From a bacterium (GTDB taxonomy: Bacteria; Patescibacteriota; Gracilibacteria; UBA1369; GCA-2718715), in assembly GCA_018662325.1 (NCBI GenBank), contig JABJGM010000002.1:72996-136995 (forward strand): 64,000 bases of DNA, given 5' to 3'. A program made the translations under genes and the position numbers. Shown here piece by piece: positions 1 through 64,000 of the stretch (position 1 is the first letter of the stretch; every line of letters starts with the position of its first letter). A model generated the notes under the pieces. It worked only from the letters and a program-made list of their open reading frames with translations, was not told where the DNA came from and searched no databases.

Positions 1-137
1 GTTTATTTTTAAAATTATTTATCATATTGATAGTTATTTTTTAAAACAATATCATCTTTTATTTTTATGTCAAGCTTTTGTCATATTTTATATGTTTGTA
101 GTTTTGTAAATTTATAGCTAAGATTAAAAAAAAGACT

Positions 138-1385
138 ATGAAAATTGGAATTATTGGAATGGGTGCAGCTGGAATGATGGCCGCAAGCCAAATTTTAGAA
201 TCAGACTTTGCTGGTGAATTACTTTTATTTGAAAAGAATTCGAAGATTGGTAATAAAGTTTTAATTTCAGGAGGTGGAAGATGTAATGTTACTACTGGTA
301 TTCATGATTTAGGGGAAGTTTTAAAAAAGTATCCTCGGGGGTCTAAGTTTTTAAGATATGCTTTTCATGAATTTGGGCCTGAGAGTGTTTATAATTGGTT
401 TGAAGATCATGGAGTGAAATTAAAAACTGAAAGTGATTTAAGAGTATTTCCTGCATCAGATGATGGTCATGATGTTGTGGGGGTATTTGAAAATATTTTT
501 TTGAATAATCAAAACTGTAGTTTGCTTTTAAATTCAAATGTAATTGAAGTTATTAAGGTTGATGAGGGCTTTGAAGTTATTTGTAAAGATGGATCGACTT
601 ATGTTTTAGACAAATTAATTTTAACTACCGGAGGACAAGCTTTTAGACATACTGGTTCTACTGGAGATGGATATAGTTTTGCGGAAAAACTTGGTCATAG
701 TATCACCAAATTAGGACCTAGTTTAAATTCATTTATTCTTAAAGAAGATTGGGTGAAAGAATTAGCTGGAGTGAGCCATAAGCATGTAGTTTTTAAAGCT
801 AGCTTAGAAGGTAAAAAAATTGCTTTTGAAGGTCCATGTATTTGGACTCACAAAGGTAAATCTGGACCTGCGATTTTTGCAATGAGCTCGCTACTTGCTT
901 TTGCTGAATTTTCAAAAGACTCCCCTTTTGATTTATTTATAGATTTGTATCCCCAGATGGATCAAGAATCTTTAAAAAATGAGATTTTAAAATTTAAAGA
1001 TATTAATCATAAAAAATTATTCAAAAATGCCTTTACTGGAATTATTCCAAAAAGAATGGTTGAAGTTTTTTTTAATACACTTGGAATTTCTTTGGACGTG
1101 TTGTGTTCAGAAATTAAAAATAAAGAAATTTTTAGATTAATTGAGACAGTTAAAAACTGTAAAGTTTCAATTATTGGTAGAGGTAAAGGTGATGAATTTG
1201 TAACTGCAGGAGGTGTGAAAACTAAAGAGATAGATAGCAAGACTATGGAATCAAGTATTTGTCCAAATTTATTTTTTGCAGGAGAATTAGTTGATATTGA
1301 TGGATTTACAGGTGGTTTTAACCTTCAAGCCTCTTGGGCAACTGGCTTTTTAGCTGGAAATAATGCAAAAAAATCTTGCAATTAA
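138..1385 (+). CDS. HI0933/BaiN-family NAD(P)/FAD-dependent flavoprotein
   Basis: 415 aa ORF; N-terminal GxGxxG dinucleotide fold (IGIIGMGAAGMMAA), GGGRCNVTT motif and C-terminal FAGELVDIDGFTGGFNLQ motif of the HI0933 family. Confidence 0.88.
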   Translation: MKIGIIGMGAAGMMAASQILESDFAGELLLFEKNSKIGNKVLISGGGRCNVTTGIHDLGEVLKKYPRGSKFLRYAFHEFGPESVYNWFEDHGVKLKTESDLRVFPASDDGHDVVGVFENIFLNNQNCSLLLNSNVIEVIKVDEGFEVICKDGSTYVLDKLILTTGGQAFRHTGSTGDGYSFAEKLGHSITKLGPSLNSFILKEDWVKELAGVSHKHVVFKASLEGKKIAFEGPCIWTHKGKSGPAIFAMSSLLAFAEFSKDSPFDLFIDLYPQMDQESLKNEILKFKDINHKKLFKNAFTGIIPKRMVEVFFNTLGISLDVLCSEIKNKEIFRLIETVKNCKVSIIGRGKGDEFVTAGGVKTKEIDSKTMESSICPNLFFAGELVDIDGFTGGFNLQASWATGFLAGNNAKKSCN

Positions 1386-1404
1386 ACGCAAACTTTTATA
1401 TATT
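1376..1404 (+). promoter_or_regulatory. Sigma70-like promoter for tRNA-Gly: TTGCAA-N17-TATATT
   Basis: -35 1376-1381, -10 1399-1404; predicted +1 about 10 nt before the tRNA 5' end. Confidence 0.6.
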
Positions 1405-1421
1405 ACTCATACAAATCAATT

Positions 1422-1497
1422 GCGGGTGTCGTATAGTGGCTAATTATGTCGGCCTTCCAAGCCGAAGAGGTGGGTTCGATTCCCATCACCCGCTCCA
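1422..1497 (+). tRNA. tRNA-Gly (anticodon TCC), CCA encoded
   Basis: Cloverleaf: GCGGGTG/CACCCGC acceptor, TCGGC-CTTCCAA-GCCGA anticodon arm, GTGGG-TTCGATT-CCCAT T arm, then T-CCA. Confidence 0.95.
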
Positions 1498-1507
1498 TTC
1501 AAATTCC

Positions 1508-1540
1508 AGCAACCTATATGGGTGGTGGCATTTTTTTTAT
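1508..1540 (+). terminator. Possible imperfect rho-independent terminator after tRNA-Gly
   Basis: CCAGCAACC-TATAT-GGGTGGTGG (two mismatches) followed by CATTTTTTTT. Confidence 0.4.
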
Positions 1541-1739
1541 AATCTAATGAAGAACGTGTAGCGTGAGAATCCTTATTGATAGATAGCGCAACGGGTTTAC
1601 TAGATAGGTTAATAAGTAAATAATTCATAAATCCATCTTTATATGAAAGTGGGGTTATTTATTTTAAAAGTTTTAAGAATTGTATGCTATTATTATGTTC
1701 GCTGAGTAAAGATTCAGTATAATTTTATAAAAATGGAAT

Positions 1740-3557
1740 ATGCCTGAACTTCAAGCCCTCTTAAAAACTTACTTTGGACACTCGGAGTTTCGCCCTCTTC
1801 AGTCAGAAGTTATTCAGCAGATATTAAATGGGAATGATGCATTGGTGCTAATGCCGACTGGAGGAGGTAAATCGATTTGCTATCAACTGCCTGCTTTGGT
1901 TTTTCAGGGAATAACCGTGGTGATCTCTCCTTTAATTTCTTTAATGAAGGATCAAGTTGATGCAGCTTTGAACAATGGAATTTCTGCTGCTTATTTAAAT
2001 AGTACTTTGACCACAGAACAAACAACAAAGATAGAAAAAGGCTTAAGAACTGGTGAAATAAAATTACTTTACTGTGCACCTGAACGTTTTGCTATATCCC
2101 GCTTTCGTGATTTTTTAAAAACATTGCCAATAAAGCTTTTTGCGATTGATGAAGCTCATTGTATTTCGGAATGGGGTCATGACTTTCGATCCGATTATCG
2201 TACTTTAAATTTGCTTAAAAAGGAATTTTCGTCGCTACCCATTGTTGCCTTGACGGCAACTGCTACTAGTCAGGTTGCTGATGATATTGTAGGCCAACTT
2301 GGAATACCGAATGCCAAACGCTTTGTTTCAAGCTCCAATAGGCAGAACTTAACCTATCGTGTAGAACGTAAAATCAACACCTTCAATAAACTTGTAAGCT
2401 GGGTTAATAAGTTTAAAGGTGAATCTGCTATTGTATATTGTTTTTCAAAAAAAGAAACTGACTCCCTTGCCGATAAACTTTGCAAGATGGGATTTAATGC
2501 ACGGCCTTATCATGCTGGTATGAAACCCGAAAAACGCGCTCAGAATCAAAGTGATTTCATAAATGATAAAGTGGATATTATAACTGCCACCATTGCGTTT
2601 GGCATGGGTATCGACAAGTCAGATGTACGCCTAGTAGTACATTACAGCTTACCTAAAACTATAGAGGGATACTTTCAAGAAACTGGTCGGGCAGGTCGTG
2701 ATGGACTAGAAAGTGAGTGTGTGCTTTTTTATGGAGCGAGTGACCAATTCAACCAAAAATATTTTATCGAACAAATTAGGGATCCCCTTCAGAAAGAAAA
2801 ACGCTATGAGCAACTAAACCAAATGGTAGGTTATTGCGAATTAAAGAAATGTCGTCGTAAGCAATTACTGAATTACTTTGGAGAAAATTTTGGACAGGAC
2901 AATTGTGAAGGATGTGATATTTGTTTGAAAACAGAAAGTCGTTTTAATGCTGCAGACGTTAGCCAAAAAATTCTTCAGTCCATCAATCAAACAAGTGGAC
3001 GTTTTGGCAAAAGTCATATCATTAATATACTACTAGGTCGAAATCTAAAAAAAATTCGAGAGCTTGGGCACAACAACTTAGCTAGCTATGGTTCAGTTAC
3101 TGATTATACCAAAGATGCTTTGAGTCAAATCTTAGCAAATTTACTTAATCAAAATTTTATCAAAAGAGAAACAGGTATGTATCCAACTTTAAGTTTGACT
3201 GAAAAAGGTAATCAATCTCTTGAATTAATGAATGTTGATGAGAATTTTGAATTACAAATGGATGAACCTGAAATAGAAATAGAAATTGAATCTCCAAAAA
3301 TAAAAACTTCACGTAAGATGAAATTAAAATCAAATTTGGACTATGATCAAGATTTATTTGAAAAATTTCGAGTTTTACGGAAAAGCCTATCTATCGAAAA
3401 TAAAATTCCGCCTTATGTGATTGCTTCAGACAAAACACTGATTGAACTTGCTCATTATTTACCTAAAAACTCAACTCAACTCTTAAATATAAACGGTTTT
3501 GGAGAAGTAAAAGTAAAACGATACGGAAATGCATTTCTTGAGCTAATTCAGGAATGA
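1740..3557 (+). CDS. recQ: ATP-dependent DNA helicase RecQ (helicase, RQC zinc-binding/WH and HRDC regions)
   Basis: FRPLQSEVIQ, MPTGGGKSICYQLPA, DEAH box (AIDEAHCISEWGHDFR), ETGRAGRDG, CELKKCRRKQLLNYFGE...CEGCDIC zinc site, C-terminal HRDC-like region. Confidence 0.95.
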   Translation: MPELQALLKTYFGHSEFRPLQSEVIQQILNGNDALVLMPTGGGKSICYQLPALVFQGITVVISPLISLMKDQVDAALNNGISAAYLNSTLTTEQTTKIEKGLRTGEIKLLYCAPERFAISRFRDFLKTLPIKLFAIDEAHCISEWGHDFRSDYRTLNLLKKEFSSLPIVALTATATSQVADDIVGQLGIPNAKRFVSSSNRQNLTYRVERKINTFNKLVSWVNKFKGESAIVYCFSKKETDSLADKLCKMGFNARPYHAGMKPEKRAQNQSDFINDKVDIITATIAFGMGIDKSDVRLVVHYSLPKTIEGYFQETGRAGRDGLESECVLFYGASDQFNQKYFIEQIRDPLQKEKRYEQLNQMVGYCELKKCRRKQLLNYFGENFGQDNCEGCDICLKTESRFNAADVSQKILQSINQTSGRFGKSHIINILLGRNLKKIRELGHNNLASYGSVTDYTKDALSQILANLLNQNFIKRETGMYPTLSLTEKGNQSLELMNVDENFELQMDEPEIEIEIESPKIKTSRKMKLKSNLDYDQDLFEKFRVLRKSLSIENKIPPYVIASDKTLIELAHYLPKNSTQLLNINGFGEVKVKRYGNAFLELIQE

Positions 3558-3642
3558 TTTATATTCTAAATGGATAAAATTAAATATTTTTTATATTATA
3601 CAGCTCTAGTTTTAAAGTCCTTCAATAACTTGCTCCTTTTTT

Positions 3643-3663
3643 AAAGCCTTTATAAGGTTTTTT
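3643..3663 (+). terminator. Rho-independent terminator downstream of recQ
   Basis: AAAGCCTT-TAT-AAGGTTTT stem (one G-U) followed by a T run. Confidence 0.55.
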
Positions 3664-3792
3664 ACTACGGAATATGTTGGGCTTGAAGTGGATCTGGCTA
3701 GTATAGATGAGTAAAAATAGTTTTAATTAAAAAGTAAAAGTTAAATTTCTTTATTGTATCTATTGTGTTTGTTATAATTTAAAAAAAAATAA

Positions 3793-5175
3793 ATGCTAAA
3801 AATCAAAAAAAGGCTGATTACAAAATTATTTATATTTACATGTATTTTTGTAATTTTAACTACTTTATTTAAATTTAATAACAGAGGAAATCAGGGTGAT
3901 CAAGTTCACTTTCAAGTTATAACGTCAAGTATAATTAATGACTTTGACTTTAATATAAAAAATAATTACCAACCTAAAATTTATAGTGATTTTTATAAAA
4001 GTGATACTGCATTAAATTATCACATTCTGGATAGTCAGTTTAATAATGACTCCAAATCCTGGTATTCACTTCATAATCCAGGACTATCACTATTAATCGT
4101 TCCTATAGTTTTACTATTTGGATATGGTTATGAATATTTATTAATGTGTTTTTTTTCAACTTTACTCATATTAAATACTTACAAGTGGGCATATGCTTTT
4201 ACTAAAGACAAGAAGAATTCTAAAATCGCGAGCTTTTTATTTTCTATTTCCTTAATTTTTATTTCTTTAAACGGATATATTTTTCCAAATATTATAATTG
4301 CACTCATGACTTTGAATATTTTGTTTTTATTTTTGAAAGAAGATAAAAATGATTATGATTTGTTAAAGTTAAGTTTTTTGTTAGGGTTGGGGCCATGGAT
4401 ACATGTAAAAACCTTACTTACCTATGCTATAATTGGATTTTGGAGCGTACTTGATGTTTACAAAGACAAAACTAAAAACTACACAGTGAGATTATGCAAA
4501 TTGATCCTACCTTCGTTTATATTGATTGCTTTATTTGAGATATGTCTTTATAAGTGGTATGGAGTATTTTTACCCTCCAGTACTTTTGCAGGTGATAGTA
4601 TGTTTAAAGTGTCACCTATTATGTCTTTTTTAGCTCAACTTTTTGATTCAGGTAAAGGTTTATTTATAAACAATCCAATTTTTTTATTACTTCCTGTTGG
4701 AATTCCAATTATGTATTCAAAGTTCAAAGATAAAACAATTAAGATATTATGCATTATTTTGCCATCATTTATTTTACAATTAACTTTTAAGGACTGGTGG
4801 GGTGGATGGTCTCCTTCTAATCGGTATCTTATTGAAATATTACCTGTTTTTATTCCAAGTTTAACACTTGCCTTAAATATAAGAGATAAATATTTTAGAG
4901 TAATTACAAAGCTTTTAGCCTTATCAACTTTTTTTGTATCTTTTATCTATATGTATGGAAAATCAGGTTGGTTCTTACCTGGTAACCGAAATCCCTTTAT
5001 TATAGCAATGGAAAATTATACAGGAATTAATCTTGACCTTTTGATCGTAAAATTCAATCCAGACTTAACTATTCAATCTGGGAAAATTGTAATTATATTT
5101 TGGTTAATTTTATTTTTCTTGCTTATTTATTATGGATCTATCCATTCAAAAAGACATACTAGCATACAACCCTAG
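3793..5175 (+). CDS. Polytopic membrane protein, probable GT-C type glycosyltransferase
   Basis: 460 aa, many hydrophobic segments; early GDQVHFQ acidic loop and YSLHNPGLSLLIVP resemble GT-C mannosyltransferase-type proteins; next to other glycosylation genes. Confidence 0.6.
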   Translation: MLKIKKRLITKLFIFTCIFVILTTLFKFNNRGNQGDQVHFQVITSSIINDFDFNIKNNYQPKIYSDFYKSDTALNYHILDSQFNNDSKSWYSLHNPGLSLLIVPIVLLFGYGYEYLLMCFFSTLLILNTYKWAYAFTKDKKNSKIASFLFSISLIFISLNGYIFPNIIIALMTLNILFLFLKEDKNDYDLLKLSFLLGLGPWIHVKTLLTYAIIGFWSVLDVYKDKTKNYTVRLCKLILPSFILIALFEICLYKWYGVFLPSSTFAGDSMFKVSPIMSFLAQLFDSGKGLFINNPIFLLLPVGIPIMYSKFKDKTIKILCIILPSFILQLTFKDWWGGWSPSNRYLIEILPVFIPSLTLALNIRDKYFRVITKLLALSTFFVSFIYMYGKSGWFLPGNRNPFIIAMENYTGINLDLLIVKFNPDLTIQSGKIVIIFWLILFFLLIYYGSIHSKRHTSIQP

Positions 5176-5198
5176 TGACATGAGATGATTTTATTGAT

Positions 5199-5227
5199 TT
5201 GAAGCTCTACTTTCCTTTTGTTATACT
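5199..5227 (+). promoter_or_regulatory. Sigma70-like promoter TTGAAG-N17-TATACT
   Basis: -35 5199-5204, -10 5222-5227, upstream of the GTG start at 5252. Confidence 0.6.
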
Positions 5228-5251
5228 TTTTGTAGATTTGTAATCCTAGGT

Positions 5252-6406
5252 GTGAAAAACTATATTAAAAATTTATTGCCATTTATAAAATACTCAATAG
5301 TTGGAATTATTGGAACTGCTGTAGATATTGGTTCTTTGTATATTTTAGTTGATTATTTTGCATTTGGAATAATCTTTGCATCGAGTATTTCTTTTATACT
5401 TGCGGTTGTGAATAATTTTATTCTAAATAAAATTTGGACTTTTCAAAATAAATCAAAAAACTATAGAAAATTATTTATTAAATTTCTAATTGTTTCGATT
5501 GTTGGATTAGGATTGACTCTAATAAGTATGCAAATTTTAGTTTTTACCTTTAAAATATGGTACTTATTTGCGAAAGCAATTACATCCATTATTGTAATGC
5601 TTTGGAATTTCCTTGCCAATAAATTTTGGACATTTAAAACAAAAGATTTTAAAAATTTTAAAACTCAAGATTTTAAATATGATTTAAGTATTATACTTCC
5701 GTGTTACAACGAAGAAAAAAGAATTGAGTCTACATTTAAAATCATAGATAAATATATAAAAGATAATAATTTAAAAAGTGAAATAATTTTCGTAAACGAT
5801 GGAAGTACTGACAATACCCAGGATCTGCTAAATAAATTTTCTAAAAAATCATCTGCATATAAAAACATTGAACTTTCAAACAATCAAGGCAAAGGGTACG
5901 CTGTAAAGAAAGGGGTTTTAAACTCAAATGGAAAATATATTTTATTTACAGATTCAGATAACTCAACTCCTATTTCAGAACTTCCTAAATTAATGCATGT
6001 ACTTGATAAGAAAAATATTGATATATGTATTGGGTCAAGATATTTAGATAATAAAACTGTAAAAATCAAACAGCCATTATATAGAATAATAATTTCAAGG
6101 CTTGGAAATTTTTTAATTAGCTTACTTTTAATTGATGGCATAAAAGATACACAATGTGGCTTTAAATTATTCAAATCAAATGTAGCTAAAGAAATTTTTG
6201 AAATGCAAAAAGTAAAACGTTTTGGATTTGATATGGAAGTTTTAATTACTGCAAAACATTACGGATTTAAAATAAAAGAAGTTCCTGTTTCTTGGATAAA
6301 CTCTGAAGATAGCAGATTTAGATTAATCAAAGATTCATTTATAACCCTAAAAGATCTACTATATATTAAGTTAAACCTTATAACAGGAAGGTATAACAAA
6401 TATTAA
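5252..6406 (+). CDS. GtrA-like membrane domain fused to a family-2 (dolichyl-phosphate-glucose synthase-like) glycosyltransferase
   Basis: N-terminal TM region with two NK(I/F)WTF motifs (GtrA); C-terminal DLSIILPCYNEEKRI, FVNDGSTDNT, FTDSDNSTP, GSRYL, DTQCGFKLF, RFGFDMEVL typical of GT2 DPG/DPM synthases; GTG start. Confidence 0.9.
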   Translation: MKNYIKNLLPFIKYSIVGIIGTAVDIGSLYILVDYFAFGIIFASSISFILAVVNNFILNKIWTFQNKSKNYRKLFIKFLIVSIVGLGLTLISMQILVFTFKIWYLFAKAITSIIVMLWNFLANKFWTFKTKDFKNFKTQDFKYDLSIILPCYNEEKRIESTFKIIDKYIKDNNLKSEIIFVNDGSTDNTQDLLNKFSKKSSAYKNIELSNNQGKGYAVKKGVLNSNGKYILFTDSDNSTPISELPKLMHVLDKKNIDICIGSRYLDNKTVKIKQPLYRIIISRLGNFLISLLLIDGIKDTQCGFKLFKSNVAKEIFEMQKVKRFGFDMEVLITAKHYGFKIKEVPVSWINSEDSRFRLIKDSFITLKDLLYIKLNLITGRYNKY

Positions 6407-6429
6407 TTCAATTACTTAAACAATTAAAA

Positions 6430-8514
6430 ATGTTTGTTTCTCTTATTAATTTTTTGATTATAAACCTTCTACTGATCGCATGTTCTTTTATTTTAAACTT
6501 TTTTTTATCAAAAAATAGTAAAAACAATTTTGATAATCAAATTTACTCTATAATTGTTATCTACCTTTCCTTGATTACCTTTTTATTAATCATCCTTGGA
6601 TTATTAGGTGCAATAAATCTCTTAAATGTATCAATTGCTACATATACGTTTTCTTTTTTTTGCATTTCATTTGCAAGCTGGAAACGTGTTTTAAGGCAAT
6701 CTTTAAAAATTAACTCATCTAAAACTAAAATTTCACTTAAACTCCTGGCTTTACTTTTTGGACCAATTGGCTTTCTTGCCTTAGCAAAATTATTTATTGC
6801 ACTCTTTAAAATACCAGTTGAGTTCGATGCACTTGTTTATCACCTACCTATCGTGTCTGAATGGTTACAAACAGGTAGCTTAATGAATGTATACTACACT
6901 GTATTTTCTGGCCCTTTAGCTTATTACCCAAGTAATTTCGATCTAATTTATCTGTGGAGTATTTTTCCTTTAAATAATGACTATTTTTTAAATTTATTAA
7001 ATTTTCCAATCATCTTTTGTATTCCATTTTTAATATATAGTATATGTAGAAACTATAAGATCAAACAAAAAATAAGTTTATTTGTATCAGCTTTGCCTCT
7101 TTATTTACCTGTGTTTTTTCAACAACTTGGTACTGTGTTTGTGGATGGATATTTTGTTTTAAACATGCTTTTTTCAATCTATTTTTTACAAGAAATTTAT
7201 AAAAACCATTCTCTAACAAAAAACTCGATTTTATTTGGTTTGAGTTTGGGTTTATTTGTGGGAACCAAGTACCTAGGCTTACCTTTTGCTGTAATTATTT
7301 GGCTGTGGTTTTTACTGTCCTATTTTACTAAAAAAATTCTATCAATTAAAAATCTATTTTTAAGCTCAATATCATTTTTAATAACTGGTGCTTTTTTTTA
7401 CGTAAGAAATTTTTTAGATAGCGGAAATCCAATTTTCCCTGTAGATATTTCAGCTTTTGGAATTAAAATTTTAGAGGGATATCCAAGTGCAAGTTCAAAA
7501 CTTTTAAATTCTGCAATTTGGGATAATCTTAGCAATTTATCAACTTATTTAGAAGTTGGAAACTCATATTTTACCATGACAGATATCCCTGGCTTAATAA
7601 TTTTTTTATCCGTTTTTTTAAGTTTAATTTATTTTATTGTTAATTTATTTAAAAAGCTTATCAATAAAGATATTTTAATTATTTTAATAACATCGATTGT
7701 CTTTTTTATACTCTATTTAAAAGCTCCTTATAGCTATAGAGACTTAATCCACAATGTAAGATATGCTATGCCATTTTTATTAATTGGAACTATAAACTTA
7801 GGGTATTTATTAAATAAATTCACAAAATACCATAGCTATTTTTATCTAATTTGTATTATGGCATTTTCTCACAGTCTAATATTCTTGTTACTGCAACCTG
7901 ACCATAAAACTTTTTTTAACCTCTGGATAATAGATTTATATAGCGAATATTTCCTTATATTAATATTAGGCTTTGTTTTCGGATTAAGTACAATCTATCT
8001 TAAAAAACAGATAATTAAGTATAATTTAACTTTAATTTCAGCAGTTTGCTTGATTTGTTTAGTTGTAAATTTTGCATTTAATAAAAGAGAGTTTCATAAG
8101 AAAGATTTTTATGAGGTTTACTATCCAGAATCAAATATATTTTGGGGAGTTTGGAATTCTGGACTATGGATAGAAAAAAATGCGCCAACATCAAAAACTG
8201 CCTATAGTGGATTTAATTTTCACTACCCATTAATTGGAAATGAATTTAAAAGATCTGCCAGCTATATAAATATCAATGATTGCTTAAAATGTCGTTATGT
8301 AGATTATAAAAACAGCTTGGATTCTATCCGAAGAGATCCAAGTTTTAATGATTGGTTTTCAAATCTACAAAAAAATAAAATCGAATATATAGTTCTTGAT
8401 TATAGCTTATATCCAAGTCTTGAAAACTATGAACAATTATGGATTGATAACCACCCTGAAATTTTTGAAATCACCAAAACTTTCAATACAGCAAGTATTT
8501 ATAAATTAAAATAA
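6430..8514 (+). CDS. Large polytopic membrane protein, GT-C-like glycosyltransferase
   Basis: 694 aa, many TM segments; PVEFDALVYHLPIVSEWLQTG resembles the GT-C first-loop motif; follows GtrA-GT2. Confidence 0.6.
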   Translation: MFVSLINFLIINLLLIACSFILNFFLSKNSKNNFDNQIYSIIVIYLSLITFLLIILGLLGAINLLNVSIATYTFSFFCISFASWKRVLRQSLKINSSKTKISLKLLALLFGPIGFLALAKLFIALFKIPVEFDALVYHLPIVSEWLQTGSLMNVYYTVFSGPLAYYPSNFDLIYLWSIFPLNNDYFLNLLNFPIIFCIPFLIYSICRNYKIKQKISLFVSALPLYLPVFFQQLGTVFVDGYFVLNMLFSIYFLQEIYKNHSLTKNSILFGLSLGLFVGTKYLGLPFAVIIWLWFLLSYFTKKILSIKNLFLSSISFLITGAFFYVRNFLDSGNPIFPVDISAFGIKILEGYPSASSKLLNSAIWDNLSNLSTYLEVGNSYFTMTDIPGLIIFLSVFLSLIYFIVNLFKKLINKDILIILITSIVFFILYLKAPYSYRDLIHNVRYAMPFLLIGTINLGYLLNKFTKYHSYFYLICIMAFSHSLIFLLLQPDHKTFFNLWIIDLYSEYFLILILGFVFGLSTIYLKKQIIKYNLTLISAVCLICLVVNFAFNKREFHKKDFYEVYYPESNIFWGVWNSGLWIEKNAPTSKTAYSGFNFHYPLIGNEFKRSASYININDCLKCRYVDYKNSLDSIRRDPSFNDWFSNLQKNKIEYIVLDYSLYPSLENYEQLWIDNHPEIFEITKTFNTASIYKLK

Positions 8515-8521
8515 ATAAATT

Positions 8522-9253
8522 TTAAATACCTAAATTAGAAAGCTTGAAAATTGTTTTCATTGTCATTGCAAGCTGTGCATTTTCAATTAATATTGCAAAT
8601 GCATCTGAGTGTAAATTTAAAATTAAGACTTTATCATCATAGATGCAAATTGAGCTGTAGAGACTTCCCAGGTTTTGAGGTACGAGTTTTAAATGTCTTT
8701 TTTGAGTTTTAGAATTTCCTTTTAATGATCTATGAAGTGAATCCGAATTGGAAATTGATTGATTTTTTATATTCAATTTGACTCGCTGTGAGATAAAATC
8801 ATCCATGAACTTTTGTCCGAATTTATCTACTAAATCTTTATGGTTTCCAAATTCCAAAAATTCTTCTTGAGTTTCTAAGATTTGTAGATAAGATTTTTTA
8901 CAATTTTCAATTCCTTGATAAAAACTTACCTTAGGCTTGGATGTAAATGGGGACTTAAATTCTTTTAAAAGTGGGATTAATTCACTTAAGGCATCATTTT
9001 GTGATTTTTGAGACTGCTTTATGGCTTTAGATAAATCTTCGACTTCAGCATAAAAAAATTGGGTTTTTCCTTTGTATGACTTCAGGACTATACTCTTTTC
9101 AAGAAGTTGATCTAGTAAAAACAGAACGGTTGATTTGGGTAAGCTTATTTTTTTAGCAATCACCGAAGCTGGTTGAGAACCTAACTCTAAAAGTGCCAAA
9201 TAAACATCTATCTGCTTAGAATTAAGACCAAGTTTTTTAAGTAGCTCTAACAT
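8522..9253 (-). CDS. TrmB-family transcriptional regulator
   Basis: N-terminal winged helix LKKLGLNSKQIDVYLALLELGSQPASVIAKKISLPKSTVLFLLDQLLEKSIV typical of TrmB HTH; 243 aa. Confidence 0.8.
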   Translation of the reverse strand: MLELLKKLGLNSKQIDVYLALLELGSQPASVIAKKISLPKSTVLFLLDQLLEKSIVLKSYKGKTQFFYAEVEDLSKAIKQSQKSQNDALSELIPLLKEFKSPFTSKPKVSFYQGIENCKKSYLQILETQEEFLEFGNHKDLVDKFGQKFMDDFISQRVKLNIKNQSISNSDSLHRSLKGNSKTQKRHLKLVPQNLGSLYSSICIYDDKVLILNLHSDAFAILIENAQLAMTMKTIFKLSNLGI

Positions 9254-9341
9254 GTCGACAGTTTTTATTGACAGTATAATTCTACTTCAAATAGACATTT
9301 TTCTCAAATATTGTTAATATAGTCAAAATTAATAAACACAT

Positions 9342-10001
9342 ATGCAGAACTATAAATACCTACAGGATACTTATTTATTTAATTATCAAAGTAAGATTAT
9401 ACAAATCGGAGAATATAACGAATTAAAATACCTAGTACTTGAAGATACAATTTTTTATCCTCAAGGTGGAGGACAAGAGTCCGACAAAGGTTATATCTGG
9501 CAAGGAGATATGAAAATAAAAGTAACAGATGTAAGAAAACATAACGATCAAGTCTTGCATTTTATAGATGAAATACCAAATGAAATCGATCTCTTAAAAG
9601 AAGTTACGATTGAAATAGATAAAGAAAATAGATTGTTAAATGCTAGATTACATACTGCAGGTCATTTACTAGCCAATATATTAGAAAGTATACCTACTTT
9701 AACTCCAACTAAAGGTCATCAATATCAAGGTGGTTCTTATGTGGAATGCCTAGGAGACATAACCGAGCTGAATTCAAAGCTGGAAGAAATACAAAAAGCA
9801 CTAGACCAAAACATAAATGATGATTTAACGATACTTATTCAAAGTGATCCAGAAACAAATCATAGATTTGTTCAAATTCAAAACTATAACCCTGTTGGAT
9901 GCGGAGGCACACATGTTAAATCACTAGGTGAAATAGGAAAAATAACTATTAATAAAATAAAAAATAAGAAAGGGAAAATTCGAGTTTCTTATTCTATTTG
10001 A
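9342..10001 (+). CDS. Alanyl-tRNA editing protein (AlaX-like, AlaRS second additional domain family)
   Basis: YPQGGGQESDKG, HTAGH and CGGTHV zinc/editing motifs. Confidence 0.88.
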   Translation: MQNYKYLQDTYLFNYQSKIIQIGEYNELKYLVLEDTIFYPQGGGQESDKGYIWQGDMKIKVTDVRKHNDQVLHFIDEIPNEIDLLKEVTIEIDKENRLLNARLHTAGHLLANILESIPTLTPTKGHQYQGGSYVECLGDITELNSKLEEIQKALDQNINDDLTILIQSDPETNHRFVQIQNYNPVGCGGTHVKSLGEIGKITINKIKNKKGKIRVSYSI

Positions 10002-10074
10002 TAAATAGTCAACCTAGTTTACTAGGCAGGGAGTTAAAAATTAGATAAAATTTAAATGAATTTAATGTGAATTT

Positions 10075-10704
10075 ATGATTTTATCGGATAAAGATATTTT
10101 AAAATATTTAGAAACAGGAGAAATAGAAATCTCACCTTTTGATAAAAAATATCTACAACCAGCTTCTATAGATTTACATTTAGATAAGCATTTTTTAGTG
10201 TTTGACAATCAAAAACACTATGTAATCGATCCAAAACTTCCAGTGGATGACATGATGAGAGAAGTAACTATTGATGAAGATGGAGCGTTTATTTTACACC
10301 CAGGTGAGTTTGCACTTGGCTTAATTTATGAAAAAACTGGAGTTTCTAACCGGTTTGCAGGAAGACTTGAAGGAAAAAGTAGCGTTGGTAGACTTGGAGT
10401 ATTAATCCACGTCACAGCTGGTTTTTTAGATCCAGGAAACTCATTACAAATGACGCTAGAACTGCATAATGTATCAAATCTTCCTATAAAGCTGTATTAT
10501 AAAATGCCAATTGCGCAAATTGCTTTTGAAGAACTATCTTCTGAATGTCTGAAACCTTACTCAAAAGAAATGGGTAGCAAATATGTCGGAGATACGAAAC
10601 CTAGAGCCTCTCAAATGTGGAGAAACTTTAGACCTATCAAACAAAAAGAAAATTTAACAAAAGAAAATGAAAACAGCAATCATATCATCCTCCCAAAATC
10701 TTAA
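10075..10704 (+). CDS. dcd: dCTP deaminase
   Basis: MILSDKDI, QPASIDLHL, GRLEGKSSVGRLG, HVTAGFLDPG motifs. Confidence 0.93.
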   Translation: MILSDKDILKYLETGEIEISPFDKKYLQPASIDLHLDKHFLVFDNQKHYVIDPKLPVDDMMREVTIDEDGAFILHPGEFALGLIYEKTGVSNRFAGRLEGKSSVGRLGVLIHVTAGFLDPGNSLQMTLELHNVSNLPIKLYYKMPIAQIAFEELSSECLKPYSKEMGSKYVGDTKPRASQMWRNFRPIKQKENLTKENENSNHIILPKS

Positions 10705-11188
10705 TTCCAAATCTTACTTGCTATGCAAGGAAGTTGAGAAACTTCTTTTAGAAAAAGGTGTAGAAGTAGTATTTATTGATGGTAAAGACTTTTGCCTTGG
10801 TACTTACCACAAACAAACTGAAGACAATAAAAAAGTGGCTAATCTAATTAAAGATTGTGATAATTTTATATTTGGAATGGCAGTTTATCAGTATTCTTTT
10901 AATGCAAATTTAAAGTTAATTTTAGATACTTGCATGGATGAATGTGATAACAAACTATTTGGAACTTTAGTTGCAGCTGGCGGTCAGAAGTCTTACTTAA
11001 GCTACATGGACCTTGTGAAATGCTGCATGAATGAATGGCGAATGATTCCCCTGCCAAGAGTTGTTTTTTGTAATTCATCAGACTTTGAGTTTAATGCTGA
11101 AAAAACTATTCCCTCTCAAGATCTTGAAACAAGATTAGTAGAGTTTACAAATGACTTTGAAAAAATTGGGCAAAAATTACTAAGCTAA
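10667..11188 (+). CDS. NAD(P)H-dependent FMN reductase/flavodoxin-like protein
   Basis: SSSQNLNSKSYLLCKEVEKLL flavin-binding start and GMAVYQYSFNANLKLILD core; starts inside the dcd 3' end. Confidence 0.75.
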   Translation: MKTAIISSSQNLNSKSYLLCKEVEKLLLEKGVEVVFIDGKDFCLGTYHKQTEDNKKVANLIKDCDNFIFGMAVYQYSFNANLKLILDTCMDECDNKLFGTLVAAGGQKSYLSYMDLVKCCMNEWRMIPLPRVVFCNSSDFEFNAEKTIPSQDLETRLVEFTNDFEKIGQKLLS

Positions 11189-11224
11189 GACTTAGACTTT
11201 TCAAAAGTTTTAAAATAATGTATT

Positions 11225-11527
11225 GTGCAAAAAAAAACTATGATTAAAAAACTATTAAATATTTTCGTTTTATTAGGTGTTTGTCTTTTTTTGTATAGCC
11301 AAAACGACTATTCTGCATTTATCCTAGGGAATTCACAATTCGAAGCTGCGAGCAAGAATTCTATTTCGGTTTCAAATTTGATAATCGAAGAGGGTAAATA
11401 CTTTTTAAATGTAAGTAATGGGTATCAGGTGAAAAGAGTTCCTGTCGAATTAAAATCGGAAATTCAAGATGGTTTTGTGGAAATAGATTATAAATTCTCA
11501 AAAAATGAACGAATCCTTACAAAGTAA
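11225..11527 (+). CDS. Small exported/membrane-anchored hypothetical protein
   Basis: 100 aa ORF with N-terminal hydrophobic segment; GTG 11225 or ATG 11240; 3' end overlaps mnmA. Confidence 0.55.
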   Translation: MQKKTMIKKLLNIFVLLGVCLFLYSQNDYSAFILGNSQFEAASKNSISVSNLIIEEGKYFLNVSNGYQVKRVPVELKSEIQDGFVEIDYKFSKNERILTK

Positions 11528-12563
11528 AAAAGTAGCTCTTTTGGCATCAGGTGGAGTTGATAGTTCTGTAGCTATGGCTCTTTTAAAAGAAGATGGATAC
11601 GAGGTTGAGGCTTTTTATCTTAAAATTTGGCTAGAAGATGAGCTAGCTTTTTTGGGTGACTGCCCATGGAATGAAGACTTGAAATACCTTGAAGAAGTTT
11701 GCAAACAATTGGACATAAAACTGAATATTGTACCTATGCAGAAAGAGTATTTCGAAAAGGTTGTTTCGTATACAATCAATGAAGTCAAAAACGGAAGAAC
11801 TCCAAACCCAGATGTGATGTGTAATAATCATATTAAATTTGGAATGTTTTTAGAAAAAGTACCAAAGGGATTTGATTTTATAGCCTCTGGTCACTATGCG
11901 CAAACTCAAGAAATAGATAACAACACATACCTAAAAATGGCTCCTGATGCAATTAAAGATCAGACTTACTTTTTAGCTAATTTAAATAAAGATATTTTAA
12001 ATAAAGTTCTATTTCCAATTGGTGAATTCTCTAAATCAGAAGTGAGATCTTTAGCTGAAAAATTCAACCTAGCAAATAAAAAACGAAAAGACTCTCAAGG
12101 AATTTGCTTTCTAGGAAAACTGAAATTCAATGAATTCCTTGAACACTATTTAGGTAAAAAACCCGGAGAAATAATTGACTTTGATTCAAAAGAAATATTA
12201 GGCGAGCATAATGGATTTTACTACCACACAGTTGGACAAAGAAAAGGATTAGGACTTTCAGGTGGGCCCTACTATGTTGTTGATAAAGATATTGATAAAA
12301 ATATTGTTTATGTATCTAAAAACTATTTTTCAGAAAGCAAAATCAGAAAAACTTTTAACATTGGGTCTTTGAACCTATTTGGGAAAAAACTATCTGAAGC
12401 AGAAAACCTAAGTGTTAAAATTAGGCACGGTGAAAAAATTTACAACTGTAGTGTTGAAACAAATAAAATCACCTTAGCTGAATCAGATCAAGGAATCGCA
12501 AAAGGTCAGTTTGCAGTGTTTTATGATGGAGATATTTGCCTGGGCTGTGCAGTTATATCTTGA
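11505..12563 (+). CDS. mnmA: tRNA-specific 2-thiouridylase MnmA
   Basis: ASGGVDSSVAMALL PP-loop, GRTPNPDVMCN, ASGHYAQ, KDQTYFL, DSQGICFLG motifs; TGA stop. Confidence 0.95.
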   Translation: MNESLQSKKVALLASGGVDSSVAMALLKEDGYEVEAFYLKIWLEDELAFLGDCPWNEDLKYLEEVCKQLDIKLNIVPMQKEYFEKVVSYTINEVKNGRTPNPDVMCNNHIKFGMFLEKVPKGFDFIASGHYAQTQEIDNNTYLKMAPDAIKDQTYFLANLNKDILNKVLFPIGEFSKSEVRSLAEKFNLANKKRKDSQGICFLGKLKFNEFLEHYLGKKPGEIIDFDSKEILGEHNGFYYHTVGQRKGLGLSGGPYYVVDKDIDKNIVYVSKNYFSESKIRKTFNIGSLNLFGKKLSEAENLSVKIRHGEKIYNCSVETNKITLAESDQGIAKGQFAVFYDGDICLGCAVIS

Positions 12564-12689
12564 GCTAAAAACACATCAATTGGAATAGTAGAAAGAGTTT
12601 TAAGTTAATAAAAGATCTGGCTTGGCTATTTTTTTATTTAGTTTTTAAATTATATTCTGTATACTATTACTGATTTAAAAATTATAAAT

Positions 12690-13361
12690 ATGAATAAAAA
12701 TAACAATACTCTTATTATTTCAATATTAATTGGTTGTTTTGCCATTGCACTATCAATTATTTTTTATGCTATTCAAACTACACCAACAAATTCAAATGGA
12801 AATGTTCAAGTTGAGACTGAAAAACAAGCTCCCTTAGAAATATCCATTGATGATGATGCGGTTTTAGGAGATCCAGATGCTCCAATTACCTTGGTTGAAT
12901 TTTCGGATTATAACTGCTCTTATTGTAAAAGGCATTTCACTAATACATTTCCTTTAATTAAGAAAAAATATATAGATACTGGTAAGGTAAAAATGGTATT
13001 TAGGGATGCAGCTTACTATGGTCAGAACTCTATTGCTCTAGCAAATGCAGCTTCGTGTGCTCAAAAAATTGGTGGTAATGAAGCTTATTATAAAATTCAC
13101 TCAGAAATTTTTTCTGGAAATAAAAACTTAGATAATATCATTCTAGCTGGTTCTGATTTTGGCTTAGATAAAACTAACTTTAGTGAATGTATAAAAAACA
13201 ACGAACAAATGGACGAAGTCCTTTATGACTCACAAGATGCAAGAAAATATGGCGTAAATGGAACTCCAGGATTCTTTATTAACGGAGTAAAAGTTTCAGG
13301 TGCTGTTCCTTTTGATAATTTTGAACAAATCATTGAGAACGAACTAAGCAAGCTTAATTAA
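12690..13361 (+). CDS. DsbA-family thiol:disulfide oxidoreductase, membrane anchored
   Basis: N-terminal TM; VEFSDYNCSYCKRH CxxC site; GVNGTPGFFINGV cis-Pro region. Confidence 0.92.
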   Translation: MNKNNNTLIISILIGCFAIALSIIFYAIQTTPTNSNGNVQVETEKQAPLEISIDDDAVLGDPDAPITLVEFSDYNCSYCKRHFTNTFPLIKKKYIDTGKVKMVFRDAAYYGQNSIALANAASCAQKIGGNEAYYKIHSEIFSGNKNLDNIILAGSDFGLDKTNFSECIKNNEQMDEVLYDSQDARKYGVNGTPGFFINGVKVSGAVPFDNFEQIIENELSKLN

Positions 13362-13365
13362 ATTT

Positions 13366-13806
13366 ATGAATTCTAACAAACAAGCTTTTCTTTTTGGGTT
13401 TACATTCATTGCGCTATTTTTAACTTCAGTAATAGCGCTTATAAAGCTACCTGGAAGCTTTAATCAAACATGTTTAATCGGAGCATACTTCACACCTATT
13501 AATGTTGTTTACAATGCAATTGCTAGCTCTATGGTTGCGTTTATACTAAGTAATATTTTAGAATTTGGAAGTAACTTTAAAGTGAATTCTTCTATGCTTG
13601 GAATTTTTACGTGGATAACAACAACATTTTGTATACCCTGCATGATTCCCCTTTTAAGCTTCTTGGGATTTTCAGTATCTTTGAGTTTTCTTTCTTATAA
13701 CAACTTATGGTTTCAAGTTGCGAGTATTGTAATTTTAAGTTTTGGTGTTTATGAAAGCCTTAAACTTAAAAATAGTAAATGTTTAAATGGAAATTGCGAC
13801 ATTTAA
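13366..13806 (+). CDS. Small polytopic membrane protein with CxxC and CxxxxC cysteine pairs
   Basis: 146 aa, about 4 hydrophobic segments, TFCIPCMIP and C-terminal KCLNGNCDI; 4 nt after the DsbA stop. Confidence 0.65.
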   Translation: MNSNKQAFLFGFTFIALFLTSVIALIKLPGSFNQTCLIGAYFTPINVVYNAIASSMVAFILSNILEFGSNFKVNSSMLGIFTWITTTFCIPCMIPLLSFLGFSVSLSFLSYNNLWFQVASIVILSFGVYESLKLKNSKCLNGNCDI

Positions 13807-13813
13807 AAATCTT

Positions 13814-13841
13814 TTGACTAGGTAAAGATTGTGTGTATAAT
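13814..13841 (+). promoter_or_regulatory. Sigma70-like promoter for initiator tRNA: TTGACT-N16-TATAAT
   Basis: -35 13814-13819, -10 13836-13841, tRNA starts 13854. Confidence 0.75.
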
Positions 13842-13853
13842 GAATATACAAAT

Positions 13854-13928
13854 CGCGGAGTAGAGCAGTGGCAGCTCGTCAGGCTCATAACCTGAAGGTC
13901 GGTGGTTCGAATCCACCCTCCGCAACCA
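13854..13928 (+). tRNA. Initiator tRNA-fMet (CAT), CCA encoded
   Basis: C1:A72 mismatch (CGCGGAG/CTCCGCA), A11:U24 in D stem, anticodon loop CTCATAA, T arm GGTGG-TTCGAAT-CCACC. Confidence 0.93.
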
Positions 13929-13942
13929 AAAAAAAACAAAGA

Positions 13943-13973
13943 AACCTTAGAGAAATCTAAGGTTATTTTTTTT
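13943..13973 (+). terminator. Rho-independent terminator downstream of tRNA-fMet, possibly bidirectional
   Basis: AACCTTAGA-GAAA-TCTAAGGTT perfect 9-bp stem followed by ATTTTTTTT. Confidence 0.85.
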
Positions 13974-14841
13974 AAACTGAATTAATTGCTTGCTTAATGT
14001 GTTTACTGTGAATTATTCCTTCTTTATAGGCTTGCGAGTCTTTAATATTTATGACTAACTTAGACTTAGAGACAGTACCTCTTTTTAAGCTTGATACCGA
14101 CTGACTACAAATTCTATAATCAATTCCGTTATATAAAAACTTATAATTATCATGACTTCCAGCTCCATCTATAATCACCAATCTTCCCCCGGGCACTATT
14201 TGTCTAATTAAATTTTTTAAAATTTTATTATGCTCATCTTCGGTAATTGGTCTGTCTATAAATGTTATTTTATTTCTAGCTTCAGCTTTTTGAGCTCTAC
14301 GCTTTAACCTTTCTGCTTCACGAGCTCTTTTTCTTGCACCAAAATTTTCACCTGGAGTATGCATTTGTATTAGTATCTGATTTCTTCTTTCTAGATCTTC
14401 TTCTAACACCTGAATTCTTTTATTGTTTTTTTGAATTAAGTTAGATAGCTCCTGTATTACTGTTTGCAATTTGGAATCTAGATAAACTTCATAAACAACT
14501 TCGACATGATCTAAAAATTCAACTAATTGTTCGTTTAAAAATTTAAAGTCATCAAGTGATTCACAATTTTGGATAAGCGACCTTATGGCATTAAGTTCTT
14601 GAAAAACCTCATTTATTTCTTCTTGGTCGACTTCTGTTCTTTTATCTTCTTTTTTTAAAGCCTTGTCTAACTCAACAACAATAGATTCATGTACTTGAGT
14701 ACATTCGCCCGTAATCCCATCAGACTGAACTACTTCTTTTATTTCAAGATTAAGATCTTGAATTTTCCTACAAACTAAAGCTCCTTTAATTTTTTCAAAT
14801 AAGCTTTTTAAGCCTTCTAACATAATAGATATTATTTTCAT
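13972..14841 (-). CDS. Coiled-coil protein with a C-terminal HicA-like small domain (tentative)
   Basis: Long helical/coiled-coil region, then IVPGGRLVIIDGAGSHDNYKFLYNGIDYRI...KRGTVSKSKLVI. ORF track starts at TTG 14874; ATG 14841 or 14823 more likely. Confidence 0.5.
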   Translation of the reverse strand: MKIISIMLEGLKSLFEKIKGALVCRKIQDLNLEIKEVVQSDGITGECTQVHESIVVELDKALKKEDKRTEVDQEEINEVFQELNAIRSLIQNCESLDDFKFLNEQLVEFLDHVEVVYEVYLDSKLQTVIQELSNLIQKNNKRIQVLEEDLERRNQILIQMHTPGENFGARKRAREAERLKRRAQKAEARNKITFIDRPITEDEHNKILKNLIRQIVPGGRLVIIDGAGSHDNYKFLYNGIDYRICSQSVSSLKRGTVSKSKLVINIKDSQAYKEGIIHSKHIKQAINSV

Positions 14842-14955
14842 TCTTTTTTTATACTTTTTATTACAATTTGTCAACTATGTTTTTTAGTTAAATTTTATAA
14901 GTTTACTTCGTTTTTTTTTATTGTTAATATTTCTATAATTAAAATAAAAAATATT

Positions 14956-16221
14956 ATGATCAAAGCTCAACTTTTGAAAGGTTTCCAAGATGTTTACGGA
15001 AACGATGCAGAGTTAAAAGAATTTATCTGCAATCAAATTATATCGGAATTAAAGCTATTTGGATACTCACCTCTTGAAACTCCTGTTTTAGAATATGCGG
15101 AAGTTTTAATGGGAAATATTGGTGAAGATGAAAAGTTAATTTACAACTTTAAAGATCACGGAGACCGTCATGTTGCAATGAAATATGATCACACTGTGAG
15201 TCTTGCTAGATTTGTTGCCAACAACCATATGGAAATTGGTTTACCTTTTAAAAGATATCAGTTAGGACCAAGCTTTAGGGCTGACAAGCCTCAAAGAGGA
15301 AGAACAAGACAATTTACCCAACTAGATTTAGATATACTTGGTACAGATGAAATTTTGGCAGAAGTTGAAACTTTAAATTTAATTGTAAAATGCTACAAGA
15401 AGCTTGGATTTAAGAATATAAAAATTCAAATCAATGATAGAAAATTAGTTGATTCAATTATTGAAAATTTAAAAATTTCCGAAGCAAATCAAAAGGATGT
15501 TTTTATATGCCTAGATAAAACTGATAAAATTGGTCTTAAAGCTGCTTGTGAACTCATGATAGAAAGAGGTATATCACAAGAAATAGCTGATAAACTTTTT
15601 AAAGTTTTTAACATTCAAGGATCAAATAAAGAAATCTTAAATCATTTAGAGGCTTTTAATACCACAACTCTTAGTAGTATTATAGATTACGCTGATAAAT
15701 TAGGATTTGAAGAAAATTTAAACATCAATCTTGGAGTAGTAAGAGGTTTAGACTACTATACAGGTTTGGTATTTGAGGTTGTAGATGAACAAATTAAAAT
15801 TGGATCTTTTGGTGGAGGTGGAAGATATGAGAATCTTTGCGAGCGTTTTACCCACGAAAAAATTTCTGGAATAGGATATTCATTTGGAATTGAAAGAGTT
15901 ATGATTGCAATGCAAGACTTAAAATTAGATACACAAACACAAGAAAACAAAATTTTAATCGTTGCGCTAGATCCAAATTACAGATTAAATGCTGTTTCCC
16001 TAAACAATAAACTTGCAAAAGAAAAGATTATTAGTGAGATAGCTTTAAAAGATACTAAACTTGCAAAACAAATTAAATATGCAGAGAAGAAATCTTGTAC
16101 GCATGTAATTTTAATTGGTGAAGATGAAGTTAAAAATCAAAACTTTACTTTAAAAAACCTAGAGTCTCAAGAACAAGAAACTCTAGATTATGATGGATTA
16201 GTTAAACATCTTAAAGGTTAA
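14956..16221 (+). CDS. hisS: Histidyl-tRNA synthetase
   Basis: KGFQDVYG start, RYQLGPSFRADKPQRGRTRQFTQLDLDILG (motif 2), VRGLDYYTGLVFEV and FGGGGRYENL (motif 3 region). Confidence 0.92.
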   Translation: MIKAQLLKGFQDVYGNDAELKEFICNQIISELKLFGYSPLETPVLEYAEVLMGNIGEDEKLIYNFKDHGDRHVAMKYDHTVSLARFVANNHMEIGLPFKRYQLGPSFRADKPQRGRTRQFTQLDLDILGTDEILAEVETLNLIVKCYKKLGFKNIKIQINDRKLVDSIIENLKISEANQKDVFICLDKTDKIGLKAACELMIERGISQEIADKLFKVFNIQGSNKEILNHLEAFNTTTLSSIIDYADKLGFEENLNINLGVVRGLDYYTGLVFEVVDEQIKIGSFGGGGRYENLCERFTHEKISGIGYSFGIERVMIAMQDLKLDTQTQENKILIVALDPNYRLNAVSLNNKLAKEKIISEIALKDTKLAKQIKYAEKKSCTHVILIGEDEVKNQNFTLKNLESQEQETLDYDGLVKHLKG

Positions 16222-17461
16222 TATTTACACTGTAATATATTTCGAGTAATCGGTTATATTTTGCGACCCTTTCTCCCCTACTTGGGGCACCAGTTTTAAT
16301 TTGACCGTTTGAGACACCAAGTGCTAAATCTGAAATAAAAGTATCATCAGTCTCACCACTTCTGTGTGAAATTACTACGTTAAAAGCTTCATTTTGAGCC
16401 ATAGAAATTGCTTTTAAGGTTTCTGTTACCGTGCCAATTTGATTTGGTTTAATTAAAATTGCATTACACCAAGCTCCTTCAATTGCTTGAGATAATTTTG
16501 TTGTATTAGTGACAAGCAGGTCGTCTCCGACAATTTGAATTTTATCACCAAATTTTTTAGTGAATTTTTGCCAAGCTTGAATATCCTCTTCTTGGAATGG
16601 ATCTTCGATAGAATAAAAAGGATACTTTTCAATCATTTCACCATAAACCTCTAATAGTTGATCAGAAGTTAATTCATGCTTTTCTCCAGATAATGTGAAT
16701 TTATATTTACCATCTACATAAAATTCATTAGCTGCTGCATCTATACAAAAGAAAATTTCTTCTCCAAGCTTATACCCAGCTTTTTTTACAGCTTCAGATA
16801 GAAGGTCTAAGGCTTCAAAACTAGAGCTTAAATTAGGAGCAAATCCCCCTTCATCTCCAACAGAAGTTTTATGACCTTTTTCGGCTAAGATACTTTTAAG
16901 AGTATGGAAGATTTCAGCACCAGCTCTAACTTTCTCTTTGAAATCATTAATTCCAATCGGGAAAATCATAAACTCTTGAATTTCTAAGCCTGAATCTGCA
17001 TGCTTTCCACCATTGATTAAATTAAACATTGGAGTTGGAAATATAAGATTAGTTGGATGAAAAGATTCATATAAATGCTGATCATTTGAAAGCGCAAAAA
17101 GTCTTGAAAAAGCCATAGATACAGCTAAAATCGCATTTGCACCAAGCTTTGATTTATTGATTGTTCCGTCCATTTTTATTAATACTTCGTCAAAGTCATT
17201 TTGGCTTTCAAATTGTCTTCCAACCACAGCTGGTTTAATTATATGGTTGATGTTTTCAATAGCTTTTAAAACTCCTTTTCCTTTGAATCTTTTTGAGTCT
17301 AAATCTCTAAGTTCATAGGCTTCAAATTTTCCAGTAGAAGCTCCAGAGGGTACTTTACTTTGTACTACATCTCCACCAGTAGATTGCATTACACAGCAAA
17401 CCGTAGGATTACCTCTAGAATCAAGGATTTCATAAGCATATATATCTTGTATATTAAACAT
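16211..17461 (-). CDS. eno: Enolase
   Basis: YEILDSRGNPTV, VPSGASTGKFEA, NGGKHADSGLEIQEFMI, GDEGGFAPNL, SIEDPFQEED, GDDLLVTN, SHRSGETDDTFI. Confidence 0.97.
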   Translation of the reverse strand: MFNIQDIYAYEILDSRGNPTVCCVMQSTGGDVVQSKVPSGASTGKFEAYELRDLDSKRFKGKGVLKAIENINHIIKPAVVGRQFESQNDFDEVLIKMDGTINKSKLGANAILAVSMAFSRLFALSNDQHLYESFHPTNLIFPTPMFNLINGGKHADSGLEIQEFMIFPIGINDFKEKVRAGAEIFHTLKSILAEKGHKTSVGDEGGFAPNLSSSFEALDLLSEAVKKAGYKLGEEIFFCIDAAANEFYVDGKYKFTLSGEKHELTSDQLLEVYGEMIEKYPFYSIEDPFQEEDIQAWQKFTKKFGDKIQIVGDDLLVTNTTKLSQAIEGAWCNAILIKPNQIGTVTETLKAISMAQNEAFNVVISHRSGETDDTFISDLALGVSNGQIKTGAPSRGERVAKYNRLLEIYYSVNINL

Positions 17462-17549
17462 GTTTTTTTATTAGGTTATGAAAAGATTAACAAATAACTT
17501 GGATTTATTCCAAGAATTTTGTAATATAAATGCAAATTAATCTAAAATT

Positions 17550-18110
17550 ATGGAAATCAAAGCAATGGCAAATGGTGAATTTTTAATTAAATACGAAAAT
17601 GGAAAAGTGAGTATTGACCCGCAAAGTTCAAACGATGCTAATTTAACTTTATACACTAGAGGAGATGCAAAATTCAAAAAAGGATTGAGCTTAGATTGGC
17701 CAGGTGAATATGAAGCTGAAAACGTACTTTGTACTAGCATTCAAGTTTTAAAAAATGAAAAAGAACATAGAGTTTTAAGTTTAGAAATAGAAGGATTTAG
17801 AGTTGCATTTATGGGTAAATTAAACACTTTAATACCTGACAAAATTGTGAAAAATCTGTCTGCTGTGGAAATTTTAGTTTTACCTTTATCTATGTCTGTT
17901 AAAGATATGCAAGTTTTAGTTGAAGAAATCGAGCCAAATGTAACTTTGATAGTCAAAGATGATTCTTACAAAGACAGTGAAGATATAGTTAAATATGAAA
18001 AATATCTTAAAATTCTAGGTCAAGAAAATATTGAACCTTTAGATAGCTTGAAATTAAAAAAGAAAGAAGAGCTTGAAGAATTAAATAATTTCATAGTTCT
18101 CAACGTTTAA
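17550..18110 (+). CDS. Metallo-beta-lactamase-fold (UlaG-like) protein without an apparent HxHxDH site
   Basis: SIDPQ, LDWPGEYEAENV, FRVAFMGKLNTLIPDKIVKNLSAVEILVLPLS match the scaffold of UlaG-like MBL proteins, but no HxHxDH. Confidence 0.6.
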   Translation: MEIKAMANGEFLIKYENGKVSIDPQSSNDANLTLYTRGDAKFKKGLSLDWPGEYEAENVLCTSIQVLKNEKEHRVLSLEIEGFRVAFMGKLNTLIPDKIVKNLSAVEILVLPLSMSVKDMQVLVEEIEPNVTLIVKDDSYKDSEDIVKYEKYLKILGQENIEPLDSLKLKKKEELEELNNFIVLNV

Positions 18111-18114
18111 ATAA

Positions 18115-18189
18115 GTCCCTGTAGTTTAATGGATAGAACAAAAACCTCCTAAGTTTTAGGTCCAGGTTCAATTCCTGGCGGGGATACCA
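18115..18189 (+). tRNA. tRNA-Arg (anticodon CCT), CCA encoded
   Basis: GTCCCTG/CGGGGAT acceptor (G1:U72), AAAAC-CTCCTAA-GTTTT anticodon arm, CCAGG-TTCAATT-CCTGG T arm, A-CCA. Confidence 0.92.
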
Positions 18190-19116
18190 TTACCCAGATT
18201 CTCTAGCCGATTTATCTTCATTTTTAGTTAACTCTAAGAATGAAAATACCCATACGGCTTTTGTGAATATAAATAAAGTACCTGCTAATTTAGCAAGTAA
18301 AACTAAAGAGCCTAATGATAAAAATAAGGCTACAAATTTTGCTAGAAAGAAAAATTGTGATTGAATAATTAAACTAAATATCCAGGAGATTAAAAGTGGT
18401 AATCCAATTACAAAAACCATATTAAGTAAGACTCTAAGTCCAATTAAGCTTAGTAAAAATAAAATTAAAACTGTTTCTTTTAGGTTGAAAATTACTAATG
18501 AAGCACTTTTTTTAAGTGCTGCAAATATATTATCTTCGTCGATAACTACATAGTTTTCAGCATAAGCAAAAAGTAACGTAGCAATTATCGAAACTATTGA
18601 CATCAACACTATAATTGGCATAAAAAAGCTAGCAAAGTCTTTACCAAGATACACATAAAGATAAATAGATCCTCTGAAGATAGTAAAAAACGAAAAGAAA
18701 AATAAAACACCATGTAGTTCAAGAAGTACTAAAAAGTTTTGCATTCCATATTTAATTCCATCTCTAAGTCTTACTGATTGATTGTTGTACTCTCTGGCTA
18801 AGATTTGTATTACTGACCCCTCTGCAAATACAGGAACTGCAAGTTCTAAAAGAAAAAAGACTAATACTGCAATTATAATAGGCAAGGTAAGGCTAGGATA
18901 GTTGTTGAAAATAGCTAAAATGTAATCGTAAAAAAACTTATAAGCAGGATTACTTGGATCATAGACCGCTTGTCTTAAGCTAAAAAGCTGGTAGGCAAAT
19001 ATAACAATGGTTACCACAGTTGTTAAAAGAGCTGGTAAAATCCCATAAATATTAACTAACCTCTTTCGATTTTGAGTATACAACCAAGCCTTTCTGATTA
19101 ATAAGCGAGTATCCAT
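18190..19116 (-). CDS. Polytopic membrane protein of unknown function
   Basis: 308 aa, about 6 hydrophobic segments. Confidence 0.7.
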   Translation of the reverse strand: MDTRLLIRKAWLYTQNRKRLVNIYGILPALLTTVVTIVIFAYQLFSLRQAVYDPSNPAYKFFYDYILAIFNNYPSLTLPIIIAVLVFFLLELAVPVFAEGSVIQILAREYNNQSVRLRDGIKYGMQNFLVLLELHGVLFFFSFFTIFRGSIYLYVYLGKDFASFFMPIIVLMSIVSIIATLLFAYAENYVVIDEDNIFAALKKSASLVIFNLKETVLILFLLSLIGLRVLLNMVFVIGLPLLISWIFSLIIQSQFFFLAKFVALFLSLGSLVLLAKLAGTLFIFTKAVWVFSFLELTKNEDKSARESG

Positions 19117-19215
19117 ATAAATATTAGATTTTAGGTAAGTTTAACATTATTTTATAAAGTTTAAAATTGAAGTATATTTAAAATTATGTTTTTAATTCTG
19201 TTTAGAGTTTAAAGT

Positions 19216-19244
19216 TTGAAAAAAAGTTGATTTTATGTTACAAT
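19216..19244 (+). promoter_or_regulatory. Extended -10 promoter TTGAAA-N17-TACAAT for corA
   Basis: -35 19216-19221, TGt extension, -10 19239-19244; ATG at 19251 falls at the expected +1. Confidence 0.75.
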
Positions 19245-19250
19245 ACAGCC

Positions 19251-20162
19251 ATGAAAAAAAGATTATCAAAAGTTAGTTTTAATGATTTAAAATGGATCAA
19301 TATTGATTCAGTGGATTTAGATACAATTAAAAAACTAGAAAAAAATTACAATTTTCACCATCTTGATCTAGAAGATTGTTTAGAGGAAAATCAACGTTCA
19401 AAGATTGATAAATATCCTGATTATAACTTTATAATTCTACATCTGCCAAAATTCAAAGGTAGGAATCAGAAATATATAGCCTCGACAGAGTTAAATATTT
19501 TCATTTCTGAAAATGCTTTAATTACAATTCATGATAAAAACTCTTTTATTGATAAGATTTTCGAGGATAGTAAGAAAGACAAAGGTTTTCGAGAAGAAAT
19601 AATGTGTAATGGTGCTGGATACTTATTGTATTATATTCTTAACGATCTATTTGAAAGATGTTTTTCTTATGTGGATGATATTACCAGAACTTTGAATCAT
19701 CTAGAGAAAGAAGTTTTCAATGTTTCTTCCGATAGGAATATGTTGAAGGATATTTTAAGAATAAATAAAGATATTATTAATTTCAGAAGAATTATATTCC
19801 CCCAAAGAGCAGTTTTAGCTCAACTTGAACATATTAGATTTTCAAAAGAAGACGAAGATCTAGAGATTTACTTTGATAATATAGTAGATAAAATTGAAAA
19901 AATTCATTCAACATTGGAAAGTTTTAAAGAGCTTGTGGGTTCTTTACACCAAACAAATGAGACAATGATTGTTCAAAAAACGAATAACGTAATTAAAGTC
20001 CTAACTATTTTTTCTGTAGTTATGCTACCGTTAACTTTAATCACAGGAATGTACGGAATGAACGTAGACCTCCCAACCAATAACTTCATGGACATCCTTA
20101 TTATAATGGGAATTGTGCTTAGTTTAATGCTGATTTTCTTCAAGAAAAAAGACTGGTTATAA
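19251..20162 (+). CDS. corA: CorA-family magnesium/cobalt transporter
   Basis: Two C-terminal TM segments with GMYGMNVDLP (GMN motif). ORF track starts at TTG 19227, which lies inside the promoter; ATG 19251 preferred. Confidence 0.92.
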   Translation: MKKRLSKVSFNDLKWINIDSVDLDTIKKLEKNYNFHHLDLEDCLEENQRSKIDKYPDYNFIILHLPKFKGRNQKYIASTELNIFISENALITIHDKNSFIDKIFEDSKKDKGFREEIMCNGAGYLLYYILNDLFERCFSYVDDITRTLNHLEKEVFNVSSDRNMLKDILRINKDIINFRRIIFPQRAVLAQLEHIRFSKEDEDLEIYFDNIVDKIEKIHSTLESFKELVGSLHQTNETMIVQKTNNVIKVLTIFSVVMLPLTLITGMYGMNVDLPTNNFMDILIIMGIVLSLMLIFFKKKDWL

Positions 20163-20201
20163 TACTTGAAATGATTTGTAAAGTATTTAAAAGAAAAAGG
20201 C

Positions 20202-20230
20202 TTGTCAAAAATAATCTTTTCTGATAGGAT
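20202..20230 (+). promoter_or_regulatory. Sigma70-like promoter TTGTCA-N17-TAGGAT for rpsO
   Basis: -35 20202-20207, -10 20225-20230, gene starts 20256. Confidence 0.6.
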
Positions 20231-20255
20231 CTAGATACATTTTAAGAATACTTAT

Positions 20256-20516
20256 ATGCATCAAGAGGTAAAGAAAAAAATTATTCACGAGTATAAAACT
20301 AGTTCAAACGATACTGGATCTCCAGTTGTTCAAATTGCTATTTTAACTCAAAGAATCAAAGATCTTTCTGCTCACTTAAAGCTACATCCAAAAGACAATG
20401 ACTCTAAAAGAGGATTAATCAAAATGGTAGCTGACAGAAGAAGGTTACTTAAATACCTAAGAGATAACAAACAAGAAGTTTACGAAAATATCTCAGGAAA
20501 ATTAAGTTTAGCATAA
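20256..20516 (+). CDS. rpsO: 30S ribosomal protein S15
   Basis: DTGSPVVQIAILTQRI, LSAHLKLHPKDNDSKRGLIKMVADRRRLLKYL. Confidence 0.97.
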   Translation: MHQEVKKKIIHEYKTSSNDTGSPVVQIAILTQRIKDLSAHLKLHPKDNDSKRGLIKMVADRRRLLKYLRDNKQEVYENISGKLSLA

Positions 20517-20522
20517 AAATTG

Positions 20523-20550
20523 AACCCCTCATGGGGTTTTATTTTTTTTT
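20523..20550 (+). terminator. Rho-independent terminator between rpsO and pnp
   Basis: AACCCC-TCAT-GGGGTT followed by TTATTTTTTTTT. Confidence 0.85.
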
Positions 20551-20601
20551 ATAAAATGCTATTTTACTTTTATAGAAAAAGAAAAAATTAATAAAAAATA
20601 A

Positions 20602-22767
20602 ATGAAAGAATACAAGTTTACGCTAGCAAATACAGATTATACAATGAAGTCTGGATTAATTGCGAAGCAAGCTGATGGTAGTGTTGTAATTGAATCGGGA
20701 GATTCAGTTGTATTAGCTACTGCAACCATGGGAGAAGCCATGGAAGGAGCAAGTTTTTTTCCACTAACAGTGGATTTCTTAGATAAATTTTGCTCTGGAG
20801 GATCCATTCCTCATAATAGAATTACAAGAAGAGAAGGAAGACCAAGTACTCAAGCGGTATTAAATGCAAGAATTTGTGATAGACCAATCCGTCCCCTTTT
20901 TCCAAAAGGTACTACAAACCCTGTACAAATTGTGATTACTCCTCTTTCCCAAGATCAAACTAGTGATTTAGGAGTATTAGGGATGAATGCAGCCTCAATG
21001 GCCTTAACTATATCTGGAATGCCTTTTGAAGGACCTATAGGTGCAGTTAGAATCGGATTGAAAGATGATCAACTTGTTGTGAATCCGGATTTCAATGAAT
21101 TAAATAAGTTAGATTTAGATCTATTAGTAGCAGGAAAGCTGGGAGCTATTACAATGGTAGAGTCTCGTGCTAATGAAATTTCTGAAGATAAGATGTTAGA
21201 AGCCTTAGCTTTAGCATCGAAACATATCGATGAACTTTGCCAACATCAACTAGAATTTGCAAAAGAATTTGATATTGAAACTAAAGAATTTACAACTTCT
21301 AAATTAGAAGATGAAAAAATTGATTTGATTAATCAAGCCATCGATTTAAATGATTTAGAATTTAAAGTTTCATCGAAGAAAGAGTTTAAAGCTAAATTCA
21401 AAGAAGTTCTTAATAAAGTTTTAATTAAATTAGAATCTGCAATTGAACAAGAAACAGTTTCTAAATCAGACGTTCGAAATATTTTAAATAAAGCTTTTGA
21501 AAAAATAATGAGAAAGAATATCTTAGAAAAAGATTCAAGAATTGATAATAGAAGCTTAACTGAAATTAGAAACTTACAGTCATGGGTTGGATTATTTGAA
21601 AGAACTCATGGTTCAGGACTTTTTGAAAGAGGTGAAACTCAAGCTATTACTACTATGACTCTTGGTGGTCCGCAAGATGCTCTTTTAATTGAAAATTATT
21701 TTGAAGAAGAGGAAAAAACATACTATCACCAATATAATTTCCCAGCTTATTCAGTTGGTGAAGCTAGACCAAATAGAGGTCCATCAAGAAGAGATATAGG
21801 ACACGGAAATTTAGCTGAAAAAGCACTTTTAGCTGTAATTCCTAGTCAAGAACAGTTTCCATTTACAATCCGTGTTACAAGCGAAATTGTAGGGTGTAAC
21901 GGGTCATCATCTATGGCTTCAGTATGTGGATCAACATTATCTTTAATGGATGGTGGTGTACCACTTAAGGCTCCGGTAGCTGGAATTGCTATGGGACTTG
22001 TTTCTAATGATGATGAAACTCAATTTAAAATCCTTTCAGACATTCAAGGTTTAGAAGATTTTGCTGGAGATATGGACTTTAAAGTTACTGGTACTAGAAG
22101 TGGTATTACCGCTCTTCAAATGGATATCAAACTTAAAGGTTTAAAACAAGAAGTTTTAGCAAATGCTTTAAACCAAGCTAAAGAAGGTTTGAATCATATT
22201 TTAGACCATATGAATACGGTAATTGATAAACCAAGAACTGAAGTTTCTAAACATGCTCCAATTATTGCTACAATTCAAATCAATCCTGATAAGATTAAAG
22301 AAGTTATTGGTAAAGGTGGTGAAACTATTCAAAAATTAACAGCTGAAACTAATACTGAAATATCTATTGAACAAGATGGTATGGTTACAATTTGTGCGAA
22401 AACCAAAGAAGGATATGATGAAGCTATTAGAAGAATCTCTGAGATTACTTATGAACCTCAAGCTGGAGAAACTTTTGATGCTAAAGTTGTTAGAATTGAA
22501 AATTTTGGAGCTTTCGTAGAAATCATGCCAGGTAAACAAGGTTTACTTCATATTTCTAAAATAAGCCCAGAAAGAATTAATCATCCATCAGACATCTTAA
22601 AGATTGGACAAATTCTTAAGGTTAAACTAACTGAAGTTGATAGAGAGGGTCGTTATAACTTCTCTCATAAAGAATTCTTTAAAAAACCTGATGTAACTGC
22701 CGATCAAAAAGCAGTTCAAGCTCCAGAGCAAAACCAAGACTCAAAAAAAGAACAAGATAAAGAATAG
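20602..22767 (+). CDS. pnp: Polyribonucleotide nucleotidyltransferase (PNPase)
   Basis: Two RNase PH-like domains, KH motif IGKGGETIQ, S1 domain; follows rpsO. Confidence 0.97.
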   Translation: MKEYKFTLANTDYTMKSGLIAKQADGSVVIESGDSVVLATATMGEAMEGASFFPLTVDFLDKFCSGGSIPHNRITRREGRPSTQAVLNARICDRPIRPLFPKGTTNPVQIVITPLSQDQTSDLGVLGMNAASMALTISGMPFEGPIGAVRIGLKDDQLVVNPDFNELNKLDLDLLVAGKLGAITMVESRANEISEDKMLEALALASKHIDELCQHQLEFAKEFDIETKEFTTSKLEDEKIDLINQAIDLNDLEFKVSSKKEFKAKFKEVLNKVLIKLESAIEQETVSKSDVRNILNKAFEKIMRKNILEKDSRIDNRSLTEIRNLQSWVGLFERTHGSGLFERGETQAITTMTLGGPQDALLIENYFEEEEKTYYHQYNFPAYSVGEARPNRGPSRRDIGHGNLAEKALLAVIPSQEQFPFTIRVTSEIVGCNGSSSMASVCGSTLSLMDGGVPLKAPVAGIAMGLVSNDDETQFKILSDIQGLEDFAGDMDFKVTGTRSGITALQMDIKLKGLKQEVLANALNQAKEGLNHILDHMNTVIDKPRTEVSKHAPIIATIQINPDKIKEVIGKGGETIQKLTAETNTEISIEQDGMVTICAKTKEGYDEAIRRISEITYEPQAGETFDAKVVRIENFGAFVEIMPGKQGLLHISKISPERINHPSDILKIGQILKVKLTEVDREGRYNFSHKEFFKKPDVTADQKAVQAPEQNQDSKKEQDKE

Positions 22768-22774
22768 TAAATTT

Positions 22775-22799
22775 AAAAGCCCTTCGGGGCTTTTTTTTT
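22775..22799 (+). terminator. Rho-independent terminator after pnp
   Basis: AAAAGCCC-TTCG-GGGCTTTT followed by T run. Confidence 0.9.
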
Positions 22800-23559
22800 A
22801 ACTTAGAATTAAGATCACACCTAATACTAATAAATAGTTAGCAAAAGGAATTAGGGTTTTTTCTTGGTAAATTTTCATAAGATATTTAATTGAGAAATAT
22901 CCAACGATAGAACAGATAGTAAAGGCCACAAGATATTCTGTATTTAAGTATAGACTGAGATTTTTACTATCTTTAAAAGTTAATACACAGGCTCCAAATA
23001 TGGCAGGAAGTCCGATTAAAAAACTAAATTTAGCTCCTTGTACTCGACTTGCTCCAATTAAAAGAGCAGTACTTAAAGTAATTCCACTTCTGGATACGCC
23101 TGGTAACAATGCTAGGCTTTGAGAAAGTCCAACTATAAAAGCAAAAAGATATGGATTTTGAATATCAAATTTTTTAGATTTATTTTCAGTAAAATAAAAA
23201 TATGTAGCAGTCAGTAAGAAAAAAATACTAACAAAAAACGGGGTTGAAATATAAGATATTGAGTCTTTGAGAGTAAATCCAACTATTGCAGCTGGAATAG
23301 TTGCAATTATCATTTGGTAAAATAGAATCAAACTATCTTTTCTGAATTGAAACAGACCAAATATTAGACTTTGAATCTCGTCTTTAAAGTAAGTTAAAAT
23401 TGAAAAAAAGGTTGCTAAGTGCAAAAGTACATTTAACTCTAAGGATCCTTGTGGATCAAAACCAAGTAACCCCTGAAATAAAACTAAGTGCCCAGATGAA
23501 GAGATTGGGAAAAACTCAGTAACTCCTTGGATTATTGATAAAATAATAAGTTCAAGCAT
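22798..23559 (-). CDS. uppP: Undecaprenyl-diphosphatase UppP/BacA
   Basis: GVTEFFPISSSGHLVL and LPGVSRSGITLSTALLIG motifs; ATG at 23559 preferred over TTG 23580 of the ORF track. Confidence 0.93.
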   Translation of the reverse strand: MLELIILSIIQGVTEFFPISSSGHLVLFQGLLGFDPQGSLELNVLLHLATFFSILTYFKDEIQSLIFGLFQFRKDSLILFYQMIIATIPAAIVGFTLKDSISYISTPFFVSIFFLLTATYFYFTENKSKKFDIQNPYLFAFIVGLSQSLALLPGVSRSGITLSTALLIGASRVQGAKFSFLIGLPAIFGACVLTFKDSKNLSLYLNTEYLVAFTICSIVGYFSIKYLMKIYQEKTLIPFANYLLVLGVILILS

Positions 23560-23567
23560 ATTTAAAA

Positions 23568-24896
23568 TTATTGCATACAAGTATAAGGATTGATTCTAGC
23601 TCCTTTTAGGTGACATTCATAGTGAATATGGATTCCAGTAGCACCATATACTCTTCCTGAATTCCCCATCTTCGCTATGACCTGTCCTTTAGAAACTTTG
23701 TCACCTTTTGATACAAACAACTGTTCATTATGAGCATATAAAGTTTTATAACCATTTTGATGATCAACTATAATATAGTTACCATATCCTCCGTTCCATC
23801 CATACTCAGCAGTTTCAACTATTCCATCTGCGGCAGCCCAAATATTAGGTTTTTGTACATTGGCAATATCTAAGGCGTAATGTCCGGCTCTATAACCTTG
23901 AGTTACTGTTCCTACTGTTACTTTCCCCCAGAATCCGCTAGATTTTGGTGCAGTTTGTTTTAAGATTTCCTTTGTAACAACAACTTCTTTTATAGGGTTG
24001 ATAACTTTCTTGTTTTCTGTGCTATAGTCAACTTTACTGTCTAGTCTTTGGCGAATTGGAATATCAGTAGTGGTACCAGGATCAACATCTGGCTCTGGAA
24101 TATTTGGAAGAATATTGGTATTTATGTCAGTTTCAAGATTTGCTAATTTTGGAACTACATTATTTTCATCACTTATATCTACTGTTGGTGCAGGTTCATT
24201 ATTAGCTACAACAGAATCCTGAGAGTCCTGAGATTCTTGCTCTTTGTTTTCAGCTATTAAGTTGATCTCAATTCTTTGTCCACCTGGAATAAAAACTCTA
24301 TCCCCTAGCTGTAAATTACGGGTATTGGAAGTGTTAAACTTTTCAATTAAAGAATAATCAATATCATATTTTTTAGCCAGGCTTAAAAGACTATCACCAG
24401 GTTTAATTGTATGGCTAATACCATTAATTGGAGGAATTCTTAAACTGTCACCAGGTTTAATTGAGTCAATATTAACAATTTCATTTTCCCAAATTAAGGT
24501 TTGAATGTCCAAATCATACATTTGAGAAACCGACTCAAGATTTTCAAGAGGTTGAAGTTGATGAACTTGAAAGTTTAAGTCATTTTGTATTTCAGCTTCA
24601 TTTGTAACTGGAATTGTTTTTAATAAAAAACCTTCATCTGTTGTAATAAGCTGAGATGTATTAAATTCAATATCTTCTTTTGATAAGAAATAATTATAGT
24701 TTTCATTAAGTTCTAAATTTGTAGCTAACAAAGAATTAGAAGCTGAAGTAGAGCTGAAAACTAAAAAAATCAATGAATAAACTATTAAACTTGAAAGAAT
24801 TTGTCTTTCTGGATTTTTTTGAACTTTAATTCTACTAGACCTTAATGAGCTTTTGTAGGATCTACGGGTTTTTTTTGATTTAACAAGACTATACAA
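23568..24896 (-). CDS. LysM-containing M23-family peptidase, membrane anchored
   Basis: Two LysM-like segments (VHQLQPLENLESVSQMYDLD, HTIKPGDSLLSLAKKYDID) and M23 motifs (GHYALDIANV, GYGNYIIVDHQNGYKTLYAH, GIHIHYE); no ATG near the 5' end. Confidence 0.9.
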   Translation of the reverse strand: MYSLVKSKKTRRSYKSSLRSSRIKVQKNPERQILSSLIVYSLIFLVFSSTSASNSLLATNLELNENYNYFLSKEDIEFNTSQLITTDEGFLLKTIPVTNEAEIQNDLNFQVHQLQPLENLESVSQMYDLDIQTLIWENEIVNIDSIKPGDSLRIPPINGISHTIKPGDSLLSLAKKYDIDYSLIEKFNTSNTRNLQLGDRVFIPGGQRIEINLIAENKEQESQDSQDSVVANNEPAPTVDISDENNVVPKLANLETDINTNILPNIPEPDVDPGTTTDIPIRQRLDSKVDYSTENKKVINPIKEVVVTKEILKQTAPKSSGFWGKVTVGTVTQGYRAGHYALDIANVQKPNIWAAADGIVETAEYGWNGGYGNYIIVDHQNGYKTLYAHNEQLFVSKGDKVSKGQVIAKMGNSGRVYGATGIHIHYECHLKGARINPYTCMQ

Positions 24897-25088
24897 CGCT
24901 TTTTGTGCGTTTAGAATTAACTTGCGGACTAATAACCCTTTTTTGTGTTTGGGATTTTTTCTTCTTGAACGTATAATAAATTTGTCTTTAAAGACTATTT
25001 AAGTTTAAATTCAGTTCGAGATAGTTATTAAACTTTGGTTTCATAAACCATATACATTTTACAAAAATATAATAAAATTGCAAGATCT

Positions 25089-26207
25089 ATGATTCTTTTT
25101 AAAAATTTGTTTAAAATTTCATTTAACATTTTATTGGTTAGCCTTGCATTTAGTGCATTAATTTCAAACTATTTTTCAATCTTTACAGAAGTTTTACTTG
25201 CGACTTGCTTACTTTTAGGATTAGTATCTTTTGTGAAAATTGATTTAGAATTTTTAAAAAGAAATAAATTGCAAATTTTATATTTATTGTTTGTTCTTTT
25301 GCTGGGACTTTCAAGCTTTTCAACCTTGAATAATTTTATTTATGGTATTAAATATGAAGTATTATTTTTGCTGATCTTTATATTTTTCAACTCTTTTGAT
25401 AAGGGTTTTGATTATACTAAATCTTTTAATTATTTCTTAAACTCTTCATTGGTTGCTCTTTCAATTAGTTTTTTGATATGGACTATTTCAAACAACTCAT
25501 TTTTAGTGAATTTAGGATACAGAAACGATTGGTCTACCTTTTACTCAGGGCAAGATCAAGCTTTCTGCCAAAAACTACAGGGGAAAGACATTTGTAGATT
25601 TCAAGGCTTTTTAAGCTCTCCTAATCACTATGGATTACATTTATTATTTCTTAGCTATTTAAGTAAGGTTAAATCAGCTAAAATTATAACTGTATTGATG
25701 AGTCTTTTTACATTTTCCAGAAGTAGCGTTTTAGCTATATTGAGTTTTTATGGATTGAAATTTAAGAAGAACCAAAAAAAATGGCAAATCGCTATTGCTT
25801 TATTTATTATATTCTTAGTTGTAATTTATTCTGTAAAATATGCAAATTTATCGAGCAATGAACATATTGTTAAATTCATTGAAAATATACCTTTAGTGTT
25901 TGATAATTTTTGGATTGGACATGGTCTTAACTTTTCAGGACCAGCTAGTCGTGCAACTCAGATTTTAATTCCAGAAAGTCACTTTTTACAAGTATTACTT
26001 AATACAGGAGTAATTGGATTTACTTTGTTTTTATTGAGTTATTTAGATTTAATCAAAAGATTTTGGAATCGAAAAAAAGATAATGCATATATATTGCTCG
26101 CTATTTTAATTCCAATGTTATTTTTGCATCCACTTGAAGATTCAAGTTTATCGATTGCGTTATTTGCCTATTTAGCTTTAGAAGATGCTTCCTTGAATAA
26201 GGCATAA
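25089..26207 (+). CDS. O-antigen ligase/Wzy-like polytopic membrane protein
   Basis: 372 aa, about 10 TMs, FQGFLSSPNHYGLHLLFL (Wzy_C-type motif). Confidence 0.65.
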   Translation: MILFKNLFKISFNILLVSLAFSALISNYFSIFTEVLLATCLLLGLVSFVKIDLEFLKRNKLQILYLLFVLLLGLSSFSTLNNFIYGIKYEVLFLLIFIFFNSFDKGFDYTKSFNYFLNSSLVALSISFLIWTISNNSFLVNLGYRNDWSTFYSGQDQAFCQKLQGKDICRFQGFLSSPNHYGLHLLFLSYLSKVKSAKIITVLMSLFTFSRSSVLAILSFYGLKFKKNQKKWQIAIALFIIFLVVIYSVKYANLSSNEHIVKFIENIPLVFDNFWIGHGLNFSGPASRATQILIPESHFLQVLLNTGVIGFTLFLLSYLDLIKRFWNRKKDNAYILLAILIPMLFLHPLEDSSLSIALFAYLALEDASLNKA

Positions 26208-27226
26208 ATTTTTTCAGATACTTTATCCTGATTTTTTGGAGAATGTTTAGATGAACGATTTGGCAGCTTTAGCAAGTGATCTAATAAACTTTTAGAGTCC
26301 AAATATGACTCCAGTAAGATATTTGAGTTTGCATTCTTTTCAATAAAGTATTCCGCATTTAACAGCTGATCACCTCGAGAACCAGCTTTGGTGAGAGGAA
26401 CTAAAACAGCAGGTATTCTTAAGCTATCAAGCTCGGCTAAAGTACCAGCTCCAGCTCTTGAAAGGCAAAGGTCAGTTATTTCATAAACAGGGCCTAAGTC
26501 TTTTATATAATCTAAGGGTATGTAGGAATTTTCTTTTTGATACTTCTCTGAAAAATTTTTCATTCCAATTACGTGAATTACATTAAAGTGATGTTTCAAC
26601 TCTTCTCTATGTTCATAAATTACATCATTTAAATATTCTGCGCCTAATGATCCACCAAGAATCAAGATATTTCTTTTTTCAGGGTTGATATATTCCGAAT
26701 GTTTAAAATTAGAGCGTGGTGAAATTAACGAGTTTAAAATAGGCAAATTTAAAACATATGTCTTTGATAAATATCTTTTATTAATTGATGATGGATGACT
26801 AAGCCAAACTTGCTTAGCCAGAGGCATAATTATTTTATTTGCTAGGCCAATTGATGAATCTGATTCGTGCATTATAATTGGAATCCTTAAAATTTTAGCA
26901 GCAATACAAAATGGAACTGCTATAAATCCCCCTTTGGAAAAAATTAAATCAGGTTGTTCTTTTTTTAAAATTTTTATTGATTTATATACTGAATTTAATA
27001 AAACAAAAATATCTGTAAAGTTTTTAATATCAAAATAACGCCGAAGTTTTGCAATTGGTAAAAAATATTTTACTTTAAAAGACTCAAGATTTTTTTTATC
27101 TAATTCTTGATCGGCAGCAACAAAAAAGAATTCTGTTTTAGGATCAATCTCTTGAATTTTTTCAATTACCGATATGCTAGGAATAATGTGTCCGGCGGTT
27201 CCCCCTCCTACGAGTGCTATTTTCAT
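26168..27226 (-). CDS. murG: UDP-GlcNAc:undecaprenyl-PP-MurNAc-pentapeptide GlcNAc transferase MurG
   Basis: GGGTAGHIIPSISV, HESDSSIGLANK, LGGSLGAEYLN, CLSRAGAGTLAEL, PAVLVPLTKAGSRGDQ. Confidence 0.95.
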   Translation of the reverse strand: MKIALVGGGTAGHIIPSISVIEKIQEIDPKTEFFFVAADQELDKKNLESFKVKYFLPIAKLRRYFDIKNFTDIFVLLNSVYKSIKILKKEQPDLIFSKGGFIAVPFCIAAKILRIPIIMHESDSSIGLANKIIMPLAKQVWLSHPSSINKRYLSKTYVLNLPILNSLISPRSNFKHSEYINPEKRNILILGGSLGAEYLNDVIYEHREELKHHFNVIHVIGMKNFSEKYQKENSYIPLDYIKDLGPVYEITDLCLSRAGAGTLAELDSLRIPAVLVPLTKAGSRGDQLLNAEYFIEKNANSNILLESYLDSKSLLDHLLKLPNRSSKHSPKNQDKVSEKIYALFKEASSKAK

Positions 27227-28385
27227 TGATATTTTTTAAATTATTATTAATCACATTTATCACAACTCCAACTCCAAAACAAGTTGCTAACATTGAGGAT
27301 CCTCCGTACGAAATAAACGGTAAAGTGATTCCGGTTACAGGTAAAAGTCCAATATTTACACCTATATTAATAAATGCTTGTCCTGCTATCCAGGTTGTAA
27401 CTCCTAAAATAATTAATCTTGCATAGTTTTCTTTTATTCTTTTGACGAAATAAAATCCATTTAAAATTAAATACATAAAAAGTCCAACAACCATAGATGA
27501 TCTGAAAAAACCTATTTCTTCAGCAGAAGCTGCAAATACAAAATCATCGGAAGCTTGGGGTAACCAATAAGACTTTTGAGTACCTTTAGTCAATCCTTGT
27601 CCAAAAATCCCCCCTGAGGCCACAGCTATATTTGCTTGCTGTGTTTGCCAACAATAATCTCTTCTATATCCATTTTGGGTTACTTCGCAATTATCTGTAC
27701 TTGGATTTACATACGCGTTCAAACGATGTTTAAGGTATGGATTTGTAGGCAAAACCAATAAAGTACCAATAAAAGCAACTAAAAAAGTACCTAATAAATG
27801 CTTTTTTTGAGCTCCAGCAAAAAAGAACATACAAAATGCAATTAATCCAAATACCATACTTGAACCTAAATCAGGCTGAAGTACAACCGGTAACATTATA
27901 GCTGAAGCTAAGATACCAAAAGATATAAATCCTTTTTGGAAGTCATGTAAAACAGATTTTTTTTGGTCTAGCCAAACAGCAAAATATAGAATCATACATA
28001 ATTTTGCTATCTCAGTGGGCTGAAAGGAACTATTAAAAATGACTATCCAAGAAGTTGCAGTCGTATTAAAGCTACTTCCCAAGATTAAAACTCCAAAAAG
28101 AGTAATAACCATTGCGGAAAAACCAAAAACTGCATACTTTTTATAGAGTTTATAATTTATTTTAGAGGCAAGTATCAAAGCACATCCGCCTAAAAAGACT
28201 CTAAATAAATGTTTAAGTAAGAGATAATAACAATTTACTCCTTGAGTATCACAACTTGGATACAAATCATTAATTGATTTAGTTAGATCAATTGATTTAG
28301 GAACACCTATGCTTGATATCATTATTATTCCAAAAGAAATAAGTAACAATACAGGTAGCAGAAATTTAAAATATTTTTTATTCAA
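27177..28385 (-). CDS. ftsW: FtsW/RodA/SpoVE-family cell-cycle glycosyltransferase
   Basis: Polytopic; LQPDLGSSMVFG, VASGGIFGQGLTKGTQKSYWLPQASDDFVFAASAEEIGF, LPVTGITLPFISYGGSSMLA. Confidence 0.94.
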   Translation of the reverse strand: MNKKYFKFLLPVLLLISFGIIMISSIGVPKSIDLTKSINDLYPSCDTQGVNCYYLLLKHLFRVFLGGCALILASKINYKLYKKYAVFGFSAMVITLFGVLILGSSFNTTATSWIVIFNSSFQPTEIAKLCMILYFAVWLDQKKSVLHDFQKGFISFGILASAIMLPVVLQPDLGSSMVFGLIAFCMFFFAGAQKKHLLGTFLVAFIGTLLVLPTNPYLKHRLNAYVNPSTDNCEVTQNGYRRDYCWQTQQANIAVASGGIFGQGLTKGTQKSYWLPQASDDFVFAASAEEIGFFRSSMVVGLFMYLILNGFYFVKRIKENYARLIILGVTTWIAGQAFINIGVNIGLLPVTGITLPFISYGGSSMLATCFGVGVVINVINNNLKNINENSTRRRGNRRTHYS

Positions 28386-28508
28386 TATAATGTAATAGAA
28401 GTTTTAAGAATTATAGAGATTTTTTATGAAAATTTGAAGTTAAATTTTAGATTTTTTTAATTTTAACTTTTTCAAAAAAATAGTTTATTATATTAAAAAC
28501 AATTCTAT

Positions 28509-28889
28509 ATGTGGAAAAAATTTATTTTATTACTCAGTTTAGACCAAATTTCAAAATGTTTAATTGAAATGAAATTTACAGATTATCTCGTTAAGAATTT
28601 TGGTTCAGCTTTTTCACTTCCGATTCCTCAAGAAATATTAGTAATTATTGCTTTATTAATTTCATCTTGGGCGATTTGGTCTTATTATGAAAACAATACA
28701 TCGGAAAGTTTTACGTATTTAATTTTAGCTGGAGCGATTGGTAATTTAATTGATAGATTAAGACTTGGCTACGTAATTGACTTTATAAACCTTCAGGTAT
28801 GGCCAGTTTTTAACTTTGCAGATATATATATAACTTTAGCAGTAATGTTAATAATAAAAGAAGAAATAACTCAAAAAAATGGAAAATAA
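28509..28889 (+). CDS. lspA: Lipoprotein signal peptidase
   Basis: DQISK, GAIGNLIDRLRLGYVIDFI, FNFADIYI catalytic Asp motifs; 126 aa. Confidence 0.88.
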   Translation: MWKKFILLLSLDQISKCLIEMKFTDYLVKNFGSAFSLPIPQEILVIIALLISSWAIWSYYENNTSESFTYLILAGAIGNLIDRLRLGYVIDFINLQVWPVFNFADIYITLAVMLIIKEEITQKNGK

Positions 28890-29445
28890 TTTAGTTTCAA
28901 AAATTAACTATGTAGTTTTATCAATTATTGCAGGCTTTATAAGCTCTGGAATTGGACTTGGTTTGTTCTTAGCTTTTTCTAAAGCGGGAATTACAATTGA
29001 AAGTGGCTTGAGTTTTGCAATAATATTTATTTTAGTGTTTAACTTTGTAATCTTAATTAATAATGTATTAGGTGGTTATTTTTACAATGTAGCCTATAGA
29101 TTACCTAGTACAGGGATTTCAAATCTAATGATTAAACTTTCTATCAGCCAAGTTGTTTTAAATTTGATTGCTCTTCCTTTTGTATTTATGGCAATTGCAA
29201 AAGGTATGTTGGCTATTTTTATGCTGACAGTTTGTTTTATATCAATCAATAATTTATTTGAAATTCTTATCTCTAAAAATGATCATAATTTTGTAGGTGC
29301 GGCAATTGGATGTTTTTTAACTTTAATGATTGGATTAACTTTAGTATTTAACATTGAAGACCTTCAATCTATTTTCGTTCCTTTAAACTTATTAATTTTA
29401 GTTCTTAGCAATTTTTTAGAGTCTTTAGGGTCTCAGGTTGCATAA
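28879..29445 (+). CDS. Polytopic membrane protein of unknown function
   Basis: 188 aa, about 6 hydrophobic segments; overlaps lspA 3' end. Confidence 0.65.
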   Translation: MENNLVSKINYVVLSIIAGFISSGIGLGLFLAFSKAGITIESGLSFAIIFILVFNFVILINNVLGGYFYNVAYRLPSTGISNLMIKLSISQVVLNLIALPFVFMAIAKGMLAIFMLTVCFISINNLFEILISKNDHNFVGAAIGCFLTLMIGLTLVFNIEDLQSIFVPLNLLILVLSNFLESLGSQVA

Positions 29446-29450
29446 AAGAA

Positions 29451-29477
29451 AAAAGCTCCTCTATGGAGCTTTTTTTT
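29451..29477. terminator. Bidirectional rho-independent terminator
   Basis: AAAAGCTCC-TCTAT-GGAGCTTTT with A tract upstream and T tract downstream, between convergent genes. Confidence 0.85.
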
Positions 29478-29481
29478 ATCT

Positions 29482-30234
29482 CTATTTCTTTGGAATATTT
29501 CCACCTATACCCTTAAGTGCTTCCAACCCTTCAATTGGTACCATCCAGATTGTGGTATTTGATTGATCGGAAGACAGATCATTTATAGATTGAAGAGTTC
29601 TTAAATGAAGAGCTCCAGGAGCTGTAGCCAATAAATGTGCAGCTTTAGAAAGATTTTCGGAAGCTTCTAATTCTGCCTTAGCTTTTATAATAACTGCTCT
29701 TTTTTCTCTTTCAGCTTCGGCTTCTTTGGCCATTGTTCTTTTTAAATCATTTGGAAGCCTTACATCTTTTAACTCAACTGATTCAACTCTTATCCCCCAT
29801 TCATCAGATGCTTTCTCTACAATATTTCTGATTTTATCTGCAACCTGATCTCGAGATCTTAAGAGAGTATCTAAATCAACAGTCCCTACAATATTTCTCA
29901 TTGTTGTTTGAGCTAATTGAGAAATAGCGTATCTGTAATTTTCTACGTTGATGATAGCTCTTTGTGCATCTTTTACGTTGTAGTAAATAACAGCGTTTAT
30001 AGAGATAGAAATATTATCTAAAGTGATTGCTTCTTGATCTGGAACGTCTACTGCTTTAGTACGCATATCAACTATATCCATACTCTGGAATATTGGAAGA
30101 ACTATTCTCCAACCTGAGCCTGAAACTCTGGAAAATTTTCCAAAGGTAAATTTTACTCCTTCTTCATATTCTTTTACTTCTTTAATTGAAGTGATGAGTA
30201 CCAAAATTATAATTGGTAATAAAAATGCTGTCAT
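29482..30234 (-). CDS. SPFH/stomatin-like (slipin) protein
   Basis: YEEGVKFTFGKF, VDMRTKAVDVPDQEAITLDNISISINAVIYYNV, EWGIRVESVELKDVRLP; one N-terminal TM. Confidence 0.9.
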   Translation of the reverse strand: MTAFLLPIIILVLITSIKEVKEYEEGVKFTFGKFSRVSGSGWRIVLPIFQSMDIVDMRTKAVDVPDQEAITLDNISISINAVIYYNVKDAQRAIINVENYRYAISQLAQTTMRNIVGTVDLDTLLRSRDQVADKIRNIVEKASDEWGIRVESVELKDVRLPNDLKRTMAKEAEAEREKRAVIIKAKAELEASENLSKAAHLLATAPGALHLRTLQSINDLSSDQSNTTIWMVPIEGLEALKGIGGNIPKK

Positions 30235-30268
30235 TTTATATTGGTTATATGTTATTTATTGATTTGTT

Positions 30269-31603
30269 TTATGATTCGTCTTTACATTGCTTTTCATGAA
30301 TTTTCTTCATGTTACCCAGTAAGGTTCCTTCGTTATCTTCCTCTATTATGTTAAGTGTTTTTTTAATAGTTTGCTTGGTTTTATCTAAAACTGAGGCTAG
30401 TTCCAAAGAAGAAAAATCAGCAATTTCAGCTCTTTGATTGTCAACAAGTCTTGCAAATTGTTTTTCAGATTGTCTTCTTGAGACTTCTTCAATAGCATTT
30501 TGTAAAAATGCATACTCTTCAAATGTTGAGGTTTGATTAAGATACTGACTAAATTGATCTACGGTTGTTGCCTCCATAAAAATTTTATTAACTTTGGCCT
30601 GGGTTTTATTTCCGAGGTTTTTATTTGAATCTGCTTTGTCTCCATAGGTATCTTTAATTTGTTGAATCTGCTTTTCAACAGTTGGAAACGTTTTTGACAT
30701 TACTTGTTTTAGTCCTTCCCAAGCTGAATAATCTTTACCTTCTGTAAAGCCATATATTTTCTTTAGCTTATCTTTATATAATTCCCCAGAAAATGCAGAC
30801 TTTGAAGTATTCCAAAACTTTTTAATGGTTCTCATAAGCTTGTTTGATTCTTTTCCAAATCCATTTTCATAAACCTCACCAAGACCTATATAGCCTTCTA
30901 CAACAGCATCTGCCTTGTCTAAAACAGCTCCCAAGCCACCAGCACATTCGCGCTTGCTATAGTCTCCATCTTTTAAGATACTAGGGGTTGAAGAGTTGTC
31001 ATAATAATTAAAACGGTGGGAATATTTTTCTACAAATAAACCAATGAATTCCTCTAATTTCTTTTTGTTTTGACTTTGTTGGGGATCTTGATTATAAACT
31101 TTTTTATACGAATTTAATAATCTATCAAACATTTCGGGTAAACCTTCAGTCTTAAACTGATTTATTGGTTCAGCACCTTCAGTTGCTTTTTCCCCGTATC
31201 CTAGAGCTTGATAAACGTCGACATTTCTTAGAAACTCAAGTTCTAATTCTAAAACTTTAATTTGTTCATTAATAATTGCGATCTGAGACCTTGTGTATCC
31301 AAATCCATTCTTTACTAAAAGATTGTATGAATCTTGCTTTTGTTCAACTACAAAAAATCGATCTCGTGTATTACAAAAATTATTTATATATCTAGATCCC
31401 TTGTAAACGTCAAAGTTTGTATTTAAGAAGTCTTCAGAGTATGAACTAAAATTTGCTAAACCATTATAGATTGATTGCACTGTAAATCCCATTTTATCAA
31501 GTGTGTTCATTTGTGACTGAGCAGTTTGGGTATAACCAATATTTATAAATAAAATAAATATGGAAATTATCGATAATTTTAAAATTTTTGATATTATTGA
31601 CAT
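30269..31603 (-). CDS. Exported helical protein of unknown function
   Basis: 444 aa with N-terminal signal-like segment; cysteine near C-terminus (EKQCKDES). Confidence 0.65.
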   Translation of the reverse strand: MSIISKILKLSIISIFILFINIGYTQTAQSQMNTLDKMGFTVQSIYNGLANFSSYSEDFLNTNFDVYKGSRYINNFCNTRDRFFVVEQKQDSYNLLVKNGFGYTRSQIAIINEQIKVLELELEFLRNVDVYQALGYGEKATEGAEPINQFKTEGLPEMFDRLLNSYKKVYNQDPQQSQNKKKLEEFIGLFVEKYSHRFNYYDNSSTPSILKDGDYSKRECAGGLGAVLDKADAVVEGYIGLGEVYENGFGKESNKLMRTIKKFWNTSKSAFSGELYKDKLKKIYGFTEGKDYSAWEGLKQVMSKTFPTVEKQIQQIKDTYGDKADSNKNLGNKTQAKVNKIFMEATTVDQFSQYLNQTSTFEEYAFLQNAIEEVSRRQSEKQFARLVDNQRAEIADFSSLELASVLDKTKQTIKKTLNIIEEDNEGTLLGNMKKIHEKQCKDES

Positions 31604-33273
31604 TTTGGTTTGGATAAAAATAATTTTGATGTCTCTTTGATAGAGAAGATAGAATCTTGTAAGCTTTTTAGGTTTTTATTAAATAGCTCCATTCTTTCTA
31701 AAAGTTGTGCATTTACGGAGTTAGCTGTAGCAGTTTTTTCTTCTAAAGATAATTTCAACTGACGATCTACTTGTGCCTCAATTATTTTTGATTGAAAATC
31801 TTGAATATCTTCTAAAACCTCTAAAAAGTTATTTGCATTTGAGAAATCTATTTCAGGTGCTGGAACTTGAGTCGCTTTAAATCTCTTTGAAATATCGCTA
31901 GGACTGATTTCTTGGATTGCCTTTTGAGGACTTGAAAGACTAAACAAAGACTTTGCTATAAAGTTAATATTGCTACTATTTATTTTATTTAAAAGATCTT
32001 TTTTACAGATTGGTGGTTCAAAATAATTACCCGTAAGTTTTTGAGGTATTAGGTTTTTATCATTAGTTTCTATAAATTTTTCATTCATACTGTCAAAAAT
32101 ACAATTTGTACAATTATTCGATGGAGTTAACCACCTTAAGTTTTGTCTAACTTCTTTAATATAAAAACAAAATCTTTGTTCTGGTGTTCCTACTGTTGAA
32201 TAAATAACATCACTTCCAGAATAACATGTGAACTCGGGAAACAAAGGATTACTATTTGTAAAACTTGGTAAATTAATACCGATATCTAGATTAGGATCTT
32301 CATCAGATTCATCTTCTTGGCTATCTGGATCTACTTGCCCGCCTGGAAAATTACCTTCTGAATCTGGATCATTTTGATTGTTTGAAGAGTGTGATTCTAA
32401 TTCATTTGCTAAGTTTGGACTTACTCCACATTGATCTGGTGTAAAATCTTGAACCTCACCTAAAGGTAAATCCTCTTGTTTATCACTGTTGTCAGTATCT
32501 GAACTTCTAATATCAGGATTGATATCATCTTTGAGATCTTCAACTACTTCATCGATATCTGTTTCTTCTAAATTCGTATCGTGATTTGTAGGTGATGACA
32601 AACTTTCTTGGTTTAATTCTGGAATTTGAAAAGTTTCCCATGGAACATTGTCACCAAAAAGTAAATTTTCTATATCTTTAAGATCCTCTAGTAAGTCAAA
32701 ATTGGAATCTAAAGTTGAATCATTAGCAAATATTTCAAAAGCTTTCGATTTAATAATCGCTTTATTTGTAATACTTATTACCTCTTTTTGATCTTCGTAA
32801 ACCTTTTCTAATTTTTGTCTTTCAGCAACTGCCTCTCCAACTGTAGATTTAGAAGTAAAATTTTCAATAAAAGTAGATTCAAACCAGTAGCCAACTTGGT
32901 CTGTAGCAGCATCTAGAATTTCTTGATTAGTTTTATAATGAATTTCACCGAATATACTTAAGTACAAATCTGGCTCACAGCAGTCTGGCACTGAATAAAC
33001 AGAATTGGTTGAATTAAAATAATAACCTTTTATGCCTCCAGCTAATTTTTCGCTATACTTTTCAATGTTATATTTCTTAAGAGAACCATAAGAATCATTA
33101 TCTAGATCAAGTTTTTCATTCTCATAATTTGCAACTGCATCTGATAATGCTTCCAAGACTTGATTTTTAACAGCAAGGTCAAGTTCAGCTTTAGCAATTG
33201 GTATGCTTAAAAAAATTAGTAGTCCGATTGTAATTGTGGTGAACTTTTTAAGTGCACGAAGTTGTTGTTGCAT
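31594..33273 (-). CDS. Exported acidic, cysteine-containing protein of unknown function
   Basis: ATG 33273 (MQQQLRALKKFTTITIGLLIFLSIPIAKA signal peptide) preferred over 33318; Asp/Ser-rich middle; ends KPKCQ. Confidence 0.65.
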   Translation of the reverse strand: MQQQLRALKKFTTITIGLLIFLSIPIAKAELDLAVKNQVLEALSDAVANYENEKLDLDNDSYGSLKKYNIEKYSEKLAGGIKGYYFNSTNSVYSVPDCCEPDLYLSIFGEIHYKTNQEILDAATDQVGYWFESTFIENFTSKSTVGEAVAERQKLEKVYEDQKEVISITNKAIIKSKAFEIFANDSTLDSNFDLLEDLKDIENLLFGDNVPWETFQIPELNQESLSSPTNHDTNLEETDIDEVVEDLKDDINPDIRSSDTDNSDKQEDLPLGEVQDFTPDQCGVSPNLANELESHSSNNQNDPDSEGNFPGGQVDPDSQEDESDEDPNLDIGINLPSFTNSNPLFPEFTCYSGSDVIYSTVGTPEQRFCFYIKEVRQNLRWLTPSNNCTNCIFDSMNEKFIETNDKNLIPQKLTGNYFEPPICKKDLLNKINSSNINFIAKSLFSLSSPQKAIQEISPSDISKRFKATQVPAPEIDFSNANNFLEVLEDIQDFQSKIIEAQVDRQLKLSLEEKTATANSVNAQLLERMELFNKNLKSLQDSIFSIKETSKLFLSKPKCQ

Positions 33274-33916
33274 TCGGTAATTTATTAGGATATTTTTTAA
33301 CTTCCATAAAGACGTCATATAATTTTGAATTCATGGTATGAAGTTCTTTTTTGATTTGGTAATACTGTGAATGTAATATATAAGCCGAGTAATTTTCCTT
33401 ATAAAAATCTACTGAAACTCTGTTAGCTTCACTAACCTTCTCTCTCAAAAACTCTTTATACTCCGGTAATGGTGTTGGGATAACCCTTTCTAAGGAAATA
33501 GTATAGTCAGCAAATTCTTTATCAAGTCTTTCTTTTAAACATATTGAAGATAAATTTTGAAAATCAGTATCTATAATTCTAATTTTTTGTTCATCATCTA
33601 CACATTCATTGTATAGGGCTGCATTATAGCTTTCGCTGGTAATATCATATGCAATAGTTGGAGGCTTTAAGATATCATGATACTTTTTAAGGTCTTGTGA
33701 AGCTACTAAGAAATATTCCTCTTCATGAAGTAAAAAAAGCTGGTTCTGAAATTCATTTGTAAGTTGGTTGTTTTTAGCAATAGTTTTAGCTGTGATTTTT
33801 ATATATTCATCGTATCGACTTGGAGCACCACTTGCCGAATTAGGAATTAAATTCCATGAAATAAGAGCGATAATTAATAAACCAAAAATTTTTATTGGCA
33901 TTTTGAAAGATAGCAT
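33248..33916 (-). CDS. Exported helical protein of unknown function
   Basis: 222 aa with signal peptide; ends TTTSCT; start at 33916 or 33901. Confidence 0.65.
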   Translation of the reverse strand: MLSFKMPIKIFGLLIIALISWNLIPNSASGAPSRYDEYIKITAKTIAKNNQLTNEFQNQLFLLHEEEYFLVASQDLKKYHDILKPPTIAYDITSESYNAALYNECVDDEQKIRIIDTDFQNLSSICLKERLDKEFADYTISLERVIPTPLPEYKEFLREKVSEANRVSVDFYKENYSAYILHSQYYQIKKELHTMNSKLYDVFMEVKKYPNKLPNATTTSCT

Positions 33917-34554
33917 ATTAGGTTGTCATTTATTTTATTGAATTGTTTTACAGATTCATCTGTAATGCTTAGTAGTTGTTCAAACTGTTTATTGATTTGA
34001 TCGTATTTTTCAAGGATTACAGCTCCCCTTTTGGCTTGAACACTTTTAGTAAGGGTAGACTTGTAAACATGTTTAATCTCATCTAGATACTCTTGCGTAA
34101 CTACAATACATTTGTTTTTTCTATCAATTTCTCTCTGGATATTTTGTTGTTCTTTGCTACTTGTTCCTTGTAAATTTTGTTCACTTTGAGCTAATCTTTC
34201 TTGAGTTTGAGATAAGTTTAAACTTATTAAGTATTTTGCTTTCATATAAGCATCTTTAAAATCTTGAATTAATGCTGAATCGTATGTTGGCTGACTTACC
34301 ACTTCTTTAAGTTCATCGTAAAACTCAGCTGTAATAAGGTTTAAAGTTCGGGTATATTCTTCTTCGCAAACTGGGGATGGATTATTGAGTCTATCTTGAA
34401 TTTCTGAAGATGTTGTTTGCTGAATTTTTTCTTGTTGTCTTTGTTGTTCTGAGGATTGTGGATTAGCAAGAACATTGAAAATTTGCGAAGATAAAATTAC
34501 TATCACTAAGATAAATATATAAATTAAATGACGTAATCTTTTATTTTTAACCAT
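33892..34554 (-). CDS. Exported coiled-coil protein of unknown function
   Basis: 220 aa, N-terminal signal/TM, Q-rich coiled coil, ends CYLSKCQ; overlaps giant ORF stop (ATGGTTAA). Confidence 0.65.
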   Translation of the reverse strand: MVKNKRLRHLIYIFILVIVILSSQIFNVLANPQSSEQQRQQEKIQQTTSSEIQDRLNNPSPVCEEEYTRTLNLITAEFYDELKEVVSQPTYDSALIQDFKDAYMKAKYLISLNLSQTQERLAQSEQNLQGTSSKEQQNIQREIDRKNKCIVVTQEYLDEIKHVYKSTLTKSVQAKRGAVILEKYDQINKQFEQLLSITDESVKQFNKINDNLICYLSKCQ

Positions 34555-37500
34555 CTATATTTGGGTTAATTTTAAATACTTTAGAAGTAGAATAAATTAT
34601 TGGATTTATAGGATCGTACTCACCATATATTATAAAAAATTTATCTTTATCCTGCAATGCAAGTCCTTGTTTTTTTTCATAAGGGCATGGACAAGCTGTA
34701 CAAATAGGATCCTTAACTCCAATACTAGAATCAGGTATTTCTGTGCTATCATCTGGACTCAATAGATCTTCTTGTTCATTAGTTAAACCAAATGCTTGTT
34801 TTTCTGAGGATTCCAGGGTTTCTTCTTTAGATGCTCTTTCAATTGATTCTTGAATGTGGGTTTGGCTTTCATTAATTCTATAATCTTCCAGTGGTAAACC
34901 TAATTTAGATCTTTGTTCTATACAATTATAAATATCGAGAGATCGAGAGATTAGAATTGCAAAATCTTGTCTGGAAATTGGTTGGTTTGGTTCTTGAGCT
35001 TCATCTTTGGTTAGAAGGAAGTTAGATTTAACAACTGCAGAGTCATTTAATATTGGAGTTAGATCTTGAGCAAATTTTAAGTAGTCTGTATACCATGGAT
35101 TTTTTTCTGTTACATCTTCAAGAGTAATTACATCCATGTTTTCTAGGGCTTCCATAATAACTTTTACAGCTTCTATTCTTGAAATAGTGTTAAATGGTTT
35201 AAATGGACTTTGTCCTAGATTATTAACTTCTCCTTTATATCCTTCAAATATTCCCAGGAAAAATGTTTCTTTAGTTATTGGATAAAACCAGTCATATGTA
35301 TTTGAATATAAAATATCAGAAAATACATTCGGTGATAAATAACTTTCTGGCCTAGGTTTAATACATAATATTTTTAATATTGTTTTTGCAAATTCACTTC
35401 TTAATAAAAAGTTAGTTGGTAAAAATAGATTTTGACCGTCAATGTTAACCCCTTGGAAAATCCCAAGCCTTGCTAGTCTATTGATCTCGTCAAATCCTTT
35501 AGTGTTTTCATTAATATCCGAAAATTGAGTGTCAGCTTTTAAATCAAGATCACTAATTCCCGCTTTTGGATTATCTTTTATTTGTTGATTGTGACTTTGG
35601 TAATCAGAATTTATAAACTGTTCTAACGATAGAGTATCTTCGATGTTTTGTATTTTAAAACTTACAAGATTCTTCCCATTGGCATTACCTCGTAGGGAGA
35701 TCCAATGTTGATCCAATGACTCAACATCTGGATTTTGATTGCTAGAGTCAAGTTCCAAAGTATATTGCTTATCAATTAAAACTGGGTTAGCAAACCGAGA
35801 AACCGCCAGTATGTTTTTATTGTTTTGCTTAACTATTGCAGTCTGATCAAGATCATTTAATGGATCATTGATTATTTCAATTGTAATATTGTCTTCTATG
35901 TTTTCGTCGACAATTACTAGCTGCGAGCTTGAATCATTACTCTTTTCCCTTGAGTCTATGATTTCTGGACTCAGATTTGAATCTGTTTTAAGTAAAACTT
36001 TTGTTATAGGTTGAGTGTCTTTTGAAACTAAAATAGTTAATAATTCTAAATCTTCATAGGAATTTAAAACTGTAAATTCAAGTGAGCTGTCATTAATTAT
36101 TAAATTGTTATCTTCAATTTCTATAGCTGGTCTATTTTTATTGTCGGTAATCTGTAGATTTTCCTGACTTGAAAATTTAAAATCAAAACTAGAGTCTTCT
36201 ACTAGATTAGTTTTTATAGGGATTAACCTATCTTGATTAGATTTTAAAATAGTTACATTTCCTTCAGTAACTCTAGGAACAATCTTACCTATTACGTTTG
36301 TATTAGATACTTTATCTAAAACAATATTTAGATCCTGAAGCTTAGGACTGATTTCAAGTTTAGATTGATTACCTGCTAAATCAACAGCTTGAATAGTTAT
36401 TTTATCAAGTTGGGGACTTGTTATTTTTGGTAAATTAAAAATTGGATTTAGCACATTCAAGGCGTAGGCTTGATTTCTATAATTAACAGACATTGATATA
36501 ATACGACTTCCAATATCAGTGCTGGTATTTAGATCAAGGTCTATATCTTGATATAAAACTGGGTTTGCAATGTCTGATATATTTCCAGATATAGTTGGAG
36601 CTACTCGATCTTTACAAAAATCAATAGACAACGCTTTTGGACCATTAAAGGTGTGTAAATTTGAATTAATCTTAGAGCTGTGTACTAGACTATATAAACC
36701 TAAAGGAATGTTTATTTTCAAACTAGATGATTGAGATTTTTTAACAAACATCTCTTGAAAATTATCCTTAGAAATAACTCCACTTAATGAATCAATTTGA
36801 TTTAGACTTTCAAATTCAGTTTCTTGATTTTCATCATGTAATATCACGTATCTTCTAAAAGGAATAAGTTTATCAGTCCCAGGTTTATAAATATCAATAA
36901 TTTGATTATCAAGATCTAGGTAGTTACTAAATGAAACTTGAATTTCCTCAAAAGACTCGGTGATCTGAATGTCTCTAGGTGTTAAAGTTTGTATTTCTTT
37001 ATCTAGATCTTCCCTTAGTGTAAATTGATCATTGCTACCATATCTAAAGTTTCTTTGAGAGTTTAAAGGCTTAAAGTAAACTTCTTTATCTATTGTATGA
37101 ATAATATCATCGTCAGAATCATAATCCAGGTCTGTAAAAATAAAATTAGATTGAGCCTCATCTTGATCTTCAAAAGAATACAGTCTAGAGAAGGATCCAT
37201 CTGGACTTACATAATGGACACCAGTAGGAAATTTAGCCTCAACGCCTTGACTAGAATTATCTCCTTGCCCTTGTGCTATATATTTAGCTCTATCTTTAAA
37301 GATCTTGTCTAATTTTTGAGAGTTATCAATAAGATTACTAAACTCTTTTACTGCATCCTTACTAATGGAAGTTTTTGGTAATAAATCAGAAACAATGCTT
37401 TTGTTTTGAGTAAATTTAACTGGATCTATGGAAGCAATATTTTTCTCGTCTGAATTTTCATACATTAGATCTGTAATATACTTTGCGTTATTAAGTTTAT

Positions 37501-40500
37501 CTTGATCAAAGAATATAGAATCTTCAACTTTAAAATTTTCTCGTGGCTTAAAATCAGTCATTTCAATTACGGTATGAGTACTTGGAAGTTTTATTTTTGC
37601 TTCAATTTCAGTTGCTCTTGCAAGTAAATCAAAAGCAGTTTTTAAATCAAGTCCAACTTTGGCATTTAGATCAACGTCTTCAAATTGGATTTCTTTTAAA
37701 AATTCATATTTGTAATCCAAAAGTTCATTAATTTCAAGAATCTTTTTATTGTATTCTTGGAACGCATCTTGAATTTGTAAATTTAGTGCTTGAGAGAAAG
37801 AGTTTAGTCCTTCGTAAATAGCATCGGTTTCATATGTTAAGTCAGATTCTAAAATTGCTTGATACTCTTTTACATAATCTAAGTCTAACTGAGGTAATTT
37901 GATTGAGATTTGTTTATCAATTGGTAAGACAACATCTAATGGTCGAGCAGTCATGTCTTGAATTGCTTTCGACAAAGTTAACTCTGGAACTGGGATTAAA
38001 CCTTTTTGAATTAAACAATATATTCTTAAAATTTGTTTTATCAAGTCTAGCTCTTCACCAATTTTTTCTTGAATATCAATTCCAACATCAGCAATTTCTG
38101 GTGCTACTGGAATTATAGGAAGTACTGGAATTTGGATTTTTGGTAAATCAGGAAGATCTATTAAGGTAGATAAGTCAGGTGGTCCCGGAAGAACAGGAAT
38201 TTTAATAGAGCCAAAAACTAAACCAATATCAAGATCAGGAGCGGAAGGAAATGTCATTTCAAAATTCATCCTTGGAAGAGGTAATGGCTGCGGGTTAAAT
38301 TTAATAATTGGCATTTTAATAAATAAACCAGTTTTAATTTTTGAAATATCCAAAGTGATATCTGGAATCTTTGGAAACTCCATAAATGGTAAAGAGTCAC
38401 CAATATCAGGAATTAAACCTAAAATTATATCTATGAATGATGATCCCCTTCTAGTTTTACAGTCGTCACATTTATCAAAGAAATCAATAAATACCTGGAA
38501 AATAAAATTAAAGTTATTGTAAATTTTTATCAAAGACTCAAACATTTTTGTCCATGTAGATAAATTTTTGGTATTTTGCGCAAACCAATCTACTACATTT
38601 GTTAATATTTGATCTCCCCAGTCAAGGACTTGCAATGCAAATTTTGAAATAAAATCTTGAATTTCAAATATTTGCAAAGGCATATCTCTCCATAATAAAG
38701 CTGACTGATAACTTTCATATAAATTAGTAGTTAAACCTTCCATACCAACTGCAAAATCAATACAAGATTTTTGCTTATCACTCTGTTGTCCATCTTTAGG
38801 TTTATTTACAACTGAAACAATTTTTGTAAGCTGTCCTCCTAAAATAAGATCAATGAAAAAACTTACTGTATCTTTCCAGTCTTTAGCTTGAGTGTCATAT
38901 GCTTTTTTTATAGCAGATACAAAACTATTTTCACCAGAAAAATTTGGATATTTTTTATCTTTATACGTCCATTCAATATCTGGACTTCCCATATTTTCAT
39001 TCCTAGGGTCGTTCAAAGTACTAAAACTTGCTTTAACCCTATCATTAAAGTTTTCAAAGTTATAATCTCCTAATTTATCTGCAGGTGGAACATTTTGATA
39101 ATCCATACATCCCCAAGAATAAAAAGCTTTTAAGAAATTTTGAATAGTCTTGTCTAAAGACAGTAATATACTTCTAAAGAATTTTGCTAACTCTTTGTCG
39201 TCGTACCAAGGGTAGTTTATAGACATGTTTTCTGTCTCAAACTCCCATATTGGCATTTTTGAAAGCTCCTCAAAATATTTTTGTTGGTTTTGCGTATACC
39301 TAGTAAATAAACTGTTTTTCTTTGCCGTATATTCTTCGAAATTCTTATATTCACCACAGAGTTCTTTGAAAGAATTATAGTTTTCTTTGGAAATGTTATC
39401 TGGGCAATTAGGAAAGGGATTTAAAGAATCAATTTTTGAAAGATCTTCTTCGTTAGTATAAAATCCAAATTCTCTAGCCCAACTATTTAAATTTGATAAC
39501 TCAAGATTATTATCGGCATTTAAAACAGGATATATAATATTTACATCAGGCATGTCTATCACCTTCACAATTTCAAAAAATTGATTTTTAGCCCAAGTTG
39601 AAAATATTGCAGGAAAAGAAGGTGGATTGAACTTTCTAGGAGCACCTCTATCTTCAAGACTTACAACTCCTTTAGTTGCCTTTGATACACCTTTGGCAAC
39701 ATAATTCATACCTTTAATAATTGATTTATTTACTTTTTTACAAACATCGTCTGGTAATGTCGCTACTTGAAACTTCAGGCATTGACCACCAATACATGGT
39801 GCTAAAACAAAACTTCCTGTCAGAGTTGGTGATAAATAAAGCTTAAATCCACATGGAAATGCAGGTGTTCCAAAACCAATTGGGATTGGTCCCCATGGGC
39901 ATGACAAACCAATTAAAGGAGTTGGTGGGCTTAGCATGCTTCCTGGTACTAAAAGCGCATCGTTATACGGAGTTGCAATACAACTATCTCCACATATTAA
40001 TTCTTTTAGTTTTTTTTCCGTTTTGTCAGCATAAGCTTTAACTTCATTCATAGCAGCTGAATAAAAATCGCTGGTTCCATCTTGATCAGAATCAGTAAAA
40101 AACTGCTTAACTCTAGACTCTTGCGCATAGGCATTTAGTTCATCTTCGGTTTTGTCGGCAATCCCCGTAACATCAAAATCCATACTTTCAGATATGTTAA
40201 CTCTAGGGGGTGCCAAGTATTGATAAACAGGATGAAATCCAAATTCAGATGATTGTAAATACAAAACTTTTGAACCAGAAACAAATGGAATTTTAATATC
40301 TAACAATCCATCGGAACCAATAGACTGATTAATTATATCAGTAGAGAAATCTTGGATATTTCTACCTGGATCTATATTTGACTGTGATATAAAATCAACA
40401 TGAGTTTGATTTATAAAATTACTAGTAAATTCATCTTTTACAGTATCTACAAATGGAACATCGGAGACAGAATTTTTATCAATTTTAATTAAAAACTTTA

Positions 40501-43500
40501 ATGTTGTAGAAGTACTAAAATTAAAACTTTGATCGCTAATATAGTTATAACTACCGCTATCTATTCTTTTCATATCAAAAGACTGATTATTTACCATCAA
40601 AGATGCACTTAAAGCATTATCAGGTAAATTAATTGCAACAGGACTATTGAAAGAACCATCACTTGAGGACCTAAAGACATCAGTAAAAATTTCAATATTT
40701 AAAACACTTGAATCCAACGGATCTTGAATTGCATTTAAATCAAATTTTGAATAATTAAACTCAGAATGACTTTTTAGGTTAGAGAAATTATTTGTAGGAT
40801 TATCTAAATTCTCATCTTTTAAATAAACATAGTTCTCATCTAAGAAATACTTAGCTGGATATGGAAAAATAAAAGATTCAAATTTCTTCTCAAGTCTTTG
40901 GTTTTGACTTCTATGAAAAACTCTAAAATTAAAATCGCTATCGTAAACCATTAAATCAAAAATAGAATCATTATTTAGGTCAGCAGTGTATATCTTTTTA
41001 GGCTTAATTTTTTCTGGCAAGTCAAATCTATCCAACACTAACTCCCCTGAATCTTCTTTAAGAATATAAGTACAGGTATCCTTTAGATGACAATGATCTT
41101 CAAATAAAATTAAAACTTCTAAAGGATCTTCATTTAAGACGATTAATTGCTTAGGCTTCAAAGGAAGTTTAATATGAGATTCTTGTAGAATTTGTCTTTC
41201 CTTGTTATATAAAGAAATAAAACCTTCCTCATCGCCAATTATAATAAACTTTTCAGTATCTAAAATACTTTCAGCTGTAGACTTTAAAGTTGCAATTTTT
41301 TGTCCAAGAGTTTTATTGAAATTTCCTTGTCCTTGAATAAGATTATTTAATTTCAAAGTTGGATCACCAACTAAAACGGTTGAAAGATCTGCATACGACA
41401 TCAGACTTGGGCCCATGGCTTGGCCTGAAGTAAATAACAATAAAGTTTTATCTTGAGAATTTGCTAGTCTTGACGGGTTATCCATACCTTTAGATAGGTT
41501 TGATTTTGCTTGGTTTAAAAATAAACTTTCAGACTCATAAGGCTTAACAAAAGATACACTATTTAAATAGTTATAAATCGAATGAGTATTTTCTGACTTC
41601 TTAGTAATAATTGGATGCTCATAATAATACGGACTCTCTGCAAGTTGTGCTTTTTTAGAATTCAGATACAGACTTGCAACTTTAATATCTTTATAAAACA
41701 AATCGTAATTTAAAATATTAAAGTTTTCAGGTGAAGGTGAAGATGAAATTGAAATCTGATCTGAAAGAATAAGACCATCATCGATTGAAATCAACTCTAG
41801 ATCATCAAAACTTATTGATTTTGAATCAAAAACAACATCGGCGTTTTGACTTGAGGGTTCGATTAAAATGAACTCCTGACTAAAGTAACTTGTAGGATCG
41901 GATGTAATTCTAAGACTTTCGGATTTCAAAAAAGGAACATTTAAGAATTTTTGCCCTTCATAAAAAAAGTTTAAATTGATTCTATTATCATTGATTTCCA
42001 GTTGATTGCTTAATTTTGAATCTTGGAAAATCTCTAAACTTTTATCTGGATGAATAGTAAGTAACCTTTGATTTTCTCGATGTGAATTAGTATTTGTTAT
42101 TACAGCTTGAGTTTTACCCGATAACAACAATGATTCAGCTTTTGAGTTATATAGTTCTGACTGATTAGTGTTTAATAAATAACTTAAGGAGTTTGAGTTT
42201 AGGCCTTGAATATCATTTTTAGTAAGACCTAAAGCTAAATGAAAGTTTAGAGTTTCTTGTATTTCCTCAGCTTTTATTTTCACTTCAAAATAACCTGTTT
42301 GAAGTGGAATAGAGTTAAACCTCAATGAAGCTTGCCCATTAGACATCCTGGATTGAGAACTTTGATCTAATGTTATTTTAGACTCATCAAATTCGATATC
42401 TAAATCAGAATTAAGTTTGGTTACATTATTAAAATCATCTGCCAGAGTGGCTCTTATTGTTATTTCATTTGATTCTAATCCCGAAAGTAATTTTGGTCCT
42501 GTAACCAAGGTCAACTTAGAAGCTTTTCCTGGTAAAACCTTTATAGAATGAGTTAATTTTTGAATACCATTGAATTCAACCTCAAAACTATATTCCCCTG
42601 CTGTTCTTGGAAGATTAACTTGAAAATTATAAACACCATTAGAAGCATCCTTCGGGACAACTTTTACTTTTTTATTATCTGAAGTAAACTTTGGGGATCC
42701 AAAGTCTACAATTGAATTGTTTGAATCGAATAATTTAAAGCTAAAATTTTTAGGTTCTACATCATCTGCCGATATCTCTTTAAAAGACAAAAATTCTTCA
42801 GCTTTAACAGTCAAACCTTCAACAAATTTAGTTTTGAATTCGCCTTCAATACTCTTAGCGACTTTTTGTTGGGAAACTAAGATTTCAAATTTCTCATCAA
42901 AAAGTGGAATATATTTATACTGACTATTTAACAATAATGAAACTTCACCTGCATTAATAGGAACCGCCTTAACACTTGCAATACCATCTTCAAATTTTAA
43001 TTGAACACCAGCTTTATCTTTATCTAAATCATCATTTAAAATTTGGATATCTCCAGAATCTTGAATTGTAAATATCTCTTCAAAATCTTTACTTATATCT
43101 TCATTTTGAGTCAAAGCCACAACGCTAAATTCAAATTCTTCAGAAGCTAAGCTTATAAAATTAGGTAAATTCCTAACAACAATCTTACTTGGTTTTTCAG
43201 ATGAATACTTAAAGTCTGTATTTCCTTCCTCTGGCCATACAAAGCTATACGAATCAGTGTCAAATACGGATTTAACCCTATCGCTTTGTTCATCAAACCA
43301 CTCAGGTAGGTATTCGGTAAAATATGTAAATAAACTCTCTCCACTATTTTCTACATTAAAATCTTCAATAATACTTTGCGACGGTGGCTTTTGGTATGAC
43401 TGAGAAATTTGGTTTTTAGAAAAATCAGGACTAGTCAAATCAAACAAAATTTGATTTTCATCTGAGAAACTATTAATTTCCACAAAATCAAAACTTTGGT

Positions 43501-45898
43501 TAAACCCATCAATATCCAAAGGAAAATCTGCATCCAATAAATTCTTAAGCATTAATCTGTACTTAGAATTTAGATCTAGGGAAAGATAATTGATTAAAAA
43601 TTCAATCTTAGGAAGGCTTGCAAATTCGATCTCTTCAATGCTTAAGTCAGAACTCAAGCCATCTTGATAACCGTTGGAAAAGAGTTGCTCTAATAAAGCT
43701 TGTTCATCAAGAGGCAAACCTAAAGTTCTAATTTTACTTAAGGAAGAATTAACTTGCTCTAAATACTCAGAAGAAGAAGTGGCATAAAAAGCATCAGGTA
43801 GAATGTCTTTTTGAAACTCTCCTTGATAATCATAATATGTTACATAATTTCTATGATCTACTGGTAAATTTAGATTTCCTGATATCAATGCTTTTTCAAC
43901 TATGTTTCCATTAGGATCAGCATGTAAAGTAAAAGAAGGAATAGTTTTGCTTGAAGGAAATTTAGTTACGTCCATTCTTAAAGTAGCAATTTCAGATTCA
44001 TCACCAAAAGGATTTTCTTTGATAAAAGTATTTTTAACCGGATTAGCTAAAAAATAAGAGGAGAACAGATGCCAATCTTGTGAGTCATAGTTATCTACAA
44101 AAACCTTAAAAGCTCTTGATAAATTAAAAGGACCGTCTATCGAGTCACCCATAAAATCATCATCAGAATTTTCAATTCTATTCAACAATGGAGTATTGCC
44201 TGCATTTACCGGAAGCCCAAAAAAATTAAAAATACCTTTCTTATCAATAAACTCATCGAAACTATTCATCGCAAAACAAGATCTAACATCCAACTTACTT
44301 TCATAATCTAATTCAATTGGATATCCCCTATATTCATCCTGAAGAACGTCACCTCTAAATAAAGTACAATTACTCGAATTTAGATCTTTCCTATATGAAC
44401 TTCTGCGAAGTTTATAGTCTTGAGTTTGTCTTGGCGGATTATAACAAGTAGGCCCTTGATCTTCTGGATTCACTCCTATAAGACCAGCCCTGTTGTTATA
44501 CATTGTTTTATAAACATCATCTTTCAATCCTCCACCTCTGTAAATCCTACAGTCACTTGAACTGCTTACATTTTGATAATCTTTACCGTGAATTTGTGGC
44601 TCGTGTGCACCGATAACTGTCGTTTCGTCTTGCAGAATGTCGAAATCAAAATTATCAAAATTCGAATCTTCAATACCATGATTTAAGAAATTTTTACTTC
44701 CTATCGTCTGAGAATTACCATCTCTATCAAAAGTTTTTAATGTAATCGAAGAACCTTTTAAAATATTCACCGGAACTGCAACTTTTTCAAAAGCCTTTGT
44801 ATACTCTCCCTGCACGAATTTATTTAAACTTTTTAGATAATTTGCCGCATAGTCATCTAGGTACTCAATAGCTAAAAAAGGAGAATAAATCTTTCCAGAA
44901 TCATACCTTCCAGTACTATCGGCTTTCTTTGCAGATGCTCGAACTGCATTCTTAAATAACTCCCCTGCACTTACCTTTAAAGACTTTAAGACAGTTGGCA
45001 TCATTGTATCTGCATTCTTATCTAAATTTTCTAAAATCTGTGAAAACTCAGGAATGACATCTTGCGCATTAAGCGACTCAACAACCTCTTTTGTAACTTT
45101 ATTTTGAGCTAAGTATCTATTGGCAGATTGAAAAACATCATAAAGAGGCTTAATTTCATCAATCAACAGCTTAGATTCATTAAAACTATCAGCCAGCATA
45201 ATACTAGCCCTATCTGCATTTGAAAAACCAGGAGCCTTGATAGCATTAAGGTGATTCTTATCTAAAAAACTAGCAACATCACCATAATTATTCTGACTCT
45301 CTGAAAAATTTATTAGCCCATGCCAAATCTCAGGACTATAATTAGTCTTAGCTGAATCAACCTCAAACCTATCAAGATCTTGGCTATACAAAAACCCAGG
45401 ATTATCAAAGTCGGTATAAGGGTACATACTTAGTATGGATTGATCTTGATTATGCAACTTTGCTAGTGGCACATTACCAACCAAGACAATACCTTTAAGC
45501 TCGTAATCTGTGAAATCACTATAATTGTTGAAATAAATATTTTTTAGATAGGTTGCAATTTCAATAGGATTCTTAGACGACTCAACGTTTACAATATTTA
45601 CATCTGTATTTGAAAACTTTTTCCGAACGTCTTGAGCATACCTTTTTACCCTCTGCGGTAAATTAGTCGTATTCAATCCTGAATAATCTTGAGTCAAACC
45701 AAGATAAGACTCGCTCGAATTCATCAATCTAGAATCAGCCAATATAAGTATTAAATTCTTACGCTTAGAAAAATCTAAATTCTCTAAAGCAAAAGCCACC
45801 GATGATTCGTTTAAAAAACTAACTGAAGTAAGCGAAAAAATCAAAAAGGCACATAAACTTTTTTGAAAAACTTTCAATAAATTAAATTTGGTTATCAT
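34547..45898 (-). CDS. Giant (3783 aa) exported surface protein with FG-GAP/VCBS-like segments and C-terminal SLH-like domains
   Basis: Uninterrupted 11.35-kb ORF; N-terminal signal peptide; GIVLVGNVPLAKL and STVLVGDPTLKL segments; IYTADLNNDSIFDLMVYDSDF and FTDLDYDSDDDIIHTID repeats; C-terminal RLARLGIFQGV...RSEFAKTILKIL and FKPFNTISRIEAVKVIMEAL SLH-like units. Confidence 0.85.
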   Translation of the reverse strand: MITKFNLLKVFQKSLCAFLIFSLTSVSFLNESSVAFALENLDFSKRKNLILILADSRLMNSSESYLGLTQDYSGLNTTNLPQRVKRYAQDVRKKFSNTDVNIVNVESSKNPIEIATYLKNIYFNNYSDFTDYELKGIVLVGNVPLAKLHNQDQSILSMYPYTDFDNPGFLYSQDLDRFEVDSAKTNYSPEIWHGLINFSESQNNYGDVASFLDKNHLNAIKAPGFSNADRASIMLADSFNESKLLIDEIKPLYDVFQSANRYLAQNKVTKEVVESLNAQDVIPEFSQILENLDKNADTMMPTVLKSLKVSAGELFKNAVRASAKKADSTGRYDSGKIYSPFLAIEYLDDYAANYLKSLNKFVQGEYTKAFEKVAVPVNILKGSSITLKTFDRDGNSQTIGSKNFLNHGIEDSNFDNFDFDILQDETTVIGAHEPQIHGKDYQNVSSSSDCRIYRGGGLKDDVYKTMYNNRAGLIGVNPEDQGPTCYNPPRQTQDYKLRRSSYRKDLNSSNCTLFRGDVLQDEYRGYPIELDYESKLDVRSCFAMNSFDEFIDKKGIFNFFGLPVNAGNTPLLNRIENSDDDFMGDSIDGPFNLSRAFKVFVDNYDSQDWHLFSSYFLANPVKNTFIKENPFGDESEIATLRMDVTKFPSSKTIPSFTLHADPNGNIVEKALISGNLNLPVDHRNYVTYYDYQGEFQKDILPDAFYATSSSEYLEQVNSSLSKIRTLGLPLDEQALLEQLFSNGYQDGLSSDLSIEEIEFASLPKIEFLINYLSLDLNSKYRLMLKNLLDADFPLDIDGFNQSFDFVEINSFSDENQILFDLTSPDFSKNQISQSYQKPPSQSIIEDFNVENSGESLFTYFTEYLPEWFDEQSDRVKSVFDTDSYSFVWPEEGNTDFKYSSEKPSKIVVRNLPNFISLASEEFEFSVVALTQNEDISKDFEEIFTIQDSGDIQILNDDLDKDKAGVQLKFEDGIASVKAVPINAGEVSLLLNSQYKYIPLFDEKFEILVSQQKVAKSIEGEFKTKFVEGLTVKAEEFLSFKEISADDVEPKNFSFKLFDSNNSIVDFGSPKFTSDNKKVKVVPKDASNGVYNFQVNLPRTAGEYSFEVEFNGIQKLTHSIKVLPGKASKLTLVTGPKLLSGLESNEITIRATLADDFNNVTKLNSDLDIEFDESKITLDQSSQSRMSNGQASLRFNSIPLQTGYFEVKIKAEEIQETLNFHLALGLTKNDIQGLNSNSLSYLLNTNQSELYNSKAESLLLSGKTQAVITNTNSHRENQRLLTIHPDKSLEIFQDSKLSNQLEINDNRINLNFFYEGQKFLNVPFLKSESLRITSDPTSYFSQEFILIEPSSQNADVVFDSKSISFDDLELISIDDGLILSDQISISSSPSPENFNILNYDLFYKDIKVASLYLNSKKAQLAESPYYYEHPIITKKSENTHSIYNYLNSVSFVKPYESESLFLNQAKSNLSKGMDNPSRLANSQDKTLLLFTSGQAMGPSLMSYADLSTVLVGDPTLKLNNLIQGQGNFNKTLGQKIATLKSTAESILDTEKFIIIGDEEGFISLYNKERQILQESHIKLPLKPKQLIVLNEDPLEVLILFEDHCHLKDTCTYILKEDSGELVLDRFDLPEKIKPKKIYTADLNNDSIFDLMVYDSDFNFRVFHRSQNQRLEKKFESFIFPYPAKYFLDENYVYLKDENLDNPTNNFSNLKSHSEFNYSKFDLNAIQDPLDSSVLNIEIFTDVFRSSSDGSFNSPVAINLPDNALSASLMVNNQSFDMKRIDSGSYNYISDQSFNFSTSTTLKFLIKIDKNSVSDVPFVDTVKDEFTSNFINQTHVDFISQSNIDPGRNIQDFSTDIINQSIGSDGLLDIKIPFVSGSKVLYLQSSEFGFHPVYQYLAPPRVNISESMDFDVTGIADKTEDELNAYAQESRVKQFFTDSDQDGTSDFYSAAMNEVKAYADKTEKKLKELICGDSCIATPYNDALLVPGSMLSPPTPLIGLSCPWGPIPIGFGTPAFPCGFKLYLSPTLTGSFVLAPCIGGQCLKFQVATLPDDVCKKVNKSIIKGMNYVAKGVSKATKGVVSLEDRGAPRKFNPPSFPAIFSTWAKNQFFEIVKVIDMPDVNIIYPVLNADNNLELSNLNSWAREFGFYTNEEDLSKIDSLNPFPNCPDNISKENYNSFKELCGEYKNFEEYTAKKNSLFTRYTQNQQKYFEELSKMPIWEFETENMSINYPWYDDKELAKFFRSILLSLDKTIQNFLKAFYSWGCMDYQNVPPADKLGDYNFENFNDRVKASFSTLNDPRNENMGSPDIEWTYKDKKYPNFSGENSFVSAIKKAYDTQAKDWKDTVSFFIDLILGGQLTKIVSVVNKPKDGQQSDKQKSCIDFAVGMEGLTTNLYESYQSALLWRDMPLQIFEIQDFISKFALQVLDWGDQILTNVVDWFAQNTKNLSTWTKMFESLIKIYNNFNFIFQVFIDFFDKCDDCKTRRGSSFIDIILGLIPDIGDSLPFMEFPKIPDITLDISKIKTGLFIKMPIIKFNPQPLPLPRMNFEMTFPSAPDLDIGLVFGSIKIPVLPGPPDLSTLIDLPDLPKIQIPVLPIIPVAPEIADVGIDIQEKIGEELDLIKQILRIYCLIQKGLIPVPELTLSKAIQDMTARPLDVVLPIDKQISIKLPQLDLDYVKEYQAILESDLTYETDAIYEGLNSFSQALNLQIQDAFQEYNKKILEINELLDYKYEFLKEIQFEDVDLNAKVGLDLKTAFDLLARATEIEAKIKLPSTHTVIEMTDFKPRENFKVEDSIFFDQDKLNNAKYITDLMYENSDEKNIASIDPVKFTQNKSIVSDLLPKTSISKDAVKEFSNLIDNSQKLDKIFKDRAKYIAQGQGDNSSQGVEAKFPTGVHYVSPDGSFSRLYSFEDQDEAQSNFIFTDLDYDSDDDIIHTIDKEVYFKPLNSQRNFRYGSNDQFTLREDLDKEIQTLTPRDIQITESFEEIQVSFSNYLDLDNQIIDIYKPGTDKLIPFRRYVILHDENQETEFESLNQIDSLSGVISKDNFQEMFVKKSQSSSLKINIPLGLYSLVHSSKINSNLHTFNGPKALSIDFCKDRVAPTISGNISDIANPVLYQDIDLDLNTSTDIGSRIISMSVNYRNQAYALNVLNPIFNLPKITSPQLDKITIQAVDLAGNQSKLEISPKLQDLNIVLDKVSNTNVIGKIVPRVTEGNVTILKSNQDRLIPIKTNLVEDSSFDFKFSSQENLQITDNKNRPAIEIEDNNLIINDSSLEFTVLNSYEDLELLTILVSKDTQPITKVLLKTDSNLSPEIIDSREKSNDSSSQLVIVDENIEDNITIEIINDPLNDLDQTAIVKQNNKNILAVSRFANPVLIDKQYTLELDSSNQNPDVESLDQHWISLRGNANGKNLVSFKIQNIEDTLSLEQFINSDYQSHNQQIKDNPKAGISDLDLKADTQFSDINENTKGFDEINRLARLGIFQGVNIDGQNLFLPTNFLLRSEFAKTILKILCIKPRPESYLSPNVFSDILYSNTYDWFYPITKETFFLGIFEGYKGEVNNLGQSPFKPFNTISRIEAVKVIMEALENMDVITLEDVTEKNPWYTDYLKFAQDLTPILNDSAVVKSNFLLTKDEAQEPNQPISRQDFAILISRSLDIYNCIEQRSKLGLPLEDYRINESQTHIQESIERASKEETLESSEKQAFGLTNEQEDLLSPDDSTEIPDSSIGVKDPICTACPCPYEKKQGLALQDKDKFFIIYGEYDPINPIIYSTSKVFKINPNIDG

Positions 45899-45995
45899 TA
45901 AAGGAAAAATAAATTATTTGTACCTCAATAATATACAAGAAAACCAACAAAAAATTAACAAATTCTAAGTAAAATCTAATTGACAAAAACAGTAT

Positions 45996-46022
45996 TAAAA
46001 AAAAAACCACTCCAAAGAGTGG
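45996..46022 (-). terminator. Rho-independent terminator downstream of the pilin gene
   Basis: On minus strand CCACTC-TTTG-GAGTGG followed by a long T tract. Confidence 0.85.
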
Positions 46023-46047
46023 CTAAATTCAACAAATACCAATAGAA

Positions 46048-46593
46048 TTAGTTAATAATTACCATTACGTTGGTAGCATCATCTGCAGCAGGGGCCAATC
46101 CTTGACCAACCTCTTGATTATCAGTAATACCATTATCAAACGTAAAGGCTTGATCGTGATTAATAGGATCTTCAGATCTCATAAATACCGCATAGTTACC
46201 AAGAGTAGGATTATTAAGCTTTTGATAATAAACTCGATCATGGTTTTGATTATCTCCAACCGTACAATAAACTTTGGCATCAGCAGTAAATTTTTGACTT
46301 GGCGCTACATTTCCGAAGTAAGACACTAATGTCGTTTCATCACCTGTAAGATTTTGAAGACCATCTTTCTCACCATCAATACAGAAAGTACCATCTGGAT
46401 AAGTTCCTTCTTCTAAATAGTACATCTCTACGTTAGAAACAACCTCTCCAAGAAGTTTTTTACGTGCAATATCACTAGTTTTTCCACCGATTCCTGTTAG
46501 ATTAGGTAGTAAAAAACCTACCAAAACACCTATAATGGTGATCACAATTAAGATTTCAATAAGAGTGAAACCTTTTTGTATATATTTGTTCAT
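46048..46593 (-). CDS. Type IV pilin/pseudopilin-like protein
   Basis: MNKYIQKGFTLIEILIVITIIGVLVGFLLPNL class III signal; two Cys in C-terminal half. Confidence 0.92.
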   Translation of the reverse strand: MNKYIQKGFTLIEILIVITIIGVLVGFLLPNLTGIGGKTSDIARKKLLGEVVSNVEMYYLEEGTYPDGTFCIDGEKDGLQNLTGDETTLVSYFGNVAPSQKFTADAKVYCTVGDNQNHDRVYYQKLNNPTLGNYAVFMRSEDPINHDQAFTFDNGITDNQEVGQGLAPAADDATNVMVIIN

Positions 46594-46686
46594 GGGTTAA
46601 ACATTAATTAAACTAAAAATAGCATGTGGCTTTTTTGCGTGTTTGGCAAATAATTTGACTTACTATATTTGAAATCTTAAGTTTAA

Positions 46687-47913
46687 TTAAAATACACTTA
46701 TATTAGATATCATTTGACTTAACGGCAACATAATAGCCAAAACCACTGTTCCAACCACACCACCAAGTACAAGCATAACAACAGGTTGTAAAAGCTTTGT
46801 AAAATTTTGCAACTTGTCAGAGAGGCTTTTATGGTTGTTACTTGCGACTTTTAATGCAACCTGAGGAAGATTACTAGACTTCTCACCTACTGCCAACTGA
46901 GAAATAAAGAAGTCAGAAAAATATGGACTTAAAAACATTGCATCACAAAGTTTTATACCACTTTTAACGTCTTCCAATAGATAAAATATGTAACTTTTAA
47001 GGTAATAATTTGCAGTAGATTCTCGAGCAATCTCCAAAGACCTTACGATTGAGACTCCGTTAAACATAAGCGATCCTAGCGTTTGAGCAAATAAACTCTG
47101 ATTCTTTAACTGCTGAATATCTTTTACAAATGGCAAATTTAGTAGTAAGAAATCATAAATTCGCTTACCCAAACTGGTTTTAAGCATTGATATACAAGCA
47201 ACGATTAAAATAGAAATGAAGCTTATTAAAAATAAAAAGTTTGAGTTTAAAAAATCAGAAGCCGCGATAATATTCTGAGTAATCATTGGCAATTCCATAT
47301 CTGAACTCACAAATAAACTACTAACCTGAGGAATTACGAATTTCAACATAGCTATTACAACTAGTAAAGTAAAAATCATCACCATAATTGGATACAGCGA
47401 AGCCTTTTTAACTTCATTTCTTAATTCTAATTGAAATTTCAAATCATCACTCAACTGGCTTAAGCTCGTGCTTAACTTCCCTATTGATTCCCCAGCTGAA
47501 ATCATTCCTATTTCTTTTGAGTCAAAACAAGACTTAAAACCCTTTAAAATCTCCGATATCTTCCTACCTTGCTTGATACTTAGTAAACACACATTTAAAA
47601 CAAATTTAACTTTTTTATCTTGAGATTGTTTCTGCAAAATATTAAAAGTTTCATCAATTGATATTCCAGAATCCAACAACAAAGCTACATTCTCAAATAT
47701 ATATAACTTCTGTGAAACAGAAAGCTTGATTTTGTTTTCTGAAAACATAAAGAGCTGATGAATCTTATCTCTAAAAGATTCTGACTTAAATTCAGTAATA
47801 TAATTCACTCCCGATGGATCAACAGTAGACAATATCTCTAAATGCGTCCCCTGCTTTAAATTTAAATCAGTTTGTTCTTGATTAAATACATTTAACTTTG
47901 TGTTCTCTCTCAT
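46687..47913 (-). CDS. pilC: Type IV pilus inner-membrane platform protein PilC/GspF
   Basis: Duplicated T2SSF domains (FENVALLLDSGISIDETFNILQKQ; FAQTLGSLMFNGVSIVRSLEIARE), TMs; adjacent to pilB. Confidence 0.9.
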   Translation of the reverse strand: MRENTKLNVFNQEQTDLNLKQGTHLEILSTVDPSGVNYITEFKSESFRDKIHQLFMFSENKIKLSVSQKLYIFENVALLLDSGISIDETFNILQKQSQDKKVKFVLNVCLLSIKQGRKISEILKGFKSCFDSKEIGMISAGESIGKLSTSLSQLSDDLKFQLELRNEVKKASLYPIMVMIFTLLVVIAMLKFVIPQVSSLFVSSDMELPMITQNIIAASDFLNSNFLFLISFISILIVACISMLKTSLGKRIYDFLLLNLPFVKDIQQLKNQSLFAQTLGSLMFNGVSIVRSLEIARESTANYYLKSYIFYLLEDVKSGIKLCDAMFLSPYFSDFFISQLAVGEKSSNLPQVALKVASNNHKSLSDKLQNFTKLLQPVVMLVLGGVVGTVVLAIMLPLSQMISNISVF

Positions 47914-47915
47914 AT

Positions 47916-49163
47916 TTATGAATTAACAACTCTAAGAATTTCAGACAAGGTAGTCTTTGAATCTAAAACACTTTTTAATCCAGACTGAAGCAACGTTACC
48001 ATTCCATTTCTCTTTGCAATTTTTTTTAATTCACCAATAGTTTCTCCTCCTACCAAGGCATTCTTAAATTCTTGCGTGAAAACAAGTATCTCATAAAGAG
48101 GAACTCGACCCTTAAATTTATCTAAATCAGTAAGACCATCTTTTAAATGTGGAATCTTAAATTCCGTAAGATCTACATCTTTCAAGAATTGGCTTGGAGC
48201 ATCTTTAAGATTAGCTTTAATATAATCTTCAACTTGAATAGGATTTGACTTATACTCAATAGCATCAGGGTTTACTTTTCTCACTAACCTTTGAGCGATC
48301 ACGCATCTAATTGAACTTGCCAACAAATACCTTGGAACCCCCATATTAATCATTCTTGAAATTGTTTCAATTGCACTATTGGTATGAATTGTTGAAAAAA
48401 CCAAGTGACCAGTTAAGGATGCTTCAATCGCTGTATTTAAAGTCTCTTGATCACGAACCTCACCAACCATAATAATATCAGGATCTTGCCTTAAAGCTGC
48501 CCTTAAACCTTTTGCAAAATCAAATCCTATTTCCTTTTTTGTTTGCGCCTGAGAAGTTCCCTTTAGAGGAATTTCTACTGGATCTTCAATAGTTAAAATA
48601 TTACTCTTTCCGTCATTCAGATAATTTAAAGCTGAATACAAAGTTGTAGTCTTACCACTACCAGTGGGTCCTGAGGTTAAAATCACACCATTTGGATTTT
48701 TTAAAGCTTCTTTAAGTAATTTTAAATTGTATTGACTCATACCTAACGCTTCTAAGCTGGGGATGTCTTTTGTTCTATCAACTAAACGCATTACAATCTT
48801 TTCACCTTTTATGGTTGGCAGGGTTGAAACTCTTAAATCCATAGATTTGCCATCAACAGTAGTAACTTGAGCATGACCATCCTGAGGAATTCGAGTCTCA
48901 TCTATCTTTAAATTTGAGATAATCTTAATCCTACTACAAATGGCTGGATGAACCATATTTGCATAAGAAATTACTTCATGCATCATCCCATCAATTCTAA
49001 ATCGAATAAAAACCTTATCATCTTCAGGCTGAATATGAACGTCAGATACTCCTATTTCAAGTGCTAAACTTAAAGTATTTAAGACTATTTCAGGCACATT
49101 TTGAGATGCAACAGAGCTTTCCAACTTTTGATAATCTTGATTTTGATTGATAATATTTGTCAT
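47916..49163 (-). CDS. pilB: Type IV pilus assembly ATPase PilB/GspE
   Basis: VSDVHIQPEDDKVFIRFRIDG, GPTGSGKTTTLYSAL Walker A, TIEDPVE, LRQDPDIIMVGEVRD, LTGHLVFSTIHTN. Confidence 0.95.
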   Translation of the reverse strand: MTNIINQNQDYQKLESSVASQNVPEIVLNTLSLALEIGVSDVHIQPEDDKVFIRFRIDGMMHEVISYANMVHPAICSRIKIISNLKIDETRIPQDGHAQVTTVDGKSMDLRVSTLPTIKGEKIVMRLVDRTKDIPSLEALGMSQYNLKLLKEALKNPNGVILTSGPTGSGKTTTLYSALNYLNDGKSNILTIEDPVEIPLKGTSQAQTKKEIGFDFAKGLRAALRQDPDIIMVGEVRDQETLNTAIEASLTGHLVFSTIHTNSAIETISRMINMGVPRYLLASSIRCVIAQRLVRKVNPDAIEYKSNPIQVEDYIKANLKDAPSQFLKDVDLTEFKIPHLKDGLTDLDKFKGRVPLYEILVFTQEFKNALVGGETIGELKKIAKRNGMVTLLQSGLKSVLDSKTTLSEILRVVNS

Positions 49164-49164
49164 T

Positions 49165-49671
49165 TTAAAGAGTGTGAATTACTAATGTAGACTTGAAGTT
49201 ACTAACCTTAAGGCTATCTAAACTTGGAATATCTAATTTATAGTCGCTAAACTCAACTACAAATGGAAACTCTGAATTTATTGGGCTTTTAAGGCTTAAA
49301 TCGTCAATAAAATTGATATAATCTTGAGATGTAGAATCAACCGACAAAGAAACTATATATAAACCTTCTGACTTTTCGTTTAAACTTAAACTTTTTAGCT
49401 TTAAATCTGGGTAATCCTGCATAAACTTTTCAAATATTATTAAAATCTGCTTTGGAGATTCTACTTTTACAGCCTTATAACTTTCGATTGGCTTATTTAA
49501 AACTAAAGGATTTTCACTTATAAATTCTTGTAAATTTGATATTTGTTCAGATTTTATACTCTCAGCCTTATATATTTTAAAATTCAAAAATATTGCAAAA
49601 CTTAACATAAGCACAGTTAGTACCAAATAATGAAATCCGCTCTTTAAAAAATTAGATAAGTTTATTTGCAT
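49165..49671 (-). CDS. Bitopic pilus-assembly protein, PilO-like by position and topology
   Basis: 168 aa, single N-terminal TM, directly upstream of pilB in the operon. Confidence 0.5.
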   Translation of the reverse strand: MQINLSNFLKSGFHYLVLTVLMLSFAIFLNFKIYKAESIKSEQISNLQEFISENPLVLNKPIESYKAVKVESPKQILIIFEKFMQDYPDLKLKSLSLNEKSEGLYIVSLSVDSTSQDYINFIDDLSLKSPINSEFPFVVEFSDYKLDIPSLDSLKVSNFKSTLVIHTL

Positions 49672-49672
49672 A

Positions 49673-50863
49673 TTATATGTATTGGAATTTTAAATTTAAA
49701 TTGTAAAAATCTTCTTTACTCAAAGACTCCAAATTAAATGTCTTAGATAGATCACCCTTGAAATTATTAGAGTTAAGAAAACTCTCTTCTATATTTAAAA
49801 AGTCTTTCAAAGGCTCTTTTTGATCGAGTTTAATATTTAAATTAACACTACCTTGCTTAGAACTCGAGTTAACCTGAACCGAAACTAATTCAATCCTTGG
49901 ACTTGTTTTAAACAATTCAAACTCAGCATCAGCGTTTTGCAAGGTTTTCTCCAAATCAATTAAAAACTTATTCTGATTAAATTTATCAACTTGAATCAAA
50001 GCAATATTATTAAGCTGCATCTTATTTGTAACTTCTAAATAAGACTTTAGAAACTTTAAAAACTTTTCATCCTGAAAATTAGCATAATCTTGGCTTAAAA
50101 GACTAAGTATAGGAGCAAACTTTAGAAGCGATACCAAGTCAGACTTTTGATCAGTGTCTAAACTATCTGAAGAATTAATAGTTTTAATTAAAACAGATTT
50201 ATCTTCTAGATTATTTCTTTGAGATTTTAAAAGATTGAGTTTTAACTTATTAAAATTTTCCGTTAAATCGAATTTAATTTTCTTTGCTTTATCTGTTGCG
50301 GATTTCTTTTGTGAATTTGTTTTAAATACACTTTCGGATTCCTTTAAGCTCTCTAAATATTCAAGTGACAAAACTGCTATTTGTTTGTTTACTACGGAAG
50401 AGTTGAGTAGTGTGGTAAACAAAAACTCAGATTTATAATTTAAATCAACACTACTAACATTATCATCAGAATCTAAAATACTAGTGGAAAAATCAATAAT
50501 GTCATTTTGAAACCAATAAGAAAAAACAAAAATTAATGCCATCAAAACTACAATGAAAAGATTTTTATAAATCCTCTTTCTTTTTTTCATTTTTAAAGAA
50601 AATTTAGTTTGGATACTTAGATCATCATCAAACTCATTATACGAAGAAAGCTCTTTTAAAAGCTGTGTATTAGAACTCTCCTGCTTTTTAGGCTCTAAAT
50701 TATCAACCATTTGCGATAAAATTTCAGAGTCTAAATCATCACCCTTTTTATGTTTTGATTGGGCAAGTTTTAATTCTACACCCTTGTCTTGTAATCGTTG
50801 GTTTGTTTTATCTTCAGCTGAAGAAAATATCAATTTTTTCTTAGGTTGATTTTTATTTTCCAT
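49673..50863 (-). CDS. Bitopic pilus-operon protein of unknown family (PilN-like position)
   Basis: 396 aa, cytoplasmic N-terminus of about 110 aa, one TM, extracytoplasmic C-terminus; first gene of the pilus operon. Confidence 0.5.
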   Translation of the reverse strand: MENKNQPKKKLIFSSAEDKTNQRLQDKGVELKLAQSKHKKGDDLDSEILSQMVDNLEPKKQESSNTQLLKELSSYNEFDDDLSIQTKFSLKMKKRKRIYKNLFIVVLMALIFVFSYWFQNDIIDFSTSILDSDDNVSSVDLNYKSEFLFTTLLNSSVVNKQIAVLSLEYLESLKESESVFKTNSQKKSATDKAKKIKFDLTENFNKLKLNLLKSQRNNLEDKSVLIKTINSSDSLDTDQKSDLVSLLKFAPILSLLSQDYANFQDEKFLKFLKSYLEVTNKMQLNNIALIQVDKFNQNKFLIDLEKTLQNADAEFELFKTSPRIELVSVQVNSSSKQGSVNLNIKLDQKEPLKDFLNIEESFLNSNNFKGDLSKTFNLESLSKEDFYNLNLKFQYI

Positions 50864-50937
50864 AAGGCTACTTAAATCTAATTATTATACCATAAACATA
50901 AGAAATAATCCAATATGACAATTAATAGAATTTTAGG

Positions 50938-50966
50938 TTGACTTTTGATTACACAAGTAGTATTTT
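50938..50966 (+). promoter_or_regulatory. Sigma70-like promoter TTGACT-N17-TATTTT for the rplJ leader
   Basis: -35 50938-50943, -10 50961-50966; predicted +1 near the 5' end of the L10 leader. Confidence 0.7.
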
Positions 50967-50970
50967 TTGG

Positions 50971-51090
50971 ATACGTGTCGTAGACAGTAGGTATGTTAAT
51001 TGACTATAAACCCTGCCGAGGCTAAATATGCATGCTTGAATCTTAAATGATTCTTTGTAACGCTTGGTCTATGACACACCAAGTGTCTTT
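50971..51090 (+). ncRNA. Ribosomal protein L10 leader (autoregulatory 5' UTR)
   Basis: CGTAGACAGTAGGT...ACCCTGCCGAGGC motif; closing helix GTGTCGTAGAC (50975-50985) with GTCTATGACAC (51067-51077); directly upstream of rplJ. Confidence 0.85.
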
Positions 51091-51102
51091 TAATTAAAAT
51101 AA

Positions 51103-51627
51103 ATGGCTGTATCAAAAAACAGAAAACAACAGCAATTAGAAGCATTAATTGAAAAATTCCAAAACGCAAAGAGTATTTTTTTCTCTGAGTATACAGGAAT
51201 AAGCGTTAAAGGTTTTAGTAAAGTACGTGATACTTTAAGAGAATCTAACGTTGAGTGTAAAGTTGCTAAAAAAACTTTGATTAAACTTGCTGCAGAGCAA
51301 ATTGGAATCAAAGAAATACCAACTGAAGCACTTGAAGGTCCAATCGCAGTAATTTTATCTAATGAAGACGAAATTGTTGGGGCTAAGCTTATTTCTAACT
51401 TAAAGAAAGAACACGAAACTCTTGAATTAACTGGAGGAATATTTGACGGTGAAGCTTTTGGTCAAGAAAAAGCCAAAGCATATGCCGCAATTCCAGCTAA
51501 AGAAGAGTTGCTTGCGAAATTGGTAGGATCAATGAAAGCTCCTATTACTGGATTCCATGGTGTTACTCATGGAGTTATGCGTCAATTCGTTGGCACACTA
51601 CAAGCAATTGTAGACAAAGAACAATAA
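51103..51627 (+). CDS. rplJ: 50S ribosomal protein L10
   Basis: [38 protein letters not shown]; precedes rplL and follows L10 leader. Confidence 0.95.
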
Positions 51628-51652
51628 AAAAAATAAATTTAACAAAAATAAA

Positions 51653-52054
51653 ATGTCTGAAGAAAAAAAATTACCAGAATTGAGTAAAGAAGCTCAAGGT
51701 ATCCTAGATGCAGTTAAAGAACTTAAAGTTCTTGACTTAGCTGCTCTTGTACAACATATGGAAGAAGAATTTGGTGTATCTGCTGCTGCTCCTGTAGCAA
51801 TTGCTGCTGCTGGTGCTGCTGGTGGAGATGCTGCTGAAGAAAAATCTTCTTTCGACGTAGTTCTTGCTTCTGTAGGAGGTCAAAAAATTGCAGTTATTAA
51901 AGCTGTAAGAGAAATCACTGGACTTGGTCTTAAAGAGGCTAAAGATCTAGTTGATGGAGCTCCTAAAGCAATTAAAGAAGGATTAGCTAAAGATGAAGCT
52001 GAAAAAGTAAAAGCTGATTTAGAAGCTGCTGGTGCAACTGTTGAATTAAAATAA
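51653..52054 (+). CDS. rplL: 50S ribosomal protein L7/L12
   Basis: [48 protein letters not shown]. Confidence 0.97.
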
Positions 52055-52075
52055 TTCAATTTTAAAAGACAAATC

Positions 52076-52101
52076 AAAGACCCCTTGCCGGGTCTTTTTT
52101 T
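52076..52101 (+). terminator. Rho-independent terminator after rplL
   Basis: AAAGACCC-CTTGCC-GGGTCTTT followed by T run. Confidence 0.88.
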
Positions 52102-52164
52102 ATACACAATTATATTATGAGATTTAAAATATTGTAATACAATTGCTAAAAATAATTTTTTAAG

Positions 52165-52710
52165 ATGTCCAATTTACTATTAGATAGCTTGCAGGTTATA
52201 GGTAAGATAAACAAAGAAGGATTTACATGTAATGGAATAAATATTTCAAAGGAAATTAAAATTATTGAACCTTTGGAACTGGAAGTTGAATTCTCTCAAA
52301 TAAGCCGATTTATAACCGGTGATATAGATAAAGTGCTTAAACTCTATATTTCACAGTATTCACAAGTTATAGAATGTATAAAATCTTTAACTGAAGATAA
52401 AGTTGTCAAAGAATATTTAGAGGAGATTAATATTTCTTCGATTAATTCTGGACATTATAGATATGTTCAAGAAAAAAGGGCAAATTTATATTTTATCGCT
52501 GTTCAGGTTTTGAAAAAACTTGATGTCAGATTAAAATGTAGAGAATTAAAGATTGGAGATATTTATGCAAATTTGATTGTAAATTTTATAAATTCCTTGA
52601 GTGTAAATTCGATTGATCAAGATGAAATATTCAAAATAAATCTTATTTTAGGAGATCTATTAAACACAATAAGACTGTGTGAAAGAATGGCCATTGCAAT
52701 TTTAAGCTAA
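52165..52710 (+). CDS. Hypothetical cytoplasmic protein
   Basis: 181 aa ORF filling the gap between rplL and the convergent prsW-like gene; no recognisable motif. Confidence 0.55.
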   Translation: MSNLLLDSLQVIGKINKEGFTCNGINISKEIKIIEPLELEVEFSQISRFITGDIDKVLKLYISQYSQVIECIKSLTEDKVVKEYLEEINISSINSGHYRYVQEKRANLYFIAVQVLKKLDVRLKCRELKIGDIYANLIVNFINSLSVNSIDQDEIFKINLILGDLLNTIRLCERMAIAILS

Positions 52711-53523
52711 TTCTTTAAGCGCTTTCTTGCTCTGAATTAGTTTTTTAATACAACTTAGACCGATTATAAAAAATGGTGCTAAAAATAAAGTAAACTGGAA
52801 TTCTAATAAAATGTTAAAAATTGCATGCAAAGAGGTTGCGTAAAACAAACCAACAAACTGGCTTTCAGCTGCGAATATTTTAGCCATAAATCCCCTTTTG
52901 AATCTAAAGTGAAACTTTTTTAAGAGTCTAGTTAAGGACCATGCATGATACTGATTGTCGTTATAGACTTTTTTACTAAACAAAGCTAATCCAAAGTAAT
53001 ACCCATATATGGTAGAAAAAAGACAATGTGCAAATGTAGAAAAGACTGCTCTTAGCATGAAAACACTAGTGAAAGTTTGAATATCTAGGTTTTTCCAGAT
53101 GTTAATTAAATAAAAGGTATTTTCTGCAAAAGCAAAACCAAGAGCTGCCATAATTGAAAATTCAATAGCATCATCTATTGAAGTGATTTCATTTCTAGAA
53201 ACTTTGTCCGCGACTTTGTGTTTTAAATATTCTTCAATAGCTGCAATTATTACAAAAAACATTATTAAGCTGATTGGAATATTGAAAAAACTACTTTGTA
53301 GTAAACTATTTGCCTGAAGGGTGTTCTGTAAATCCAAGAATGGAATAAGCTCGGTAAAGTATCTCAAAAAAACTAATGGTACTACGCTTAAAGCTCCTAA
53401 ACTAAACGAGAAAAGAACCCATTTACGTTTTTCGTTGTGCTTATGTAAAAAATAACTTCCCCATATTAAAATTGGAACTGCATTTATTAATCCGATTAGA
53501 ATACTTAATGTTAAATTAGACAT
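52702..53523 (-). CDS. PrsW-family intramembrane glutamic protease-like protein
   Basis: Polytopic; FFVIIAAIEEYLKHKVAD (EExxK), ALGFAFAENTFY, FSTFAHCLFSTIYGYYFG, LHAIFNIL. Confidence 0.88.
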   Translation of the reverse strand: MSNLTLSILIGLINAVPILIWGSYFLHKHNEKRKWVLFSFSLGALSVVPLVFLRYFTELIPFLDLQNTLQANSLLQSSFFNIPISLIMFFVIIAAIEEYLKHKVADKVSRNEITSIDDAIEFSIMAALGFAFAENTFYLINIWKNLDIQTFTSVFMLRAVFSTFAHCLFSTIYGYYFGLALFSKKVYNDNQYHAWSLTRLLKKFHFRFKRGFMAKIFAAESQFVGLFYATSLHAIFNILLEFQFTLFLAPFFIIGLSCIKKLIQSKKALKELA

Positions 53524-53572
53524 TTAATTTTTTATATCTAATTATTATAACGAATTTTAGATTTTTTTTCAA

Positions 53573-54712
53573 TTAATTAAGCTCTTTAATTGTTGAATCC
53601 TGAATTATAAAGGTTTGATAGCTTCCCGAGTAGTCATTAAAATATGCTTTTTCTACAGTTGTAATAAAGGTTTGATACTGACTTGCAAAGATTAAAAGCT
53701 GTTTACGCCTTTGGCTATCCAACTCCGAGAAAACATCGTCTAGTAGTAAAATTGGACGATAAGAAATAAATTGTTTTAGGTATTCAACCTGTAAAAATTT
53801 AAGAGCTAGAATAAAAGTTCTATTTTCCCCTCTTGAACAAAAATCAATAATTGCTTTTCCATCCAGTAAAAATTGAAAATCATCTCTATGGATACCAAGA
53901 TTAGTAGATTTATAGCGTAGATCTTTTTCGAAGTTTTTATTTAAATTTTCTATAAATTGTTTTTTATATAGGCTTATATTTTCTGGTTTAAAAGCTGTAA
54001 ACTTAACTTTTACTTGTTTATCTAATTCGGTTCCGGCAATTGAATTATAGGTAGCTTCCAAATTTTGATTTAAATACTCAATCAATTCTGTTCTGTAAGC
54101 ATGAATAATTGCAGCACTTTCGGCTAATTTTTGATTATATACGGAGTAAAGAATTTGATTTGTAACTCCATCTTTAAGCATTTTATTTCGAATTTTTAGA
54201 TTTTTATTATAGGTCATTAGGCTTTCAAAATAGTCTTTAAAAAGGCTTGATAAAAAAGTGTTTAAAAATTTTCTCCTAGCAACCGGGCCAAGTACAAATA
54301 AATGCATATGATCTGGAGTAAAAACAACAGACTGAAAGTTTCCCATAAACTCTTTTGATGGAAGCTTTATTTCATCTATAAAAAAGGCTTTTTCTTTTTG
54401 TTTCTTATCAAAAACCATATGTAAATTCTTAATTGAATTATCTTGAAAAACATCTAAAGCTTGGTCGGATTGATTAGAAGGACTAATATTTCCTTTGATA
54501 GAAAAGTAATAAGAATCAAAATTACAAATGTCATCAAATTTCAAATTTCGAAAACTTTTAGGGAAACTCAAAAGTGAAATAGCCTCTAACAAATTAGTTT
54601 TTCCTTGTCCATTAGGAGCAACGAAAATATTTAATCCATTTTGAGGTTTAAAATTGATTTCTAAATTTTTATAAGATCGAAAATTAACAAGACTTAAACT
54701 TTCTAAAAACAT
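53573..54712 (-). CDS. recF: DNA replication/repair protein RecF
   Basis: LSLVNFRSYKNLEINF, GPNGQGKTN-type Walker A (VAPNGQGKTNLLEAI), RRKFLNTFLS, RDDFQFLLDGK, SRGENRTFILALK, LLLDDVFSELD; ATG 54712 preferred over TTG 54775. Confidence 0.94.
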   Translation of the reverse strand: MFLESLSLVNFRSYKNLEINFKPQNGLNIFVAPNGQGKTNLLEAISLLSFPKSFRNLKFDDICNFDSYYFSIKGNISPSNQSDQALDVFQDNSIKNLHMVFDKKQKEKAFFIDEIKLPSKEFMGNFQSVVFTPDHMHLFVLGPVARRKFLNTFLSSLFKDYFESLMTYNKNLKIRNKMLKDGVTNQILYSVYNQKLAESAAIIHAYRTELIEYLNQNLEATYNSIAGTELDKQVKVKFTAFKPENISLYKKQFIENLNKNFEKDLRYKSTNLGIHRDDFQFLLDGKAIIDFCSRGENRTFILALKFLQVEYLKQFISYRPILLLDDVFSELDSQRRKQLLIFASQYQTFITTVEKAYFNDYSGSYQTFIIQDSTIKELN

Positions 54713-54811
54713 TTTTTTTAATATATTAAATTTTTTGCAAGAAAAGTAAAGAAGGATTGATTTTATATAAGCCAAGAGTTAATCTATTAAAGATAAAATT
54801 TAATAAAAGAT

Positions 54812-56566
54812 ATGGAGAAAAATGATCGACTATACAAAATTCGCCATTCTGCCGCTCATGTACTAGCACAAGCCGTGCTGGATATGTTTCCTGAAAGTAA
54901 ATTAGCTTTTGGACCTCCGGTAAAAGATGGTTTTTATTATGATTTTGAATTACCAAGAAGTTTGACCCCAGAAGATCTTCCTATTTTAGAAAAGAAAATG
55001 AAAAAGATCCAAGCTCAAAGACAAAAATTTCATGGAAGAACCGTGGATATTGATCAAGCTTTAGACTTTTACAATCAAATGGGACAAGTTTATAAAGTAG
55101 ATAAAATTCAAGAATTAAAAGAACAAGGTGAAACTGAAGTGACTTTTTATGAAAATATTTTACCGCAAAATGGTGATGTTAAATTTGTAGATTTATGTGG
55201 TGGTGGCCACACTGATCACACTGGTGATATTGGTTTTTACAAATTAGCTAAAATTGCCGGAGCTTATTTTAGAGGTGATGAAAATAATCAAATGCTAACT
55301 AGGATTTATGGTTATTGCTATGAAACAAAACAAGAGCTAGATGATCACTTAAAAATGCTTAGAGAAGCTGAAAAAAGAGATCATAGAAAACTAGGAAAAG
55401 AACTAGATTTATATGTAATGTCGGAATTGGTTGGACCTGGTCTTCCCCTTTTTACTCCCCGAGGAATGGTGGTTCGAGATGCTATCCAAGATTATTTATG
55501 GGAACTTCATAAGAAAAATGGTTATAGTAGAGTTTTAACTCCACATATTGCAAAGATTGATCTTTATGAGAAATCTGGTCATGCTGCTAAATTTGGGGAT
55601 CAACTTTTTAAAGTAAAAGGAAAAGATACTGATTTTGTTATGAAACCAATGAATTGTCCGCACCACATGCAGATTTTTGATTCACAAATTAGATCTTATA
55701 AAGATCTTCCAATTAAATACTTTGAATGCCCAGGAACTGTGTATAGAGATGAAAAATCAGGACAACTTTCGGGTTTAACAAGAGTAAGAATGATCTCCCA
55801 AGATGATGGACATTTATTCTGTGCTTTAAACCAAATTGAAGAAGAAATCTTAACAATTGTGGATATTATCAAAACTTTTTATACAAGAATTGGAATGTTC
55901 AGTGATTACTGGGTTTCACTTTCTGTGAGAGGTGAAGACAAAACTAAGTACTTAGGATCAGAAGAAGTTTGGAATAAATCAGAAGCCGCCCTTGAAAGCG
56001 CTGCCAAAAGAGCAAATCTAAACTTTGAAAGAATGGAAGATGAAGCTGCATTTTACGGTCCAAAACTAGACTTTATGTTTAAAGATGCAATTGGCAGAGA
56101 ATGGCAACTAGCAACTATTCAATTGGATTTCAATTTACCTGAGAGATTTGATTTAAGCTTTGTTAATGAACAAGGTGAAAAAGAAAGACCAGTTGTTGTG
56201 CACAGAGCAATTTGTGGATCTCTTGAAAGATTTATGGCTGTAATGATTGAACATACTGCTGGAGCTTTTCCTGCATGGATGGCACCTGTTCAGGCCGACA
56301 TAATTTGCGTGAGTGAGGTTTTTAAAGATTATGCTAAACAAGTTATGGAAACTCTAAAAGAAGCCGATGTAAGAGCAAATATGATGGATTACACTAATTC
56401 ACTTGGAAAGAATGTTAGAGAATCTGAAAAAGCTAAAGTTCCGTTTAAATTAATTATTGGTGAAAACGAAGTTAAAGATAAAACTGTAACTGTTCGTGAA
56501 TATAATACTGGAAAGCAAGAAACTATGAATTTAGAAAAATTTATAAAACATATTCAAGAAAGCTAA
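54812..56566 (+). CDS. thrS: Threonyl-tRNA synthetase (without TGS domain)
   Basis: RHSAAHVLAQAV, DLCGGGHTDHTGDIG, MNCPHHMQIF, SGLTRVRMISQDDGHLFC, FYGPKLDFMFKDAIGREWQLATIQLDFNLPERF, VVHRAICGSLERF. Confidence 0.96.
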   Translation: MEKNDRLYKIRHSAAHVLAQAVLDMFPESKLAFGPPVKDGFYYDFELPRSLTPEDLPILEKKMKKIQAQRQKFHGRTVDIDQALDFYNQMGQVYKVDKIQELKEQGETEVTFYENILPQNGDVKFVDLCGGGHTDHTGDIGFYKLAKIAGAYFRGDENNQMLTRIYGYCYETKQELDDHLKMLREAEKRDHRKLGKELDLYVMSELVGPGLPLFTPRGMVVRDAIQDYLWELHKKNGYSRVLTPHIAKIDLYEKSGHAAKFGDQLFKVKGKDTDFVMKPMNCPHHMQIFDSQIRSYKDLPIKYFECPGTVYRDEKSGQLSGLTRVRMISQDDGHLFCALNQIEEEILTIVDIIKTFYTRIGMFSDYWVSLSVRGEDKTKYLGSEEVWNKSEAALESAAKRANLNFERMEDEAAFYGPKLDFMFKDAIGREWQLATIQLDFNLPERFDLSFVNEQGEKERPVVVHRAICGSLERFMAVMIEHTAGAFPAWMAPVQADIICVSEVFKDYAKQVMETLKEADVRANMMDYTNSLGKNVRESEKAKVPFKLIIGENEVKDKTVTVREYNTGKQETMNLEKFIKHIQES

Positions 56567-56591
56567 ATTTGAACTTATATCAAAATTTTAA

Positions 56592-56623
56592 AAAACCCTC
56601 AGTTTTAGTTGAGGGTTTTGTTT
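56592..56623. terminator. Rho-independent terminator, probably bidirectional, after thrS
   Basis: AAAACCCTCA-GTTTTAGT-TGAGGGTTTT with T-rich downstream and A-rich upstream flank. Confidence 0.85.
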
Positions 56624-56626
56624 TTA

Positions 56627-59600
56627 TTATAAGCCTTTTACAAGCTCAGCTAAATCTTTTGGACTTAAGCTTTTTATTTTAGTAATAAATTGTTCGGCTT
56701 GTTGTTCAGATTTTTGATTATCGTAGTGTTGTTCAGTACTACCATCCAAGAACACATTTACATTAACCCCTGCTTTGTCAGCTATTTTTTTGAGGGTGTC
56801 TTTAAAATCTATCATACCAGATTTTAAGGCTAGCTCTTTAATTTTATCGTCAGGAAAAGATCTAAATTTTGCCTTATTATCTTTTACCACGTTACCGTTA
56901 TCATCTTTTTTATGAGTTTTGTATCTTGCGTGAGTTAATCCGTACAAAGCAATCCCTGAAGTAAGTAAGTTTCTTATATATATACCATCATTTTCTCTTT
57001 CGTGATTTTCAGCAAAGTTTGCAGCGTATTTGAAACCAGCTGCATATTGTCCAAAGGCATCTTTATGCTTTTCGTAGTTAGGACCATTAAAACTTAGCTT
57101 GGTAGCATACAGATCACCAACCGAGAATAAGTCTTCAATATCAGCATGACTAAGCTTTGATAAAACAAAACCAGGGTATTCTTTAGCATAGTTTTTAGCC
57201 TCAGCAGTTTTCAGATGCTTTTTGGTAGAATTTTTAGATAATGGAAGCATGTAACCCCACAAAAATTCTTGAACTTTAGCTTTGGCTTGATTATTATTTT
57301 TGAAAGTCGGTAACGAATTTTTACCGCCCGAGAAACCAGACCAAATTTCATCTTTTTTACCAATTAATAAATTTTTATGAACTGTAAAAGCATGGAAAAA
57401 AGGATGATCTCCATAATTTAATGACTCAATAAACTGGTCATCTAAAATTGGTCCATTTCCGTTGATTTCATGAGACAGACCTGCATAAAGATAATAGAAA
57501 AATGTTTCTAAATCAGCAAGTCCTCCGTCTACCATTGACTGTAGAATTCCTGTGTATTGCCCTGCATCCATAGGTTTTCCAGATCCAAGGTTTGTAAATA
57601 ATTTACTAAATTCAGCTTCAAAATTTAATTGTCCTTCTTTACCGAGTCGATCAGTTTTATTTTTGGCTTCATTCATAGAAGAAGTAAAAGCTGATCTATT
57701 TTTTGACATACATTGCGTTCCAAAATTCGAAGGCTGACCATTGTTATTAAAAATATAATTTAAAGCTTCGGCTACAGCATCTTCATTACGAGTTCCATCT
57801 CTATCAACCCAGTCTTCACCTAAAAGCTCTCCTTTGTCATCGTATCTTGTTTTCTTTCTAATCGGGTCTGTCACAACTCCTCTTGTTTGTCTTCTAGCCT
57901 TATTTAAAATACTTATAAATTCTTCGTCTAATGCAGATAATGATCCTTCTTCAGTTAAAATATCAATCAAGGCTTTAAATTTAGCTTTGTTTTCAGGGTT
58001 TCTGAAGTTAGCTTTTCCTACTTTTTTCAATTCTTTATTCCAGGTGTTTGAATTACCAGCCTCTTGATATCTTTCTTTATGGAAATCAACTCTTTCATTA
58101 AAAGCTTTATTTTGAGCTTCTAAAGACTCTCTTCCTTGACCTAGGGCACTTTGAAATTTAGCTTTTCTAAGGTCTCTTTTTCGTTGTCTTTTTTGTGAAA
58201 CTTGTTCGCCAAAGATTTTAGAAATATCGACAATATCATTCATCGACATTAAACCAAAAGGTACTTCTGGCCACTCCCAGTCTGGCATATCCATACTTCG
58301 AATAGGACGAAGATTTGGTGACCATTCATTTTTGATTTTTTCTTTGGAAATCATTCCAAGATTTTGATCCTTGATAAATTTTAATAGTTCAGGAAGATTG
58401 AATTCCATAGTTGCTTCTGGATCAGGATTGTCTCCATCGTATTTAGGATAGCTAAGATTTTCAAGAATAATTGAATCGCCAGAAACGGATTTAATTTCAT
58501 ATTTATCACCTTTAAGATTGGCTAAGGCATTTCCTGCATGGATTTCAATTGGCTTTTTAGAAACAGCTAATCCATTTTTTAACATAAAATCATGGTGAAC
58601 CTTTAACCTTCTATCCAGTTCCTGACTTGTTAAACTTTCAGTTTTTTCATTCATTTCTGCCTCAAGATCCTCTTCGGCTTGATATTTGTATGAAAAATTT
58701 AAAAAATCCTCTAAGTGGTATTCGTAAGCAATAGTTCCATCTCCCAACTGAACCTTAAACTCTTGAAGCCTAGAGTCTGTATCTTTATTTTCTAGTGCAG
58801 AGTTAAAAGCCTGTCCATCTAATTCATTTGTAGGAATTGGCTCTGAAAGGGCAACAAGGTTATTTTCAAAGTCAAAAGCTCTTACTTCCGTAAAGTGTTT
58901 TTCTGGGCTTGTTTTGTTCATTCTATATGAAAAAAGCGTACCAGGTTGTAAAGTTTGATCCATGGATCTAAATCCAAGTCTCTCTTCAAGTTCAGCAAAG
59001 GAATCACATTTTGGATAAACTGCAAAGTTTTCAAGTAGGTCAGAATCCACTATACATGTAAGTGCCCCATCAAGACTATTTTCTAAAATGTTTAGAACAT
59101 TTGATCTTTCATCAGTAATTTCATTATCGGTTGAACTGTCTACAATATCACATGTAAGTTCAAGGTCTCTTTGCTTATCAAAGTAAGGTGTATGACTTTG
59201 GAAATGTATTCCTCTAATTACAAGGGTTTTGGAGTTACCGTTATTATCAACGATGTGAAATTGATTTCCAGTTTCAACTCTTACCCCTAATTTTTTGGAA
59301 AGTTTAATTTTTTCTTGAGTTAAAACTCTATTATAGGCTTCACCTTGGTTAAGCATATTAATATCGTTTATAAAGTCTTCATTAGCATCTAAAAGAGCAT
59401 TGAATGTTTCTTGTGAGCCTTCTTCATAGTCCAGTAAACTTTGTTTTATAACACCTACAGTTTGGGGGTCTTGTATATCAAAAGAACTTAAAATTTCTTC
59501 TAGAGTTATGTTTTGTTTATTTGGATTTGCGCTTAGGAAAGCTTGTGTAACTTCTAGCCAATTATCTTCTGTTGGATCAAGGGTTTCAAGGTCAAAAGTT

Positions 59601-60124
59601 ACAGAATCTGGATTGTTCTGTACATATTCAAGTGCGTCTTGACGCAACTGCATAAAGTCTTCCATTTTTGACAATAAAGATTCCCCATCAGGTTTAATTT
59701 CTAAACTGCCATTTATGGTGTTTCTAGATGCAAACTTATTAAAAGCATCTGGCATACTTTCAAAGCTTCCAAAAAGGTTTTGAATTAAAATTCTCTCAAT
59801 TTTTACAGCTTCATGCGATAATTCTTGTAGCTCTAAGAGGCTTTCTTCGCAGTGATTCATTCGATTTATAAACTCTTGAGTCATTGAGTCCGGATCCTCT
59901 TCAAAGTTTTTGGCCATTCCTTTCATTTTTTCTGTATAGTTTGTGGCCTTTTCTTGAATAGTTTTAGTAATTCCAGATATACCTGTTTCAACAATATCTT
60001 GTTCTAAATCGGCAATAATTTTATTTGTATGTTCTTCAATTCCAGCTTGTTGTTCAGGATTTTGAGCTCTATTTATATTCTGACCTCCTTGGTTGATACC
60101 TTGTGGATTTATTGGATCTGGCAT
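56627..60124 (-). CDS. Large (1165 aa) apparently cytoplasmic protein of unknown function
   Basis: Single ORF without obvious signal peptide or TM; mixed helical/beta content; downstream of VirB6/TrbL-like gene. Confidence 0.7.
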   Translation of the reverse strand: MPDPINPQGINQGGQNINRAQNPEQQAGIEEHTNKIIADLEQDIVETGISGITKTIQEKATNYTEKMKGMAKNFEEDPDSMTQEFINRMNHCEESLLELQELSHEAVKIERILIQNLFGSFESMPDAFNKFASRNTINGSLEIKPDGESLLSKMEDFMQLRQDALEYVQNNPDSVTFDLETLDPTEDNWLEVTQAFLSANPNKQNITLEEILSSFDIQDPQTVGVIKQSLLDYEEGSQETFNALLDANEDFINDINMLNQGEAYNRVLTQEKIKLSKKLGVRVETGNQFHIVDNNGNSKTLVIRGIHFQSHTPYFDKQRDLELTCDIVDSSTDNEITDERSNVLNILENSLDGALTCIVDSDLLENFAVYPKCDSFAELEERLGFRSMDQTLQPGTLFSYRMNKTSPEKHFTEVRAFDFENNLVALSEPIPTNELDGQAFNSALENKDTDSRLQEFKVQLGDGTIAYEYHLEDFLNFSYKYQAEEDLEAEMNEKTESLTSQELDRRLKVHHDFMLKNGLAVSKKPIEIHAGNALANLKGDKYEIKSVSGDSIILENLSYPKYDGDNPDPEATMEFNLPELLKFIKDQNLGMISKEKIKNEWSPNLRPIRSMDMPDWEWPEVPFGLMSMNDIVDISKIFGEQVSQKRQRKRDLRKAKFQSALGQGRESLEAQNKAFNERVDFHKERYQEAGNSNTWNKELKKVGKANFRNPENKAKFKALIDILTEEGSLSALDEEFISILNKARRQTRGVVTDPIRKKTRYDDKGELLGEDWVDRDGTRNEDAVAEALNYIFNNNGQPSNFGTQCMSKNRSAFTSSMNEAKNKTDRLGKEGQLNFEAEFSKLFTNLGSGKPMDAGQYTGILQSMVDGGLADLETFFYYLYAGLSHEINGNGPILDDQFIESLNYGDHPFFHAFTVHKNLLIGKKDEIWSGFSGGKNSLPTFKNNNQAKAKVQEFLWGYMLPLSKNSTKKHLKTAEAKNYAKEYPGFVLSKLSHADIEDLFSVGDLYATKLSFNGPNYEKHKDAFGQYAAGFKYAANFAENHERENDGIYIRNLLTSGIALYGLTHARYKTHKKDDNGNVVKDNKAKFRSFPDDKIKELALKSGMIDFKDTLKKIADKAGVNVNVFLDGSTEQHYDNQKSEQQAEQFITKIKSLSPKDLAELVKGL

Positions 60125-60184
60125 TATATTGGGCTAAATAAATTTATTTTTAATTATATCAAATGTTTTGAAATTTGGCAAGTG

Positions 60185-61972
60185 TTATGATGATGGGGCT
60201 GTTAATGAATCTACTCTATCTTTGTTATCTTTAAATTTGCTTCTTCTTTCAGAAGTACTGTATCCTTGAAACCAAGTTCTTAGCCTAGTCTGATCTGCTG
60301 GTGTGGCAGCTTGCCTAATTAAATCATCTGGAGAAAAGTTTCCGACTTTAAGTAATGCTGGATTTGCCATTATTCTATCTACACTTTGTGTTGGAAGTTT
60401 TAGTTCTTGATTATTATTAAATTTGGATATTATTTGTTGGGCAGTATCAGTGGTTTTGATTGGTTCTGGATTTCGATTTCCTCCTCCTGGGTCTCTTCTG
60501 TCTTGTGATGAGTTGCTTAACGTGTTTTGATCTGGGAAGAACTTACCAGCAAATGATTTAGCATTAGTTTTATTTCCACCAATAAACACTCCGGTATTTG
60601 CAGCTAAAGATCCGACAAACTTACCTGTCCCTTGGACTTTACCTCGTAACCATGAAAAAGCTCCAGCTGCTGCAGTTCCATCTGCCATATTTAGAGTTAT
60701 TTCATAAATAACAGCAATTGAAGCAAAATAAACAAGCAATGCTTGGAAAGAGTCTAAAGACCCGATTGAAAGAGCTACTGTATCTAAAATCTGATTGTTA
60801 TTGTATACAGCTGGTGTTCTGGAGATAGAATCTAAAATCATATAAGAAAGTGTAAATCCAACTGCACCTTTTATAGGTCCTATTAAAGCATAATCAAAGA
60901 ACTTTTGAAAATGTTCTGAAGCATCAATTGATAGACCAGACATGACCTTATCTAAGACTATGATTGGTGATAAAGCTATGTATACCCAAATATAAATAAT
61001 CCTTATAACAAGATAATAAGCAAGCATTAAATATGCAAAAAACTGGAGTATAAATATGAAGATTTTCACTAGGAAAACTGCAACTAAAGTGATTGGATCA
61101 GATGCGCTATCAATGGTAGAAGGATTAATTTTATCTACATCTAAAACTTTACCAAATCTAATTGCAATATTTAAAGGTAGTGATCTTTGATCTACTTTTT
61201 GCAAGAAAGACTGAAAATCCCTTTTTTTATCTTTATCTTTACAAAGCTGAGTGTTACTTAATTGCCTTAAATCACACATGTCTGCCACACTATCTACGGA
61301 GGAACCTTCTACATATGTTGTGTTTTGATATTGGGTAGCCCAGGAATATGTAATATTAATAGCTACGTTAGAAACATCTAAAACTAGAGTAGCTCCATAC
61401 CAGGAGAAGTTGATTAAAACAAAAGCTATAGCAATTTCCTGCAGTCCTTTCTTTAAGGAATACTGAGAATCAGAAGATCCAGCAAAAACATTATAAATTG
61501 CTATAAATACAAAATAAATAACAAGTATGTAATAACATAAATTTCTAACCTGAGACCAAACATTCCCAAGCACATCTCTCATAACAGGGCTTGTGAAAAT
61601 CTGATTATCTAACAAGGCACCTATTACAATAAAAAGTGGATAAGAAAGAGTCTTAAGAAACTCAGCAAAAGGCAAAAGTTCTGTAATTTTTTTTTGTGTT
61701 AACTCTATCGCTTTTGTGTAGTTTCCAGATCTTAATTGCTGAGAAATCTGCTCAAATCCTTGTGGCAAAATAGATGCGCCTGTCGTGTTCCCGTTAGGGT
61801 CAGCATGAGTAGTTTGAATAAGACTGAATTGAGAGTCAAAAATTTGCTGTGCGTGATTAAAATCTTCAGTTTGTTGACTTTGAATAAGAGCTGGTAAAAA
61901 ATTGCTTAAAATTAAGGCTATAAAAATTACCAAAGTGGATTTTACGAAATTTTTAAAAATATTTTTAAGCAT
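60185..61972 (-). CDS. VirB6/TrbL-like polytopic membrane protein with signal peptide
   Basis: 595 aa; N-terminal signal, extracytoplasmic region, several TMs (YYILVIYFVFIAIYNVFAG; FILQFFAYLMLAYYLVIRIIYIWVYIALSPIIVLDKV), hydrophilic C-terminal tail. Confidence 0.6.
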   Translation of the reverse strand: MLKNIFKNFVKSTLVIFIALILSNFLPALIQSQQTEDFNHAQQIFDSQFSLIQTTHADPNGNTTGASILPQGFEQISQQLRSGNYTKAIELTQKKITELLPFAEFLKTLSYPLFIVIGALLDNQIFTSPVMRDVLGNVWSQVRNLCYYILVIYFVFIAIYNVFAGSSDSQYSLKKGLQEIAIAFVLINFSWYGATLVLDVSNVAINITYSWATQYQNTTYVEGSSVDSVADMCDLRQLSNTQLCKDKDKKRDFQSFLQKVDQRSLPLNIAIRFGKVLDVDKINPSTIDSASDPITLVAVFLVKIFIFILQFFAYLMLAYYLVIRIIYIWVYIALSPIIVLDKVMSGLSIDASEHFQKFFDYALIGPIKGAVGFTLSYMILDSISRTPAVYNNNQILDTVALSIGSLDSFQALLVYFASIAVIYEITLNMADGTAAAGAFSWLRGKVQGTGKFVGSLAANTGVFIGGNKTNAKSFAGKFFPDQNTLSNSSQDRRDPGGGNRNPEPIKTTDTAQQIISKFNNNQELKLPTQSVDRIMANPALLKVGNFSPDDLIRQAATPADQTRLRTWFQGYSTSERRSKFKDNKDRVDSLTAPSS

Positions 61973-61982
61973 ATTTATTTTA

Positions 61983-63353
61983 TTATGATCCCATTATAAC
62001 ATAAATCAGCCCAGAAATCGAGCCTATAGCTGGCGGGATTGCCCGTCTATTGTTTTTATAAAAATTTGAAAGCTTCGCTCCAATACTTCTACTTGGATTT
62101 TGACCGGTTGCACCTGGCTGGGTCGGCATTTGAGCAAATGGCATTCTGCGGACTCCTGGAAGCATGTTTGAGGCCAATTGTAATCCACTTGGAGATCCTG
62201 AACTTTGCGACTGAGTTTGAGCTTGAGCTTGAGTTTGCGATTGGCTTTGAGTTTGTGATTGACTTTGACTAGCGGTTTGGCTTGAGCTAAGGCCTGAAGG
62301 CGTTAAGCGTTGAGAAACCGGAATGTCAGTGTTTTGAGCCTGGGTTCTTTCTTGATTTAAAGCTTCGGCTTGAATTGAGCTTTGCTCAATATCAAGACTC
62401 TGACCTTGATTAAGCGAATTGGGATTTAAAGCTAATTGATTGACTTTTTGACTTAAATCTTGAGCTTGATTAAACACAAATTGATTGGAAACATTTTGTC
62501 CAATTAAGTTGATTTGCTTTAAAAAATACTCCTGTTGATTTACCTCTACTTGGTAGAGATTTTGATTGATATATAATTGATTTCTTTGATTACTTCTTGA
62601 AACACCCTGGATTTGCTGGTCTAGAATTTGATTTACAATTTCCATAGCTAAATCTAAGTCGGCTTCAATAATTTGGTTTTGGCTTAAAAATTCATTAAGA
62701 TTTTGAATTTCTTCTTGGTATGAACTTTGATTGGAAGTTAAAAAGCTAAAATCTTTAGTAATTTGGGAAATAGGATTTTTGATTTCCAAAGTAAAACTCG
62801 CCTTTGAAGGATCTTTAATTTTATAATCCAGATTTGAATTTTGCAAAAAACTTCTAAGTGAAAATGGTAAAAAATAAACTTTATTTTGAGCCAAAGCTTT
62901 AAACGCTGTACTTACAAAATTATCCGTCATCACTTTTTGAAACCTAAAAGGAAAAGCTTTAACAAAACTCACAATAAACCTTTTGTCTTGATAAGTAAGT
63001 GGTAAACCGGAATTTTGCTCTTGGCTCGAACCAGTGTCCTGAGCTTGAGCTTGCGGTTGACTTTGTTCTTGATTATCAGCCTGAAGAAAATTAGAACTTT
63101 GTTCATCCAAGCCACTGGGTGCTTGTATTCCATCCATGGAGGCTGAGGTTGGAGCAAAGGCTTGTTTGATTTGAACTGGAAGTGTATTAATAAAAGCCTG
63201 GCAATAATTTTTATACTCCTTGTAACTTGGATTCAAACTAGATGGAACCTGAAATTGGGCCATTTTAATGACCCTTTTTTGTTCACTATTATTCAAGCTT
63301 GCAAAGCTTTGAATAAAATTTTCGGTGATTTGAATAAAAGTTTGTTTTTTCAT
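61983..63353 (-). CDS. Q-rich low-complexity protein with C-terminal TM
   Basis: 456 aa; SQSQTQSQSQTQAQAQTQSQS tract; C-terminal RAIPPAIGSISGLIYVIMGS. Confidence 0.65.
   Translation of the reverse strand: MKKQTFIQITENFIQSFASLNNSEQKRVIKMAQFQVPSSLNPSYKEYKNYCQAFINTLPVQIKQAFAPTSASMDGIQAPSGLDEQSSNFLQADNQEQSQPQAQAQDTGSSQEQNSGLPLTYQDKRFIVSFVKAFPFRFQKVMTDNFVSTAFKALAQNKVYFLPFSLRSFLQNSNLDYKIKDPSKASFTLEIKNPISQITKDFSFLTSNQSSYQEEIQNLNEFLSQNQIIEADLDLAMEIVNQILDQQIQGVSRSNQRNQLYINQNLYQVEVNQQEYFLKQINLIGQNVSNQFVFNQAQDLSQKVNQLALNPNSLNQGQSLDIEQSSIQAEALNQERTQAQNTDIPVSQRLTPSGLSSSQTASQSQSQTQSQSQTQAQAQTQSQSSGSPSGLQLASNMLPGVRRMPFAQMPTQPGATGQNPSRSIGAKLSNFYKNNRRAIPPAIGSISGLIYVIMGS
62200..62275 (-). repeat. Degenerate Ser/Gln/Thr/Ala-Gln low-complexity tract
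   Basis: Alternating Gln codons encode (SQ)(TQ)(AQ) repeats; units differ at nucleotide level. Confidence 0.75.
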
Positions 63354-63367
63354 AAAATTTATAATTC

Positions 63368-64000
63368 TTATCTTCTTACATCTTGATTTGCAAGCCGTAA
63401 GACTTTTCTTTGTAATTGTGCTTCATTAAACACATAGTCTCTGCTTGGTGAATCATCGCCCTGCTCTTCAAGAGAATAATTTGTGCCGTTGTACATTAAA
63501 ATATAGTTTTGATTTGATATTTTTAAAATAAAATTGTTTTTAGCTTCATCACCTCCCTCCCAACTAACATTATGAAGGCTTGTTAGTTCTAAGGCTTTAT
63601 TAATTGCTATTTGAAAATTTTGCATTACGGTATTGAAGTTCGTTAAAAATGCTTTAGTTTGCTCACTACTCATGGAAGGAAGTGGATATTGAAATTCACC
63701 CTTCTTAAGATTTGTTAAACTAAAGCTAGATCCCCTTTTAGTAAAGGTTAGTTCGACTCCTGAATTACTGTAAATAAATCTATTACCATTAATTCTTCTT
63801 TCATACTCTTGACCGTTAATTTGAAGGCTGTATTTGTTTTCAATTTCATTTTCTGTTAAACCAATAGAGTTGAAATAAGCTTTTCTTTCTTGAATTTGCT
63901 CAGGAGTAAATAAAGCTATTTCTTGCACGTAGGTATCAAAAGATTCCCCAGGAATTACATCGGCAAAAACCATATCATCACCTTCTGGAATAGGAGGCAT
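63368..64000 (-). CDS. Protein of unknown function, truncated by window edge
   Basis: Open to the window end; the Met at 64000 may be internal. Confidence 0.6.
   Translation of the reverse strand: MPPIPEGDDMVFADVIPGESFDTYVQEIALFTPEQIQERKAYFNSIGLTENEIENKYSLQINGQEYERRINGNRFIYSNSGVELTFTKRGSSFSLTNLKKGEFQYPLPSMSSEQTKAFLTNFNTVMQNFQIAINKALELTSLHNVSWEGGDEAKNNFILKISNQNYILMYNGTNYSLEEQGDDSPSRDYVFNEAQLQRKVLRLANQDVRR

Follow-up and report, generated by a model that had tools for sequence, protein, structure and literature searches.

A predicted class-wide gene module for a giant SLH-repeat protein and four exported partners in Peregrinibacteria, Gracilibacteria and Absconditabacteria

Proteins held on the cell wall by SLH repeats have been described in Paenibacillus alvei. 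According to the available text of that work, SLH trimers bind a peptidoglycan-linked secondary wall polymer (PMC6081394). The giant protein analysed here shares with that system its C-terminal SLH repeats and a CsaB-type pyruvyltransferase encoded in the genome but, as far as the same text presents the P. alvei proteins, differs from them in its size (3,800-5,800 aa for the family), its alpha/beta N-terminal domain, a proline-rich block, a CxxCPC motif and four partner families. Vampirococcus lugosii, which belongs to the same class, has exported giant membrane proteins that were proposed to act in host recognition; the available text of that paper deals with giant proteins in general and not with the gene set described below or its partners (PMC8080830). 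Giant ORFs of Omnitrophota/Velamenicoccus likewise come from ultra-small, probably host-dependent bacteria and, as here, have been proposed to encode adhesins or coats, but they are reported to be poorly conserved (PMC10066038), whereas the giant studied here is conserved throughout its class and keeps the same neighbours. Pilus adhesins of the PilY1 type are also large and exported, and their genes lie beside those of the type IV pilus; the giant differs in having no PilY1-family domain, an apparent SLH wall anchor and, judging by a terminator-like site, its own transcription unit. No description of the giant and its partners as a cluster was found in a literature search whose scope left out most subscription journals and preprints.

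The window, a 64,000-nucleotide stretch of a 159-kb contig (assembly of 980 kb in 14 contigs), contains six minus-strand genes that fill positions 29482-45898, with overlapping or touching junctions and a terminator-like hairpin on either side (Table 1). The initial annotation had read them as probably a single transcription unit for a giant SLH-type protein, four exported partners (P1 to P4) of no recognised family and an SPFH protein, and all six ORFs were recovered at the same positions. SLH is the sole Pfam domain of the giant over the cut-off (25.3 versus 20.8 bits, aa 3459-3504), an Invasin_D3 match being sub-threshold. The last gene product is indeed of the SPFH type (Band_7/SPFH; E-value: 1.8e-42) but falls below the HflK equivalog cut-off of NCBIfam and hence is not named HflK. 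P1 to P4 all score below the cut-offs of Pfam and NCBIfam, and a check for unrelated families across Pfam, NCBIfam and PDB profiles matched none. Counted from the first ATG of P3, its overlap with P2 would span 33248-33318; the shorter overlap first annotated (33248-33273) corresponds to a start at Met16, which matches relatives more closely. Chance can be excluded for this layout because the order giant-P1-P2-P3-P4 is found in about 20 genomes.

Table 1. Features of the giant-protein locus and its surroundings (positions in the window)
Feature	Position	Strand	Description
Type IV pilus cluster	46048..50863	-	Two PilN/PilO-like genes (called from position and size only), PilB (T2SSE), PilC (T2SSF), pilin (N_methyl)
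Terminator-like hairpin and T tract	46005..46024	-	Between pilin gene and giant; consensus match
Giant ORF	34547..45898	-	3783 aa; N-terminal signal-like segment
Rossmann-like alpha/beta domain of giant (predicted)	45239..45769	-	aa 44-220; N-terminal, conserved; motifs GVVLIGxVPLP, PYTDF, PEIWHG
Most conserved block of giant	37559..38851	-	About aa 2350-2780; neck (helical by eye) with CDxC, then proline-rich LPxLP
SLH-type repeats of giant (three)	34919..35536	-	About aa 3455-3660; first scored by Pfam, other two from alignment
CxxCPC motif of giant	34685..34702	-	aa 3733-3738; conserved, near C-terminus
P1	33892..34554	-	Predicted exported helical partner, 220 aa; Cys63, Cys149, Cys219 conserved
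P2	33248..33916	-	Predicted exported helical partner, 222 aa; Cys105, Cys126, Cys221 invariant; C-terminal TTxxC conserved
P3	31594..33273	-	Predicted exported; start at Met16 of longest ORF (31594-33318, 574 aa); six Cys invariant, two of them forming a CxxC pair
P4	30269..31603	-	Predicted exported helical partner, 444 aa; KQC-type C-terminal end
SPFH/Band_7 protein	29482..30234	-	250 aa; HflK-like; not a conserved member
Terminator-like hairpin	29449..29475	-	3' of SPFH gene; consensus match

No terminator-like site was found in any junction among the six genes, and three other weak matches on the minus strand are intracoding. As the total number of such sites in the region (6) is no higher than in shuffled sequences (6.5), only the positions of the two bounding hairpins and the recurrence of the first carry weight; a similar hairpin is present in the pilin-giant gap of several relatives. 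The sequence between this hairpin and the giant is almost the same in both genomes of the genus, and a plausible -10 element can be made out in it by eye. On these sequence features we favour two adjacent units, the pilus genes and then the giant through SPFH. With terminator-like sites at both ends and tight junctions, the single transcription unit first suggested for the six genes is plausible. One operon joining the pilus genes to the module is disfavoured by the terminator-like site between them, though read-through could occur.

Outside a few conserved blocks, the giants differ greatly from one another in both sequence and length. Two of these blocks, aa 8-400 and aa 2370-2750, are prominent in homologues found with residues 1-3,000 of the protein as the query. 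The N-terminal domain (aa 44-220) is predicted to have a Rossmann-like core, with pLDDT mostly 75-93. It has no Pfam match, it resembles no PDB fold at E<=0.001 (the E-value for a caspase was only 0.12), and profile searches of PDB gave only chance-level coiled-coil matches. A C25/caspase-like reading made by eye was not confirmed; the alignment shows no invariant Cys beside the conserved WHG. At the other end, an SLH match at E<=0.01 was found in 19 of 21 orthologous C-termini, and TSP3-type repeats occur in the C-terminal part of the giants in 13 of 21 genomes.

A second very long ORF (2,704 aa, without an obvious signal peptide) and its neighbours, which encode proteins of 1,165, 595 and 456 aa, are located at 63368-64000 of the window and L123:364-8478. 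By eye, the 595-aa product looks polytopic and VirB6-like; neither it nor the 1,165-aa protein has a Pfam match, and this cluster is possibly T4SS-like.

A hydrophobicity heuristic classes the N-termini of all five products, the giant and P1 to P4, as Sec-type. Each partner family can be aligned across the order, with cysteines that are invariant or nearly so and low overall sequence conservation. A Cys lies within the last nine residues of P1 in 18/21 genomes, P2 in 21/21, P3 in 13/21 (leaving eight with no C-terminal Cys) and P4 in 18/20, compared with 26/315 for other genes of the loci. Profile comparison suggests that P1 is a remote relative of P2 (probability 93.6) and of the N-terminal part of P4 (85.5). 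Profile searches of P1 to P4 against PDB gave chance-level coiled-coil matches only, and the AlphaFold model of P3 (mean pLDDT 47) was unusable. Most P3 orthologues carry CxxCH, in which the CxxC is invariant and the His is present in 13/21 (counted by eye). A heme-binding or c-type cytochrome function for P3 was considered and rejected since this His is not conserved and is absent from the P3 of the window, which has CTNCI.

Homologues of the giant were found in 53 of 59 close genomes (query: first 3,000 aa), and their open frames are usually 3,800-5,800 aa on contigs that do not end inside the gene. The relatives compared include Candidatus Peregrinibacteria, Gracilibacteria and Absconditabacterales MAGs. 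In the 21 contig stretches compared, the partners proved syntenic with the giant, the order being type IV pilus genes, pilin(s), giant, P1, P2, P3 and P4; this claim of synteny covers order-level relatives whose contig spans the region. Median gaps in 20 clusters are +1.5 nt (giant-P1), -13.5 nt (P1-P2), -10 nt (P2-P3) and -2.5 nt (P3-P4), and 143 nt 5' of the giant. One exception, G019, has a pilin and a giant with no partners adjoining, and its P3 lies about 40 kb off on the same contig. The SPFH gene behaves differently. Only the two genomes of this genus have it immediately after P4; a second genus of the family has it at a distance of 587 nt, and all other clusters lack it. The suggestion that the SPFH protein organises the membrane site of the giant is not borne out by this distribution, and the gene was rejected as a core member of the module; on comparative grounds it is a local addition.

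Of the 292 class genomes, 201 match a profile of the giant's conserved block and 180 match P3. Outside the order, the two occur together in 113 genomes, the giant without P3 in 36 and P3 without the giant in 9, while 74 genomes lack both (Fisher p 7e-23, phylogeny ignored). In two genomes of other orders (G103 and G074) the giant is followed by all four partners, and in G062 and G093 by P2, P3 and a P4-like gene. In some families the giant frame is interrupted by TGA alone, which fits the use of TGA for glycine in Gracilibacteria and Absconditabacteria. Recoded genomes still encode P2, P3 and a P4-type protein, either close to the giant (G123, G111) or away from it, the genes being scattered and often unlinked; the order in G123 is giant, a 265-aa protein, P4-like, P2 and P3. 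The P4-like family is linked to P4 over the last 39 residues (profile probability 91), and profile comparison did not establish P1-type homology in recoded genomes. VirB6-like genes lie 3' of P3 in G123 and in no other genome inspected, and a T4SS link was set aside. A sample of 389 genomes from across the phylum comprised 37 within the class and 352 outside it, and none of the 352 matched the profiles of the giant's mid-block, its N-terminal domain or P3. Within the class, family f19 likewise gave no convincing matches. From these sequence comparisons, a five-gene module of the giant and P1 to P4 almost certainly exists across the class, in Peregrinibacteria, Gracilibacteria and Absconditabacteria. 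Neither the class restriction nor the linkage to pilus genes had been part of the initial annotation.

Two further observations were made among class relatives. Many recoded genomes keep P3 and a P4-like gene as a pair beside a Clp-type gene; in several genera of recoded families (L126, L127, L131, L132, L133, L135, L139) the pair directly follows this Clp-ATPase-like gene, whose product has about 850 aa. In one relative (G060:C6:85000-144999; L114-L116) the giant reaches about 7,860 aa and has no recognisable partners adjoining.

A wall-polymer pyruvyltransferase of the CsaB family (PF04230) is encoded in 38 of 40 genomes, including that of the window, although membership in this family alone does not fix the wall polymer as the substrate. 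Together with the SLH repeats, it supports attachment to the wall in the way established for SLH proteins, and the giant appears to be wall-anchored through these repeats. The small genome of the window has about ten ORFs with SLH (contigs C1, C4, C5, C6, C11 and C13), so SLH repeats alone are nothing special here. The partners had been suggested to serve as secreted assembly, anchoring or structural factors for the giant. Their dedication to it is upheld, as they are syntenic with it across this and other orders, co-occur with it even when unlinked and match no unrelated family. An anchoring role is explained better by the giant's own SLH repeats and the pyruvyltransferase. A DsbA-like family is present in 24 of 26 genomes, and a DsbA-like (Thioredoxin_4) protein is encoded in the window at about 12852-13337 (G000:C5:85847-86332). 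A search for VKOR found none in the genome to which the window belongs, so a complete disulfide pathway is unproven there.

The proposed model for the module, which we regard as rather likely, is a class-specific surface fibre of the giant, anchored by SLH repeats on pyruvylated polymer, with P1 to P4 bound to it and a possible role in cell contact. The giant would be exported by Sec and then held on the pyruvylated wall polymer by its SLH repeats, while its N-terminal alpha/beta domain and repeats would project outward. P1 to P4 would bind the giant as small helical subunits, and disulfides could form between the partners' C-terminal cysteines and the CxxCPC/CDxC motifs of the giant. Synteny, co-retention and shared cysteine features make a physical complex of the giant with P1 to P4 probable. 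The fibre or complex may contact other cells beside the type IV pili, so that the pili capture a cell and the module holds it. This role in cell contact is the weakest step, for which we put the chances as even, and it is drawn from the biology of the lineage: both cultivated Absconditabacteria are predatory (PMC11452946), and a part in host attachment has been proposed for giant proteins and pili in Vampirococcus (PMC8080830).

The neighbouring pilus genes could instead mean that the module belongs to the type IV pilus machine, for instance with the giant in a PilY1-like role, as the tip adhesin or wall gate of monoderm pili, and P1 to P4 as accessory proteins. Wherever the contig of an order genome extends far enough upstream, a pilin gene lies directly 5' of the giant, usually with PilB and PilC. 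However, no PilB or PilC was found beside the giant in the class genomes inspected outside the order (G103, G074 and recoded ones), a terminator-like site divides the two units here and in several relatives, the giant has no PilY1-family, beta-propeller or VWA match in Pfam, and an SLH anchor would tether it to the wall and not to a pilus. We consider this unlikely. The SLH repeats, large size, near-universal presence in the order and accompanying pyruvyltransferase would equally suit an S-layer lattice protein or general coat, for which P1 to P4 would be lattice or wall-assembly factors with no part in host contact. That reading is improbable given that the giant is a single gene among about ten SLH-bearing ORFs and that its divergence in sequence and length is unusual for a lattice subunit.

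The partners might also be export or processing factors for the giant (chaperones or secretion aids) rather than structural subunits. Such factors would show the same synteny and class restriction, and helical, Cys-bearing extracytoplasmic chaperones exist in other systems. Yet instead of one chaperone there are four distinct families whose C-terminal cysteines are conserved, and none matches a known chaperone or secretion family, which makes this distinctly unlikely. Low partner conservation and the other secreted proteins of the genome could suggest mere neighbours with unrelated secreted functions; this is already disfavoured and very improbable, since across the class the genes keep their order, join tightly and have a phyletic range in common.

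Taken furthest, the surface-fibre model would make the module a disulfide-linked, undescribed host-contact apparatus that works beside type IV pili, defines a predatory or epibiotic class and is ancestral to Peregrinibacteria, Gracilibacteria and Absconditabacteria; this is a tentative and rather doubtful extension. We know of no identified genes for host recognition or holding in most Patescibacteria outside Saccharibacteria. A module kept class-wide, known predators included, despite genome reduction and a change of genetic code is a concrete and testable candidate, and it gives context to four new protein families.
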